From contig NC_092678.1 in NCBI RefSeq assembly GCF_964355755.1, positions 25,276,365-25,340,364 on the forward strand: DNA of 64,000 nt, read 5' to 3'. The DNA comes from Antedon mediterranea. Lineage: Eukaryota; Echinodermata; Crinoidea; Comatulida; Antedonidae. The translations under genes and the position numbers were made by a program. Every line of letters begins with the position of its first letter. Within the stretch, counting starts at the first letter, position 1. Shown here in pieces: positions 1 through 64,000 of the stretch. Under the pieces are notes generated by a model. That model was given only the letters and a program-made list of their open reading frames with translations, did not search any database and had not been told where the DNA came from.

Positions 1-3000
1 AGTACTCTACAAATGGAGGAATCGGGTGGAACCCTTTGATGGAGCTCCTCTATGATCAGTATAAATATCCTACGTAAGTTGTTGTCTGCAAGTCGTTTTG
101 TTTCGTAATTTATTCGACCAAGAAGAAGAAAAAAATGCATATTAGTGCATAACTAAAATAATAGCATTTCTAACATTTTTCCCTTTTTTTGGTTAGGATC
201 TATGGGTATTAGTGCCTGGATCTCAATGGAGATAAAAAATAAAATAAGCACTGATAAAATGACAATGCTGTGGATATCAGTGCCTGGATCTCAATGGAGA
301 TAAAAAATAAAATAAGTACTGATAAAATGACAATGCTGTGGGTATTAGTGGCTGGATCTCAATGGAGATAAAAAATAAAATAAGCACTGACAAAATGACA
401 ATGCTGTGGGTATTAGTGGCTGGATCTCAATGGAGATAAAAAATAAAATAAGTACTGATAAAATGACAATGCTGTGGGTATTAGTGGCTGGATCTCAATG
501 GAGATAAAAAATAAAATAAGCAAAAAGCTAAATCAAAACGATAAAGTAAAACAGCCAGAAAAATATATAATATAGGGAAGGAACAGTACATTTACTCATG
601 ATATTTAGACAAATAATAATACTATATTATACATTTTTTTTAAAATTAAGGTTAGTTTACTTCATAACATACAAGGATTTAATGTTAGTAAGGTGAGCTT
701 ATCTGGAAGTCTTGAATGCAAACAATATAATTAAACTCAACTAACTTTGTTATTGCAGGTTTGTATCCATACCGCTAGTTTCTGAAGCCAAGTTCAACGG
801 AACGCGCATTCGTTGGCATCAACCAAAGCATGAAGGTCACGGGCAGACTGACTGGGTCATTGATAATATATTCATTGGAGGGTCAAACGTGTTACCAAGT
901 TCGCATGTTGACAACTTTGAAGAGGGCGTGGTCAGTAAACAATGGCTGTTCCATGGCAACACTATGCTTGCACCTTATTGCGTTGCTGATTGGCTAGTCA
1001 ATCCTATATCTGATGGCAGGCCTAATAGCTGGTCACTGATTGGTGGAGTGAATCCTCTTCATAATACACTAATAACCACTACAGATATCCATCTTCAGAA
1101 AGGTTCAGTTTTAGAATTTAAGGTATTTTTTTTTTTTTATTGTTAAAATGAATAAAAAAGTTTAATTGATTATAAATTTTCTTATATTAAGGTTTATTTA
1201 TATTATATTTTCCAAAAATTTCCTTTTTAAGTTAAGTGTAGGTTGTGATGCATCCTGGGATAGTGTCATGACACCAATTGACCTTCTTTATTCTACTGAT
1301 TATGGAATCACTTGGCAACACCTAGTCAGGAATTGCCTACCATCTCACCCAGAGTGTAACGGTGAAGTCACTCCTTCCAGCACGTACTATGCAAACCCAG
1401 GCTGGAGAAGAGTTGTTATACCAATCCCAGACCGAGCTATTACTAGGTAAGTAAGTACTTACTATGAAGTAAACTGAATGTGTTATATTGAATTGTAGTG
1501 TGTAGCTCCATTGAAGTGACCTTCAATATTTTAAACTCACTTAAACCAGCCACACTACGTTGTACTTATATTAGCAACCGTTTTTTTCTCATTCTGGTTA
1601 TATTTGTATATGAACTTGCTGTTAAGCACTGTCTACACTATCAAACTTTATGGGACAAAAAACGTGATATGTCTATATATGGACATGATGATGTCACATC
1701 ACTACTAGTTTGATATTGTAGACCTTGAGTTTTACATGTGTGCCTATGTTAATATACCTTTAGAGCAACAAGAATACGATGGGCTCAACAACATTTCTTC
1801 ACCAACAACACCATCAACCAACAGTGGGCATTGGATGATGTTAGGATTGGGCCTAGTTGCTATGCAATGTGCAGTGGTCATGGGTCCTGCCATTACCCAG
1901 TATGCATCTGTGATACAGGATTTTATGGCAGCTTTTGTGAGAGTAGTTCTACATTGAAGGTATTTCATTTTATTGTTTGAAAGTGGAGTTGAGTTTTGGA
2001 GTGGAGTTGTGAATTGGTGGTTGTGATGCTCGTCTACCAATCCAAGGGTCCTGGTTCAAGTCATGTCATGTCAGGATTTTTTCTAATGACAATTTACAAC
2101 TCCATTCCCAAAAACTTGTAATAAGACTTTGTTTATGTTGAGCATCTTGTGTAGATGTCTTGTGAACAGGATTGCCACCTGTAAGAAGGATATTGAATGA
2201 ATTCGCTTATGGTTATGGTTGGAGATTTGCCGAAATATTTTTTTTTTAAAGAAAGAAAAGAAAAATGTACTTACTTTTTATTACATACACAAACTATTAC
2301 ATCCTGATTGATAAGTAACAATATACAATAGATAATATTATTCTAGTTCTGTTTTATTTTAGACAATATTGAAAGACAGGTTTCAGAGGCATCAGATTGA
2401 CTATGACAATTGGGCATTCATCCAAGGTGGAAGAACTATCGCTAGCCAGCATAAAAGTTGCGGCATTTTGTCTGAAGGTCGCTCACTGTACTTCAACCAG
2501 CCAGTATTGCGACTTGCAGAAACTATAGATCTTGATTTGCGTAACGCACGTTTCTTGAAGTATTACGCGATGATAGGTAGCGAGTTTTCTACGCCACACT
2601 GCCTGACGCCACAGAGTCGTCATGATAGTGTTATTTTACAGTATTCAATCAATTCAGGTACATTTTTGTTTTATTTTGTTTTATTCAGGCAAATTGCCAA
2701 GGATAACCATAAGCGAATTCATTCACTATCCTTCTTAAAGGTGGTAATCCTGTTCACAAGACAAACATATACACAAGATGCTTTACATAAAGTCTTATTA
2801 CAAGTCTTTGGGAGTAGAGTTGTAATTTGTCATTAGAAAAAATCCTGCCATATTTCAGGCTTGAACCCAGAACCCTTAAATTGGTAGCCAAGCATCATAA
2901 TCACCAAGCCACAACCCTTATTTTTTTATTTCATAATAGCATGATAACAAATATGAAAAAAAATAATGTTCAAAATCAATCAATTTTATTAAGCTTATTA

Positions 3001-6000
3001 AATTGTTTAAACTTTAGGAATAACCTGGCAACTACTCCATGAGCTGGATTACAATAATTATCAGGTACCAAGACAAGATTACATTCCACTTCCAGTCAGC
3101 GCACGAACCAGGTCAACACGGTTTAGATGGTGGGCACCAATGTCACCAGCCACGCCTCAGCCACAGTGGGCATTGGACGATGTTTATATTGGTACAGTAT
3201 TTCATCTTTTTCTTTGGTTTATGGAATTGCCTTTCTGTTACATTGATATACTGTAACCTAGTGTTGTTTTTCTACTCTAGATTGTCTCTTTCACCCAGGT
3301 GTATAAATGGGTACTGACAATATATAATTAAGTTGAGGTGCTTTATAAACTTTGACCTTCTTTTGATCAATTCTCTACTCTTTTTTCTATTGTTAAAATT
3401 GTACACAGTACCTAATAAAATTAACTTTTAACTTTATTTAGGTGGATCTGAAATTAACAACATCAACTTATTTGCGGATTTTAATGATAATACGATCGAA
3501 GAAACAAAGTGGGATTTTTACCCATATGGACAGCTACGTGCAGGAGTTTGTGGTAACTTTGGTAACTCAATTGGATGGGATCACATATCAGCTGATGATC
3601 GTCATGTTAGTCTCACAACCAGACAGTTGATTGTTGATGCTGAATATATGATTCAGTTTAAGGTACTGATTTGGCCCAATTCCAGAAAGTTTGGTGACAA
3701 CACACCCCAACATTTTCACACCTTTTTCATTGCCACTTCCGCACTCAATATTGTTTAGAATACCATCAATAAGTATTTGGAGTGGACTCTTGTGGTAGTT
3801 AAGTGTGGACTCTTGTGGTAGTTAAGTGTGGACTCTTGTGGTAGTTAAGTGTGGACTCTTGTGGTAGTTAAGTGTGGACTCTTGTGGTAGTTAAGTGTGG
3901 ACTCTTGTGGTAGTTAAGTGTGGACTCTTGTGGTAGTTAAGTGTGGACTCTTGTGGTAGTTAAGTGGTCTGGTCAACTGTGAAATGGTTCTATGTTTTGC
4001 TTGTGTTCCATTCCACATTGCTGTTCTTCTGGTCATTTTAACCATTCTTATATACAATTGAATAATAATTTATATTTCCATACTTTTTATTTATTTAGTT
4101 TATATATTTTAAAACGTAAATATACAGGATAAAAACATATCAGGTATAGATATTGCACCTGTTTTACATATGGTCCTGATACTTAAGTTTATACTTAATA
4201 CTTTCTAGATTGCAGTAGGCTGCTCAAGCCAATCAAATTCATGTCAAACAACTTATCCTGTCTTGTTGCTATTCAACACTGACCCCAGTCATCCAAATTG
4301 GCAGCTTGTAGAACGACAGTGCCTTCCAGGATCAGCCAATCCGCTGTGTCCACCATCGCAGTACCATCCAGGCAGCGTATACTCCGCTAATGACCACAAA
4401 CAGTGGACAATGGTCACTTTAAAACTACCTGCAGAAACGGTCTCAAGGTAAAGTTCGGTCTGCACTCAAATCAAACTACTTTACCATATTTAAGCATATT
4501 ACTACCATATTTGGGTACATCACACTTTTTTGACTTGTATTTTCTTTTATTCTAGTACAACCCAGTTTCGATGGATTCAGCTGTCTGGAAATTCTAGACG
4601 TAGAGCACCTCGATGGTCATTAGATGACATTTACATTGGAGAGGCCTGCCCCTCATTGTGTCATGGTCATGGAACGTGCTTACCTGAAGGATTCTGTGTT
4701 TGTGATGAAGGATATGGAGGTATTGTAGACTGCACATTTTAATTAGGCAATGCTACAGCAGTCTAGAAAACCTACCAAATAGTACATTCTCAATAAAAAT
4801 CAGAATGTCTCCCAAGGCACAAAATTCCAAATTATTTTCTACCATTAAAACATATTCAGAATACCAGACTTTCTGACATATTATGTCAACCAAGGAGTGT
4901 CTGGTATTGAGTTGACTGTATTAGATTCAGATGTTTAAATGCCCTTAGACACCTGCTTGTATAAAATATAATATTCAAATGATTTTAGGGATTGTAGACA
5001 TCATTAAATCATTGTAGACACTCTTTTCTCTGTCTGCATGTACAGTGTATTTTTCAATAGTAATGGATTTAATTATTATTACTACCTTCGTTAATCCTCT
5101 CTAGATGAGTCCTGTACCCCAATCAAGATCTTGCAACAAGATTTCCTTGATAACTTTGAAGGTAGTCTTCTAGCGTCTCGTTGGAGTCGTGTTAGAGGAG
5201 GGCGCTTAGGTGTTGGATGCGGTTCACTTGTTCCGCACGCTCACGGCAAGTCGCTTTACTTTAGTAGCTGTGGATTGCGAGAGGCTATTACTGTGGAGTA
5301 TGACACCAGAAATACAAGGTACTAAGTTCCACTGAATGGTTTCACAATACTTGGCTGATCTGGGAATGGCACAGGGGCCAGTATCTGTAGTGTTAATGCA
5401 GTAAATTCGTTAAAATTAATTCAACAAACATTTATTTCATCAAATGCCTTACAATTTAAACAAAGCATACAATGAGGACCAACCAAGAAGTAAAACTTGT
5501 CTCAGTTGGCCCTTGTAACATGGTTACAAAAAATAACAAGAACAAGTGAGAATATGAATAAATTAATTAAATTAATTAAGTAGAATTTGTTTTATGTTTT
5601 CATTTTAGGGAAATTATATTTGTTATTCAAATTGGAAGTGCACGACCATCCCCATCATGCAACATACATCAGGCGTCTGGGGCAACCACAAATAAGTCAG
5701 TTCTGTTTCAATACACGAATGATAATGGCACAAATTGGAACGTGATTGCGGAACATCACCCACAGTCTTATAACCGTGCGACAAAAGTGAAGTATGAGCT
5801 ACCGATCCAAGCCAAAGCAAATGGCGTGAGGTTCAGGTGGTGGCAGCCATTCCATATGGGGGCAGGATATGATCAGTGGGCTATAGACCATGTTGAACTT
5901 GTGTTGTGAGTAATGATTTTAAAAATCTATTTTGACAAACTAAAATTAGTTTTAAAATAGATTTTTAAAATATCGTATCTTCAAACCAGATGGAACATTT

Positions 6001-7151
6001 TCAATCATAATAATTGTTACTGTTTACAGGTTTTAAAGTAATTAGAGAAACTTTTGGTGAAGACAATTAATATTTTTGTTTTATTAATTTTGGCAGCGTA
6101 TCGGGTATAAACGGATGCATGAGCATTAATGTACCTATTGTGATTTCAATTGAAAGAATTTGTATTGCCTTCCGTTATAAAAAAATAAAACAAGTCGGTC
6201 GTAGTAACGAGTATCGTAGATAGCCTAGGATGATAAGCACTTTAAATAGACCTGTATGCATGGCCAAATGGGTATCAAAGAAGATGGATGAAGATAGGAC
6301 TACAGCAACAGTAATTGAAAAGTAGGCTAGTTTAGCTAGAGTAAACATCTAGATATATATATAAGTGAATATATTATAACATTTTAGTAGAAAGTTCAAT
6401 TAGGCCAAACCAAGGCCTACCAACCCATGTTGATCAACACCTACAGTTACCAAGGCCTACCAACCCATGTTGATCAACACCTACAGTTACCAAGGCCAAC
6501 CAACCCATGTTGATCAACACCTACAGTTACCAAGGCCTACCAACCCATGTTGATCAACACCTACAGTTACCAAGGCCTACCAACCCATGTTGATCAACAC
6601 CTACAGTTACCAAGGCCTACCAACCCATGTTGATCAACACCTACAGTTACCAAGGCCTACCAACCCATGTTGATCAACACCTACAGTTACCAAGGCCTAC
6701 CAACCCATGTTGATCAACACCTACAGTTACCAAGGCCTACCAACCCATGTTGATCAACACCTACAGTTACCAAGGCCTACCAACCCATGTTGATCAACAC
6801 CTACAGTTGTTTTTTTAAACATTCTTAGACTAGGCCTACATCTACGATATGCATTTATAGATGCGATATGCGTGATAGACACATAGGATAATAATGGTGA
6901 AGTTCAAATGGACGTCTTCCACCAAAATCTCTCTATCTCTAAACTTTATCTTTTAATTAATAGTTTTTTGTTTTTTCTAATTTGCCTTTTGAAAATATAA
7001 ACTAATAATATAATTTCTATTTATATTGTTTTATTAAACAAGAATTCCATACATTTTTGTTTATATTTCATGGATTGACTTTATTAATTTCAGAAATCGA
7101 AGGCTCCCCATTGGTCAAAGTCAACCACGTAGAACACTGCAATATGGATAA
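1..7151 (+). CDS. RELN: Reelin, C-terminal part (repeats 6B-end, 7, 8, C-terminal tail)
   Basis: This is the 3' end of a reelin gene, a large secreted matrix glycoprotein that in vertebrates signals through lipoprotein receptors. Coding exons: 1-73, 759-1122, 1232-1446, 1764-1959, 2363-2657, 3018-3191, 3442-3662, 4209-4447, 4556-4719, 5105-5318, 5609-5905, 7094-7151 (TAA). Every join keeps frame and has GT-AG ends, giving about 835 aa. The order matches vertebrate reelin: end of 6B (GTRIRWHQP, WVIDNIFIGG), 7A (KQWLFHGN, YSTDYGITW), EGF7 (CSGHGSC, CICDTGFYG), 7B (KDRFQRHQ, CGILSEG), 8A (FADFNDNT, ETKWDFYPYG), EGF8 (CHGHGTC, CVCDEGYG) and 8B (DNFEGSL, YFSSCGLREA, WWQPFHMGAGYDQWAIDHVE). The last exon encodes only about 18 basic residues, ending TLQYG; the vertebrate tail is longer. 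The 5' part of the gene lies left of the window. Identification is by family resemblance and is strong. Confidence 0.95.
199..522. repeat. 68-bp minisatellite, about 4.7 copies, in a reelin intron
   Basis: Each unit contains GGCTGGATCTCAATGGAGAT followed by an A-rich stretch, AATAAGCACTGA and AAAATGACAATGCTGT. The array ends in GCAAAAAGCTAAAT. The same unit and the same right flank recur near the other end of the window (63637-63950) in an intron of a different gene, so this looks like a dispersed element carrying the array. Confidence 0.9.
1624..1728. mobile_element. MITE family A copy, degenerate, in reelin intron
   Basis: Left end AAGCACTGTCTACACTATCA, internal GGACATGATGATGTCA and right end TAGTTTGATATTGTAGACC match the foldback family seen best at 18573-18734. 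It is about 105 bp, shorter than the 140-165 bp full copies. Confidence 0.75.
1985..2235 (+). mobile_element. tRNA-derived SINE-like element, copy 1
   Basis: The head carries TGGTGGTTGTGATGCTCG and CCTGGTTCAAGTC, resembling polymerase III A and B boxes. The body runs through CTTGTAATAAGACTTT and GAATTCGCTTATGGTTATG. A closely similar copy lies in opposite orientation at 2672-2929. The two flank the reelin exon at 2363-2657. Confidence 0.75.
2672..2929 (-). mobile_element. tRNA-derived SINE-like element, copy 2 (inverted)
   Basis: Read on the minus strand it shows GGTTGTGGCTTGGTGATTAT, a B-box-like GGGTTCAAGCC, and then the same body as the copy at 1985-2235. It begins only about 15 bases after the donor site of the reelin exon ending at 2657. 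Confidence 0.75.
3285..3345 (+). mobile_element. SINE fragment in reelin intron
   Basis: CACCCAGGTGTATAAATGG matches the body of the longer SINE at 45838-46110 (CCCAGGTGTATAAATGGTTA). Only this short piece is recognisable. Confidence 0.45.
3782..3966. repeat. 23-bp minisatellite, about 8 copies
   Basis: Nearly perfect tandem copies of GTGGACTCTTGTGGTAGTTA + AGT fill part of the reelin intron 3663-4208. Confidence 0.95.
4060..4205 (-). mobile_element. Retrotransposon 3' end remnant
   Basis: TATACAGGATA, ACCTGTTTTACAT and TGGTCCTGA recur in the same order at 53560-53620, where they follow a recognisable non-LTR ORF end. This copy has no coding part left. Confidence 0.4.
4720..5104. other. Reelin intron, no recognisable element
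   Basis: The intron between the EGF8 exon and the first 8B exon is AT-rich unique sequence. No repeat or motif could be recognised. Confidence 0.6.
5914..5970. repeat. AT-rich hairpin just after a reelin exon
   Basis: Arm ATTTTAAAAATCTATTTT and its near-perfect reverse complement AAAATAGATTTTTAAAAT enclose a short loop that is itself inverted (AAACTAAAATTAGTTT). It begins about 9 bases after the donor of exon 5609-5905. It may be a tiny foldback element. Confidence 0.7.
6411..6808. repeat. 40-bp minisatellite, about 10 copies, in last reelin intron
   Basis: The unit starts CAAGGCCTACCAACCCATGT and continues TGATCAACACCTACAGTTAC. Copies are almost identical (one has CCAAC for CCTAC), which suggests recent expansion. 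It lies in the 1.2-kb intron before the C-terminal tail exon. Confidence 0.95.
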
Positions 7152-7493
7152 CATTTCAAGACAATCTTTAACTGGACTTTAACTGGACTTTAACTGGACT
7201 TTAACTGGAATTTCTACTATATTTTGCTGTAAATTTAAACTGTATATTATCAAAGTTTTTAAAATTAATAGTATAAACAAATTGTAGTGTAGTAATCAAT
7301 TCCTGTAAAAATTATGTTTAAATTAAATATAAAAACTGTTTTATAGCTAGTTTTTCATTATATTAGATCCATGTTGTATTAATGTCTTATTGTGTGAATA
7401 TTATTATTACATATGCCTATAATTAAAAAACGATTGTTGTACAGTAAGCTATTGGACCATTTAATTAAGCATCACTGTTGTTTGATAGCTGTC

Positions 7494-7740
7494 CTAGCAA
7501 CAGCAGGTCATGTCAACATACATGTCATTGCCAATGGCGCTGTCCTAACAACAACAGGTCATGTTGTCTCGTTGCCAATGACACTGTCCCAGCAACAGCA
7601 GGTCATGTCATGTCGTTGCCAATGACACTGTCCCAGCAACAGCAGGTCATGTCGTGTCGTTGCCAATGACACTGTCCCAGCAACAGCAGGTCATGTTGTG
7701 TCGTTGCCAATGACACTGTCCTAGCAACAGCAGGTCATGT
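7494..7740. repeat. 44-bp minisatellite, about 5-6 copies
   Basis: Units contain CAGCAACAGCAGGTCATGTC followed by GTTGCCAATGACACTGTCC. Copies differ at a few positions. It is followed by two copies of GTGTCAACACCAACCT. The array leaves frames open but nothing suggests coding. Confidence 0.9.
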
Positions 7741-8057
7741 CAACACCAACCTGTGTCAACACCAACCTGTGTCATAATGGTTAAAACATTCTTATTATGC
7801 CACTCTCAACTTCAGTGGTTTAAAAGACAGATTAAAAAAAAACATGCAACTAAATTCAATTATATTATATTTTATTTTTTACAATTGTATGAATTAACTA
7901 CAAAAGTAAAAACCATTTACACTTAAAAACCTTTGCTACTATAAACTATTGAGTGCTTTAAAAGAAAAATGAGAAACGATGTAATTAGTTAAATATATAT
8001 TATTTTACATTTGACAAGTGTAATTAATCCCAGGGGCAAAAAATTGCTTATATATAC

Positions 8058-8369
8058 TTAAAGATGTATTGTCCCCCAAAAACATGAAAAATGAAGATTA
8101 ATTAAATCCGACTTTGAATATGTTATTTTGTAGTTTTAAAGTTAATCACAATTCCATAAAAAAAAAAAATTTAACAAATAATGTTTTCACTTATAAATTG
8201 ACAAAGTAAATGGTTAAATTCATCCAAAAACCCACTGGCTGGCAGCCAATTTGACCATTTTTTGCTTTAAATTACAGTTTTTCAGGTCAATACTTTTTTT
8301 TTTCGATCCAATTGTGTTACATTAAAATGGCATATTCAATATTTTTTCAAGGGACAATATATCTTTAAA
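8058..8369. mobile_element. MITE-like element with ~18-bp terminal inverted repeats
   Basis: Left end TTAAAGATGTATTGTCCC is the near reverse complement of right end GGGACAATATATCTTTAA (one mismatch). The 310-bp interior is AT-rich and non-coding. No second copy was noticed in this window. Confidence 0.55.
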
Positions 8370-9033
8370 ATGAAGTTTATGTCATTGAATAAATAAATGA
8401 ATGATTGCCAAGACTAATAATTCATTCAAACATAGATTCGGTAGTACATTGAACAAATTGTCAAATAATATGGCAAATATATACTTACAAAATGTTTTTG
8501 CTTTGATGTCTTTAAAAGTTTGCTCATGACATGTTTAAATAAATACTGCAGTATACCTTAATTATACTGCAGTAATACTAATAAGTATACTGTATAATAT
8601 GTCCTAAATTTATTCTACTTTATTACAAGTAGAGGTAATAGTACAATTTGTTTCACTTACTCATTTTGAACCTTATTGACTAAAAATGTCATTATAACTG
8701 TAATTTTACACTGTAATTTGATATAATCTAACACTTATTTACCTTGTTTTAATTAAGTACTATATTTTAAATCCAATTTTTTTCTTCCAAAAATGTCTAA
8801 TATTAAAGACCGTAGACTTGTTACAACTCTATAGTTATTGTTTTTTTATAACATAGCGGCACAAATTATTCTACCTCAAGGTATAACACGCTATGTGTGC
8901 CAAAATGTTTTCTTAAATCTTCATCTGGACAGAAATCCATCATTAAATTATATTAATAATAATAAAAAAGTTTATTTTATCCCATTACTATATATTTACA
9001 TATACTTTTATAACAAAGAACAATTTGAACCAA

Positions 9034-11555
9034 TCACCATGAAGGTAAAAAGGATGTTATATGAGGTCCTCCGCACCATCGGTAACACCGGTAACACCCG
9101 AACATAACGGTACCTAATACAGATGCTCGTATTGACAAACGAAAAATTGTCCCAACTAAGGTTCGACCTGGTACCCTGTACAAAAAAAAAACATATTTTT
9201 ATTTTATTTCTTATTTTATTCAATCAAAACCAACAGCAATAATTACCGCCACTAACTAACAGATATAAATATGTAAAAACATAGATCAGCATGCCATAAA
9301 GAATTCAATACAGCAGGTATAACAAACTTAGTTGGTACTTACTTCATTATCTCTTGAATTTGGCTAGTATTTGGTGGGTTATTCCAGTTTTCTACGATAC
9401 CAGGTGTATGGCCAATGCCAACCACGCCCACAACTACAGGTGCCACATATGCTGTAAGAGAAAAAACATTGAACAAAAATAGAATTGAACCATAAAGGCC
9501 AATGGCTTTTATTGTAATCAAATAATAATGGTAGTCTTATATAATGATCTCTCACCATTTTTATGTTCCGAGTAGAATGGCTGTGCACACATTCGTAAAG
9601 AATTTGCTAAGAACATGTCACGTTCTGTTACAAACACTCGACTTAGCGCTGGGAATTCTCCCGTCATTTCTTCCAACATTTCTTCTAACAAATCTTTCTG
9701 TTTACACTTCTCAACATCCTCTTTTCTGTTGAAAGATATTAGTTATTTATTAAGTACCATTTCACACTAAAAGTGTGTACTTAAGTAATTGTAATATCCG
9801 CATCCAACTTACGTAATAGGGTCCTTAGATGTGATCATGAACCAAGCTAGCCTCATCTTTTGCCAAACTGAAAGCTTAGCCATTGCTCTGTTTAAGGTGA
9901 TCTGAATAGGTCTGTCGCCAAGGTTTAATTTACAGCCTGGAATTTGCTGGGCCTAGAAAGAAAACAAAATTATTATTATAGACGGCATGAACCTTCTAAT
10001 ATTGATCCTAATAATTGTTTTTTATTTATTTTTGTTCTTTATTTCATTCTACTTTGTTTGCTTTGTTTTTCTGTTATTTCAACTATTATTTTGTTAATAT
10101 TAATATAAATATATTATCTTTATTACCATTATTGAAGAAAAGTTTTAATGAACTGAAAAAAAAAACAAGACGGCATAAAAACAAGATAGTAATTTCCTGC
10201 ATAAGGTGTTGAAACACCAAAAATCTTACCTCTCTGAAAGCTCTTCGGAACTCACCCCCAGGGGCCATCCCTAGCTCCTTTGTCAGGTGGGCTGATAGAC
10301 TTAGTAACAGAACTTGCATTAACCCGCTTACAACACCACTCTGGTAAAGAAACAAACACATTACGAATCATTTTAGTGAATATCATAAATATTGGTGTAA
10401 TCATTAGAGGTGTAACGCAGAGGCCTGAGGCCCCTGGTTTAGGAACCGTAATTGGTCCTCCAATGCAGGAGGCCCTTGGGCGTTTGAATGCCTGTTTTTT
10501 CCTCTGAGCACTGCTCAGTTGGCCCCATAAGCTCCAGGGCCGCTGGGTTTAGCCAGTGAACACTCATAGCCGTTACGCCACTAGTATTCATTAATCTTTG
10601 CTATTTGATATGCTTCTTTGATATTGATATACTATACCTGCTTTATAGATAATCTTAATTTTTCCATGTTGATATTTTTAGCTTCTTCTAATAATGTTTC
10701 TTCGTCAAGCTGCATAATACTAAGGCGGCTTTTACACAATTCTACCATTACAATGTCTGGCTGCACTGCTTGTATCGTCTAAAAATTAATAAAAAAAGGT
10801 TTTAAAATAATATTTTGAGACTATTTAATAATAAATTATTATTATGCAAACTATTATGCAAATTAATTACTTATGCAAATTAATTACTTATTAGGTTAAC
10901 ACACCTGGGCAACATCATTCTGACTTTCTATACTGAAATGTGCGGTTCCAATAACATAAACTTTAGCCCCTTGTTCAGTTTCCAACACAGACACAGTCGA
11001 CGGGAGAACAGGGTTCTCTTGTCTTTTGAGGAATTTCAATCGTAATAATTCAACATCATCCATATTATCCTCCAGATCACTCTCCTCTCCGCTGCTGATG
11101 TCATACTCCATATCACTCTGATCCGATGGCAGCATACGGTCGTCTTCATCCATGTTCTCATTCACGTGGTAACTCCCAATTTCACTATCACTATCGTCAC
11201 ACATCCCTGGAGCATCGTCCCCGCCAGCATCCACTACATCAACCGGCATATTCGGTTGGCTGATTTTACGATACGTTCCTTGCTCTAAGACGTCGGTGTC
11301 CATTTGTTGGGTTGCGGCATTTAACGTATAGCTTCCGTCTTCACTGATACTGTCGCATTGACTGTCTTTCTCGCTGTTCATCTCGTAACATCCTTGTTTG
11401 CTCCCTCCTTCATCATCGCTCATGTCAAGCTTTTCACTGAATCCATTTTCTAGGCCGGTGGATGTCGTAAGACCATCATCAACATCATCATTATCATCTT
11501 GTTCATTATTTTTTACCAAGAACTCCTCCTGAAGTTTAATGACATCGGAAGACAT
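9034..11555 (-). CDS. TRABD: TraB domain-containing protein (TRABD)
   Basis: Seven coding exons on the minus strand: 11555-10905, 10778-10638, 10340-10230, 9952-9813, 9725-9556, 9451-9343, 9175-9034 (TGA). All joins are in frame with GT-AG ends; total 487 aa. It belongs to the TraB/PrgY/GumN family, related to Tiki-type enzymes; its exact biochemical role is unsettled. Residues 1-165 are strongly acidic (runs of D/E). The TraB fold starts near residue 195 with VYVIGTAHFS and continues with QPDIVMVELC, SGLMQVLLLSLSAHLTKELG, GMAPGGEF, LGDRPI, VEKCKQKDLLEEML and the second motif VGVVGIGHTPGIVENW near 412-427. The last exon encodes a basic, partly hydrophobic tail (RLSIRASVLGTVMFG) as in the human protein. 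The first ATG is preceded in frame by a stop, but a possible acceptor (ATATAG) lies about 33 bases upstream, so an upstream first exon is possible. Confidence 0.93.
10405..10585. mobile_element. Possible MITE in a TRABD intron
   Basis: Ends TAGAGGTGTAACGC and, on the other strand, TAGTGGCGTAACGG are similar inverted repeats. The interior is GC-rich relative to its surroundings (GGCCTGAGGCCCC). Only one copy was seen here. Confidence 0.4.
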
Positions 11556-12500
11556 CACTACGTCACCCTTTTGGTTACCTTCACTCTATATGAATATGAA
11601 TAGATATTACGAAATTATGATAATATATAAACAGTAAAATATACTTAATCCTAGGCCTGCACATGGGGAGCTGTGACCTATACCATCGCAGTAGACAACA
11701 CCACTTTTAGCCTATCCTTAGGCCTATCTTTATGTTGCCCTGCTGGTGGTGGTGGTGGGCCTAGCCTAACTAACCACATAATATGTAACTAGGAAATACC
11801 TAAAAGGTCATTTAGAATAATCAGCAAGTCCTAATTAGTATGACAAACAAAACAAAAATCATATTACCAAATAATGTGAGAATTTAATGTTAAGCAGCTG
11901 TGATTAACAGACCAATTAAACCGAGTTGATGACAAAACAAAAACACATTATTATAACACAACGTTACACACCACTGATCACAATCTGACCTTTGACCATC
12001 AACATATGGATGATGACATCCCATCAACAGAAGCTCCAGGAAAGAAGTTTTTAAAAGAAGGTATAAACATCAAAAAGTAGTTTAATTTTTGTCTGTTTTG
12101 AATAAATTTGTCATGCATTCTTTTTATAGTATTCAAGTGCATTTAATTATGATAATAATTGTAATAAAACCTGATGCTAATAGCAAATTTAAGCTTGCCT
12201 CTACTACTACTTTACTAGTCTAGTGCAGTGTAGTACTACCACCTAGCTAGGCCTTGCAGTTGCCTTGCACACACTCACTCAGAGCAGCACTGCACAGGCA
12301 CAGCATATCCTAGATAGAGTAGAGTAGAAGTTAGCTAGACCTAGCTAGACTTTGCACACACTCACTCAGAGCAGCACTGCACAGGCACAGCATATCCTAG
12401 ATAGAGTAGAGTAGAAGTTAGCTAGACCTAGCTAGACTTTTTTTAATATAAAATTATTATGCACTTTTCTTCACACCAGATGCCGTAAACATTAAGCATC
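11556..12500. promoter_or_regulatory. Divergent intergenic region between TRABD and the LRR-ARH gene
   Basis: The two genes are head to head with start codons 945 bp apart, so this region must hold both promoters and any 5' untranslated exons. No convincing TATA box was found. It contains an 88-bp tandem duplication (12264-12440) close to the LRR-ARH start. Shared regulation is possible but is inference. Confidence 0.5.
12264..12440. repeat. 88-bp tandem duplication, two copies
   Basis: TTGCACACACTCACTCAGAG through TAGCTAGACCTAGCTAGACT occurs twice in a row with very few differences. It lies 60 bp before the LRR-ARH start codon, in the presumed promoter or 5' UTR. Confidence 0.9.
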
Positions 12501-15500
12501 ATGGGAAATGTACAAGTGCAAGATTTTGCGCCTGTGCGTCAGGATGAACGGCGCGAACTGAACCTTGCGTGTCGAGTTACACCGCAATCATATCAGCAGG
12601 TACTTATGGAAAGTTTCTATATTTTACAAAATATGTGCATTTAGATTTATCAATATAAATTGATAATTATAACGTCATACCTTGAATTACCTTTCAAGGT
12701 AATTCAAGGTATGACGTGACTATGATTCAAATATTACAAAATATTAGTGGTATGACTGTTATTATTGATAAGAATGAAGTATACACTATTTTGTGTTTTT
12801 TCTATGAATTTCTATGTTTAATGAAAACTAATAATATTCTTTCTTTCAGCATGTAGATGGTGTTGCTGTAGAGGGTGCTCTAACTGAGCTTCCGTGGTCA
12901 ATCGTTGACTCTGTCTCTCTCTTTGAGGAAATGGATGCATCGTTCAACGAACTCACAAAAATACCACCAGAGATTCCGCTCCGTTTACCGCACCTCAACA
13001 CGCTGAACTTAAGTCACAATCGTCTGACGTCACTCCCCGATAGCTTTGCTCTCCTTTTTCATCTTAAAAGCGTGCTACTCCATCACAATCAACTTCAAAA
13101 TCTTCCGAAAACTTTCATTCATCTTGTTAAACTACAAAAACTAGATCTGTCGTTTAATAATCTGTTAACTTTACCAGAAAATATCGGTCAAATGGAGTCT
13201 TTAACGAAACTGAATGTGTCGGACAATCAACTGCATCGGATTCCTATTTCACTCGGTGGACCAAATAAAATGAAGGTTCTTCTGGCACTTAACAATCAAT
13301 GTCTGCTGCCACCACAGACAGTTTGTAATGAAGGCTCAGAGGCTTTGTTGAACTTTATTCGTCTTCAGTTTCACAATGGCAACCTGCCAAAAGTTCTGTT
13401 GCCAGGCAATATATTCCCGAGAGTGCGAGGTAAATAAAATGTTTCTCGTTCCTCAAATCATGTACATAAAATACTGTACTTTAAATATGGCAGCCTTCTC
13501 TAAACCACCCAATTACCCAGTATATTCCTCGTCGTATTGTATATTTATATTTATAGCATTCTCGTCTGTTTTAAACATCTCGCTACAGCCTTAGATATTA
13601 CTAATAAAAATGTCTTTATTTTCATGTAATTTACAGGTGATGTACTGAACTCATCTGTTGGTAACCCACACTCAGCTCGTGCTCAGTATTTACAGGAACA
13701 GACACAAACAACTAACACCACCAGCAGAATAAGAACACCGCTTAGACCCACACTTGGTGCTACCACCCTTGACGCTGATGAGCTTAGAGACAAGATTATT
13801 GGTAGATGCTTTGTATTCTTATTCACCACTTTGACTTAATGTGAAATGCATGAAACTTAAGTTAGTTAAGTTAGTTTAAACATAATTTAAAGACCAAATA
13901 GAATACATATAAAGTTGTTGCATGAATATTCATTCAATCTTTCTTTTTTTTGGAATCTCTTGACTGACTACAAGACAACGCCCTCTCCTCTCAGGAGGGC
14001 ATTCCACCTGGAGAGCATCTTTGACTTATATAAAACGTTGTCTATAATTGTTGAGAGAATATTGTGTCATAGGTTAAAGTTCAAGCTTAAGCTTATGTGA
14101 CCCTAAAATTCCTTTTTTTTTTCTATGTAGGGTTGATGTATGGAGCGGCAATTGGTGATGCACTTGGTCTCTGTACAGAGAATCTTACACAAGATGAATG
14201 CCAGTTTTATTATGAAGAAGATGATTTAATTTACAAGAACTCAATAAATGACAAACATCGGCTGCAGTGGGATAAAGGAGACTGGACTGCAGACTTTGAC
14301 CAGATGGTAATTTAAGTTAGCAACTGCTATTGGTTTATCACTCCTAATGAGCCCTCCAACGCTGCGTAGCCATTGTGTTCAATAGTAGGAAGAATGTAAA
14401 ACAAAGAAACTATTGATTTGATTTTTTTTTAATGTATTTTTGTGTCTCGTTTTGCTTGTTTGTGTTTGTTAGATTGTGTTTTACTTTATTTTAATTTTTA
14501 AAAAGTTTGTCAAAACTATAATTTAAAATTTGTGATATTTTTTTCTTGTCAGGTGCTTTTATTGGATTCCATTCTTCATTGGGCTGGAGTAGTGGATGAA
14601 CTGGATTTTGCGAAGCGTCTGTTTCTATGGAGTAAACATGGCTTTCCAGATCTTGGCGACACAAAAGGTTATGAGGAGTTTAGCAATTCTGTCGCAAAGG
14701 TAAAGTGACATCATATTGATATTAGGGACTTTGATGGTCTGTTGGCAGCCCTCCTAAAGCTCTGTCTACACTCTCAAACTAGTTTGACAAGAAAAAAGGT
14801 TGATGTACCCAAATATTGTAGTAATGTCATCGTGTCCATGGGCACATACCATTTTTTTTGTCACATAGTTTTATAGTGTAGACAGAGCTTTAGTTTTTAA
14901 AAAAGAATTGAAGTGTGAAAAGAAAAACACTCCTTTGTCTGTGGCTAGTTGGAAATAAACTTTGAATTTATTAAATAGATTTTTTTATATTTTGTGTAAT
15001 ATATAATATAGAGTTTTGGGTGCACAATGTATGTATAGAAGAACTGTTGAACTCCTTATATGTACCTCAAACTTTATATCTATAAATTGTTTTGTTATTC
15101 TATTTTGAAACTTTATTTTTAGGCTGTACATCACAAAGAATTTACCAAAAAACCGCACGATGTATCGCAAGAAATCTGGCAGAAAGCTTTTGACGAGGAC
15201 GACCCAGAGTCATGTGACCACCTAGCAGACAACGGTGCATTAGTGCGAACCGCGTTACTTGGAATTCCGCATTTTCACGATCTTAAAGAAGTGTCTAGCA
15301 ACGCTATCAGGATATGCAAGGCTACCCATTTTGATCCAAGGTATTATTACAAGATGACAGTAAACGTGTTTGCTACATGATAAAACCTATCTGTAGGTGT
15401 ATTTAGTCTTTTTATTGGAGGCGATAGACAGTGTAGATATTTTTATTACTCCTTTATAAGACTTGGGATTATATAAACAAGTATTAATATGCTTGCTGAA

Positions 15501-18500
15501 AGTAATTACAATGTCTGCCATTCAATCTTGGGTGTTAATAGAATGTAATAATAAGTCTGGTTTACAAACTACAGCTATCATTATATTTGGGCGGATTTGC
15601 TTTAAAAAAAATATACTTTGCAGAGAATAATATGTCCTTATAGATCCTGACTCTGAAAAACTATAAATTTAAATTGCAAATGTTTTTATTTAAAAAAAAA
15701 ATAATTATGGAAGACCTCAAAAGTAATTATTTTTACTATTTAATGGTTCTATATCATGGTTCTATTGCATGCTCATTTTTTGTAAGCATTTAAAGAATTA
15801 TTTGGGAGATTAATGACTTCGTTGAAAACAACCTGTAGTGTGTGCTGTCTATAACTGCCAGTTCTCCTCAGCTAACAAACAGAATATTAAGGTGTGATAG
15901 AAAACAAATAATAATCAATTTTTCCTCTCTTTTCAGATGCCGAGCCAGCTGTGTAATAGTGTCAGCCCTCATTGCGAGTATACTTCAAAATTCTCACCCA
16001 CTTTCAAACAAAAAGCACTTGGATGCTATGATATCTGGCGCCGTGGATTTAGGCAAAGAACAACTAAAAAGTTCAAATCACAAGAAACAACTTGCTAATT
16101 ACTGCAGTAAACAGTCTGTTGAACAGTATGTGCTTTTAGTTTCCTTGCATTCACAATAGTATTATGTAGTTTTTATTTAATAGGATAGCCTAAAGAATTT
16201 TAATAGTAATTAAAAATTAAAGCTCTGACTACACTATCAAACCTTATGTGACAACAAATTGTGATGTGCCCATATATGGACATGATGATGTCATACCATT
16301 ATCATATTTAAGCATATCACTACCACATTTGGTCATATCACTACCATTTTTGGCACATCACACTTTTTTTTGTCTGTTTTTTTTTTTTTTTTATTCAATT
16401 CACATTTATTCAGCAATATAAATAGTTACATTACAGGGATTTTACAGAGACAAGTAATTGTCTGTAGTCGTAAGACCCTTTAGAACAAAACAAGTATTAT
16501 CACAAAGAAAAAAAAAAAGTTTGATAATGTAGACATAGTTTAATATACTGTAAATGAAACGAAAACAGAAGAATAAACATCTCTAGTTTCTGATTGCGTA
16601 ATTCATTTATATCGTTCTTACCATAGAGTGGTCTACTAAAGAATGTACTTACTTGTTGATAGTAAGTTTTAAAAAGGTACCGGTAATTTTTGCAGTGAGC
16701 AGTTCACCTCATGACACAGAAACATGAGCTTTATTCTACAATGATTATTTTCTATTGTCTCGCTCCATGAAACACCTGACCCAGCGTGTCCTTAGTAAAC
16801 CTTTGGAAATGCTTTGAACTGTTTTGATACATTTGATCATTACATTGTGCGCACTAGTCCATTAAATAGTATTTATCACTGATTACCGCCATTCTTTGCT
16901 AAGAATGCGATGCAGGTGTGTCAATTATAACTTCCTTTAGCAGTATTTATATTCTCCTTACCTCCATCTTTCATGATATTGCCACCACAATGTATCACAA
17001 TTTGTGAAGTAATACATAATACAGGTGCTATGGCGTCACACCACAGTACAACGGTAAACAAACTCTATGGTTATCCACACCAGTTTGTTGTTTATGTTCA
17101 GTATTTGAAATGGTACATAAATTGTGTATGCACACAGCCACTGTCACACTCCTTTTTTTTCTTTTTTTTTTATATGTGAACTTTATTCAATCAATCGTAC
17201 ATTTGTTATAATGGTAACCACAATAAGGTATAATATTACAGTAGATTTTTACAAACAAAAAAAACAAGACCAATATAAATATAAATTATAAAATATATAC
17301 AATGATTATTTACAGTAATGATAAAAATAAAAATTAATTGTTTATATTGACTATTATTGGAAACAGAAGTTGAATAATAAAATACTGGAAAGTTTAGTTA
17401 GAGGTTTACAATCAATGGAAAAGATGAAAACATATAATATTGTAAGTATTAAAAGTAGCATTGTTTAGAGAGATTACTGTATATTGGCAACGGCCAACTC
17501 ATCAAGAGAACCCCTTGATTGTCAGCATACACTGTTTATGGTTCCCTTCTATAAATAAGGTGAAATAAATATATAAAAAATAAAACTGAAGTATCACAAG
17601 AAATTGAAACTAAAACAAACAAAAAATTCTCTAGTCTATGGCAACAAATGCATTTTTAAAAAGATTTTCGCCTATTTGTTCGATTTGGAACTTCCAAAAC
17701 TTACTTTCTTACGAACCTAGTATTGTGTGTATAATATTACATGTAGTATCACAGTAATATCACAGTAAGTTAAACATTAAAATTAGGTTTTTTATGTAAC
17801 ATTTTTCACCTGTAAGTATCAGTGAACGCAAAGTGCACGCTTAACAAGTTCTTAGATTAATATTCATATCATGCTGATGATCTATATTTGGTGTTTGACG
17901 AAAATATCAGATAATGCAAACATGTATACGACATTCACGTATCAGTGACCAGTGAACGTGATTTCTTTATATCAATGTTGTGTGAAGAAATCCCGATACG
18001 GGTCCATCCTTAATTGAAAATATTACCGACTTGTTTTTGTTTTCCCTGTTGATTGTAATGCGAGATATAAAGTAGTAGTATGCCTAGATCATTTGCATAT
18101 CTTAATTACATATTTGTTATTTTATCATTATATCTGCTGATGACATAATGTTGAAATATGGGATGCTAACTTGATTGCTTGGATTATGTAAAGAGACCAT
18201 GTCAAAATGGTTCTACTGCAGTTACTGTTTAAGTATTATTATTTTTTGGGGTAATCATACACACACCATGACTACAAAAAAAATCATGTTATTGCAGTAA
18301 CAATTACTGCAGTAGATTAATATTGAGATGATTTATTCTCATGAAGGGCTGACTGACATAATTAGTTCACTAAAAATAAATTTGCGGTATTTCCACCACC
18401 CACAAAGTAATCTTGTTGTGCATGCATGTCGCTTTCAAAATAAACTTTGGTTTACTTGGAGTATTCTCTATTTATGGTGTATGTCCTTTAATTCTGATTC

Positions 18501-19566
18501 TCAATTTCTAATTTCTGCTCTGAATTTAATCAAAGTGTTCCAAATATGGTCACACCTTGTTCTTTTTTTAGTAAAGCTCTGTCTACACTATCAAACTAGT
18601 TTGACAATAGTGTGATGTGTCCAAATATGGTAGTGGCTGATATGCTTTAATATGGTAGTGATATGACATCATCATGTCCATATGGGCACATCACATTTTT
18701 TGTCACAAAGTTTGATAGTTTGGACAGAGCTTTATAGTCCAAACATTTGGTGCACTCTTGATTTCTGTTTTTTTAAATGTTTTATGAATTTCTTTTTTCT
18801 TTTTTTTAGAGTTGTTAATTGTGATCAGAATAAACCTAGCCTCACGTTTAAACCAGTTGGAGTCACCTTAGCTGCCCTTCGTTCGCAATTAGATTTTAAG
18901 TAAGTAATCGCTTTCTCCCTTAAATAGAATATATATATATATTGTACATCATTTAAATTTTATATAAGAGCAGTATTACACTTACAGTATAATTTGGATC
19001 CTGTGTGTTATGTGACCATCTATGACACATAGTATTCGCATACAGTAATTACGCAACACATTTTACAATACCGTAGATTCTATAGAGTCGCTATCCAATT
19101 AAATTTGAACCATACCATAAAAGCCCCAGTGGTCTAATGGCAGACTGCCTGCATATCAAGCAGAAGGTTCCAGGTTCAAATCCTGGTTAGGGTGGCTTTT
19201 TCTCATTCTCAAAAGTTTCCTCATCTTAAATGTTTGTTACATAATTCTTTTCAGTATGCCACTGGGCGGTTTAGAAACAAATGTAAATTTATAAATCTCA
19301 AGTTAAATGTGTGGGCTTGTTATTATGATAAAGTGTACAATGGTACAACATGATGAATATCTTTATTTTGCAGGACAGCTTTAAGTAAAATTATAATGTT
19401 GGGAGCAGATAGCAATAGTAATGCATGTGTGACAGGAGCCGTACTTGGATGCATGTATGGGTACCATGCATTACCTAAAGAATGGGTACAAGATCTCCAA
19501 CAAAAAAACTCTAAATGGCTCGACGTCAAAATCAATGCATTTCTAGATTTGATGGCATTGCCATAG
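12501..19566 (+). CDS. Leucine-rich repeat / ADP-ribosylglycohydrolase-fold fusion protein
   Basis: Nine coding exons: 12501-12599, 12850-13429, 13637-13801, 14131-14306, 14553-14699, 15123-15340, 15937-16125, 18810-18899, 19374-19566 (TAG). All joins are in frame; 618 aa. Start ATG 12501 opens MGNVQVQ; Gly2 could be myristoylated, though a Ser/Thr at position 6 is missing. Residues about 45-205 hold five to six LRRs (LNTLNLSHNRLTSLP, LQKLDLSFNNLLTLP, LTKLNVSDNQL) and end in the cap-like PPQTVCNEGSEALLNFI. A linker of about 75 residues follows. The ARH fold starts near residue 282 (GLMYGAAIGDALGLC), with DWTADFDQM near 333-341 and GADSNSNACVTGAVLG near 565-580. Active ARH enzymes normally have T-D-D-T-like and D-T-D-T-N-like metal ligands; here several are replaced, so activity may be lost or altered. 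The LRRs probably bind a protein partner. Function is not known. Confidence 0.9.
12672..12717. repeat. Perfect 22-bp-arm palindrome in intron 1 of the LRR-ARH gene
   Basis: ACGTCATACCTTGAATTACC + TT is followed after a TC spacer by its exact reverse complement. With a 2-base loop it is not a microRNA-type hairpin as DNA reads; it may be a foldback scar. Confidence 0.9.
13802..14130. other. LRR-ARH intron, no recognisable element
   Basis: AT-rich unique sequence lies between the linker exon and the first ARH exon. Nothing was recognised. Confidence 0.55.
14755..14893. mobile_element. MITE family A copy in an LRR-ARH intron
   Basis: Ends TAAAGCTCTGTCTACACT and GTAGACAGAGCTTTA are inverted repeats bounded by TA. 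The interior has AACTAGTTTGACA and GTCATCGTGTCCATGGGCAC. Confidence 0.85.
15341..15936. other. LRR-ARH intron, no recognisable element
   Basis: An intron of almost 600 bp, AT-rich, with several A and T runs. No repeat or coding signal was recognised. Confidence 0.55.
16219..16541. mobile_element. MITE family A copy with internal insertion
   Basis: The left end AAGCTCTGACTACACTATCA and the right end TTTGATAATGTAGACATAG are separated by about 320 bp instead of 140-165. An extra block at about 16384-16510 (ATTCAATTCACATTTATTCA) looks like a nested insertion, probably a retrotransposon 3' remnant. Confidence 0.7.
18573..18734. mobile_element. MITE family A copy, near complete
   Basis: Ends AAAGCTCTGTCTACACTATC and GACAGAGCTTTA are inverted repeats. 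The interior has ACTAGTTTGACA, GTGTGATGTGTCCAAATATG, TGACATCATCATGTCCATAT and GGGCACATCACATTTTTTGT, all characteristic of the family. Confidence 0.9.
19123..19194 (+). tRNA. tRNA-like sequence (anticodon AUC), possibly a pseudogene
   Basis: A cloverleaf can be drawn. The D stem is GTCT/AGAC. The anticodon stem CCTGC/GCAGA has one mismatch and loop ATATCAA, with U33 and anticodon AUC. The T arm CCAGG-TTCAAAT-CCTGG is perfect and contains a B box. The acceptor stem GCCCCAG/TTAGGGT is weak (two G-U pairs and a C-A mismatch). AUC would read Asp GAU, but animal tRNA-Asp uses GUC, so a decayed tRNA or SINE head is more likely. It lies in the last intron of the LRR-ARH gene, same strand. Confidence 0.45.
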
Positions 19567-20438
19567 CAAAGCATTTTGGGATTGATAGTTGTACATATCC
19601 AAGGTAATTCATACAACAAGGCATTGCCATAGCAAAGCATTTTGGGAATGATAATTCATACAAAAATGCTATAACACCTTTAAATCTTCAAATTCTGTCT
19701 CTGAGGATGTCACTTCTGCACAATGCACAATGTTACCACCAGTTCTTCTTTCAACACCTGTTCCTTTCAACACTACTTCACTGTTATTTGTCTTCACCAT
19801 GGAAAATCACATTGACTTCAACTGCCTACTGGTGCGATGCTCTCATACCGTATGTGTGCTAATGTAAAGAGTGTGGTGATGAAGCTAGTGATGTTTGGCT
19901 ACAATAATACATGGGTTTAACCAATAAGATCAGTAAAAAATCAGTAACCATTAATTTTAATACACATTAATTTATATATTTTTTTTTATTTATATATATA
20001 TATATATATATTCTTTACAAAGATTAGTACAAAACTGATTAATATATTTTATATTGATTTGTATTGATTAATTTATTAATTTATTCTTGTTTACTCAGCT
20101 TATTATTTTATTTGATGGAAGTATGTATGGTGTAGTGTGTATGATGAATCGCAAACACTGTCTATAGATACGGCATGATAATGATGAATACTTATTTTAA
20201 AAATATATTTAAAAGATAATTAATAATCAGGAATTTTATTATTGATTAAAATAACAATGATAATGTGTTGTTGCTTTTGTTGTTGACATATTCCCTGTCA
20301 GGAGTATGTTTATTGTATGCTGCAGTTTTAACATATTAATTATTATTGTGTATTGATTGATTGATATTGCACTATTTATACTGTTTTGATACGCTCTTCT
20401 TGCTGAACACCAGATACCATTCTTACTCTTCTTGACTT
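19567..20438. other. 3' flank of the LRR-ARH gene
   Basis: AT-rich sequence with a (TA)n tract near 19990-20010. GGCATTGCCATAGCAAAGCA occurs at 19553-19572 (overlapping the stop) and again at 19620-19639, a short direct duplication of about 67 bp spacing. No gene was recognised. Confidence 0.55.
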
Positions 20439-20734
20439 AGGGGTCTTTCACACCTGTTCCGGCACGGTCCCAGTCCGACGAATCAAACATAAAATGTTCA
20501 ATGCGTTTATGCGCCTATCGATATGCGCGTAGTAGCCGCGTATCGATATGCGCGTAGTAGCCGCGTATCGATATGCGCGTAGTAGCCGCCTATCGATATG
20601 CGCGTAGTAGCCGCCTATCGATATGCGCGTAGTAGCCGCCTATCGATATGCGCGTAGTAGCCGCCTATCGATATGCGCGTAGTAGCCGCGTGAAAACGAA
20701 GCATTAACGTCATGTGCAAGGTGTGAACGCCCCT
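20439..20734. mobile_element. MITE family D with internal 25-bp satellite
   Basis: Left end AGGGGTCTTTCACACCT and right end AGGTGTGAACGCCCCT are inverted repeats. Inside, about seven tandem copies of TATCGATATGCGCGTAGTAG + CCGCG/C occupy 20516-20690. Confidence 0.7.
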
Positions 20735-21059
20735 TTGCTCCTTTATTCTAAACAAGCATTTTGTTTCAATCACTTCTACAAACTGTTTTAAATTTATGTT
20801 TATGTCTAATACATCCGATTATACATGTTTATGAGGCATCTATATTATGAACACAAGGGTATTCCCCTTTTCTTAAACATTACGATCTTAAAAAACTGTT
20901 ATAATTCGACACAATAATCTTTCTTTAAAGTAGTACTTTGCTTATTCCTCCCCAGAAAAATGTAGTAAACCAAGTAAAGAAAGAAAAACGCCAGTTAATA
21001 ATATATAATATAATCACCAATAAAACAATAAGTCAAACAGTGACTGACAGACCCCACAA

Positions 21060-21215
21060 TCCCACCAAATTTCCGCAACTACCGGTCCGACCAGAATTCC
21101 GCAACTATCAGTCAGCCAGAATTCTTCAACTACCGGTCCAACCAAAATTCCGCAATTATCGTTCCAACCAGAATTCCGCAACTACCGTTCCAACCAGAAT
21201 TCCGCAACTTTCGTC
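21060..21215. repeat. About 27-bp degenerate minisatellite, 5-6 copies
   Basis: The repeated core is CCGCAACTACCGGTCC + AACCAGAATT with substitutions. It keeps a frame open from 20938 to 21240, but the predicted peptide is only the repeat. Confidence 0.8.
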
Positions 21216-21239
21216 AAACCGAGGTAAGTTTACTTTATA

Positions 21240-22035
21240 GATTTCGTAGATATAAAGGATCATGTCTTAATCTACTACAGTTATTATTATTAGATATGTA
21301 ACTTATAATTATAATTATTAGAATCATAGGCGACAAGTTTTAACTTTAAAAAGGTTTAAGAAATCTCTATAATTATTTCTAAGTTCAGTGTTAGTGTCAT
21401 CTCATTATGACCCAACAAATGCAAGGTAGATAATGTATTATTCGTTTCTACGTTGGTGATATAAGACGACGAAAAAAAAGAAACCAATTAGTTGTCACGT
21501 TTACTTCAACATTATCAAATGTAACATTTGAAAATATATATTCTTTCGGATTTTGTCGCTAGTGGTGATTTTGAGACGAAATTGTACCAAGTGCGTGTAG
21601 ATTGATCAAAGTATTCTTGTCTGATTCTGAAATTAAAAACTGTGCTTTAGGTGAGCGTGACCGTACAGTTTAAATACATGACATCATGTGATATCATGTG
21701 TGTTGGCTAAGTGTCATCCTGGATACAATTCGTGCTTTATCAATAATTATTGTAACAGTTAATGGCCGGACATTAGTGGTTACGTAAATCGAGTCAAAAC
21801 TGTAACATGACGTGTTTAAACCGTCTAACCTAAATGAAAACCCATCTTTTGCCGCAAAGTAGGGGTAATGTGCACATTTTAAAGTGATGATAATACTTCT
21901 TTCTTCCCAACACATTCGGTGAAAAAAAAAGAGTAACAAAATCGGGCTGTTTTTGTGCACGTTTTGTGTTTGTAGTACTGGGTTGTTACTGTACACATTT
22001 AATCTTAAAAAGGATGAATGAAACAGAATACTAGG
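21240..22035. other. Intergenic, no recognisable element
   Basis: AT-rich unique sequence between two minisatellites. No motif or repeat was recognised. Confidence 0.5.
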
Positions 22036-22039
22036 CCTA

Positions 22040-22285
22040 CCGATGAAAATTCTCGTCAAGCACGTATTCGTCGTCAAGTACACATTCGTCGTCAAGTACG
22101 CATTCGTCGTCAAGTACTCATTCTTCGTCAAGTACGCATTCGTCGTCAAGTACTCATTCGTCGTCAAGTACTCATTCTTCGTCAAGTACGCATTCATCGT
22201 CAAGAACGCATTCGTCGTCAAGTACGCATTCGTCGTCAATTACGTATTCGTCGTCAAGTACGCGCCGCATTCGTCGTCAAGTAGG
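22040..22285. repeat. 18-bp minisatellite, about 13 copies
   Basis: Tandem units of CGTCGTCAAGTACGCATT with point variants (CTCATT, TTCTTCG). The period is a multiple of three, so both strands stay open in long frames that are artefacts. Confidence 0.9.
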
Positions 22286-22993
22286 CCTACGGCCTACGAT
22301 GATACAACAAAAACCAACAGACACAGAAAATGTCACAAAATAAACAGAATATTATATATATTGCATCAATTTATTATTTTACCTTATCGATAATTATTCT
22401 TTTGTAACATTATATTTTGTTTAACTTTTTACATTTCATAAATTAGGCGACATAATTATAATGATTAAGAAAGAATGCAAACATAGTAATTTCATCATTT
22501 CGTTGATTTTGTCTACCATTACAATGATGTTTATTACTTTCGTTTGTGTTTAAATGCGCATTCTAGGAACTATGCGGTCAAAGTACACTTAGAATTAGAT
22601 CATTGTTTGTCTTTGTAGAATTGTGTTTATATGAGGATAACAAGATGTGTGCGGTTTGCAGGAAAAGACATTTAAATTGTAGTGTGATGGTACGTCCGTA
22701 CCATGATGAAGACGTGCGCGCTCAAAAACTGATAGAATCAGTACGGTTATGTTGTAAGCGCGAGTCACATTTATGATGTCACTGACGTGTGTTGAAGCAG
22801 ATTCGCAATACCTGTTGCAGGATATTGTTCCAGCAGCACATCCCTGGGCCTAGATGGGAGCAGGAACGCTAGTAGACCAAACCCAGTACCGTTTGGATCA
22901 TTTAGGGAATTACACACGTACCCGGGTATAATTATGTGTGCCTTTAAAGGCGTTCCATTACACCAGTCGACGATCGGTGGAGACTCGTGGCTT
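22286..22993. other. Intergenic, no recognised gene
   Basis: AT-rich sequence, then a more mixed-composition stretch at 22680-22980. No repeat was recognised. Confidence 0.5.
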
Positions 22994-23152
22994 AAGCTTG
23001 GTTCCCACTAGTGACGAAACGCAAGAACGTAACGCAACGTAAGTGATTTGACCAATCACAAGCGATGGATTATAACACTGGCATGTCATTGGTCAAGTCG
23101 CTTGCGTTGCGCGTACGTCCTATGGTTGCGTCTCTAGTGGGAACCACGCTTT
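22994..23152. mobile_element. MITE family B copy
   Basis: AAGCTTGGTTCCCACTAGTG on the left pairs with CTCTAGTGGGAACCACGCTT on the right. The arms carry ACGCAACGTAAG, TTGACCAATCACAAGCGATG and the inverted CATTGGTCAAGTCGCTTGCG. It ends about 120 bp downstream of the stop codon of the peptide gene at 23275-25691. Confidence 0.88.
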
Positions 23153-23274
23153 ATTCGTCACAGGTTGCACACAACATTTCAGGCAAAAATGAAACTCGCT
23201 TTTGAAGCAAAATTAATCTTGTCAGTGACGATGGCAAAACGTACATGTCTTAGTTACTGAATCTGTCGCTATTT

Positions 23275-25691
23275 TCATTCACATGAACCTAATCTCATAG
23301 TCTTTCGAGCACACCTCAATTGTCCACCACACGGACATAATTGACCACTTCTTTGACCAATCCATGGATGTTGAAAACTGTGTACGTTACAGGTTGAGCC
23401 GATTGTTCCAAGGGGAGAGCACTCGCGGTATTGACCGCCTCTACTCACTACACAACAGGATCCTGAAGCCCTTTGTGTTGCGCAATCTAAATCTGTTTGG
23501 CAGGTCTGTTTAAAAATAAAGCAAAAATTCACCGTCAGTTTTATTTTACAATTGAATGGCAAATTCTGTGATTGGAATTTTAAAACTGCAGATAATAAAA
23601 TCTGAATATACAATCTAAATAATATTTGGCAAGAAGTGAATCTGCTAAAATATAAATGTCAGGTTATCTTAAATTGAATGAATGATAATAAATCATTGTA
23701 ATAAAGATAGAGCGTTCAAAAGATGATGAAGTAATTTATATTTATATCAACTTTGAATCTTGTTGATGAAACCTTAATGAACATGATCTTTATTATTTAA
23801 ATAGAAATTGAAAACCATTTAAAAATTAGTTTTGCTGGACTCGGAGCTTAATTGTTAGTAGAGTTCATTTTATCTGTCACTTTAGCAAAAATAACCATTA
23901 TTTGTAGTTTCTTCCATCACTAACTTTAAATGTCAAATTTATCAATTTTCGGTGCTTATTTTTACTCAAGGTTGTGAATCTTTATACTGACATTTTATAA
24001 GAATTTTATTGTACTGAATCTCCACATTATGGATGTATGTCCAGTACTATAGGCACATTTATTTATTTATTTCATTTCATTTATTTATTTATTTCACTTT
24101 ACAAATATATAAATATAAAGTGGAGGAGCCTAAAAGAAAGCAAAGCTTGTGGTGAATAGGCTCCTCAAAACAAACAAAAATTAAATATAAATAATATAAC
24201 ACAATTAGAAACTCCAAAAAAACAATTAAACTAATATCTTTTCTCTAACACATAAGTTTAACATGTTTAAAACTAAAAAAACAAGTAAAAATAGATTATA
24301 TAAATTATTTAAGAAATATCCAAATATATCAATAATAAAAGAATTTACCAAGAACCTTCAACCAATAATAGTTTAAATTGACGTTTAAATAAAGCACAGT
24401 TATGAGATTTTTTTAAGAGATAAAGGAAGAGAATTCCAGAGTTTAGGTCCAGTGTATACAAGGGTATTCATTTTAAGACTAGTTCGAGTAAATGGCAGGT
24501 GATACTGAAAAAAATTATTTAATGATACAAATTGTTGCCTATCAGAAAGGTAACTTCTAAACCATTTTTGAGCCACCCCTCTAATTCCATAGTTTGATAA
24601 TTTATGCAGTAAGATTTCATGATTAACTGTATCGAAAGCTTTGGAGTAATACAGAGTCACATTGTATCACACGTGGTGCCTGTATATCATGTTAAGGTTG
24701 ATTAATTGCCTATACATCAAACAAGCGACACCGTTTTCCGTTCCGTGAAACGGAACAAGTGTGATGATATTGCTTTACGAGAACGTTCGATAAAGTCGAA
24801 GCCGACATTTTAAGCAAAAATTTCATAGAATTCAATTTATTGACATCATTTCCGGTCAGTGTATAATACTTATTGGTTGTTACTAGGTCAGTGATATAAA
24901 AATTATTATGGGTAATGAATGGGGGCGTTGTACGCAAGATAGGTAATTAGCCAGGTACTTATTATTTGTCGTTCTGCGCTCTTTAAATGAAGACCAAACA
25001 TTTTACGTGCAATATTTTCTATTTTAATTACTAACTATACCTAATAAACTTCCTTATATGAGCATAATATAATTTCGTTTAAATTGAAAAAAAAATGTAA
25101 GCGGGCAGTTACCTTTTAATACGTTTGTTAAAAGACAAATTGATCGAAAAACCAATAACTTGTATTGCTATATTCTTGTATAGTAAGTATACATATTTAA
25201 TAGACAAATTACCGCAGTAATACCGAAGTATACATATTCAATAGACAAATTACAGCAGTAATACCAAAGATATGGTGAAACATACAAGATGAAATTCTTT
25301 GAATCATAGTTGTAATGGAGACTCGATCTATGTAGGCCCTACCTAGGCACCCATTGTGCCTTATTTTGATCAAATGTTATACTAACGTATTTAAATCCAG
25401 TCGAATTTAATTTAGTAAATTTAAATTTAAAATTTGTTGGTCGCGTTTAGCCCAGAATATTACCTCGCTGTCGAAAGAACACATCCCTATAGCCGCTAAC
25501 ATGCATACTCTTTATTAGATTAGATAAAATAATTGATAAAAGTTAGGCCTACTTACCAAAATAGATGGAAAACGTTTTTCTTTCCTCATATAATCGTCGT
25601 CGTCGTCGATATAATCAGATATATACATAGCACAAATTACTGTTGGAAGTAAAGTCAATAATACAAATAGTAGATTTGTATTTGGCATCAT
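23275..25691 (-). CDS. Prokineticin/astakine-like secreted cysteine-rich peptide, paralogue 1
   Basis: Two exons: 25691-25557 (45 codons) and 23505-23275 (76 aa + TGA); 121 aa, with a phase-0 intron. Exon 1 opens MMPNTN, followed by a hydrophobic signal sequence (LLFVLLTLLPTVICA), an acidic stretch with five consecutive Asp, then MRKEKR-FPSIL. KR is a likely proprotein-convertase site, leaving FP at the mature N-terminus. Exon 2 has ten cysteines in the order C-x5-C-x7-CC-x9-C-x8-C-x16-C-x-C-x6-C-x8-C, including GSCCV, CSPLG and LCPCGG, as in the colipase fold of prokineticins and astakines. It lacks the AVITGA start that vertebrate prokineticins need for receptor activation. It probably acts as a hormone or cytokine. 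A possible TATA-like ATAAATAG lies about 60 bp upstream. The 2-kb intron holds a truncated retrotransposon. Confidence 0.85.
24060..24663 (-). mobile_element. Internally deleted non-LTR retrotransposon
   Basis: On the minus strand SKAFDTVNHEILLHKL and WFRSYLSDRQQFV are a reverse-transcriptase palm segment. It is joined directly to YTGPKLWNSLPLSLKK, which normally lies near the C-terminus of such ORFs. The catalytic box and everything between are missing, so the copy is dead. A tail of TTTATTTA-type repeats at 24060-24100 would be its 3' end. It lies in the intron of the peptide gene, same strand. Confidence 0.85.
25185..25275. repeat. About 50-bp direct duplication
   Basis: AGTATACATATTTAATAGAC + AAATTACCGCAGTAATACC is repeated once with three or four changes. 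It lies in the intron of the peptide gene. Confidence 0.8.
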
Positions 25692-26644
25692 TTCTAAGTT
25701 TCGTCTAAGTTCTCTTCTTTTTTACGTTAAGTACACACTTCTTTTTCTATTTATCCCGTTTGATCTACGCCGAACCGTGACGCCTAGAATAAATGTCTGC
25801 TGACGTGCCCAGTTGAGAAATACATCATATTCTGGTCAATATTCCTAAGTAACAACCTTACCTTCGCCGTACAACTTAAATTATAATTGTCTAACTTTTG
25901 GAACGAATCCTGGCGGTTTTTAACGATATCTGCAACAGTTTTTATAACAACATTTAGTCTTGATTGGATGATAATATAAGTGACGGATCCAATAGGAAAG
26001 CACCGCTTATTACCTTATACGAACTGCTTTCGTTATTTTCTTCTTACGTTCATCGATAATTGACGTTCCACAAATATATCGAACCATTCAACTCCTACTT
26101 TATTTCGTTAATTATATCAGTTTTTATCCGTACATTTGAGCATGATCTTAGTAATATTAAAATCGATCTATTTATCGATCTATCTTGGCTAGGTCAATAT
26201 CAAACAATACAAACAGAGAACCCATCCCTACAATAATTAATATTTTAAACAATAGTTCATAGAGCCAAAGCGACAGAGTGATATTGTTGTAATTTTTATT
26301 TCATTGTTATTAGGCCTACATCCTTGTTATTGTACAGTAATGTTGTAAATGCAACGTTTTTAGCCTTGCGGCTACGGGGCGGCCGTATGCGGCTACTTGT
26401 TGTGAATGTTATACCCGAATAAATAAATATTCTTTTTCTCTCTAACCAGTGTCATAAGAGTTCACAGCAGAAGTATTTGAGGCTCGGGTTGGGGGCGACG
26501 TCGGTGGTTATTTCAGCATTATATGTACGTTATAAGGATTCTTTTATTACTAATCTCTCTATCTAAACATTTTTTTTTCGCAGATGTCGTGATAGAGCAT
26601 TATATTTTACTAGCTTGGTTTCCTATCATACTCTTAAAAACCAA

Positions 26645-26715
26645 TCTTTTTTCTATTTTTTTCTCTCAGCGCTTTGGGACAATCTTTTGATTGTATAAGC
26701 GCTATATAAATCGAA
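26645..26715 (+). mobile_element. L2/SINE-type 3' tail
   Basis: CAGCGCTTTGGGACAATC and TATAAGCGCTATATAAATC are the typical 3' tail shared by L2-like LINEs and the SINEs that use them. Confidence 0.65.
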
Positions 26716-27394
26716 CAACATTACATTATGGAACACTGATCAAAAATGATGATCCAAGCTATCGCTTGTAATTGGTCAGATTACCTGCGCCGACCTCTTG
26801 CCTTACGCACCAACTTATTTCGTTACGCACAAACGTATTGCGTTGCGTCTAAGTTTGAACCATTTGTATAATATATTATTTGCGTTGCATTCATTTGTTT
26901 TGATAAATTTTCCTACTTAAAAACGCGTCATCTGATATAATAACATTTTATTCAATATTTAAAATTATTTATTGACACTATTCCGGTATATTTAAAATTA
27001 AATTCAATAGAAATATTGAACGATTATTGAATACCGTATAATATGTAGACTATTCTATAAAGTACACATTACTTTTGAGATGGCTATCTTGAATGTTAAA
27101 ACTAATAATAACGAAAGACTATAACGTTGTGACCTTAAACGATCATTACTGTAGTAGGATGTGTATTATGCCAAGCATTCTAGTAATCTCAATGTCATTA
27201 CGATATGTATAGATACACTGTGTTTAGTTATTGAATAATAATCACCAATAATCATATATTCAAATTGCATGCATCGGATGGTGTTAATGTGTCTTACCGT
27301 TATATCTTATCATTATTGTAATACCGTTATTAGTTTTAAAGGAGTTGGATAGTGACGTTGATGATGACGTTGTTGTGCGCCATACAAGTAAGGG

Positions 27395-27635
27395 CGTATA
27401 TTGAACCAAAGTATTAACCAATCATAAGCGACAGTTCGGATGGTCCATCGTGACGCGATTGGTAAAAGTACGCGTTGCGCGCTTACGTACGCCCTTGCAT
27501 TGCGTCCCATTAGGACGCAACGTACGGACCTAAGCCGCAACGCAACGAATTGACCAATCAAAAGCGACAGTTCGAATAATCCATCGCTTTTGATTGGTCA
27601 ATTTGTTTGCGTTGTGTGGCTTAAGTCCCTGCGCG
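27395..27635. mobile_element. MITE family B derivative, compound foldback
   Basis: Two adjacent foldback cores are visible. The first has CAATCATAAGCGACAGTTCG and the second TTGACCAATCAAAAGCGACA followed by ATCGCTTTTGATTGGTCAAT. They are joined by GCGTTGCGCGCTTACGTACG and GACGCAACG segments. The outer ends are not clear. Confidence 0.7.
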
Positions 27636-28959
27636 GCATCATAGGAAGTAAGTTGTTGTTTTGTTGGTTGAGCATTGAGAAACATAACTTGTAGGTCTAT
27701 CGTTGAATAATCAATTACTTTTTTTTAGTTTATGAGCTTATCCATTTAATAACAATATGAATTGCTTTGATTAACTGTGTGGTAATCAGCATATATTAGG
27801 TTTAAAGGTGTCAGAAATGCAAATGAGATGTTTGCATCACCATTATGTCCATCGTCATCATTATTATCCAATCTATCTCCTTCCTTCAGTAAAAGGTCTT
27901 AACTCAAAAACTGTTCTTACCTTTTATTAGAAGCATTTTGGTCACATTCGCTACCATGCAATATTCAGCCATTCTCAGTAAACGCAGACTACATTGCATT
28001 ATGTCATTTTTGTTGTGGCTCAAATCGAATATTATAATATTAATAATATACTATGTTTTAGCAGACACAGTAAAAGTTTGCTGAAATAGACTGATCATTT
28101 TAAAAAGTAAAATAATTATGTAATAATGCTATAAGGGCCCTATAATATAGTATTGGCATTATTTTGTCTGGCTGGAAGGGCTCCCTCTATATATCAAACA
28201 TAACTTTCTTAAACATTAATGTATACTGTGATTACGACTGATAAATTAAATGATTATAACTTGTATATATCCATCCATTGGTACGGTGTGGTATTGAACT
28301 TAAGAAATGCAAAGATCAACTTCAGGAACTTAATGTACGGTAGTTGTAAACGATCTTTCAGTAATTGAGAAAAATTGTTTGGACATTATCCCGAGGAGCT
28401 AAATCTATAGTAGGAAATGTCATAAAGTATGCGAAATCATAGTTTGTCACGGAATAGGCTATAATGAAGAATATATCTCGGCGGCATAGTAATGGAATAG
28501 GATGACGTCACTGCTCACCTTCTGTAAAAAAATGTTTCGTAATGTGTTGTGTTCATGTTATGTAAATTATTTCAATTCTATGTGTTTCTCTGTGTTTACA
28601 GTATATACGGTAATAATATATTTACCGGGCGGTTTCATTCCGTGCCTGTTAATTTAAATATCAATAATATATTGTTCAAAAACCACGCACAATTATATAA
28701 CATTATGTTATGACGTCAGCAATTGATGGAATCGTCCATAATGTTTAAATTACTTAAGTAACAAGTTGTCATGAATCCTGAAATAAATTCGTACCACCCA
28801 CCGCCATTTTGATAATAGATGAATACATTTTAATGCGGCGCGCACGCCACCTACATTTTTAGCCGGAGGCTTACATTATAACCGATCACTTACTTGGTAC
28901 CTTTTTTGTTTACTCTGTACACTGACGTCAGACTTTGGGTCGGTATCCCTGAGTTTTCC

Positions 28960-29545
28960 AATGATAAAATTTGCGGACGACTCGGCTATGGTTGGACTTA
29001 TTAATAATAACAATTCTTCTCTATACCTTTCTGAATAGTTAAGAAGTTAAATACAATTAGGCTGTACTGCCTGAGGAAACTCGGTTCGTTTGGAGTAAAG
29101 CAGGATATTTGTAAAATGTTTTACTCATCAGTGATGTTATCTATTTGGGGTTATTGTATGTTGGGCTGGGCTGGAAATATCAGTAAAGGGGATAAAGACC
29201 GAATTGAAAAGGTGCTGGGTAGAGCGGGGAAATTAATTGGTTCGTCTGTGCAAACGCTTTACTCTTTCTACAGCGAACGTCTTGCCGATGTGTTCCATGC
29301 TATATTGGAAGACACCAACCATCCTCTTCATAACGACATTATCGGCTCCGTTATCGTTAGAAGTGGTAGAATGAGGACGGTGAATGCACAGACGGACCGG
29401 TACAAGTACTCGTTCTACCCAGTTTGGATAAGGCATTATAACAAAACATTTGTTAGATAGTCCCATTTATATTTATTTATTTAGGCAAGCCAAGGTTTAT
29501 GAGCACTGTAATTTCCATTAATTTTTTGGACAATAAATGAATCTG
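28960..29545 (+). mobile_element. Non-LTR retrotransposon 3' portion (reverse transcriptase end)
   Basis: KFADDSAMVGLI near 28968-29003 is the reverse-transcriptase catalytic box. After a stop and frame breaks, a frame at 29116-29460 reads CLRKLGSFGV (upstream of its first ATG), MFYSSVMLSIWGY, VLGRAGKLIG, ILEDTNHPLHNDI and TDRYKYSFYPVWIRHYN, the usual C-terminal end of fish/L2-type LINE ORF2. It ends in AATGAATCTGTATCTGTATC repeats. The copy is 5'-truncated and dead. Confidence 0.88.
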
Positions 29546-29879
29546 TATCTGTATCTGTACAGATTATTATATAAGATAGTATTATCTCTAAGGAGAAAAC
29601 ATGATATGATAAGTTCATTTACAATTTTGTTTTAGAATTCCTTAATGAATGTACGCGTGCATGCTTTTCAGTGCATATCACCATGGTATCACCTACATCA
29701 TCATTTATATCAATCAATGTTATCTATGATGTTATTTTATATTATTTATATTACACAATATTTATAAACGCATGACTGCGATATTTTATCAGTTATGATT
29801 TCAGCTGATAACCTTTATTTCATTTATTAATATTTCAGTTAAATATGGTTTTATATTGAAGTTCAAATACAATTTTTTT

Positions 29880-30038
29880 TACTTTAACCATATTTAATGA
29901 GGGTGATCCATCCAGCATTTGCTGATCATTTGGGACCCCCAGAACAGATACAATATACAAAATACAACAAAAACAGAAAAGTAAAAGGAAAACAAAAAAA
30001 AATAAAATTAATTACATAAGACTAAAAATCCTTGACAA

Positions 30039-30072
<34 letters not shown>

Positions 30073-30215
30073 TTAGATCTACTATTTTACAATTAAAATC
30101 TGGAAAAGGATTACATAGTTTTGAGAAAAGTCATAAGTCTAGTTTTGAAAGAGGAAAAGGATGAGGAATTGCGGATAGATAGAGGATACATATATAATAA
30201 TTCATTTCCGGTTAT
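29880..30215 (-). mobile_element. Non-LTR retrotransposon 3' end
   Basis: On the minus strand a short frame reads NELLYMYPLSIRNSSSFSSF then KTRLMTFLKTM and a stop, like the last residues of LINE ORF2. It is followed by an untranslated region with an (AT)n tract near 30040-30060. Confidence 0.65.
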
Positions 30216-30339
30216 TTTATTTATTTTTTTATTAGTCAAAAACGTCTTTTTTGCCAATTGATCGGAATATGTTCACCTCCTCTTCGCCTCCGTTCTTTCC
30301 TGTCTTATTACTTGTGTTGAATAAGGTGTTAGTTCCTGA

Positions 30340-30475
30340 TATATATGTGTGTCCCCTTAATATATGTGTGTCCCCTTAATATATGGGTGTCCCCTTAATA
30401 TATGGGTGTCCCCTTAATATATGGGTGTCCCCTTAATATATGGGTGTCCCCTTAATATATGGGTGTCCCCTTAAT
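30340..30475. repeat. 19-bp minisatellite, about 7 copies
   Basis: Tandem TATATGGGTGTCCCCTTAA; the first copies have TGTGTG in place of GGGTG. Confidence 0.92.
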
Positions 30476-31104
30476 ACGATACGATAGTATTTATTGTCAT
30501 TTTAACAACAATCAGGTACAAATGGCATTTGGTTGGTTTGTTTACATTTTGATTTACAGTACAGTACAATGAATACAAAAGAAGCGTGTAGCCAATGAAT
30601 GCTGCGTAAACGGCCTTCCATAGTAACCAATAAATAGGTGGTGTTTCCAAAGGAAAGGGAACGATATACTATATCCTGTATTAGGATTTCTGTATTTTGG
30701 TTTTATTCATAGATGGAACTTTTAGTTAGGAAGTATGAATTACGTCATAATACTATACTAAATCTTGTGTATTCACAATATTATATTAGTGATTCCAATC
30801 AAAGTGTATCAGGTTGGCCGGCAAGATTATGAGGGCAGCAAACACTATCTTTGCCATTGTGTGTTGATTGGCGAGATTACGATATAAAGTAGTTTTGTTG
30901 GCAGACTTCATGTGTAACTCCAGATTTTAATATTTACCTTTAAATTGTATTATTTACCTTTAAATTGTATTTAGAGGGCAGTCTAACGGAGACAGCATCT
31001 TGGAACCCATTTTAATTGCTGCAATTGTCCAGCGATGCGTCTATATTTTCTGTTTTTAGAAATGCGACAACCTGAAGATTTTTATAAATAGGCCTATAGA
31101 CTTG

Positions 31105-31192
31105 ACGATGTCATATCACTAACAAATTTGAGCACAACCATATTTTGACAAACTTTTTTTGTCAAACTAGTTTGATAGTGTAGACAGAGCAC
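31105..31192. mobile_element. MITE family A copy, left-truncated
   Basis: GACGATGTCATATCACTA followed by GTCAAACTAGTTTGATAGTG and TAGACAGAGC is the right half of the element. Confidence 0.75.
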
Positions 31193-32492
31193 TAGGGGGA
31201 TTTTAATTATTACCTCGATTTTTTATAAAGCATTTATTCGATTCAATATTTACGTATTACATTTTTAAGATAAACACGTTGATATATTTCAGTCTGGCTC
31301 CTTAAATATAAATTTGTACTTTTCATTAATCAGAGATAAATATAACTCTTACATAGGACGCCCTCTAAACGTTCTGTTGAATTCGTATTTATGAGTTTAA
31401 TATTTGTTTAGGTAGTATTGTGAAATTAATTTAAATGCCTATCAAATGTTTTTTTAAACACATACAATATTGAAAAGCGTATCGTTCACTCATTACGTCA
31501 TTCCGTCAAAATGACGTCATTCAGTCGTATATATCGACTAGATTAATTAAATTGTAGAGTATAGTTACAGTGTATATTGTAATTAATATGAAATAAATAT
31601 TTACCTGTCGTATGCCGTCAATCAGTCGTTTGATTATGGCCAACTTACTACCATACTTAGACCTTCCGGATGTCCTAATATGGAACATTAAGTATACTAC
31701 TATAGTATCAATTATAAATGTTAGGGTATTTCCCATAGAAAATAAAGGAAATATTCTTAGCATGATGTTTCTTTCTTTAAAAAAAAACAAAAATGTAATT
31801 TATTGGAACATTAAAATGTAAACATGATTGTGTTTCCATTAATGGGTTGACTAAAAGTGTGTTGGCCTATTACTCTAATTTGTGTTTAAATTATACATTA
31901 TTTTGTTTTATAATGTTCTCTTTTTTTTACAATATTTCGAATTGTTATGAATTAAATCAAACTCAAAATTCTTGCTCGATTTAATACGAAATATCTAAAA
32001 GAACCGCAACTTTACCCAGCGGCCATTTTGCAATATTTCCAAACAGCTTTTAAAATTGACTTTTATTAAATATAATGATATAATGAAAGCTGAAAGTGAA
32101 CTTTTTAGTCCACCCCCTTCTTTTTCTAACAAATGATAAATTTAATAATTTAAGATGACAATTCTGTTCATGTTTCTATGAATTAGCAGTTAGTTGTGTT
32201 GTTCTTGATTTGTACAACTGCTGATCGAGATAAATGTGCAATCATTTGAGAAGGCGTACATGTCTCATTTTGTCGTCTTCTGGTTCAAATTAAATTCCGT
32301 TATTTCCTTAGAGATCTGCCTTGGTCAATTTTCTTTCTAGAAACTGTTTACCCCGAAATCATTATTTTTGCCGCATGCAAAGATATTTAATAATAATAAT
32401 AATATATACTTATGCTATAGGCCTACACTTTTTTTAAAGCACATGGTAGATTTCTTAATGTTCTTTAGCCGCTCCGTTGTTCTCTGTCCCTC

Positions 32493-32573
32493 ATTATTTG
32501 AACGCGCACGCGCGCGTTACATATGTGATATATGAACGCGCGCGCACATGTAGCAGTAGTATTAATTACTATG
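32493..32573. repeat. CG-alternating block, copy 1
   Basis: ATTATTTGAACGCGCACGCG, TACATATGTGATAT, GAACGCGCGCGCACATG and GCAGTAGTATTAATTACTAT. The same order recurs at 34315-34411. Confidence 0.75.
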
Positions 32574-32743
32574 GCATTGTTTTAATTGTAGAGTGCATTA
32601 TCAACACTCATAGTTTTTTTTCTTTTGTATGAATAAAGTTATCTTATCTTCATATCTTATCATATACTATTTCTGTCAATATTTAGATATATTTTCTTAG
32701 TTTCTCATAGTTCAGTATATACAGTGGTTCAAATGAGAGAGTA

Positions 32744-32904
32744 TTAAGCTCTGTCTACACTATCAAACCAGTTTGACAAAAAAGTATGATGTGCCCATAT
32801 ATGGTAGTGATATGCTTAGATATGGTAGTGATATGACATCATCATGTCCATATATGATTCACATTTTTTTGTCACTTAAAGTTTGATAGTGTAGACAGAA
32901 CTTG
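32744..32904. mobile_element. MITE family A copy, near complete
   Basis: Ends TTAAGCTCTGTCTACACTAT and GATAGTGTAGACAGAACTT are inverted. The interior has TATGGTAGTGATATG twice and GACATCATCATGTCCATATA. Confidence 0.9.
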
Positions 32905-34314
32905 AGGTAGGTTTGTTAATTTTTAACGTAAATCATATTTTCACATTTTTTAACTTTCTTGGTATGCGTAATTTAGCTATATATTTTGACGATATTTTAT
33001 TAATTTAATACCTGCAAACGACTTGATGTCTCCACTGTTAGAATGTACGTTCATTCATCATCTACAGTAGACCTAAGATCCGGTTCTACCTCAACTCAAG
33101 AATCTTACTTATAATGTTGCCTCTCCAATCACATTCTAATCACTAATCACATTGTCCTTTTGGCCTGTTGTTTACACCAAATTTAATTAAATTATCCATT
33201 CTTAATGTCATTTAGACGACATTAGAGACGGCTGAGCCCAAACGTGATTTCTTTACCAACGCGTGTATTTGTGGGTGCGGTTTGTGGCCAATGCCCCTGG
33301 CGCTGACCAAAATAAACTAGTATGTTACGACTCAGCTATGTACTGCATTCATATATTTTGGATAACAACACGTACGTGTACCTGTTGATATGAACTTCGA
33401 AGTCCTATTTACACATTCTTTTTAAATGTTATATAAGGTCCAAAAAATGTTACAAAACAAACATAAATCGGACATAATTATGATGATATAAGGCAAATGT
33501 TATAGGCCCTATATATCATTTTTAGTTAACTTAAAGTGCGCCGTTTACTGTCAATATATGTGTTGTTATAACTCATAATAGTGTAAATATAGGATATAAT
33601 AACTCTTTTTTATAATAGTTCTTAACAAATATTAATAATCTTTTAAACTAAATCGGATTCATGCTTACTTTCTCTCCCCTGTTGTACGTTGTGCGTCTCA
33701 CTTGTATATTTCTCGTCATCGTTTTATCAAACAGTCACAGTATCATCCTCTCATCATAACACATCCGCGTATATTCGTATTTTTATCAGTGTTTGTGCGC
33801 GCTCACCACAATTCAGTCGTTATATCATACAAAGTAAATCAAAATAGACACAATTTTCCATTCAAAATTCAATAATTTATTTTAACGTGTTCGTTGACAA
33901 ACAATAAATACAGTTTTTGTCCAATTTGTTTGACAAATACTGGACATACTATTAAATGACACTGTGGGTCATTTTTATCTCAATAACCTGACCCCGTAAG
34001 GCCAGACATGGAATTAATATTTAAATAAATAACCCCCTAGAAGTTGGCATTGGATGTGACACCTACTCATCACATAGTTTGGATTCCATACTATTGTATG
34101 TTGAGGTGTACATCACACAATCACAGTTAGTTTATGATATGTTGTAAAATATCACTGGCCGCATTGTTTACTGTTGTTTTAAACTGATAACAATTCTCAT
34201 TAATCATTAAAAAAATATTTTAAAGTAATAAATTCTGTAATAAAACAATCAAACAACTTCCTATTAATAATAATTATTCAATAAAAAATAGTTCAAGGTT
34301 GTTAAAAATATAAC

Positions 34315-34411
34315 TTATTATTTGAACGCGCACGCGCGCGATACATATGTGATATGTGAACGCACACGCACGAGATAGATATGTGGCAGTAGCTTTTTAT
34401 TAATTACTATG
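34315..34411. repeat. CG-alternating block, copy 2
   Basis: TTATTTGAACGCGCACGCGC, TACATATGTGATAT, GAACGCACACGCACGAG and GCAGTAGC followed by ATTAATTACTATG. It is an imperfect copy of 32493-32573. Confidence 0.75.
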
Positions 34412-35229
34412 TGTTTAATTAGCACCGTGTAGGATGTGGATTAGTAACCCATGGGGGGAAGCAGTCTTAATACCGTCTACATTACACATTTAAACGCAAC
34501 TCTTTATAAGGATATCGGTAGAAGAATAACATAAATGACGTCAAAATCTCGACGTTCCCATGTTAAAATTGAAATTGATAAATGAATTTGGTTTCGGTAT
34601 CAAACATAAAAGGAAACATTGTACGTGATACGTTAATATTTGTCTTTGGGGATTAAATACAATATTAAAAGTCAGTGCAATAAGGATTAAAATGTTAAAC
34701 TGTATAGGCTTAATAGCCCCTCCATGGTCAACTTATGACGTCATTTAAATAATTATCACTTTTACAATCGTAATTAAACAAACATGAGTGTACACATTTC
34801 AATAGTCTGCCTTTGAGAATAATTATTGTGCAAAATATCCTTCAACATATTCCAAACAAATGTCCACTTGAAATATCTTGTATTGCTACTTTTTCTTCTT
34901 AACTAATTTGTTACATAATTTATGTATAAAAATAAACATTTTGTGTATTGCACTTTATGTTACAAGGCGCCTTAATAAATAATGGCTATTAACAGTTTTT
35001 CACAACTTCTGTCCCATGACACAGCAGTTTCGTATCGGTGAGCTTCTTCAAATGGGAAACCTGCCCATTGCGCGTATTATAATTGTTCCGTTTGTACGCC
35101 GCCAGTTTGACTGAACGTACGCGCGCGGCTAATTCTTCATCTGGCACATAAGTACTGAAGTTTTACTATCTTCTTGTACCCTGCTTCTGATGAGGCTATT
35201 TCAGTATTCATTTCATTTTCGTACAATGT

Positions 35230-35820
35230 TCAGCCAGTAGCACATACACCCTTCCTCCGTCCGTTCGGTATCGAACAGTGTAAGCCCGATGAGCAGGGGC
35301 ATCTTGTAAATAGTTGGTCTGGTTGTATAGGGTTCGGCCTATTGACGCAAGTGTGCCCAACACCAGGCCGCCTTCGACATACTTGACGACCAAAATGCAT
35401 AGCACAACAGTGGCTGCTGGGACAGCCCGAGTTTGAATCACACATTGTTCCCATTGGCTACAAAAAGAAAATCAATCATTTAGAATACATAAATGAAGTA
35501 ATATACAAACGAATTTGAATGCATTTTTAGTCACAACATTTCGAATTATTTCGATGGCTCGAAAATAAAATAAATCGGCTGCAAATTAGGTACTGATGAT
35601 ACCGTACTATGTTTAAATTGTTCAATTAAACAGTAAAGAAGGCTTGATTTAAAGATATAAAATATAAACATGTGATAAAACTTACAACTTTAGGAAACCT
35701 CTTTTCTCTGTGATGCTCTTCTGTTTCTTCAATATCAATCACAGGACTGCCATTACACATGCAGGCCATACAGACAAACAGACAGAATAATACTGAAGTA
35801 TGTATCATAATAACTTCCAT
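35230..35820 (-). CDS. Prokineticin/astakine-like secreted cysteine-rich peptide, paralogue 2
   Basis: Two exons: 35820-35686 (45 codons) and 35457-35230 (75 aa + TGA); 120 aa. ATG 35820 is the first in-frame ATG; an upstream TTG in the same frame is not needed. Exon 1: hydrophobic signal sequence (IHTSVLFCLFVCMACMCNG), acidic propeptide (DIEETEEHH), then REKR-FPKV. Exon 2 starts PMGTMC and has ten cysteines: CDSNSGC, SHCCAM, QVC, HTC, RCPCSS, LHC, GVC, the prokineticin/astakine pattern. Exon 1 has the same codon number as in the paralogue at 23275-25691, the intron is phase 0 at the same place, and the KRFP cleavage site is shared, so the two are tandem duplicates. The intron is only 228 bp. 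No AVITGA start. A TATAAAG with an ATTGG box lies about 150 bp upstream on the same strand (35972-35990). Confidence 0.86.
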
Positions 35821-35971
35821 AATAAACCGTAGATAAAGATCCTTAAAACAATTCAAAGATATAGTTAAACAATATTGAGTTTTTTCGAATTCGAGCAGCT
35901 TGTCTTACTAAGCCTTGTTGCGTTGTTAAGTAAGTTGTCAGAATTTATGAATTTAAAATATGTTGATATGT

Positions 35972-35990
35972 CTTTATACTATCCAATCGG
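35972..35990 (-). promoter_or_regulatory. Possible TATA box and CCAAT box of peptide gene 2
   Basis: On the minus strand CCGATTGGATAG is followed by TATAAAG. A start site about 30 bases further would give a 5' UTR of roughly 120 bp. This is motif matching only. Confidence 0.35.
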
Positions 35991-38900
35991 AAGTATAGAA
36001 ATTCCTCAAACCGCCGTATAATAGGTGCAATGCTATTGGCCAATGTAAACACGCCTACTTTTTAGAATAGCTTGGATCGCGCGACGCCCACTGTCTATTG
36101 TGACTTCCCATACCGATGCGTTACATCCGGGCTAGCTTGTTGCTAGGATGTTTTTATAGCCTTGTACAGTTTTAAAAATACTGTAGTGGTTTCATGTATA
36201 ATGAACTTTGAATGAATTATACATAAATGGCCATTATTATCATTTTATAAATTAAATATTTGTTTCAATTTGTGCACTATGCTGGAATTAAGATTATGAT
36301 TTACATTAACTAAATGCTAAAAATATGTTTCCATACTATAGCCAAATTCATTCTTTATTTCGGATATCATAATCCATATCAAATACTCAATTGTACTAAT
36401 AAAATAAAGAACCGATAGGAAAATATTTTTTGAATGAAGGACGGTAAAAAATAACAAAATAGCATTACACTAAATGTATTTTATTTCATACACAAAAAGC
36501 CGTCAGTTCTAGGGGTTACGTCACCAACAGGGCACCATTTTTAGGACGTAAGCGCAACGCAAGTGAGTTGACCAATCACAAGTGACAGTTCGAATAATCC
36601 ATCGCTTGTGATTGGTTAAATTACTTGCAAGTTGCGCAAAATGTATATAGAGAAATGTTCTAACCTAGCCTTATTGCGCATCGCCAACGAATTCTAACTT
36701 TCTCTACAACCCAATAGATAGATACCCTACTACTACGTCAAAATCGAAATATTTTTTACTGTTATTGGCCTAACATAAATTTAAATATTTTCAGTCATTG
36801 TTTAAAAACATGTGAGCTTTATGGAACGTGATGAATGGCAGACTTTCGGTGGTAAACTGTTTCACACTGTTTCGAAGAAATATCAAGAAGAAGAAACACA
36901 TTTACGCGTATACTATCAACGTTTGAACGCGCGCGCGCGTTAAAGTTTATTCTCTTTCTTGATGACACTGCCTGACGATACTGTAATTGAAATCTATTTG
37001 TAGAATGTAATTAGTGATAGTAATTACAATACACACACATTCCAGCCCAAGTGCTGTATTCACTCGTGCACGTCAGCCATCAAATTGATTTTTTTTTTTT
37101 GATTTATTAGGGAAAAAACTGTCTAAATTCAGTTCAACAATTTTACAATGCGATGGTACTCGCGTTCAAAAACTTATAAAATATAATTTTGTGTATACGC
37201 ATGCTCTTACCCATTTATGCTCATAGGTGACGAAAGGCAAAGTATTATCATGGACAGATGGAATGATATTATTGCATAACATTTAGAAATACGTTTTAAA
37301 TAAATGATACAATAATTCTAAATCGATTTCGAGGAAAGACAAACATTTATCTGAAAAATGATACTGAATAGCATTACATTGGTGGCTTGTATATTGGTCT
37401 CACCTGGTTACCACTTAAGCATACGGTTTTATCAATCAAACAGATATTTACTGATAGCTTTACGTTACACGCCTAGGGCGATGAGTTAGGCCTGCTAAGT
37501 CTCACCTGAGGAACTAGGCCTATAAGTCGTTAAAGAAATACACCTGGTGTGAACAGGTAGCTAAGTCTAGACATAATATGTACATAATTATGAGCTGAAA
37601 TATTCCCATCGTTAAAGATGATTCACACGGCTTTTAGACCAATTGATTGATCAATTAATTACGTTTTGTCTTTAAAATAGCAAACGATGTCATTCTAATT
37701 AAAATCCATTCAAAATCTATGTTAGGGTTGTTGACAGTAATCAATAATAAACGGAATGTTCTTTATTAATAAAACGTCATTTTGTGTCCGCCCGTTTAAC
37801 AAGATTCAAATAAATGTAGCGATGGGTCTGGGTATAGTGTGTGCATGCCTGCCTGGTGCAGCAGTAAATGGACTGAAATAGTGCATATTATCATTTAATT
37901 TTTAAAAGGTTCTTTTGTCCAAAGACTTAATAGAATTAACGGTATATGTGACTTCGAATTGATATCTACTGTACCCCATGGACCAAACGCGTTATATGTG
38001 TCCATTTTGCGTTACATATTTTAGACCTAAACACACATTTGTAGGCCTACTAGTACTACTACTGGCCTTACATTTTTTTTTCAATTGACAACGGTGTCGC
38101 GCAATTGACAACGGTGTCGCGCAATTATTACACAATTTTTTCATTTTTAATTGATTTCTCAAATGCGTTGAAATAATCACAGAAGTTGAATTTATTAACA
38201 AACGTGCGTTGTTCATAATAACGTGGAGGGAATTTGTCGAAAATGAGCTAGAACTCATAAACTACGATGGAGAAAAGAAAAGAGCAGTCTTTTCAAACAC
38301 TGGAATCATTATGTAAATTTGATAAATTATCAATTGCATTCCTTCTGAATATGTTTTTACAAAACAAGCTAAATATACCTGCATTAACTATCGAAACTCT
38401 ACAAGGACGGGTTAACTGATATGAAGATAAGGAGCTAGCTACAAAATATGTGTTTACTTTGAAGAGGTCATGTATTTGTTATGGACATAAATTATAATAT
38501 TACTATTTATATACTGTTAATTGGGGTATTTTTACGGTGCTATTTTTGGTATGGTTTCCGTAAATCAACCTATGTTTATTTTTAATTTTATTAACATTTT
38601 TATAGGTTAATACTTGAAAATCAAACAATTACAACTCGAATGCTATTTGTTTAGCGATGTAAACAAAGCGTTTTATGTAATGTATTTTAGATAAAATAAA
38701 GCAAAATCTGTCCCTACAAAAAGAAAAGTAGTTTATTCTGCTTTATTAGAAAGTGAAATAATAATAATAACCTTATTGATTGTGAAGAATACGAAAACAA
38801 TTGTATTTCACAAGTTAGGTGAAAATTCCAGACAAGATAAGCCCGACGTTGTGGTATGTGATAATATGAATTTAAATTAGATATTAGCCTCAATTAGCCT

Positions 38901-39480
38901 ATCTTGAAATCTTTCCTGCACTGCACATTCCAACAATCTTTAGCTTTTAATTGTGTGGTTTGGGGACACTTTGGCCTTCATTGTTACTCGTCTAGATTCT
39001 TGTTTGCGTTTCAACCTAAATTAAAGGTAATCTAAAGGTAATCAGGTGTCGCATTGGAAACTTAAAACGTTTGAAAGTTAGCCACAAGTATGCGAGTAGC
39101 GTACTTTGTGTCCTCAGGGGGCAAGGGGTTAATATAAATGACATTCTGTGGAGGGTTAATATAAATGACATTCTGTGGATGGAGGGTTAATGTGACAAGG
39201 TTGTCATTCAGTACGTGTCTTTTAACATTAATGATTTTAATGTTGTCATTCTAAAGTTTTCAATATTCGGCATCAAAAAAAAAATTATCTATAAAAAAAA
39301 CAGGAATCGCAGCAATAGCCTGTAAAGAATTTTGTATACATGAATAAAATTTGGAATTGTTTCAACAAATATTCCAAAAGTATATTATACATCGTATTTA
39401 GTGGGGCGGATCCAGGATTTTGGAGGGACCAAAGGACCTACTGTACATTGATATTCATTAATTAATATTTAGTGGAACAT
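35991..39480. other. Intergenic, AT-rich
   Basis: It holds a family B MITE (36541-36640), a CG run GAACGCGCGCGCGCGTT near 36925, two copies of CAATTGACAACGGTGTCGCG near 38083-38122 and a short duplication of GGGTTAATATAAATGACATT near 39127-39180. No gene was recognised. Confidence 0.55.
36541..36640. mobile_element. MITE family B core
   Basis: GACGTAAGCGCAACGCAAGT, TTGACCAATCACAAGTGACA, then ATCGCTTGTGATTGGTTAAA form the inner foldback; the outer GGTTCCCAC ends are absent. Confidence 0.8.
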
Positions 39481-39865
39481 ATCCACATAGTTATGTATTA
39501 GGATAGATGATAGATGAACATGCATCAACATGCCGGTATAGTTGATGCGCACATCGAACCCCCGCGTATAAAATGGATATATGATAGGTGAACATGCATC
39601 AACATGCCGGTATAGTTGATGCGCACATCGAACCCCCGCGTATAAAATGGATAGATGATAGGTGAACATGCATCAACATGCCGGTATAGTTGATGCGCAC
39701 ATCGAACCCCCGCGTATAAAATGGATAGATGATAGGTGAACATGCATCAACATGCCGGTATAGTTGATGCGCACATCGAACCCCCGCGTATAAAATGGAT
39801 AGATGATAGGTGAACATACATCAACATGCCGGTATAGTTGATGCGCAGAATGAACCCCCGCATTG
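39481..39865. repeat. 74-bp minisatellite, about 5 copies
   Basis: Units contain AACATGCATCAACATGCCGG, TATAGTTGATGCGCACATCG and AACCCCCGCGTATAAAATGG. Middle copies are virtually identical; the last is diverged. The apparent proteins in this stretch are repeat artefacts. Confidence 0.95.
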
Positions 39866-40099
39866 GTATGTTTTACAGTGCAGGAAGAAATTCCAATAAA
39901 ATTATGAAACATTAAAAGTTTTGAATACAGTCCAAAACAAATATTTAAGTTATTAATATGAAGTTTATGAGTATTGCCACAATGTATTCTAAATGTCGAC
40001 GCCAGGATAAATAGTTAGACTAAATAAAAAGGGGGAAGTCGGACAACGTACGATACAATGTGTCAAGTACCACTACCGGAGGTACTCGTTCCAAATCGA

Positions 40100-40358
40100 T
40101 AAAGATCAATCTACACTATCAAACTTTATGTAACAAAACATGTGATGTGTCCATATATGGACATGGTGATGGCATATCATTATCATTTGGGCACATCATT
40201 TTGTCAAACTAGTTTGATAGTGTTTGATAGTGTAGACAGAGCTTTATATATCAATGCGCATTAAACTAGTTTGATAGTGTAGACAGAGCTTTATATATCA
40301 ATGCGCATTAAACTAGTTTGATAGTGTATAGACAGAGCTTTATATATCAATGCGCATT
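40100..40358. mobile_element. MITE family A copy with amplified right end
   Basis: The element runs from CAATCTACACTATCAAAC to GTTTGATAGTGTAGACAGAG. The terminal segment plus flank, about 47 bp (AAACTAGTTTGATAGTGTAG ... ATATATCAATGCGCATT), is then repeated in tandem about three times. Confidence 0.85.
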
Positions 40359-40970
40359 AACGGTATTGCATTGTATTAATAATAACATTGTTTATTTTAA
40401 TTATGTATACCAAATTTACAAAATACAATTTTAAAAGAACAAGTGGCCCGACCGACAAACCGACAGATAAATACATTACTGTAGATATCATTATAAAATG
40501 TTGAAAATCACACATAAGTTAGCCTCACTTTCTTAAGGTCTGCCAAGTAAGACCAAGTAGTGAGTTCAGTTCTTTGCATTATTCCCATACACTTAACTTA
40601 TTTTGGGATTACTGTTACATAATTGATATCGGTAACAATTAATTAATAGGTCTTATAACAGTGTTCAAATCCACGTAACATTAATAATATGTTTTTATAT
40701 TGTTACGTATTCATGTTATTAGTTGAGCTGTTAATCTAATCGTCTGCTGCCCAGGGACTCGACAAGTTTAAGTCATGTCTTTGCTTCTGACGTAACTAGA
40801 CTGATTTAGTATATCATATTAATACTAGTACTTAAGGTTGGATGATTGTATTATATTACAATCATGAGTGAATGAGTACTTTCAACAGTTATTATAACAC
40901 CCCAGGGTGAAATTAGTGTTGGCCCGAGGCCCAATCAAACTTATTAAACCCATGTAGACTTCTTAAGGCC
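40359..40970. other. Intergenic, no recognisable element
   Basis: Unique AT-rich sequence. No gene, repeat or motif was recognised. Confidence 0.5.
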
Positions 40971-40971
40971 T

Positions 40972-41280
40972 GTTTACACAGACGACAAGCGGTAACGGTA
41001 AAGCTTGGTTCCCACTAGAGACGCAACGCAAGAACGTAGACGAGCGAGTTGACCAATGACAGTTTTGAATAATTCATCACTTGTGATTGGCCAAATCACT
41101 TAAGTTGCGTTCCGTGTGTTGCGTTTCTAGTGAGAACTAAGCTTAAGTTAAAAACTGCGTAGCTTGTCCCACGTAGAATCTGTAGGCTATCAAGCCTGAC
41201 TCCGCGTTGTGTGTAAATTGTCAAGGAATAACATAGATTTGTATGGCCGTTACCGCTCGTCTGTGTGAATTGGCCTTAAG
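40972..41280. mobile_element. piggyBac-like MITE (TTAA-flanked) carrying a nested MITE B
   Basis: Left TTAAGGCCTGTTTACACAGA and CGACAAGCGGTAACGG mirror right CCGTTACCGCTCGTCTGTGT and GAATTGGCCTTAA. TTAA at both outer edges matches the piggyBac target duplication. A family B element sits inside (41000-41145). No transposase is present. Confidence 0.75.
41000..41145. mobile_element. MITE family B copy, nested
   Basis: AAAGCTTGGTTCCCACTAGA and TCTAGTGAGAACTAAGCTT are the ends. The arms include GACGCAACGCAAGAACG and GTGATTGGCCAAATCACTTA. Confidence 0.88.
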
Positions 41281-42640
41281 CAGAGAAGATGTGTCCCTCT
41301 CTGTTTTTAGTTAGGTCTCACTGTCAACAGTATACTTTTATTGTATTCAGCTGTATTATATAGGTATATGCCTAGGTCTTATGTAGGTATGAGGCCTGCG
41401 ACATTTTAAACATTTTGTGGTATTTCATATTTTACCAGAGTACCTGTGAACCACGTAATTCCAATAGTAGGTTAAATGTTGAATGCGTAGGAATATGTTA
41501 TGTCATAAATGACTGTTAACATTATTACATCGCGATCATTATTATAGTCGTACAAAGGTTTTTTTACTCGGCTCCGCCTCATTAAAAATAGGGCAGTCAA
41601 TGTATTCTATGTTAGTAGTATAGTACTCTCTTTGGTTTACACTACTGTAGGCCTATGTCCAACGGGTTTCGATAATATTCAAGTGGTTTGGAGGTTTGGT
41701 GCCATGCGTCAATGTATAAAGGAATGAGTTCAAATACCAATCCAATCATTATCAGTCTTTTGTGTATGTTTCAACATTTATTATATCATAAGACCTTGAT
41801 GAATACATTAGGTAAATAATTATTACTGATATTTAGACAATAATATTTTTGCGACAGTGAAGGTTGTGGTTCGCTATCTAGCACGTATATCTATACTTGT
41901 TTTCGATACACTGTCTAGTAGTATTCGACGTAGTATTGTGTTCTACAACGGGTATTGCGTAAATGTTGTGGACACCGTCCGCAAAGGAAATGGGCGAATT
42001 TCCTAGAAAACAGCATTGTTGTTTTAGACAAAACAACAAAAACGAATAGGAGTTGTGCGATGTTCTTAAAGGAGGGAAAATGGTACCAAAACGGTACTGT
42101 TTTCCCGCCTTTTAACGTAAACTGATATATTTAAATACCGATATTTTTTTAAATATAAAACGTTACTTATTTTACTTACTAAGTTATTTTGATTAAAACA
42201 GTGTAGGAATTAAGCTGTGCCTACACTATCAAACTAGTTTGAAAACAAATGTGTGATGTGCCCAAATATGTTTCATCAGCCTCTTTTCCCCTTCCTCATA
42301 TCATCCTGAAAGTATAGTGGTGTATTGGCTATAAAAGTGTAAGCTTTGTTTATTATTAGAAATATTTAAAAAGGAAGTTATAAATGGTTATAATTAGCCG
42401 CACGCGATTGAATACAGAGGTTAAATGATTGACCTCCTCTAGTACAAAATGACAATGGTCACAATGTGAACACACGTTGGTGGTCGTTTACCTGTGTTCA
42501 TTGATAGTCTGTTAGTGGTTAAAGTAACCCACTTTAATTGTATGTTTAAAAGCAATTACATATTTATGGTAAATCGTTTGAATAATATGTGGAAGAACCC
42601 GGAAACACCCACTAGAAACATTTACTGTAACTAATTTTAC
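41281..42640. other. Intergenic, no recognised gene
   Basis: Unique AT-rich sequence with one truncated family A MITE at 42211-42280 (TTAAGCTGTGCCTACACTAT then ACTAGTTTGA, GTGTGATGTGCCCAAATATG). Nothing else was recognised. Confidence 0.5.
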
Positions 42641-42649
42641 ATTAAACTT

Positions 42650-42855
42650 CGACTTACTTACTTACTTACCGTACTTACTTTAATACTTATTTACTTACCT
42701 ACTTACATCTTACTTACATTATTTACTTATACTTACTTACTTACTGACATACGTACTTATATACTTACTCAACTTACTTACTTATTTACTTACTTACTTA
42801 CATACGTACTTATATACTTACTTAACTTACTTTACTTAGGCCTACTTACTTATTT
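42650..42855. repeat. ACTT-type microsatellite region
   Basis: Interrupted (ACTT)n / (TTAC)n tetranucleotide repeats run for about 200 bp. Confidence 0.9.
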
Positions 42856-43078
42856 ATCGTAAATGACCAATCCAGGTGTACAATGGATCGTACCATTTCA
42901 ATCAACCGTTTTATCTGCCAACATACACCTAATTTAAATAAAGTGTTATCTTATCACAAATCATCAGACACTTCACACCCAGGGCACGCATTGAACACGG
43001 GCGTTTAAACTCTGATGAAAATGGTACGCGTGCGTTGATGTTTTGTTACCGTTTTTGTTCTTACAAACAAACAAATTA

Positions 43079-43412
43079 TGTTAACGTACCGTATAAGTAG
43101 GTACAAATGTATAACGTGTGTGCTAACGTACCGTATAAGTAGGTACAAATGTTTAACGTGTGTGTTAACGTACCGTATAAGTAGGTACAAATGTTTAACG
43201 TGTGTGTTAACGTACCGTATAAGTAGGTACAAATGTTTAACGTGTGTGTTAACGTACCGTATAAGTAGGTACAAATGTTTAACGTGTGTGTTAACGTACC
43301 GTATAAGTAGATACAAATGTTTAACGTGTGTGTTAACGTACCGTATAAGTAGGTACAAATGTTTAACGTGTGTGTTAACGTACCGTGTAAGTAGGTACAA
43401 ATGTTTAACGTA
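43079..43412. repeat. 42-bp minisatellite, 8 copies
   Basis: Unit TTAACGTACCGTATAAGTAG + GTACAAATGTTTAACGTGTGTG. Because 42 is a multiple of three, both strands show long open frames, but these translate to exact 14-residue repeats and are not credible genes. Confidence 0.96.
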
Positions 43413-44630
43413 TGCCTTTCGGTAGCATGCTATTTCTATTATGTTGTTGGTATGTATACAATCATCAAATATTAGTGATGCTTATCGATAATAAACTCAT
43501 CAACATTTACCCACCCGGCAAAATTAATTTCACTTAAAGCTATAGATAATACCAGATAGAGCCGTTACACTTATCTCAAATACTGTCAGGTTTACGCAAC
43601 CCCCCTTTCCCCCTTCCCTGGGGATTAATAAGTAGTTGATGTATATCAGTTCTCATCATCAGTAATAAGCGGTTTTAACCACCGGTTATTAATTTGTAAA
43701 TGCGGTTATGTGTGAACGCACACGGATACTGAAAGTGAAATGTACATAGGACATGACGTCACTATCCGTCTTTATTCCGAATTAGGAAATCTGTGTCGAG
43801 CTACCCAAAGGGTGCAATCCCTGGACCCAACAAACCTTCACCACATTTACGATATTGGAATTTTCCAGAAATGTTCAGTGCTTATATGGGCATTGGTACT
43901 TGGTTGGTTGTATGTTCTGCTTCTCGGACTATCACATGGGGGGAGGGGGTGTTTGACAGACCATAGAGATATTATAATATCTCTATGGACAGACATATTA
44001 TCATATATAATGTGTGAGGTTTCCATGGATAACAGATTAGAATTACTAAAATATATAACTTCGTTCTTCTTTCAATTATGAGATGATAAAAGTAAACTTT
44101 TGAGACATAGCTATATTCCATTTCCGTCTTTCTGCGAGCAGACGACAGTAAATATGAAAGTACTGATCTGTTTTATAAAATATACACATTGTAAACATTG
44201 GCAGCAGGAAATTTCTAATTTGTGGCTTATATTTGAATATTATCACATGATGTTGTTAATTATAAAATAGAGGAGTAAATTATTTTACTTTTACTCGATA
44301 CTGACTAACATTGTATGTCAAGCACTTATACTTTATCAAAAGCTTAATTCCTACTTTGAGACAAAGTAAAGTACTTGGACCAATCACAATTGTTAATCCA
44401 AACTGTCGATTGTAATTGGTCCTTGCGTTGCGCGTATGGCATTTAGTTGCGCGTAGGCCATTGCGTTGCGCGTTTGCCCTTACGTTGCAACTAATGTTTT
44501 AATAAATAACCATATTTTTTTTATTAATTTTAATCAAACACCAATGACGTAGGTTTTCCTCTGCCGGGCTACATAATATATATTAATATCGTTTTTTTAA
44601 TATGTTGCTAATATTATTAAATAAACAAAC
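43413..44630. other. Intergenic, no recognised gene
   Basis: A 113-codon open frame at 43740-44081 has no recognisable domain. CCATAGAGATAT/ATATCTCTATGG forms a perfect short palindrome at 43961-43988. A MITE B remnant lies at 44352-44485. Confidence 0.5.
44352..44485. mobile_element. MITE family B remnant
   Basis: GGACCAATCACAATTGTTAA, CGATTGTAATTGGTCCTTGC and GCGTTGCGCGTATGGC keep the core foldback and the GCGTTGCG segments in diverged form. Confidence 0.65.
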
Positions 44631-44634
44631 AAGT

Positions 44635-44735
44635 GTGTGCACTACTGGTGCTAGATTCCTTTTACGTATGTTGTGATTTGGCCAAAGTGTTTCTATACAC
44701 GGACACAAAAGTAAATTAATAAAATATATTGTTAA
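44635..44735. repeat. Left arm of a 2.3-kb-spaced inverted repeat
   Basis: CTACTGGTGCTAGATTCCTT, TTACGTATGTTGTG, AAAGTGTTTCTA and CGGACACAAAAGTAAATTAA match, in reverse complement, 46860-46965. Confidence 0.8.
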
Positions 44736-44947
44736 TTATTATTATAAATCAACTTTCAACAAGTTTATTGACGTAAATCTGTAGATAATTGACTTGTTGG
44801 AGTTGTAGTGCAAACTTATTGAATTAACGGTGTTGTTTGGCGTCCCGTAGGTTGAACGGTGTTGTTTGGCATCCCGTAGGTTGAACAACCTCTTATCTTT
44901 TTATTATATTCTTTTTTAAATAAATACATTTCTCTTTGAATGTTCAC

Positions 44948-45296
44948 GCTTTCTACAACAAGGCATCCAGGTTGATCATGCGTTGACTGGTTGTGCACGC
45001 TTTCTACAACAAGGCATCCAGGTTGATCATGCGTTGACTGGTTGTGCACGCTTTCTACAACAAGGCATCCAGGTTGATCATGCGTTGACTGGTTGTGCAC
45101 GCTTTCTACAACAAGGCATCCAGGTTGATCATGCGTTGACTGGTTGTGCACGCTTTCTACAACAAGGCATCCAGGTTGATCATGCGTTGAATGGTTGTGC
45201 ACGCTTTCTACAACAAGGCATCCAGGTTGATCATGCGTTGACTGGTTGTGCACGCTTTCTACAACAAGGCATCCAGGTTGATCATGCGTTGACTGG
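44948..45296. repeat. 51-bp minisatellite, about 7 copies
   Basis: Unit GCACGCTTTCTACAACAAGG + CATCCAGGTTGATCATGCGT + TGACTGGTTGT. Copies are almost identical. 51 is a multiple of three, so frames stay open on both strands as artefacts. Confidence 0.96.
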
Positions 45297-45711
45297 TTTT
45301 TTAAGGTCGATCATTATTTACCTGTCAGTTAGAGAGAGCCGCAAGTTTTTGTTTTTTTTTTTCACTTTTTTTGTCGGTCCCTTATAAAATGTGTTTTTCC
45401 TTATCGTATCTAAATCATGAATCTAAGTTCTTACTTAGATTTATCAGCCTTAAATAGGCTAATCTAAGCCTTTTGATTAATACCTCAGCCATACGAAACA
45501 ATTCCCACTTGTAAAGGTGCATTTATTACAGTTTACCAGTCTACCACCGGAAGATATAGATAAGTTAATGTCTTCATTTCGGAAACAAACCAAGGTTGAA
45601 GAAATACGATGATATGTTTTTAAGATCCAACTGCTTAACAAAAAAAACAACAAGAGATATATCATCAAGAGTTATGTACTAACATCCATCTCAATGCCCA
45701 CTGTATTTAAA

Positions 45712-45822
45712 GCCCATATATGGACAAGATGATGTCATATGACTATTTGGGCATATCACTACCATATTTGGACACATCACACTTTTTTGTCAAACTAGTT
45801 TGATGATGTAGACGGAACTTAA
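45712..45822. mobile_element. MITE family A copy, left-truncated
   Basis: CCCATATATGGACAAGATGA, GGGCATATCACTACCATATT, GTCAAACTAGTTTGATGATG and TAGACGGAACTT. Confidence 0.82.
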
Positions 45823-45837
45823 GTTAGGCATTGGAGA

Positions 45838-46110
45838 GGGAGGGTGGACGTTGAACTATTGATGGAGGAATCGTGGGTTCGAATCCAACTCTCACTCTCC
45901 AACTTAGGCAAGACACTTTACTTACGTTAGCCTCGCTCAACCCAGGTGTATAAATGGTTACCTGGTAGAGGTCAATACACAATGCGCTGATTACCGACTG
46001 CATGTATGTATGACTGGGAGTATGTTTCCATCAATTCCATGTTTTATCCAAAAAAATTAAAATATAAGCGTGAAGCGCTTAGAGGCGTTAAGCGCTATAT
46101 AAGATCAAAC
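45838..46110 (+). mobile_element. SINE with tRNA-like head and L2-type tail
   Basis: The head contains a B box (GTGGGTTCGAATCCAACT). The body has CAGGTGTATAAATGGTTACC and the tail GCGTTAAGCGCTATATAAGA, the 3' end shared with L2-like LINEs. A degenerate A-box region lies near 45838-45865. Confidence 0.75.
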
Positions 46111-46859
46111 GTGTTAATTTTAGTATTATATAATATTTTTTCCAATATGTGAACATTTAATTCTAAATTTCCAAGAAAATTGTTGAACTACGGGACAATT
46201 TGAAAGTGGTTCCTAATGATTTTACCAAGTGTGTGGTATTGCTTTGTATAGAGTTTCCTCAAAAGGGAAAACTGAGAGGGAATCATGGGAGAAAAATAAT
46301 TTTCCAGACATAAAAATGTAGGACCATCTTTAGTTAAATTCGGGTTGATCGTGTCACCTTGGTGGGGTAAAAAATTAACTAGAGCTTGACGCAACAAGGA
46401 TGTAAGCGCGACGCAATATACTTGACCAATCAAAAGGGGAAAAACATCTAAATTGTAGCTTGTGATTGGTCAGCTTACGTACGCCCTGGGAACCTAACAG
46501 AAGATGTAATATTCTAAAAATAGTCAATGTTTTACATTTGTTAATAATATTTTGTTTGTTTTTTGGTGACGTAATTTGAAATAAACATGTCAATAACAAG
46601 TATCGAAAACATCGCAATTTATCCAGGAACTTGAAGTTAATCAAATATTATGATATTGATAAAAATACTACAGAATCATATAACTATTGTTGGAATTACC
46701 AGTTATCATATTTTAGGCCCTCTTACGCACGGCGCCGTTGATATTATAACCACGATAGGAGGCGGATCCAGGACATTATATACCTGGTATTGTTGGCCAA
46801 TTCATGGCAGGTGGCATGTAAGGGATGGAGGCGGAGAGGAGGGGACGTTTGTTTATTTA
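46111..46859. other. Intergenic, no recognised gene
   Basis: Contains a family B core at 46383-46490 (AAGCGCGACGCAATATACTT, GACCAATCAAAAGG, TGTGATTGGTCAGCTTACGT). Open frames on the minus strand show no family motif. Confidence 0.5.
46383..46490. mobile_element. MITE family B core
   Basis: GACGCAACAAGGATGTAAGC, TTGACCAATCAAAAGG and TTGTGATTGGTCAGCTTACG form the inner foldback; the outer ends are missing. Confidence 0.7.
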
Positions 46860-46965
46860 ACGGATTTAATAAATATATTGTATTAATTAACTTTTGCGTC
46901 CGCGTTTAGAAACACTTTCGCCACAACATACGTAAAAGGAATCTAGCACCAGTAGTAGGTGCGTT
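46860..46965. repeat. Right arm of the inverted repeat, mate of 44635-44735
   Basis: Read in reverse it gives CTACTGGTGCTAGATTCCTT, TTACGTATGTTGTG, AAAGTGTTTCTAAACGCGGA and CGCAAAAGTTAATTAATA. The arms may bound a 2.3-kb element or be two opposed copies of a short repeat. Confidence 0.8.
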
Positions 46966-46977
46966 CTCTTCTTGACG

Positions 46978-47115
46978 ACCCACGGAATACGTAAAAGGGG
47001 CGTGTCCTACAATTCTGTATCAGAAAGGGAGTGGAGGTTTGTTCTCTTTTGGATCCACACATAAACCCACGGAATAGTTCTTAAAAAAAGGGGCGTGTCC
47101 TACATTTCTGTATCA
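46978..47115. repeat. Imperfect direct duplication
   Basis: ACCCACGGAATA, AAAAGGGGCGTGTCCTACA and TTCTGTATCA occur twice about 84 bp apart. Confidence 0.8.
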
Positions 47116-50100
47116 TCATACCATATTTAGATTATGTAAATATTGTCCTTCTAGGAACATATTAGTTGTAGACACTTAACAACCTTTTCTTAATGAGTCA
47201 AAACATCCTATTACTGTACATGACACGCCTGCTTATCTACTCTCATTAATGTTGATATATCCATTTAACCGTAAGTTATACAGCTTCAACAAACCATGAA
47301 TGAAAGTGGATGTATTGTGGAATGTAAATGGAAGTAATGATCATTAATATGTTGGTATCCTAAAAATAAAACTATCGAAATGTTGCATATTAATGTATTA
47401 TTTTTAGAAGTGAAAGTACCATTTGTGTTGACAGATAAACGAACGTAGCGAGTGATTCTAACATTTAGCGCACGCGCACACACAAGGTTTAGTATTGACA
47501 CGTCACGCGGCGCATGCGTTGTGTGAATGTGTAGGAACGGTATAGCGAGTTGCTCGTCCATCGGTTCTTCGGTAGATTAACAAAATGACTAAATCACTTC
47601 AGCCTTGTATATTATTTTTGGCTGTAAGGCAAGTTTTTCTTTTATTGATGAAATAAATATTATTATTGAATTGAACTGCGGAAGGCATAGCCACAGATCT
47701 ACGCCACCTTCAGTTCATTTCGATGTCTGTAAATAAATAATCTATATTTTTCATAATTGTTACCATCTTATTTCGTAAACAATTATTGATATTTAAGAGT
47801 AAACAAGACATATTTTATAGATGATTGCAGACCAGATAATGCTAAAAATATACTTTTATATAAATAATACCAACCAACAAAAACATGTTGAGTTATCATC
47901 CGGGATCTGTTTATCAGATATTGGAGTTTATTGGATAATAAGCTACTGTGATTTGAAACGGATATTATGTACTATCTATTGTTGCCATGGCAGCCAATCG
48001 CCTAATATGGGAAACTTTCACTCAATAAATGCCACGATATCTCAACAAAAACTTTAAGCTTATCAACTGAACGCGAATAATGTTACACAAAATATGCTTT
48101 GTATTTTAATTTTTTTATTTTATTTATTCACTCTGTTGATCAAAGTGGATCAAACTGGATCAAACAAGAACAAATAGCCTACACAGAAAAGTACAAAAAG
48201 CAACTTATTTCCACTGTGGTCCCTAAATGTAATTAAATTTTTACCAATAACTAATTATGTACAGTATATTGTATTTTACTATTTGGCCATTTTCTTTATA
48301 CGATCCGAATGTGTACATTCTAATGGTGTTATAGCTCGTTAAATTTCCTCTTTGTGATATTTTTCACTCATAATTTATTCTTTATTTCAAACCAACAGTG
48401 ACAATTTTATTAGACCTATATTTCAATTTTTAACGAAAGTTTCCACTTAAAGGTATGAAAGAGAAAACAGATACACTGAATACTCTATATATAACAAAGC
48501 AACTTAAATAAATATGTAACTAGTGAAAATTAGCCTATTGAGTACAATGGTGTAATATGTAATATGTTATTAGTATGCATAACGTATGAGCATTTACTTT
48601 CGATGAGAGCGATGTTAAATGATTGAAGCGTGGACTGGGGTATGTAACATTCAAATTCCATTATACAACTCCTCGAGTTCGATTTGACAACAGGCCGCCT
48701 AGCTAAGCTGAGAAAACAACTTGGGTTATTTTAGAGCTAATTTGCGGTTTTTGTCACTTCCTCCTGCTACCAATGAAGTAATACATGGTGTGTGGGTTCT
48801 CTTAATATATATCAGAATAAATAATAGTGCCTAACATTTTGATTTCAATTATTTAAGCATAGAAGAATAAAGAACGTACTCAAGTGGATATGATCTCTAT
48901 TGATAAGTCTGTGCCAGGTAGCGGTGACTTGGTTTCCATGGTTTATTGTCAATGTTTACGCAACGTTAAAATTGACATACAATTACCCATTTTTACTCAT
49001 TCGTGATTTTCTATACAAATTAAAGTTTATTAAGAGAATGAGAGATTGTGTTGAGATATTCCAAAAATTCAGTGGTTTTTATTTTACGGGGATAAAAATT
49101 AAATATTTTCCGATATCTACACCAAAGATGACGCAACTATAATCACCCGATCGTTCTATTTAGTATTATTTTTAAAACTTAAATCACATTAATTGTCGTT
49201 TTGTGTAAGATTTCAGAAAAAGGAGCCCTCCATGTTTTTAAATAATTACGGAAAGAAAATATATTACTTGATTTTTTTGAGCGAAAACATAATTATAATG
49301 TAACAATAACTATAATAATGTTAAACAATGTAATTTCGGTCGGTCGGTCTGTCGGTCTGTCTGTCGGTCCGGTATCACTATGCGTTTTAGCACGTGACTT
49401 ATGGCTGTTAGCCTTGTTTTTAATGATCTGGCATTTTTAATTGTAATGTGTAGAAAATTATATTATCAGACTGTTGTATGATTCCAATGGCCGTGAAAGG
49501 AAATAATATTAGTTGGTTTTCAACTACAGTAACTCAGCGAACATCTATAATAATGTTGTGTAATTTTTAAATGGTAGGGCCTATTTGTAATTGTTAGTTG
49601 GGTAAAAAAACAAAATGATATTTTCAAACTGTTGTGTGATTCCAATGATCGTGAACTAGTAAATCCCATAGGTTTCATGCATACCAGGGAGTCTAACGTA
49701 CTTTTGTGGCTAAATGTTAGTTTATCCGTTAGTCCCCAAGAGAACGCCGTCTTCTATTTACGTACCATGCCAGTAGGCGCGTCAACACATACGACAAAAA
49801 TAGTACATTCACAACCGCAGCATACTACTCGTCTTGTTTCTGTTAAAATTCGGTAATTTCATCTGTATTAAATGACATGTTTTGTTCACATTTACACGCG
49901 TTCACTGCACACAATTTACTGTATTGCGTGATAGTGTTGTCGTTCGCTGATTTATTGGCGCGAATTCGTTTCCGGAAAGGTTGCTATGTGGATTGGGAGT
50001 TAGGCTGTTTTGAGTAGGGCGGACGTGGTCGACTAATTGTTGATTGATATTTATTTTTGGATATTTTATACCCAATAGCCTTTGGCTCAACATATATGTT

Positions 50101-50320
50101 TTAGCGTTACTTTTTAATTGAAAATATCAGAAAACAAAATGTTTTACGCAAGATATTGATTATCGATAGAGATAGTCATACTTGGTCAGTATTAAATTAC
50201 TTGATATCGATCAATAGCCTCTTAACACCTAGGCGTGGGCGATAACAAATAAATTTAACTTAGAGTTATATCTTTGTTGCTAAAATATAGGTACGGGATT
50301 CTTGAATTACTACACAGCCT
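47116..50320. other. Intergenic, no recognised gene
   Basis: AT-rich. A retrotransposon-like 3' piece is possible at 48110-48250 (TTTATTTATTCACT and ACTGTGGTCCCTAAATG). A (CGGT)n/(CTGT)n tract lies near 49336-49372. Open frames carry no recognisable domain. Confidence 0.5.
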
Positions 50321-50329
50321 AATATGTTT

Positions 50330-50455
50330 TACGCGCGCGTTTAAACGTTGATGATGATCACTGGATATACGCATGCGTTCAAACGTTGATGATATTGGTT
50401 ATATACGCGTGCGTTCAAACGTTGATGATATTGGTTATGTACGCGCGCGTTCAAT
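50330..50455. repeat. Purine-pyrimidine alternating repeat, 3 units of about 40 bp
   Basis: ACGCGCGCGTTTAAACGTTG, ACGCATGCGTTCAAACGTTG and ACGCGTGCGTTCAAACGTTG are each followed by ATGAT and a TA-rich spacer. The core recurs singly near 36925. Confidence 0.85.
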
Positions 50456-52454
50456 TTGTGTCTATTCGTTATGAACGGTCAACGCGCCTATAGTTCATAA
50501 ATCATCCTTATTAATATGTCGTTTCCGAGGTCCTATAGACGTCATCAAACCCAACTATCTGGACGTAATTGAACACTAGTTTTTTCTCATAAGAGGTTTA
50601 CGCCCAATCTTATATTTCGGCGATGACGTCATATACATAGTAATCATCGTCATATGAAATTTTGATTTTAGATCAAAAGATGACAATAGTGTACTTTTAG
50701 AAGGCTCCGCCTAATGTAGGCATGCGTTCTGGTATGTATGTTGGTTTTTTTTAATTATATCATTTATTTGCTTATTTAATTGAGCGAATGATTAACATTG
50801 CTTACAATTTGTCAAATATTTGCTTAATACTATAGCCCTGAATCACACATTGTTCATCATCTTAAAGCAGCCGGACAAAGAAACTATAAAATAGAATGCA
50901 TTTTGGGGATTCTGATGACGTCATCATACCGTTTTCCCAAAGGGCGCACAATTGTCAATATCTTCGTAGGTCTCAACACATTTAACATTTTTGCGGAGAG
51001 AGGAAAAAATCTAACCTTGGCTTTTTGCTCTTTTAAACGGATGCGGAAATGTGTCGAATGTGGCAATAAATAATGTTCGTTGTCGCCGAGTCGATTTTTT
51101 TTATGTTCGGATTGCGAAACCGTCTCCCAGACAACCGAGTCCGTTTGTCCATGATTATCGAACAGTTCGTACTGTACGCAACAAACCTAAACCGAAGATG
51201 GCGCCATTTAAAAAAATTGTGTCTTGTATAACGTGTAGCTTACCAAGATGAGTAGGTCTATCATTTTATTTCTATAAAGAACTTAATTTAATGCAAACAG
51301 GGTTGATTTTGGTTCTGGAACTGATTTGTGGATTCGAACCTGGGTCTTTCGTGCGCATAAACAGTAAAGTGTATACTCTGAACTATTCACGTGTTCTGCA
51401 TGCATTACAGCGCACATTCGTGCATTTCTTTGTGTGAGAAATCAAAGTATCGGGTTCGATTCCTGGGTTTAGCCTTTGTATACAATTCAATATATAATAT
51501 TATTAGAATCAATGTTTCCAGAATAAAGCTACGTTCACATCATCCGGGCTTGGTGTGAACGTAGCTTAAGCCTGATAGGCTGTATTTTACATATAATAAA
51601 TTAACAATATATGTATTGTCAGGTCCTCATGAAACAAGCTTTTGCTTCTAGGGCGGGCTCCAGTTCTGATTGTTATAACTAAATAAATGACGAGTATGAA
51701 TGAATCGAATAAAATGTATTCGTTATTAAACACAGTACAGTTTCGCAGACTACGTCGCTTAAGTAGAAGACTACAAAAAATGATAATTTTAAAAATGATT
51801 TGTTATATGAATCGGTTGCTGATTACGCATTGTGCACTATTCTTTGAGACTATTTCTCGTGGTAGACTCGTGCCGGTCCGGGTTGCAGCATTTCCGTTTG
51901 TACATCCAGCCAGATTAGCGTCACATGACATCAACAAATCTTTTAGGTATATTCCCAGGTTCCAGTGTTCAAAATATTAAGTACTGACTCACACTAATTT
52001 TTGCAACTAAGTTCAGTGAATGTTGGTGACTATAAATATGTCACTATTGGAACATATTATAACAGATAAAGGTATATTCTTATATTATATGTTAGCGTAG
52101 GTGTTATAGCAAAGGTGTTATTTATTATATTAGTTATAGCCTACACGCGTCGACTAAGTTTGGCGTATTACCGACTATGCATAAGTATAACGCATATCAT
52201 TTGTATTTCAAGTGCAAGAGTTCCTTTCCGCTGTAATACTTTGTTTTGGCCTTGTTCTTTTCTGTACTTTAAGCTTGTAACTCATGTGATTGTGAGTCGA
52301 CGTGACTGACTGAACATGGACATTGGAGAACAATACAGTTTGAGATTTAAACGAAAATGTAAACTCAAATATGAGTATAAATTAAGTAGGTTCTTAAATG
52401 TTTATAAAAGTTTAGTATTATGGTTCTCTTTGTATATTTTACCGTCTAAATTTG
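50456..52454. other. Intergenic, no recognised gene
   Basis: Two tRNA B-box-like stretches face opposite ways at about 51330-51345 (GATTCGAACCTGGG) and 51451-51465 (GGGTTCGATTCCTGG), so SINE debris is likely. AGCTACGTTCACATC and GGTGTGAACGTAGCT form a short foldback at 51528-51568. Open frames show no domain. Confidence 0.5.
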
Positions 52455-52542
52455 TACTACAAAAGGCCTATGTTTAGTGTTTTGTATTACCGATTGTACT
52501 ACAAAAGGCCTATATGTTTAGTGTTTTGTATTACCGATTGTA
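52455..52542. repeat. About 45-bp direct duplication
   Basis: ACTACAAAAGGCCTAT and TTTAGTGTTTTGTATTACCG occur twice in a row with a 2-bp length difference. Confidence 0.88.
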
Positions 52543-53550
52543 TTTGTGCGGTAGAATGAGTTGGCTTTTTTTGCATTTCCAAAATTTCATCTTAATATAA
52601 AGTGAAGTGTTTGGTTTAAATAATGTGTAACCATGAACCGTATTAATAGATTATATACTGTATGGTAGTAATACGATATTGTGTAACTAAAATACTGTTG
52701 AAAGCCATGGCTAGATGCATAAATAGAAATTACACCTCAATGAAAAATACCCTGTCATAGTGGTACTAGACTAATCAGCTTTATCATCGAAGTTTGAACC
52801 CAGAAGATGATAAATGTATTAATGATAAATAACATGGCTTATTTATAAATGAATATAGCATTGCTAGAAATATAATTAATCTTATTTAATTACATATACT
52901 GGTAAATATTGTATTTTAAAAACTTAGTAATAGTTCTACTCGGATTGTCTTGTAGCGCAATCTTACTACACATTTTTCTAAACTCATTTATACAAAGAAT
53001 TGGTCATGAAATATCCACAAAAATGTTAATGAATTGGATGTATGCAGGAGGACCATTTTCACTGCTCCGTCCCCCTCAGCACTTTAAAGCTCCCGATAAA
53101 AAGCAAATAGGCCTGCCCTGGATACATCCTGCCGGCCCTGGATACATCCTGCCCTGGATACATCCTGCCTACGAAGGATGAATGGGAAGCAAGATAATTT
53201 AAGGATTATATAGCCTAAGCTTTAAATAAACGAATTACTGTACGCAAGATACTTATAGTGAGACGATGAATGGATGAATCGACAATGAATGGATCGGGCG
53301 GGTGGGGTGTAATGTAATATATATATATAAACACAGTAGGCAAAGAACATTAATTCTAAACCGCCCGGTGATATACTGAAATTTAATTAATTAATATATA
53401 TATACTGTATATATAATATGTCGACATGACTGACTAAACTGTAATATAAATATAAAAACACGAAAAGCTGCAGTATTATTATTAACAACTACAACAATGT
53501 ACTAACTATTATAATAATAATAATAATAATGAAATAATAAATAAATAATA
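52543..53550. other. Intergenic, no recognised gene
   Basis: CCTGGATACATCCTGCC is repeated three times at 53117-53168. An open frame at 52911-53181 looks hydrophobic at its N-terminus but has no ATG there, so it was not called. (TA)n and (ATA)n tracts follow. Confidence 0.5.
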
Positions 53551-53554
53551 TATT

Positions 53555-53830
53555 TATACAGGATAGAACAATCAGATAACAGTGTATCTGTTTTACATTG
53601 TGGTCCTGTCTTAATCAAAATATACAAAAGAGAAACTTAATTAAAATATAATACAGTGTTTATGAAAAGAAATGAGATTTGTATCTAGCCTTAAAGGACG
53701 TAATTGTTGGTGCCGATTTAATATTAATTGGTAAACTGTTCCATATTTTTGCGCCTGCAACTTTAAAGGACGAATTCATGTTACTAAGGGTGTATTTAGG
53801 TATTGTTACATTCAAATTTTCTACTCCACG
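53555..53830 (-). mobile_element. Non-LTR retrotransposon 3' end
   Basis: On the minus strand a short frame reads FKVAGAKIWNSLPINIKSA, then TITSFKARYKSHFFS and a stop, the typical C-terminus of LINE ORF2. The untranslated part includes TGTATCTGTTTTACATTGTG, resembling 4060-4205. Confidence 0.82.
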
Positions 53831-54274
53831 TGTTAAGTGGGTGTGAATATTAAATTAAATCTAAATTTCAGATATATATTTATGGTAAGACCACAACAAT
53901 TACAGATTACAGGAGAGGGAACGTGCGGAGGATGTGTACCTTCCTTCTTGTGTTTACTACTTTTTTATAGACCTGTACAGTTTCAACCGATCCCGAAAAA
54001 TTTTGATATCTTTGTTAAGTCTATATACTTATCGTATAACCTTAGATTATATAGTTCACTCTGACAAGAAGAAACGTTTGGTTAATGGATGCTGCTGTGT
54101 TATATAATAGCACCCAAATGTAAGGCTGGGTAGTGCTGCAGTGCTCTACATATTACGGTAACATTGGTCACCAGTTTACTGATTCTTTGTAAGCTCTTCA
54201 TTATAGTGTTATGTGACTATTATAACGTTATTTACATGTTTGGCTCTGTCTTTTAAACGTAATGAAAAAATATT

Positions 54275-54442
54275 CAAGCTTGGTGGTCTCCACCTAGAGA
54301 CAAGACGCAACGCGCTGACGTAGTCGCAACAAACAACCGAGCTGACCAATGACTGGGGACAGTTCGAATAATCCACCGCTTGTGATTGGCCAAATAACTT
54401 TACGTTACGTCATTGTTACGTCTCTAGTGGAAACCAAGCATA
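54275..54442. mobile_element. MITE family B copy just upstream of the SUR gene
   Basis: CAAGCTTGGTGGTCTCCACC, AGACGCAACGCGCTGACG, CTGACCAATGACTGGGGACA, CGCTTGTGATTGGCCAAATA and CTCTAGTGGAAACCAAGCAT. It ends 130 bp before the start codon at 54572 and carries CCAAT boxes on both strands. Confidence 0.88.
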
Positions 54443-54571
54443 AAGATTTCTAATTAACCATGGTTTAATTTTTATGTTAGCTTTGAGTGCATGATGTAAT
54501 ATCAATGGTGTCGTCTGTTTTTTTCAGATTTCTAAATTCATTCTCTGTAAAGAAGAACCAGGACAAGAACC

Positions 54572-57500
54572 ATGGCGGTAATAGAGAGTACGAAACCAAA
54601 CAACTGGAAATGGTTCTGCGGCAAGAACTCTGCAGACCTTGCCTTCTTCAATGACTTTCAATGGGAAAAGAACTACACGTACGGAAACACGTGTTTTATG
54701 AGCGCGTCATACGTCATCCCGCACGCGTTGTTTTTCGTCGTGTTCACCATCATCATGGCGTACCTTGCGTACTCTAAAAATAACGTTTTTACGACGAGGT
54801 ATTTGATCCGTTTTCCCGGACACGTTGTGCGATGGTTAGTTTCCAGTGTTTTACTAATGGTTTTAATTGCTTCAATCGGAGAGGGAATTTTAACGGATCA
54901 AACATTTAAAGGTGACCCGACGCAACCTCATCTTTATCTCACTGGTTGTATGTCAGTCATTACGCTGGTGACGTCACTTGCGGCGTATCAATGTATGGAG
55001 GTAGCGAACGCCACGTATATATCAATAACATGCGCACTTTACTGGATTTTGGCGATTACAGCAGAGGCCTTCAGAATAGTTGGCTTGGACTACATGGGCC
55101 TGGCATCTGTTGAAACATTACGTTTTAATGTTAGTTTAATATCGTTAGTTGGATACTCGATTATTTTACTTGTTGAATTAAATGTTCTTCGCGGAAAGGT
55201 AAAGTACATATAACAACATAAACATTTTTTTAACGTAATAGAACAATCTAAAATTGTACAGTATACATTTATGTTTTTGTTTTTACTTGCTATTTCTGTT
55301 ATATGTAAAGATGACCCCTTTTCACACAGGCCTACCGCGTGTGTTGTCTCACCTATGGTGATCTTGACAGTGGGGACATGCCAGAGGGTGATATGTACTA
55401 CAAGGACCAGTACGTGAATGCTGTCTCTCAGATTAGTTTTTGGTGGCTGAATTGGTTGCTAAGAATGGGTTATAAACGCCCTCTTGAAGTAGATGATCTA
55501 GGATCGGTTCCTGATGATTTCGACAGTAGCAATAAATTGAACGATCTTAACGAAGCATTCGAAAATGAAAAGGTAATAGATAAAGGCAAAGATCCATACT
55601 GGACAGTTGGGAAACCCACCTAGTAGCGCGATGCGTATTTTTAAAAGACGCGCCCACAGACACGTGCGTCCAAACCTCAGAAGATTTATTTCACTATTTC
55701 AGGAAAAGGGAACATTTTTAGTCGGTGACATCGTTGAATGTTTTTATTCTTATTTGTTATATTGTTATATTATAAATCATTTAAATAACAAAGGTAATTG
55801 TGTGTTTTTAATTTTAGAAAAGAGCTGAGAGTAAACACATTCTGCCTTCTCTTTGGAGGGCGTTTGCTGTTGTATATGGTAAAAGTCTTCTAATTTCTGG
55901 TCTTTTCAATTTATGTGGTAACCTCCTTAGCTTCATTGGACCAGTCCTTGTTGGCGATATCGTGACGTATGTAATTACGATTATGTACGAGCCAGACACC
56001 GACAATGAGGTACAATATCGTCTTGTTTTTGTTTTTTTCGCGAATATTTATACCACTTGGATGCAACGCCAGGACGTAAGCACAACCCAAGCAATTTGAC
56101 CAATCACGACGCTATATCCGAACTGTCGCTTGTGATTGCGCGTATGCCTTTACGCTGCGTGTATGCCATTATAATGTGCATATGCCCGTACGTTGCGCGT
56201 ATGCCTTACGTTGCGCGTATACTTTTACGTGCGTCAAAGTTGCGTTAGTGAGCTAAGTAAAGCGTGGTTCCCACTAGCGACGCAACGCAAGGACGTAACG
56301 CAACGCAAGTGAATTGACCAATCACAAGCGATGGCTTATTCGCTTGTGATTGCTAACTGTCTATAACTTCGTTTGTCATTGGTTAAAACGCTTGCGTTGC
56401 GTTTACGTCCTTGCGTTACGTTCTAGTGGGAACCAAGCTTAACAATTTTCAAAATAGTTTACTATAATATAAAAATATATAACTGTTTATTTTGCTAGCC
56501 TAGTCACTTTGTAACAACGAAAGAATATTTCGATAATGGGTTCATCCTAGTAGGGTTGATGTTCTTTGCTGGAGTAGGCAAGTTTGTTTGCATACAGACG
56601 TCCTTCCATTTAGCGATCTTGGAATCAATGAAAGTGCGAGTTGCGGTTCAGGTAACAACTGCTATGTTTTCTATTATAGTAAATTTAACTTCTAAAAATA
56701 TTTTTCTATACTTTTATTGTCAGTCACTATACTAAATATGTTCACAATTATAAAAATATGCTGGTTTCCCTTTTACATTTATATTACACATACATAGATA
56801 AATTAAATGTCTTTTACATTGTTCTTCTTATTACTATCTTTGTTCTTCTTATTACTATCTTTGTTCTTCTTATTACTATCTTTGTTCTTCTTATTACTAT
56901 CTTTGTTCTTCTTATTACTATCTTTGTTGTTCTTATTACTATCTTTGTTCTTCTTATTACTATCTTTGTTCTTCTTATTACTATCTTTGTTGTTCTTATT
57001 ACTATCTTTGTTCTTCTTATTACTATCTTTGTTCTTCTTATTACTATCTTTGTTCTTCTTATTACTATCTTTGTTCTTCGTATTACTATCTTTGTTCTTC
57101 TTATTACTATCTTTGTTGTTGTTCTTCTTATTACTATCTTTGTTGTTCTTATTACTATCTTTGTTGTTCTTATTACTATCTTTGTTCTTCTTATTACTAT
57201 CTTTGTTCTTCTTATTACTATCTTTGTTCTTCTTATTACTATCTTTGTTCTTCTTATTACTATCTTTGTTCTTCTTATTACTATCTTTGTTCTTCTTATT
57301 ACTATCTTTGTTCTTATTACTATCTTTGTTCTTCTTATTACTATCTTTGTTCTTCTTATTACTATCTTTGTTCTTCTTATTACTATCTTTGTTCTTCTTA
57401 TTACTATCTTTGTTCTTCTTATTACTATCTTTGTTCTTCTTATTACTATCTTTGTTCTTCTTATTACTATCTTTGTTCTTCTTATTACTATCTTTGTTCT

Positions 57501-60500
57501 TCTTATTACTATCTTTGTTCTTCTTATTACTATCTTTGTTGTTCTTATTACTATCTTTGTTCTTCTTATTACTATCTTTGTTCTTCTTATTACTATCTTT
57601 GTTGTTCTTATTACTATCTTTGTTCTTCTTATTACTATCTTTGTTCTTCTTATTACTATCTTTGTTCTTCTTATTACTATCTTTGTTCTTCGTATTACTA
57701 TCTTTGTTCTTCTTATTACTATCTTTGTTGTTGTTCTTCTTATTACTATCTTTGTTGTTCTTATTACTATCTTTGTTGTTCTTATTACTATCTTTGTTCT
57801 TCTTATTACTATCTTTGTTCTTCTTATTACTATCTTTGTTCTTCTTATTACTATCTTTGTTCTTCTTATTACTATCTTTGTTCTTCTTATTACTATCTTT
57901 GTTCTTCTTATTACTATCTTTGTTCTTATTACTATCTTTGTTCTTCTTATTACTATCTTTGTTCTTCTTATTACTATCTTTGTTCTTCTTATTACTATCT
58001 TTGTTCTTCTTATTACTATCTTTGTTCTTCTTATTACTATCTTTGTTCTTCTTATCTTTGTTTTAATCTACTACATTATTCAGTTTCACATTGCTTCTCT
58101 TTCTAATCACGTGTCTTGTCCAGGAACTATATGCTATATAATACATCAAATCATATGAAACATGAGTCATGTAAACGTTAGTAAACAATAATATAATATG
58201 TCTACAGTTCTATTGGAAAACATCCAAAAAATCCCCCAACAATCCACAGTATTTTAGAGGCACTATACGTCAACAAATAATTCTTGGTCCTCTCTTCATG
58301 ATGGTTGTCACATAATGTTTTGGATTTCTTTCTCTTTTTGTTGTATGTATATGTTTCATATGGACAGTTTATCTGAAATAAAGTTGAATTGAATTTAAGA
58401 TAATTCTAATACAAATTTCAAAACTACCCCAAACTCAAATGAGATAAAAATGTTCATTTTTAAACTATATTAGAACCCCTATCAAGGGGTCACCACCTAT
58501 CAAGGGGTCACCTATCAAGGGGTCACCTATCAAGGGGTCACCTATCAAGGGGTCACCTTCGGGACCAACAAAGTGTCCCTTAATAGGAGTGTCCTCTATG
58601 GGCTGACTAGTAGTGTTAAAACATGTATTGCCCCTTTTTCGTTTCATGAGACCTTAATAGGAGTGTCCTCTATGGACTGACTAGTAGTGTTAAAACATGT
58701 ATTGCCCCTTTTTCGTTTCATGAGACCTTAATAGGAGTGTTCCCTATGGGCTGAATAGTAGTGTTAAAACATATATTGCCCCTTTTTCGTTTCATGAGAC
58801 CTTAATAGGAGTGTTCCCTATGGGCTGAATAGTAGTGTTAAAACATGTATTGCCCCTTTTTCGTTTCATGAGACCTTAATAGGAGTGTCCCCTATGGGCT
58901 GACTAGTAGTGTTAAAACATGTATTGCCCCTTTTTCGTTTCATGAGACCTTAATAGGAGTGTCCTCTATGGACTGACTAGTAGTGCTAAAACATGTATTG
59001 CCCCTTTTTTGTTTCATGAAACCTTAATAGGAGTGTCCTCTATGGAGGACTGACTAGTAGTGTTAAAACATGTATTGCCCCTTTTTCGTTTCATGAGACC
59101 TTAATAGGAGTGTTCCCTATGGGCTGAATAGTAGTATTAAAACATGTATTGCCCCTTTTTTGTTTCATGAGACCTTAATAGGAGTGTCCTCTATGGGCTG
59201 ACTAGTAGTGTTAAAACATGTATTGCCCCTTTTTCGTTTCATGAGACCTTAATAGGAGTGTCCTCTATGGGCTGACTAGTAGTGCTAAAACATGTATTGC
59301 CCCTTTTTCGTTTCATGAGACCTTAATGGGAGTGTTCCCTATGGGCTGACTAGTAGTGTTAAAACATGTATTGCCCCTTTTTCGTTTCATGAGACCTTAA
59401 TAGGAGTGTCCTCTATGGGCTGACTAGTAGTGCTAAAACATGTATTGCCCCTTTTTCGTTTCATGAGACCTTAATAGGAGTGTCCTCTATGGACTGACTA
59501 GTAGTGTTAAAACATGTATTGCCCCTTTTTCGTTTCATGAGACCTTAATAGGAGTGTCCCCTATGGGCTGACTAGTAGTGTTAAAACATGTATTGCCCCT
59601 TTTTCGTTTCATGAGACCTTAATGGGAGTGTCCCCTATGGGCTGACTAGTAGTGTTAAAACATGTATTGCCCCTTTTTCGTTTCATGAGACCTTAATAGG
59701 AGTGTCCCCTATGGGCTGACTAGTAGTGTTAAAACATGTATTGTCCCTTTTTCGTTTCATGAGACCTTAATAGGAGTGTTCCCTATGGGCTGACTAGTAG
59801 TGTTAAAACATGTATTGCCCCTTTTTCGTTTCATGAGACCTTAATGGGAGGGTCCCCTATGGGCTGACTAGTAGTGTTAAAACATGTATTGCCCCTTTTT
59901 CGTTTCATGAGACCTTAATAGGAGTGTCCTCTATGGGCTGACTAGTAGTGTTAAAACATGTATTCCCCCTTTTTCGTTTCATGAGACCTTAATGGGAGTG
60001 TCCCCTATGGGCTGACTAGTAGTGTTAAAACATGTATTGCCCCTTTTTCGTTTCATGAGACCTTAATAGGAGTGTCCTCTATGGGCTGACTAGTAGTGTT
60101 AAAACATGTATTGCCCCTTTTTCGTTTCATGAGACCTTAATAGGAGTGTTCCCTATGGGCTGACTAGTAGTGTTAAACATGTATTGCCCCTTTTTCGTTT
60201 CATGAGACCTTAATGGGAGTGTCCTCTATGGGCTGACTAGTAGTGTTAAAACATGTATTGCCCCTTTTTCGTTTCATGAGACCTTAATAGGAGTGTCCCC
60301 TATGGGCTGACTAGTAGTGTTAAAACATGTATTGCCCCTTTTTCGTTTCATGAGACCTTAATAGGAGTGTCCCCTATGGGCTGACTAGTAGTGTTAAAAC
60401 ATGTATTGCCCCTTTTTCGTTTCATGAGACCTTAATAGGAGTGTCCCCTATGGGCTGACTAGTAGTGCTAAAACATGTATTGCCCCTTTTTCGTTTCATG

Positions 60501-63500
60501 AGACCTTAATGGGAGTGTTCCCTATGGGCTGACTAGTAGTGTTAAAACATGTATTGCCCCTTTTTCGTTTCATGAGACCTTAATGGGAGTGTCCCCTATG
60601 GGCTGACTAGTAGTGTTAAAACATGTATTGCCCCTTTTTCGTTTCATGAGACCTTAATGGGAGTGTCCCCTATGGGCTGACTAGTAGTGTAAAAACATGT
60701 ATTGCCCCTTTTTCGTTTCATGAGACCTTAATGGGAGTGTCCCCTATGGGCTGACTAGTAGTGTAAAAACATGTATTGCCCCTTTTTCGTTTCATGAGAC
60801 CTTAATGGGAGTGTCCCCTATGGGCTGACTAGTAGTGTAAAAACATGTATTGCCCCTTTTTCGTTTCATGAGACCTTAATGGGAGTGTCCCCTATGGGCT
60901 GACTAGTAGTGTAAAAACATGTATTGCCCCTTTTTCGTTTCATGAGACCTTAATGGGAGTGTCCCTTGAATTTATTTTAATGGGGGGTGGGAAAGATTTT
61001 CCTCTGTAAAGCTCTGTCTACACTATCAAACTAGTTTGACAAAAAAGTGTGATGTGTCCAATTATGGTAGTGATATGCCTAAATATGGTAGTGATATGAC
61101 ATCATCATGTCCATAGGGCACATCACATTGTCACATAAAAGACAGAGCTTAATAAAATAAACGTGTCTCAGCTAACATACCAGTAAACAAGTAGGAATTC
61201 TTTACAGGCAATTGTATATGAGAAATCGTTGGCGTTGTCAACCTATGCGATTACTGGCGGACAGATGACAATGGGACAAATCACCAACCATATGTCAACG
61301 GATGCAATGTCACTCGTTTATATATTTCAACTTGGCAACCAACTTTGGTCAATACCAGTAATTGTAAGTAAAGTTTGATTAATTTTATTTTTAAATATAA
61401 CAATTTAAAAAGTTTGTTGGAATAGCAAAGTCTTTCATTGAGTCTACAGACAAAGATAAACTTTATTTCATTTCCTTCACAAGAAATTTACAACAAGTCT
61501 AGAAATCCAAAGTAGCACACTTTCGCGCTTTTTTTTTTGTGTATTTTTTTTCTAATTCTATTATTTTTTCTATTTTACAAAATTATAACAGTTCATAGAT
61601 ATCGGACATTTAACATAATATATTTAAAACAATTTCGATAGGATCTCATACTTGTCTCAATCAGGCCTGTCGAATTGGTAGAGAATTCCACAATGTAGGA
61701 CCTGCCACAAGGAAACAAGAAGAACGTTTTGGAAAAAATAAATCAATAAATTATTAAATATTTGCTTTTGATTTAATTTATGTTTATTCTTGTACACAGA
61801 TTGGTATAACTTTAGGCCTGCTGTATCGTCAGATGGGTGTTTCAGCCTTGATTGGTGCTAGTGTCTTTCTCATAACTTTTCCCATTCAAATTCGAATTGG
61901 TGCACTGATGTCTAAAATTCAAAAGCAGATTATGGTAAAAATTATAAACATTTCTTATTGATAATCCTCTAGAAATGCAATAAAGACTATGATTTATGTA
62001 ACCTCAACCGCATTTAGCTTGTATAAGTAATTTAGTCTTAATTTGTTTGCTGTTTGCTTTGTTTTTTCTTCCTGTAGAAGTTGTTAATTTTGTAAATGCT
62101 CTTAGAGAAAAGAAAATGAAAAGTAACCAAAATGTCCATGTATTTTTAAATACTGTACTAAACATCATATGTTCTTGTTACATATTATTATGTTATTTTT
62201 ATTGTTTTTTCACAGGTATTTTCTGATGAGCGACTTAAACTATCAAATGAAATGTTGCAAGGAATAAAGTTGTTAAAGGTGTATGGTTGGGAGAAGGTGT
62301 ATGCTAATATGATAGAGGGCGTCAGAGCAAATGAGTTTAAGTTCCTAAAGCGGATGGGGGTGTGCACAGTGTTTCAATGTAAGTATATAGCTTGAGTATG
62401 ATACAGAAAAACAGAACTTTTAGTGTTGTGAATGCATAATGTAAACATCAAATAGATAACTCCAAAAGTTAGAGAAAATTTCTATTTGAAATTGTGTAAA
62501 ATCTGAATTTCATTTTAATTATTTCATTGTCATTATTAACCAGTATATTCATGCCAATTATATTTATAGATTTCTTTGTAATATCTTCTCCGGTTATGGT
62601 AACATTATTGGTAAGTATTTAGGGGAATTTCCTACACATTTGTTTTCAAGCCAAGAAAGCCATTAGCTGGTGAAAAATAATGTGTACTGTTTTATAATAT
62701 AAATGTTTGTTTTTGTTTTAGTCGTTTTCACTATACAGTGCTATTGAAGGTGTTGATCTGACCCCTGATATTGCATTCTCTTCACTGGCTCTCTTTCAAC
62801 AACTGGCTGTCCCACTATTTCTTCTACCGATGACACTTGCATTTCTTGTAAACGCAATTGTGAGCACGAAACGTTTACGAAACTTTCTGATTGCACCAGA
62901 AATTGAAAAACCTGATAATGGCCGCCCACCAAAACACCAGGAAAATGGTTTAGTTCATAAGAATGGAGGATTTGATGAAGTCAGCACTATGAAGGTTTAC
63001 AGAAGTTTTTTTAATATTAATTTGAAAATAATAGAATTTTCATATAATTTTCTATAAACTATTTTCAAGATATTATTCCAAACTTGCTTCAAAGTCCAGC
63101 TTATTAAACTTCACCAAATTGTTATCCTTGTACAATCAACCAGGTAAGTGGACTGGGAGTTGTGGTCAGGAATTGATCCCGGGTCTCTCTGTGTGACAGT
63201 CCTAATCACTCGGCTTCCCAACTACCTGATCCAAATATATTCTATTTAATTATGGTAAAAACATGTTGTTTATTTCCAATTGTTAGAATAGCATAGTGAA
63301 AACAAATTCTATTGACGATTATTGATATTAACGTACAATATTTGATTGATTTTAATATAGCTGCCAAGTGTAGACTTCCAAGTACCTAGCAACAGTGGAA
63401 AGGCAAAGAAGAGACACTCAAAAAATGACGAACAAATGGCGTTTAATAGTTACGATGACAAATCCAAATTGACGTCATCAGGAAATCATACTGGGTCATA

Positions 63501-63564
63501 CGGCAGCATGTCAACGTCACTTTCGGTTACTTCTAATGGTTTGCCAGATGACATTGTTTTTAGG
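54572..63564 (+). CDS. ABCC8/ABCC9: Sulfonylurea receptor-like ABC transporter (ABCC8/9), 5' part
   Basis: Ten exons seen: 54572-55198, 55330-55572, 55818-56009, 56499-56651, 61208-61363, 61800-61934, 62216-62378, 62570-62610, 62722-62994, 63361-63564; all in frame, 729 aa, continuing past the window. Vertebrate SURs are the regulatory subunits of K-ATP channels at the plasma membrane. Exon 1 is a TMD0 of about five membrane spans, with RFPGHVVRWL, GEGILTD, HLYLTGCMS and LLVELNVLRGK, all SUR-like. Exon 2 (QISFWWLNWLLRMGYKRPLE) is the L0 linker/TMD1 entry. Exons 3-9 form TMD1: FIGPVLVGDIV, YEKSLALST, GQMTMGQITNHM, GVSALIGASVFL, SNEMLQGIKLLKVYGWEK, LALFQQLAVPLFLLP. Exon 10 is a Ser-rich linker before NBD1; no Walker A is in view. 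The start ATG has a good context (AACCATGG), with a possible acceptor at 54537. SUR versus another ABCC with TMD0 is decided by the motifs. Confidence 0.93.
56060..56245. mobile_element. MITE family B derivative in SUR intron 3
   Basis: GCAACGCCAGGACGTAAGCA, TTTGACCAATCACGACGC, GTCGCTTGTGATTGCGCGTA and several GCGTATGCC/GTTGCGCGTA repeats. It is diverged compared with its neighbour at 56260-56441. Confidence 0.7.
56260..56441. mobile_element. MITE family B copy, near complete, in SUR intron 3
   Basis: AAGCGTGGTTCCCACTAGCG and TTCTAGTGGGAACCAAGCTT are long inverted ends. The arms are ACGCAACGCAAGGACGTAAC and GCGTTTACGTCCTTGCGTTA. It ends 57 bp before exon 4. Confidence 0.93.
56815..58066. repeat. 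21-bp pyrimidine-rich satellite, about 59 copies
   Basis: Unit TTGTTCTTCTTATTACTATC + T. Variants (GTTGTT insertions, CGTATT, a 3-bp deletion) occur in the same order twice, 612 bp apart, so half the array is a duplicate of the other half. The period of seven codons keeps two frames open for more than 400 codons, but the products are pure heptad repeats of Leu/Ile/Phe and are artefacts. Confidence 0.97.
58483..58560. repeat. 15-bp minisatellite, 5 copies
   Basis: Tandem TATCAAGGGGTCACC with one spacer variant, directly before the large 74-bp array. Confidence 0.92.
58575..60968. repeat. 74-bp satellite, about 32 copies
   Basis: Unit GAGACCTTAATAGGAGTGTC + CTCTATGGGCTGACTAGTAG + TGTTAAAACATGTATTGCCC + CTTTTTCGTTTCAT. 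Variants (TAGG/TGGG, CTCT/CCCT/TCCC, GTGTTA/GTGCTA/GTGTAA) are clustered; the last four or five copies share GTGTAAAAAC, a sign of recent local expansion. Confidence 0.97.
61007..61152. mobile_element. MITE family A copy at the end of SUR intron 4
   Basis: Ends TAAAGCTCTGTCTACACTAT and AAGACAGAGCTTA. The interior has ACTAGTTTGACAAAAAAGTG, two TATGGTAGTGATATG and GACATCATCATGTCCATAGG. It ends 55 bp before exon 5. Confidence 0.9.
61445..61735 (-). mobile_element. Non-LTR retrotransposon 3' end in SUR intron 5
   Basis: On the minus strand SCFLVAGPTLWNSLPIRQ followed by a stop is a decayed LINE ORF2 C-terminus, with an untranslated tail towards 61445. Confidence 0.75.
63132..63232 (-). mobile_element. 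tRNA-derived SINE head in SUR intron 9
   Basis: On the minus strand GGGAAGCCGAGTGATTAGGA and CCCGGGATCAATTCCTGACC resemble the A and B boxes of a class II tRNA. Only the head, about 100 bp, is recognisable. Confidence 0.55.
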
Positions 63565-63636
63565 GTAAGTCAGTTTAGAATTCATGCTCTGTGCCTGAGG
63601 TGTTTATATAAATACAAATTACTAAAAAATGACAGT

Positions 63637-63950
63637 GCCATGGGTATCAGTGCCTGGATCTCAATGGAGATACAAATAAAATAAGCACTGAAAAATCACA
63701 ATGCTGTAGGTATCAGTGGCTGGATCTCAATAGAGATACAAATAAAATAAGCACTGAAAAAATGACAATGCTGTGGGTATCAGTGGCTGGATGTCAATGG
63801 AGATACAAATAAAATAAGCACTGAAAAAATGACAATGATGTGAGTATCAGTGGCTAGATCTCAATGGAGATACAAATAAAATAAATGCTGATAAAATGAC
63901 AATGCTGTGAGTATCAGTGGCTGGATCTCAATGGAGATACAAATAAAATG
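63637..63950. repeat. 67-68-bp minisatellite, about 4.6 copies, twin of 199-522
   Basis: Units contain GGTATCAGTGGCTGGATCTC, AATGGAGATACAAATAAAAT and AAGCACTGAAAAAATGACAA. The right flank GCAAAAAGCTAAAT is the same as at 522-536. Confidence 0.92.
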
Positions 63951-64000
63951 AAGCAAAAAGCTAAATAAAAATGATTAATTAAAATGTGCAACACTTGTAA

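What the first reader, a model, noticed from the sequence alone, without database searches (positions are those of the whole stretch)
23275..35820. Tandem pair of prokineticin/astakine-like hormone genes in an invertebrate
Two minus-strand genes 10 kb apart share exon 1 length (45 codons), a phase-0 intron, a signal peptide, an acidic propeptide, a KR-FP processing site and a ten-cysteine domain with the CC and CPC spacing of prokineticins. They look like an expanded, little-described secreted signalling family; vertebrate homologues act in gut, rhythm and angiogenesis, and crustacean astakines in blood-cell formation.
Basis: partly seen in the sequence, partly recalled or inferred. Interest (0 to 1): 0.72.

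Follow-up and report, generated by a model that had tools for sequence, protein, structure and literature searches.

The report
Feather-star prokineticin-like hormone gene pair
Two neighbouring genes in what is probably a feather-star genome encode small, disulfide-rich secreted proteins of the prokineticin-like hormone type, one ordinary and one that looks partly like a Wnt blocker; the type was already known from related animals.

Summary
In detail: both minus-strand two-exon genes lie at the stated coordinates, with 45-codon first exons, a phase-0 intron, a KR-FP site and a ten-cysteine domain in one exon. The genome is most likely a crinoid's (crinotocin sequence found).

Gene A passes Pfam's Prokineticin cut-off (33.8 against 21.6 bits). 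Gene architecture still places B with A: both, and a third gene on another contig, have a signal peptide, propeptide, KR and a phase-0 intron just before the domain, while the genome's Dickkopf1/2/4 gene has a phase-1 intron there.

Three genes resemble prokineticin receptors and are split inside DRY like mouse PKR genes. All three ligands lack the vertebrate AVITGA head and Trp24. I infer secreted, KR-processed ligands with a new head acting on these receptors.

Ambulacrarian RFP-type prokineticins were reported in 2024, so this is a new member of a known kind; the unusual part is a Dickkopf-like domain in a prokineticin gene frame. There are no transcript or binding data.

The parts
25557..25691 (-). 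Gene A exon 1: signal peptide, acidic propeptide, KEKR cleavage site, FPSIL
   Evidence: 45-codon translation ending at a gtaagt donor, phase 0
23506..25556 (-). Gene A intron, 2051 bp, phase 0; holds a fragment that looks like a LINE reverse transcriptase
   Evidence: gtaagt...ttaaacag; the LINE reading is by eye
23275..23505 (-). Gene A exon 2: whole ten-cysteine prokineticin domain, 76 aa, with stop
   Evidence: translation; PF06607 33.8 bits over cut-off 21.6; nearest folds MIT1/Bv8
35686..35820 (-). Gene B exon 1: signal peptide, acidic propeptide, REKR cleavage site, FPKV
   Evidence: 45-codon translation ending at a gtaagt donor, phase 0
35458..35685 (-). Gene B intron, 228 bp, phase 0
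   Evidence: gtaagt...tttgtag
35230..35457 (-). Gene B exon 2: whole ten-cysteine colipase-type domain, 75 aa, with stop; Dickkopf-CRD2-like
   Evidence: translation; PDB matches DKK1/2; fold DKK1 Z 8.7

Best explanation
A and B are two linked, probably anciently duplicated genes of the ambulacrarian prokineticin-like family in a crinoid. Each precursor enters the secretory path, is cut after the KR pair by a furin or prohormone convertase, and releases an 81-residue (A) or 79-residue (B), five-disulfide colipase-fold protein that begins with Phe-Pro. I infer that the free FP head enters, and the folded domain docks on, prokineticin-receptor-like GPCRs; the genome holds three candidates. Gene A keeps the canonical head length (six residues before the first cysteine, as in AVITGA). 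Gene B, and a third gene C elsewhere, form a second ligand type with a nine-residue head and, in B above all, a more Dickkopf-like core. Shown here: gene layout, Pfam membership of A, fold class of B (moderate-confidence model), presence of the receptor-like genes. Inferred: secretion, cleavage, disulfides, receptor pairing and action.
For: Exon layout and reading frames. PF06607 over cut-off for A. A against recalled human PROK1/PROK2: z 9.0 and 8.4 with cysteines held fixed in shuffles. The third gene C on contig 2 repeats the layout: signal peptide, propeptide, GKR, phase-0 intron, ten-Cys exon. B-C similarity z 7.0-8.0. The own-genome DKK1/2/4 gene (PF21481 44.2 and PF21479 34.3 bits, both over cut-off 27) has a CRD1-like exon (by eye) and a phase-1 intron before CRD2, unlike A, B and C. 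The B model matches colipase-fold proteins, the A model more weakly. Three receptor candidates score 202, 189 and 180 bits against recalled PROKR2; the best solved GPCR of any kind scores 152 and 148 for the two that were searched. In 3 of 3 the exon break lies in DRY, phase 2, the site reported for mouse pkr genes (PMC8877203). Published ambulacrarian K/R-RFP-K/R signature (PMC11521371).
Against: B has no PF06607 match and its best relatives are Dickkopfs. A-B similarity is not clearly above what the cysteines alone give (54 of 500 and 51 of 500 shuffles reach it; 32 of 300), so a recent tandem duplication is not shown. A also resembles recalled DKK3 (z 5.7), so z-values do not separate the two families cleanly. 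AVITGA and Trp24 are missing in A, B and C; the Trp24 place is Gly in 3 of 3. The models come from two-row alignments and the five versions differ (mean pLDDT 73.7 down to 47.2 for B, 68.0 down to 45.2 for A); A has no Foldseek match at E<=0.001. No transcript, peptide or binding data. The nine-row tree is unresolved.
Confidence: 0.68

Rival explanations
1. Gene B (perhaps with C) is a single-domain Dickkopf-type Wnt antagonist that binds LRP5/6 rather than a GPCR ligand; only A is a prokineticin-type hormone.
For: Best PDB matches DKK1/DKK2 CRD2 at E 8.8e-7 to 2.5e-6; fold Z 8.7 and 8.5 to DKK1, 7.6 to MIT1, 7.4 to DKK2, 6.2 to Bv8. B keeps the residues aligned to DKK1 H204, F205 and R236, which contact LRP6 (PMC5325476; PMC4436448; alignment). 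Hydra dkk1/2/4 also lacks CRD1 (PMC6425005).
Against: Of eight DKK1 residues named in those passages (R203, H204, F205, W206, K211, S228, E232, R236) B keeps 3; W206 is Gly. The two-exon gene has no second cysteine domain. PF21481 stays under cut-off (17.4 against 27). The intron phase differs from the genome's own DKK1/2/4. The KR-FP site in exon 1 is shared with A, and a separate DKK1/2/4 gene exists.
Confidence: 0.2
2. The proteins are not hormones but prokineticin/colipase-fold effectors of another kind, for example defence or digestive-gland peptides that act outside the body or on microbes.
For: The colipase fold also serves in venom peptides, protease inhibitors and colipases (recalled, and PMC8877203; fold lists); B has a weak MIT-like atracotoxin profile match, 20.5 bits against cut-off 27.5.
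Against: PROKR-like receptor genes are present; A passes the prokineticin cut-off; the genome searches showed three genes of this layout and no large array, though their counts are lower bounds.
Confidence: 0.1
3. One or both genes are unexpressed relics, and the joins are fortuitous.
For: No RNA data; A's intron is 2 kb and carries a retroelement-like fragment.
Against: Intact frames, consensus splice sites, TATAAA motifs 255 bases (A) and 158 and 338 bases (B) before the ATG, ten cysteines kept, the same layout in three genes.
Confidence: 0.04

Closest known systems
Ambulacrarian and Xenoturbella prokineticin-like ligands with the K/R-RFP-K/R signature (PMC11521371; passages read; figure not seen)
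   Same: RFP next to the N-terminus of a ten-cysteine prokineticin domain; two ligands in X. bocki; PROKR-family receptors with paralogues.
   Different: A reads K-RFP-S, B reads K-RFP-K, and C has GKR-AM with no FP. Tandem linkage and a Dickkopf-like core are not mentioned in the passages read.
Vertebrate prokineticins PROK1/PROK2 and Bv8
   Same: Ten cysteines, colipase-type fold, intron just before the cysteine domain (PMC8877203, passages), six-residue head before Cys1 in gene A.
   Different: No AVITGA and no Trp24; an acidic propeptide with a dibasic site is added; the cysteine domain is in one exon, where human PK1 uses two.
Dickkopf CRD2 (PF21481/PF21479; DKK1, DKK2)
   Same: B's closest sequence and fold match.
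   Different: No second cysteine domain in the gene, profile under cut-off, different intron phase from the own DKK1/2/4, W206 replaced by Gly.
Arthropod and mollusc astakines/prokineticins
   Same: Same broad domain family and lack of the AVIT head (PMC8398477, passages).
   Different: No prokineticin-type receptor is known in protostomes (PMC8557429, PMC8398477, passages), whereas this genome holds three candidates. Astakine signature sequences were not compared.

Membership tests
Prokineticin domain family (PF06607), gene A | Profile score over Pfam's gathering cut-off | tested here: met
   33.8 bits against 21.6, E 4.1e-8; 33.4 for the exon-2 domain alone
Prokineticin domain family (PF06607), gene B | Profile score over Pfam's gathering cut-off | tested here: not met
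   No PF06607 row at E<=10 in two scans
Prokineticin domain family, A and B | Ten cysteines in order C-C-CC-C-C-CxC-C-C | tested here: met
   Translations and alignment
Prokineticin domain family, gene B | Colipase-type fold | tested here: met
   DKK1 Z 8.7 (rmsd 3.0, 72 aligned), MIT1 Z 7.6 (4.0, 71), colipase Z 6.2 (3.6, 69); Foldseek E 3.5e-5 to DKK1. Model pLDDT 73.7, two-row alignment
Prokineticin domain family, gene A | Colipase-type fold | tested here: inconclusive
   Best rows are of this fold, MIT1 Z 6.0 (rmsd 3.1, 68 aligned), Bv8 Z 5.1 (4.0, 64), colipase Z 4.4, but no Foldseek match at E<=0.001 (best 1.7e-3); model pLDDT 68.0
Prokineticin domain family, A and B | Disulfide pairing of the family | not testable with these tools
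   No coordinates are returned; Dickkopf CRD2 and prokineticins share the colipase fold, so pairing would not tell them apart (recalled)
Vertebrate AVIT prokineticins | Mature N-terminus AVITGA | tested here: not met
   Predicted heads FPSILT (A), FPKVPMGTM (B), AMKVSGSQS (C)
Vertebrate AVIT prokineticins | Trp24 after the CC pair | tested here: not met
   Gly at that place in A, B and C, 3 of 3
Ambulacrarian/Xenoturbella RFP prokineticins | K/R-RFP-K/R at the N-terminal side of the domain | tested here: inconclusive
   B fits (K-RFP-K); A fits except the last place (K-RFP-S); C does not; definition read as text only
Dickkopf, gene B | N-terminal CRD1 (Dickkopf_N) | tested here: not met
   Two-exon gene with one cysteine domain and no Dickkopf_N row at E<=10
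Dickkopf, gene B | CRD2 subdomain profiles over cut-off | tested here: not met
   PF21481 17.4 bits against 27; PF21479 not listed
Prokineticin receptors, three candidate genes | Closer to PROKR than to other peptide GPCRs | tested here: inconclusive
   180-202 bits to recalled PROKR2; best solved GPCR 148 and 152 for the two searched, third not searched; two other GPCRs of this genome score 107 and 98 to PROKR2. No tree with named receptors was made
Prokineticin receptors, three candidate genes | Intron inside the DRY motif at the end of TM3 | tested here: met
   3 of 3, phase 2; site as in mouse pkr genes (PMC8877203)

The most novel reading that the evidence does not exclude
Gene B, with gene C, is a surviving link between Dickkopf and prokineticins: a prohormone-processed ligand with a Dickkopf-CRD2-like surface (H204, F205 and R236 equivalents kept in B) in a prokineticin gene frame, and it may still touch LRP5/6, so that one tandem locus makes both a GPCR hormone and a Wnt modulator.
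Probability: 0.1. Interest if true: 0.72.

Novelty: new member of a known kind. Interest (0 to 1): 0.4.

Why it matters
Prokineticin receptors are reported from deuterostomes and xenacoelomorphs and not from protostomes (PMC6188537, PMC8557429, PMC11521371, passages), and vertebrate ligands need the AVITG head and Trp24 to act (PMC8877203). Here ligands without both features sit in the same genome as three receptor candidates, so one can ask directly what the ancestral receptor-activating head was. A linked pair in which one copy is a plain prokineticin and the other leans towards Dickkopf also bears on how the two colipase-fold signalling families parted.

Tried and rejected
Other prokineticin copies: PF06607 over the whole genome gave 3 matches: gene A; one on contig 3 (23.1 bits, over the cut-off, but with two stops inside); one on contig 5 (17.4 bits, under the cut-off, one stop inside). 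The last two were not kept. PF17556 gave 2 matches, B and a place in a 782-aa open frame that I did not follow, both under the cut-off. PF21481 gave 40 matches: 1 over the cut-off (the own DKK1/2/4); B and a Dickkopf-like exon on contig 1 below it; 5 partial ones elsewhere and 32 in one repeat array on contig 7, none followed. The whole-genome counts are lower bounds by the tool's own note.

A recent A/B duplication: not supported, because similarity outside the cysteines is close to that of shuffles; B pairs with C instead.

A nine-row tree of domains was unresolved: 0 of 6 inner branches well supported, 5 of 6 drawn open. It is not used.

Disulfide pairing as a test between Dickkopf and prokineticin was dropped, since the fold is shared (recalled).

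Mitochondrial code for naming the phylum: no COX1 match in the assembly. The crinotocin sequence served instead.

Absence of named families from the fold lists was not used as evidence.
Full report
What is there. Two minus-strand genes lie at 25691-23275 (A) and 35820-35230 (B). Each has a 45-codon first exon with a hydrophobic start, an acidic stretch and a KR pair followed by FP. A phase-0 intron with consensus ends follows, then one exon that holds a complete ten-cysteine domain. The window holds no third copy by a loose cysteine pattern, and 40 shuffled windows hold none.

What organism. The genome (354 Mb, 18 contigs) gave one neurophysin match. About 8 kb upstream lies a stretch encoding a signal-peptide-like start and CFWRTCPVG-GKR. 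That is crinotocin, the vasopressin/oxytocin-type peptide of the feather star Antedon mediterranea (PMC9793003). A Trp-Arg pair at positions 3 and 4 is stated for the three crinoids studied and distinguishes them from other echinoderms. The library held this peptide string in one paper. I therefore place the window in a crinoid; the species is not known.

Gene A. It passes Pfam's Prokineticin cut-off (33.8 against 21.6 bits). Its best solved relatives are MIT1 and Bv8 (E 1.5e-8 and 7.3e-8). Its model (pLDDT 68.0) is closest to the same two, but only moderately (Foldseek E 1.7e-3 and 1.1e-2, none at E<=0.001; Z 6.0 with rmsd 3.1 over 68 residues, and 5.1 with rmsd 4.0 over 64). With cysteines held fixed in shuffles, its similarity to recalled human PROK1 and PROK2 stands 9.0 and 8.4 standard deviations above the mean; it also resembles recalled DKK3 (5.7) and C (3.5). 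After cleavage at KR the head FPSILT has six residues before the first cysteine, the length of AVITGA.

Gene B. It has no Prokineticin match at E<=10. Its best solved relatives are Dickkopf-1 and -2 C-terminal domains (E 8.8e-7 to 2.5e-6); Bv8 is at 0.07. Its model (pLDDT 73.7) is closest to DKK1 (Z 8.7, rmsd 3.0, 72 aligned), then MIT1 (7.6), DKK2 (7.4), colipase and Bv8 (6.2). Against fixed-cysteine shuffles, B resembles gene C (z 7.0), recalled DKK3 (6.6), DKK1 (6.1), the genome's own DKK1/2/4 (5.1), recalled PROK2 (3.9), the own Dickkopf-like exon of contig 1 (3.4) and recalled PROK1 (2.3); it barely resembles A (1.5). Gene C is nearest to B (8.0) and recalled PROK2 (6.3), then recalled DKK3 (4.3), DKK1 (4.0), A (3.3), the own DKK1/2/4 (3.1), recalled PROK1 (3.0) and the contig 1 exon (2.5).

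Why B is still placed with A. The third gene, C, on contig 2 (exon 1 at 24900825-24900998, exon 2 from 24901194) has the same plan: signal peptide, propeptide, GKR, phase-0 intron five codons before the first cysteine, and one ten-cysteine exon. C scores under both the Prokineticin and the Dickkopf cut-offs (13.6 bits each). B and C both end exon 1 with lysine-valine and the same donor. The genome's own DKK1/2/4 gene has a CRD1-like exon (by eye), and its intron before the second domain is phase 1. A Dickkopf-like domain on contig 1, which I call DKK3-like from recall, also starts after a phase-1 acceptor. Of the three genes only A and B have KR-FP.

Receptors. Six of the 35 form three pairs: three first exons (43-46% identity over TM1-3) and three second exons (27-33%). 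Joined, they score 202 (contig 4), 189 and 180 bits (contig 5) against PROKR2; two other GPCRs from the same list score 107 and 98. The remaining 27 were not identified. Searched against solved structures, two of the three reach at most 152 and 148 bits with any solved GPCR; the third was not searched. The PROKR2 query itself showed no solved prokineticin receptor among the 60 rows shown of 145. The exon break lies inside DRY in 3 of 3, as reported for mouse pkr genes (PMC8877203). A prokineticin receptor-2 gene is named in a sea-urchin ageing study (PMC7280269, one passage).

Mechanism. The likeliest reading is a secreted, KR-processed ligand whose freed head enters a prokineticin-type receptor while the disulfide-rich body docks outside. 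In vertebrates the head is AVITG(A), and Trp24 is crucial for binding (PMC8877203). Here both are absent: heads FPSILT, FPKVPMGTM and AMKVSGSQS, and Gly at the Trp24 place in 3 of 3. So either the crinoid receptors read a different head, or the ligands use another receptor. The published remark that the RFP signature lies where the chordate activating sequence lies (PMC11521371) fits the first. I add that the R of RFP belongs to the dibasic site, so FP would be the true N-terminus; this is inference.

Rival for B. Passages in two papers name eight DKK1 residues in LRP5/6 or Kremen binding: R203, H204, F205, W206, K211, S228, E232, R236 (PMC5325476; PMC4436448). By the alignment, B keeps three (H204, F205, R236), has Arg for K211, and differs at R203 (Met), W206 (Gly), S228 (Ile) and E232 (Gln). 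This is suggestive, not a test.

What is known. Prokineticin-like ligands are known across bilaterians and in cnidarians (PMC6188537, PMC6425005, passages). The ambulacrarian RFP form and two Xenoturbella ligands were reported in 2024 (PMC11521371, passages; figure and source data not seen). A crinoid neuropeptide survey does not use the word prokineticin in its main text, and its sections 7, 33 and 36, which I read, do not describe these genes; its supplements were not seen. Literature searches. I did not find the A/B linkage or the Dickkopf-like paralogue described in the papers that I opened (passages or sections).

Verdict. A real gene pair, a new member of a known kind, with one divergent paralogue worth a proper tree and a receptor assay.

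Noticed in passing
G000 contig 2, 24900825-24901460 (L017 8826 onward, L004): Third gene of the same layout (gene C), with CPLVC instead of CPC and GKR-AM instead of KR-FP.
   Followed up: yes
G000 contig 5, 25.88-25.95 Mb and contig 4, 33.59-33.62 Mb: Three two-exon GPCR genes that resemble prokineticin receptors, two of them neighbours; as many as the ligand genes found.
   Followed up: partly
window 745-5909 (+): Reelin subrepeat B matches in 3 of the 10 ORFs scanned: part of a reelin-like gene.
   Followed up: partly
window 54551-55213 (+): ORF matches the N-terminal domain of sulfonylurea receptors ABCC8/ABCC9 (E 3.7e-21); later plus-strand ORFs up to about 63700 may belong to it (not tested).
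   Followed up: partly
window 56819-58055: 21-bp tandem array of about 59 copies, open in several frames on both strands; a 74-bp array starts at 58578 and runs to the end of the range searched (60000).
   Followed up: no
window 24660-24500 (-): Fragment reading like a LINE reverse transcriptase inside gene A's intron (by eye).
   Followed up: no
window 12835-13437 (+): Leucine-rich-repeat protein exon (PF13855, E 3.2e-20).
   Followed up: no
L003/L018, contig 1 near 35537215: Dickkopf-like domain exon (10 cysteines in its open frame) with a repeat array upstream; the rest of the gene was not traced.
   Followed up: no
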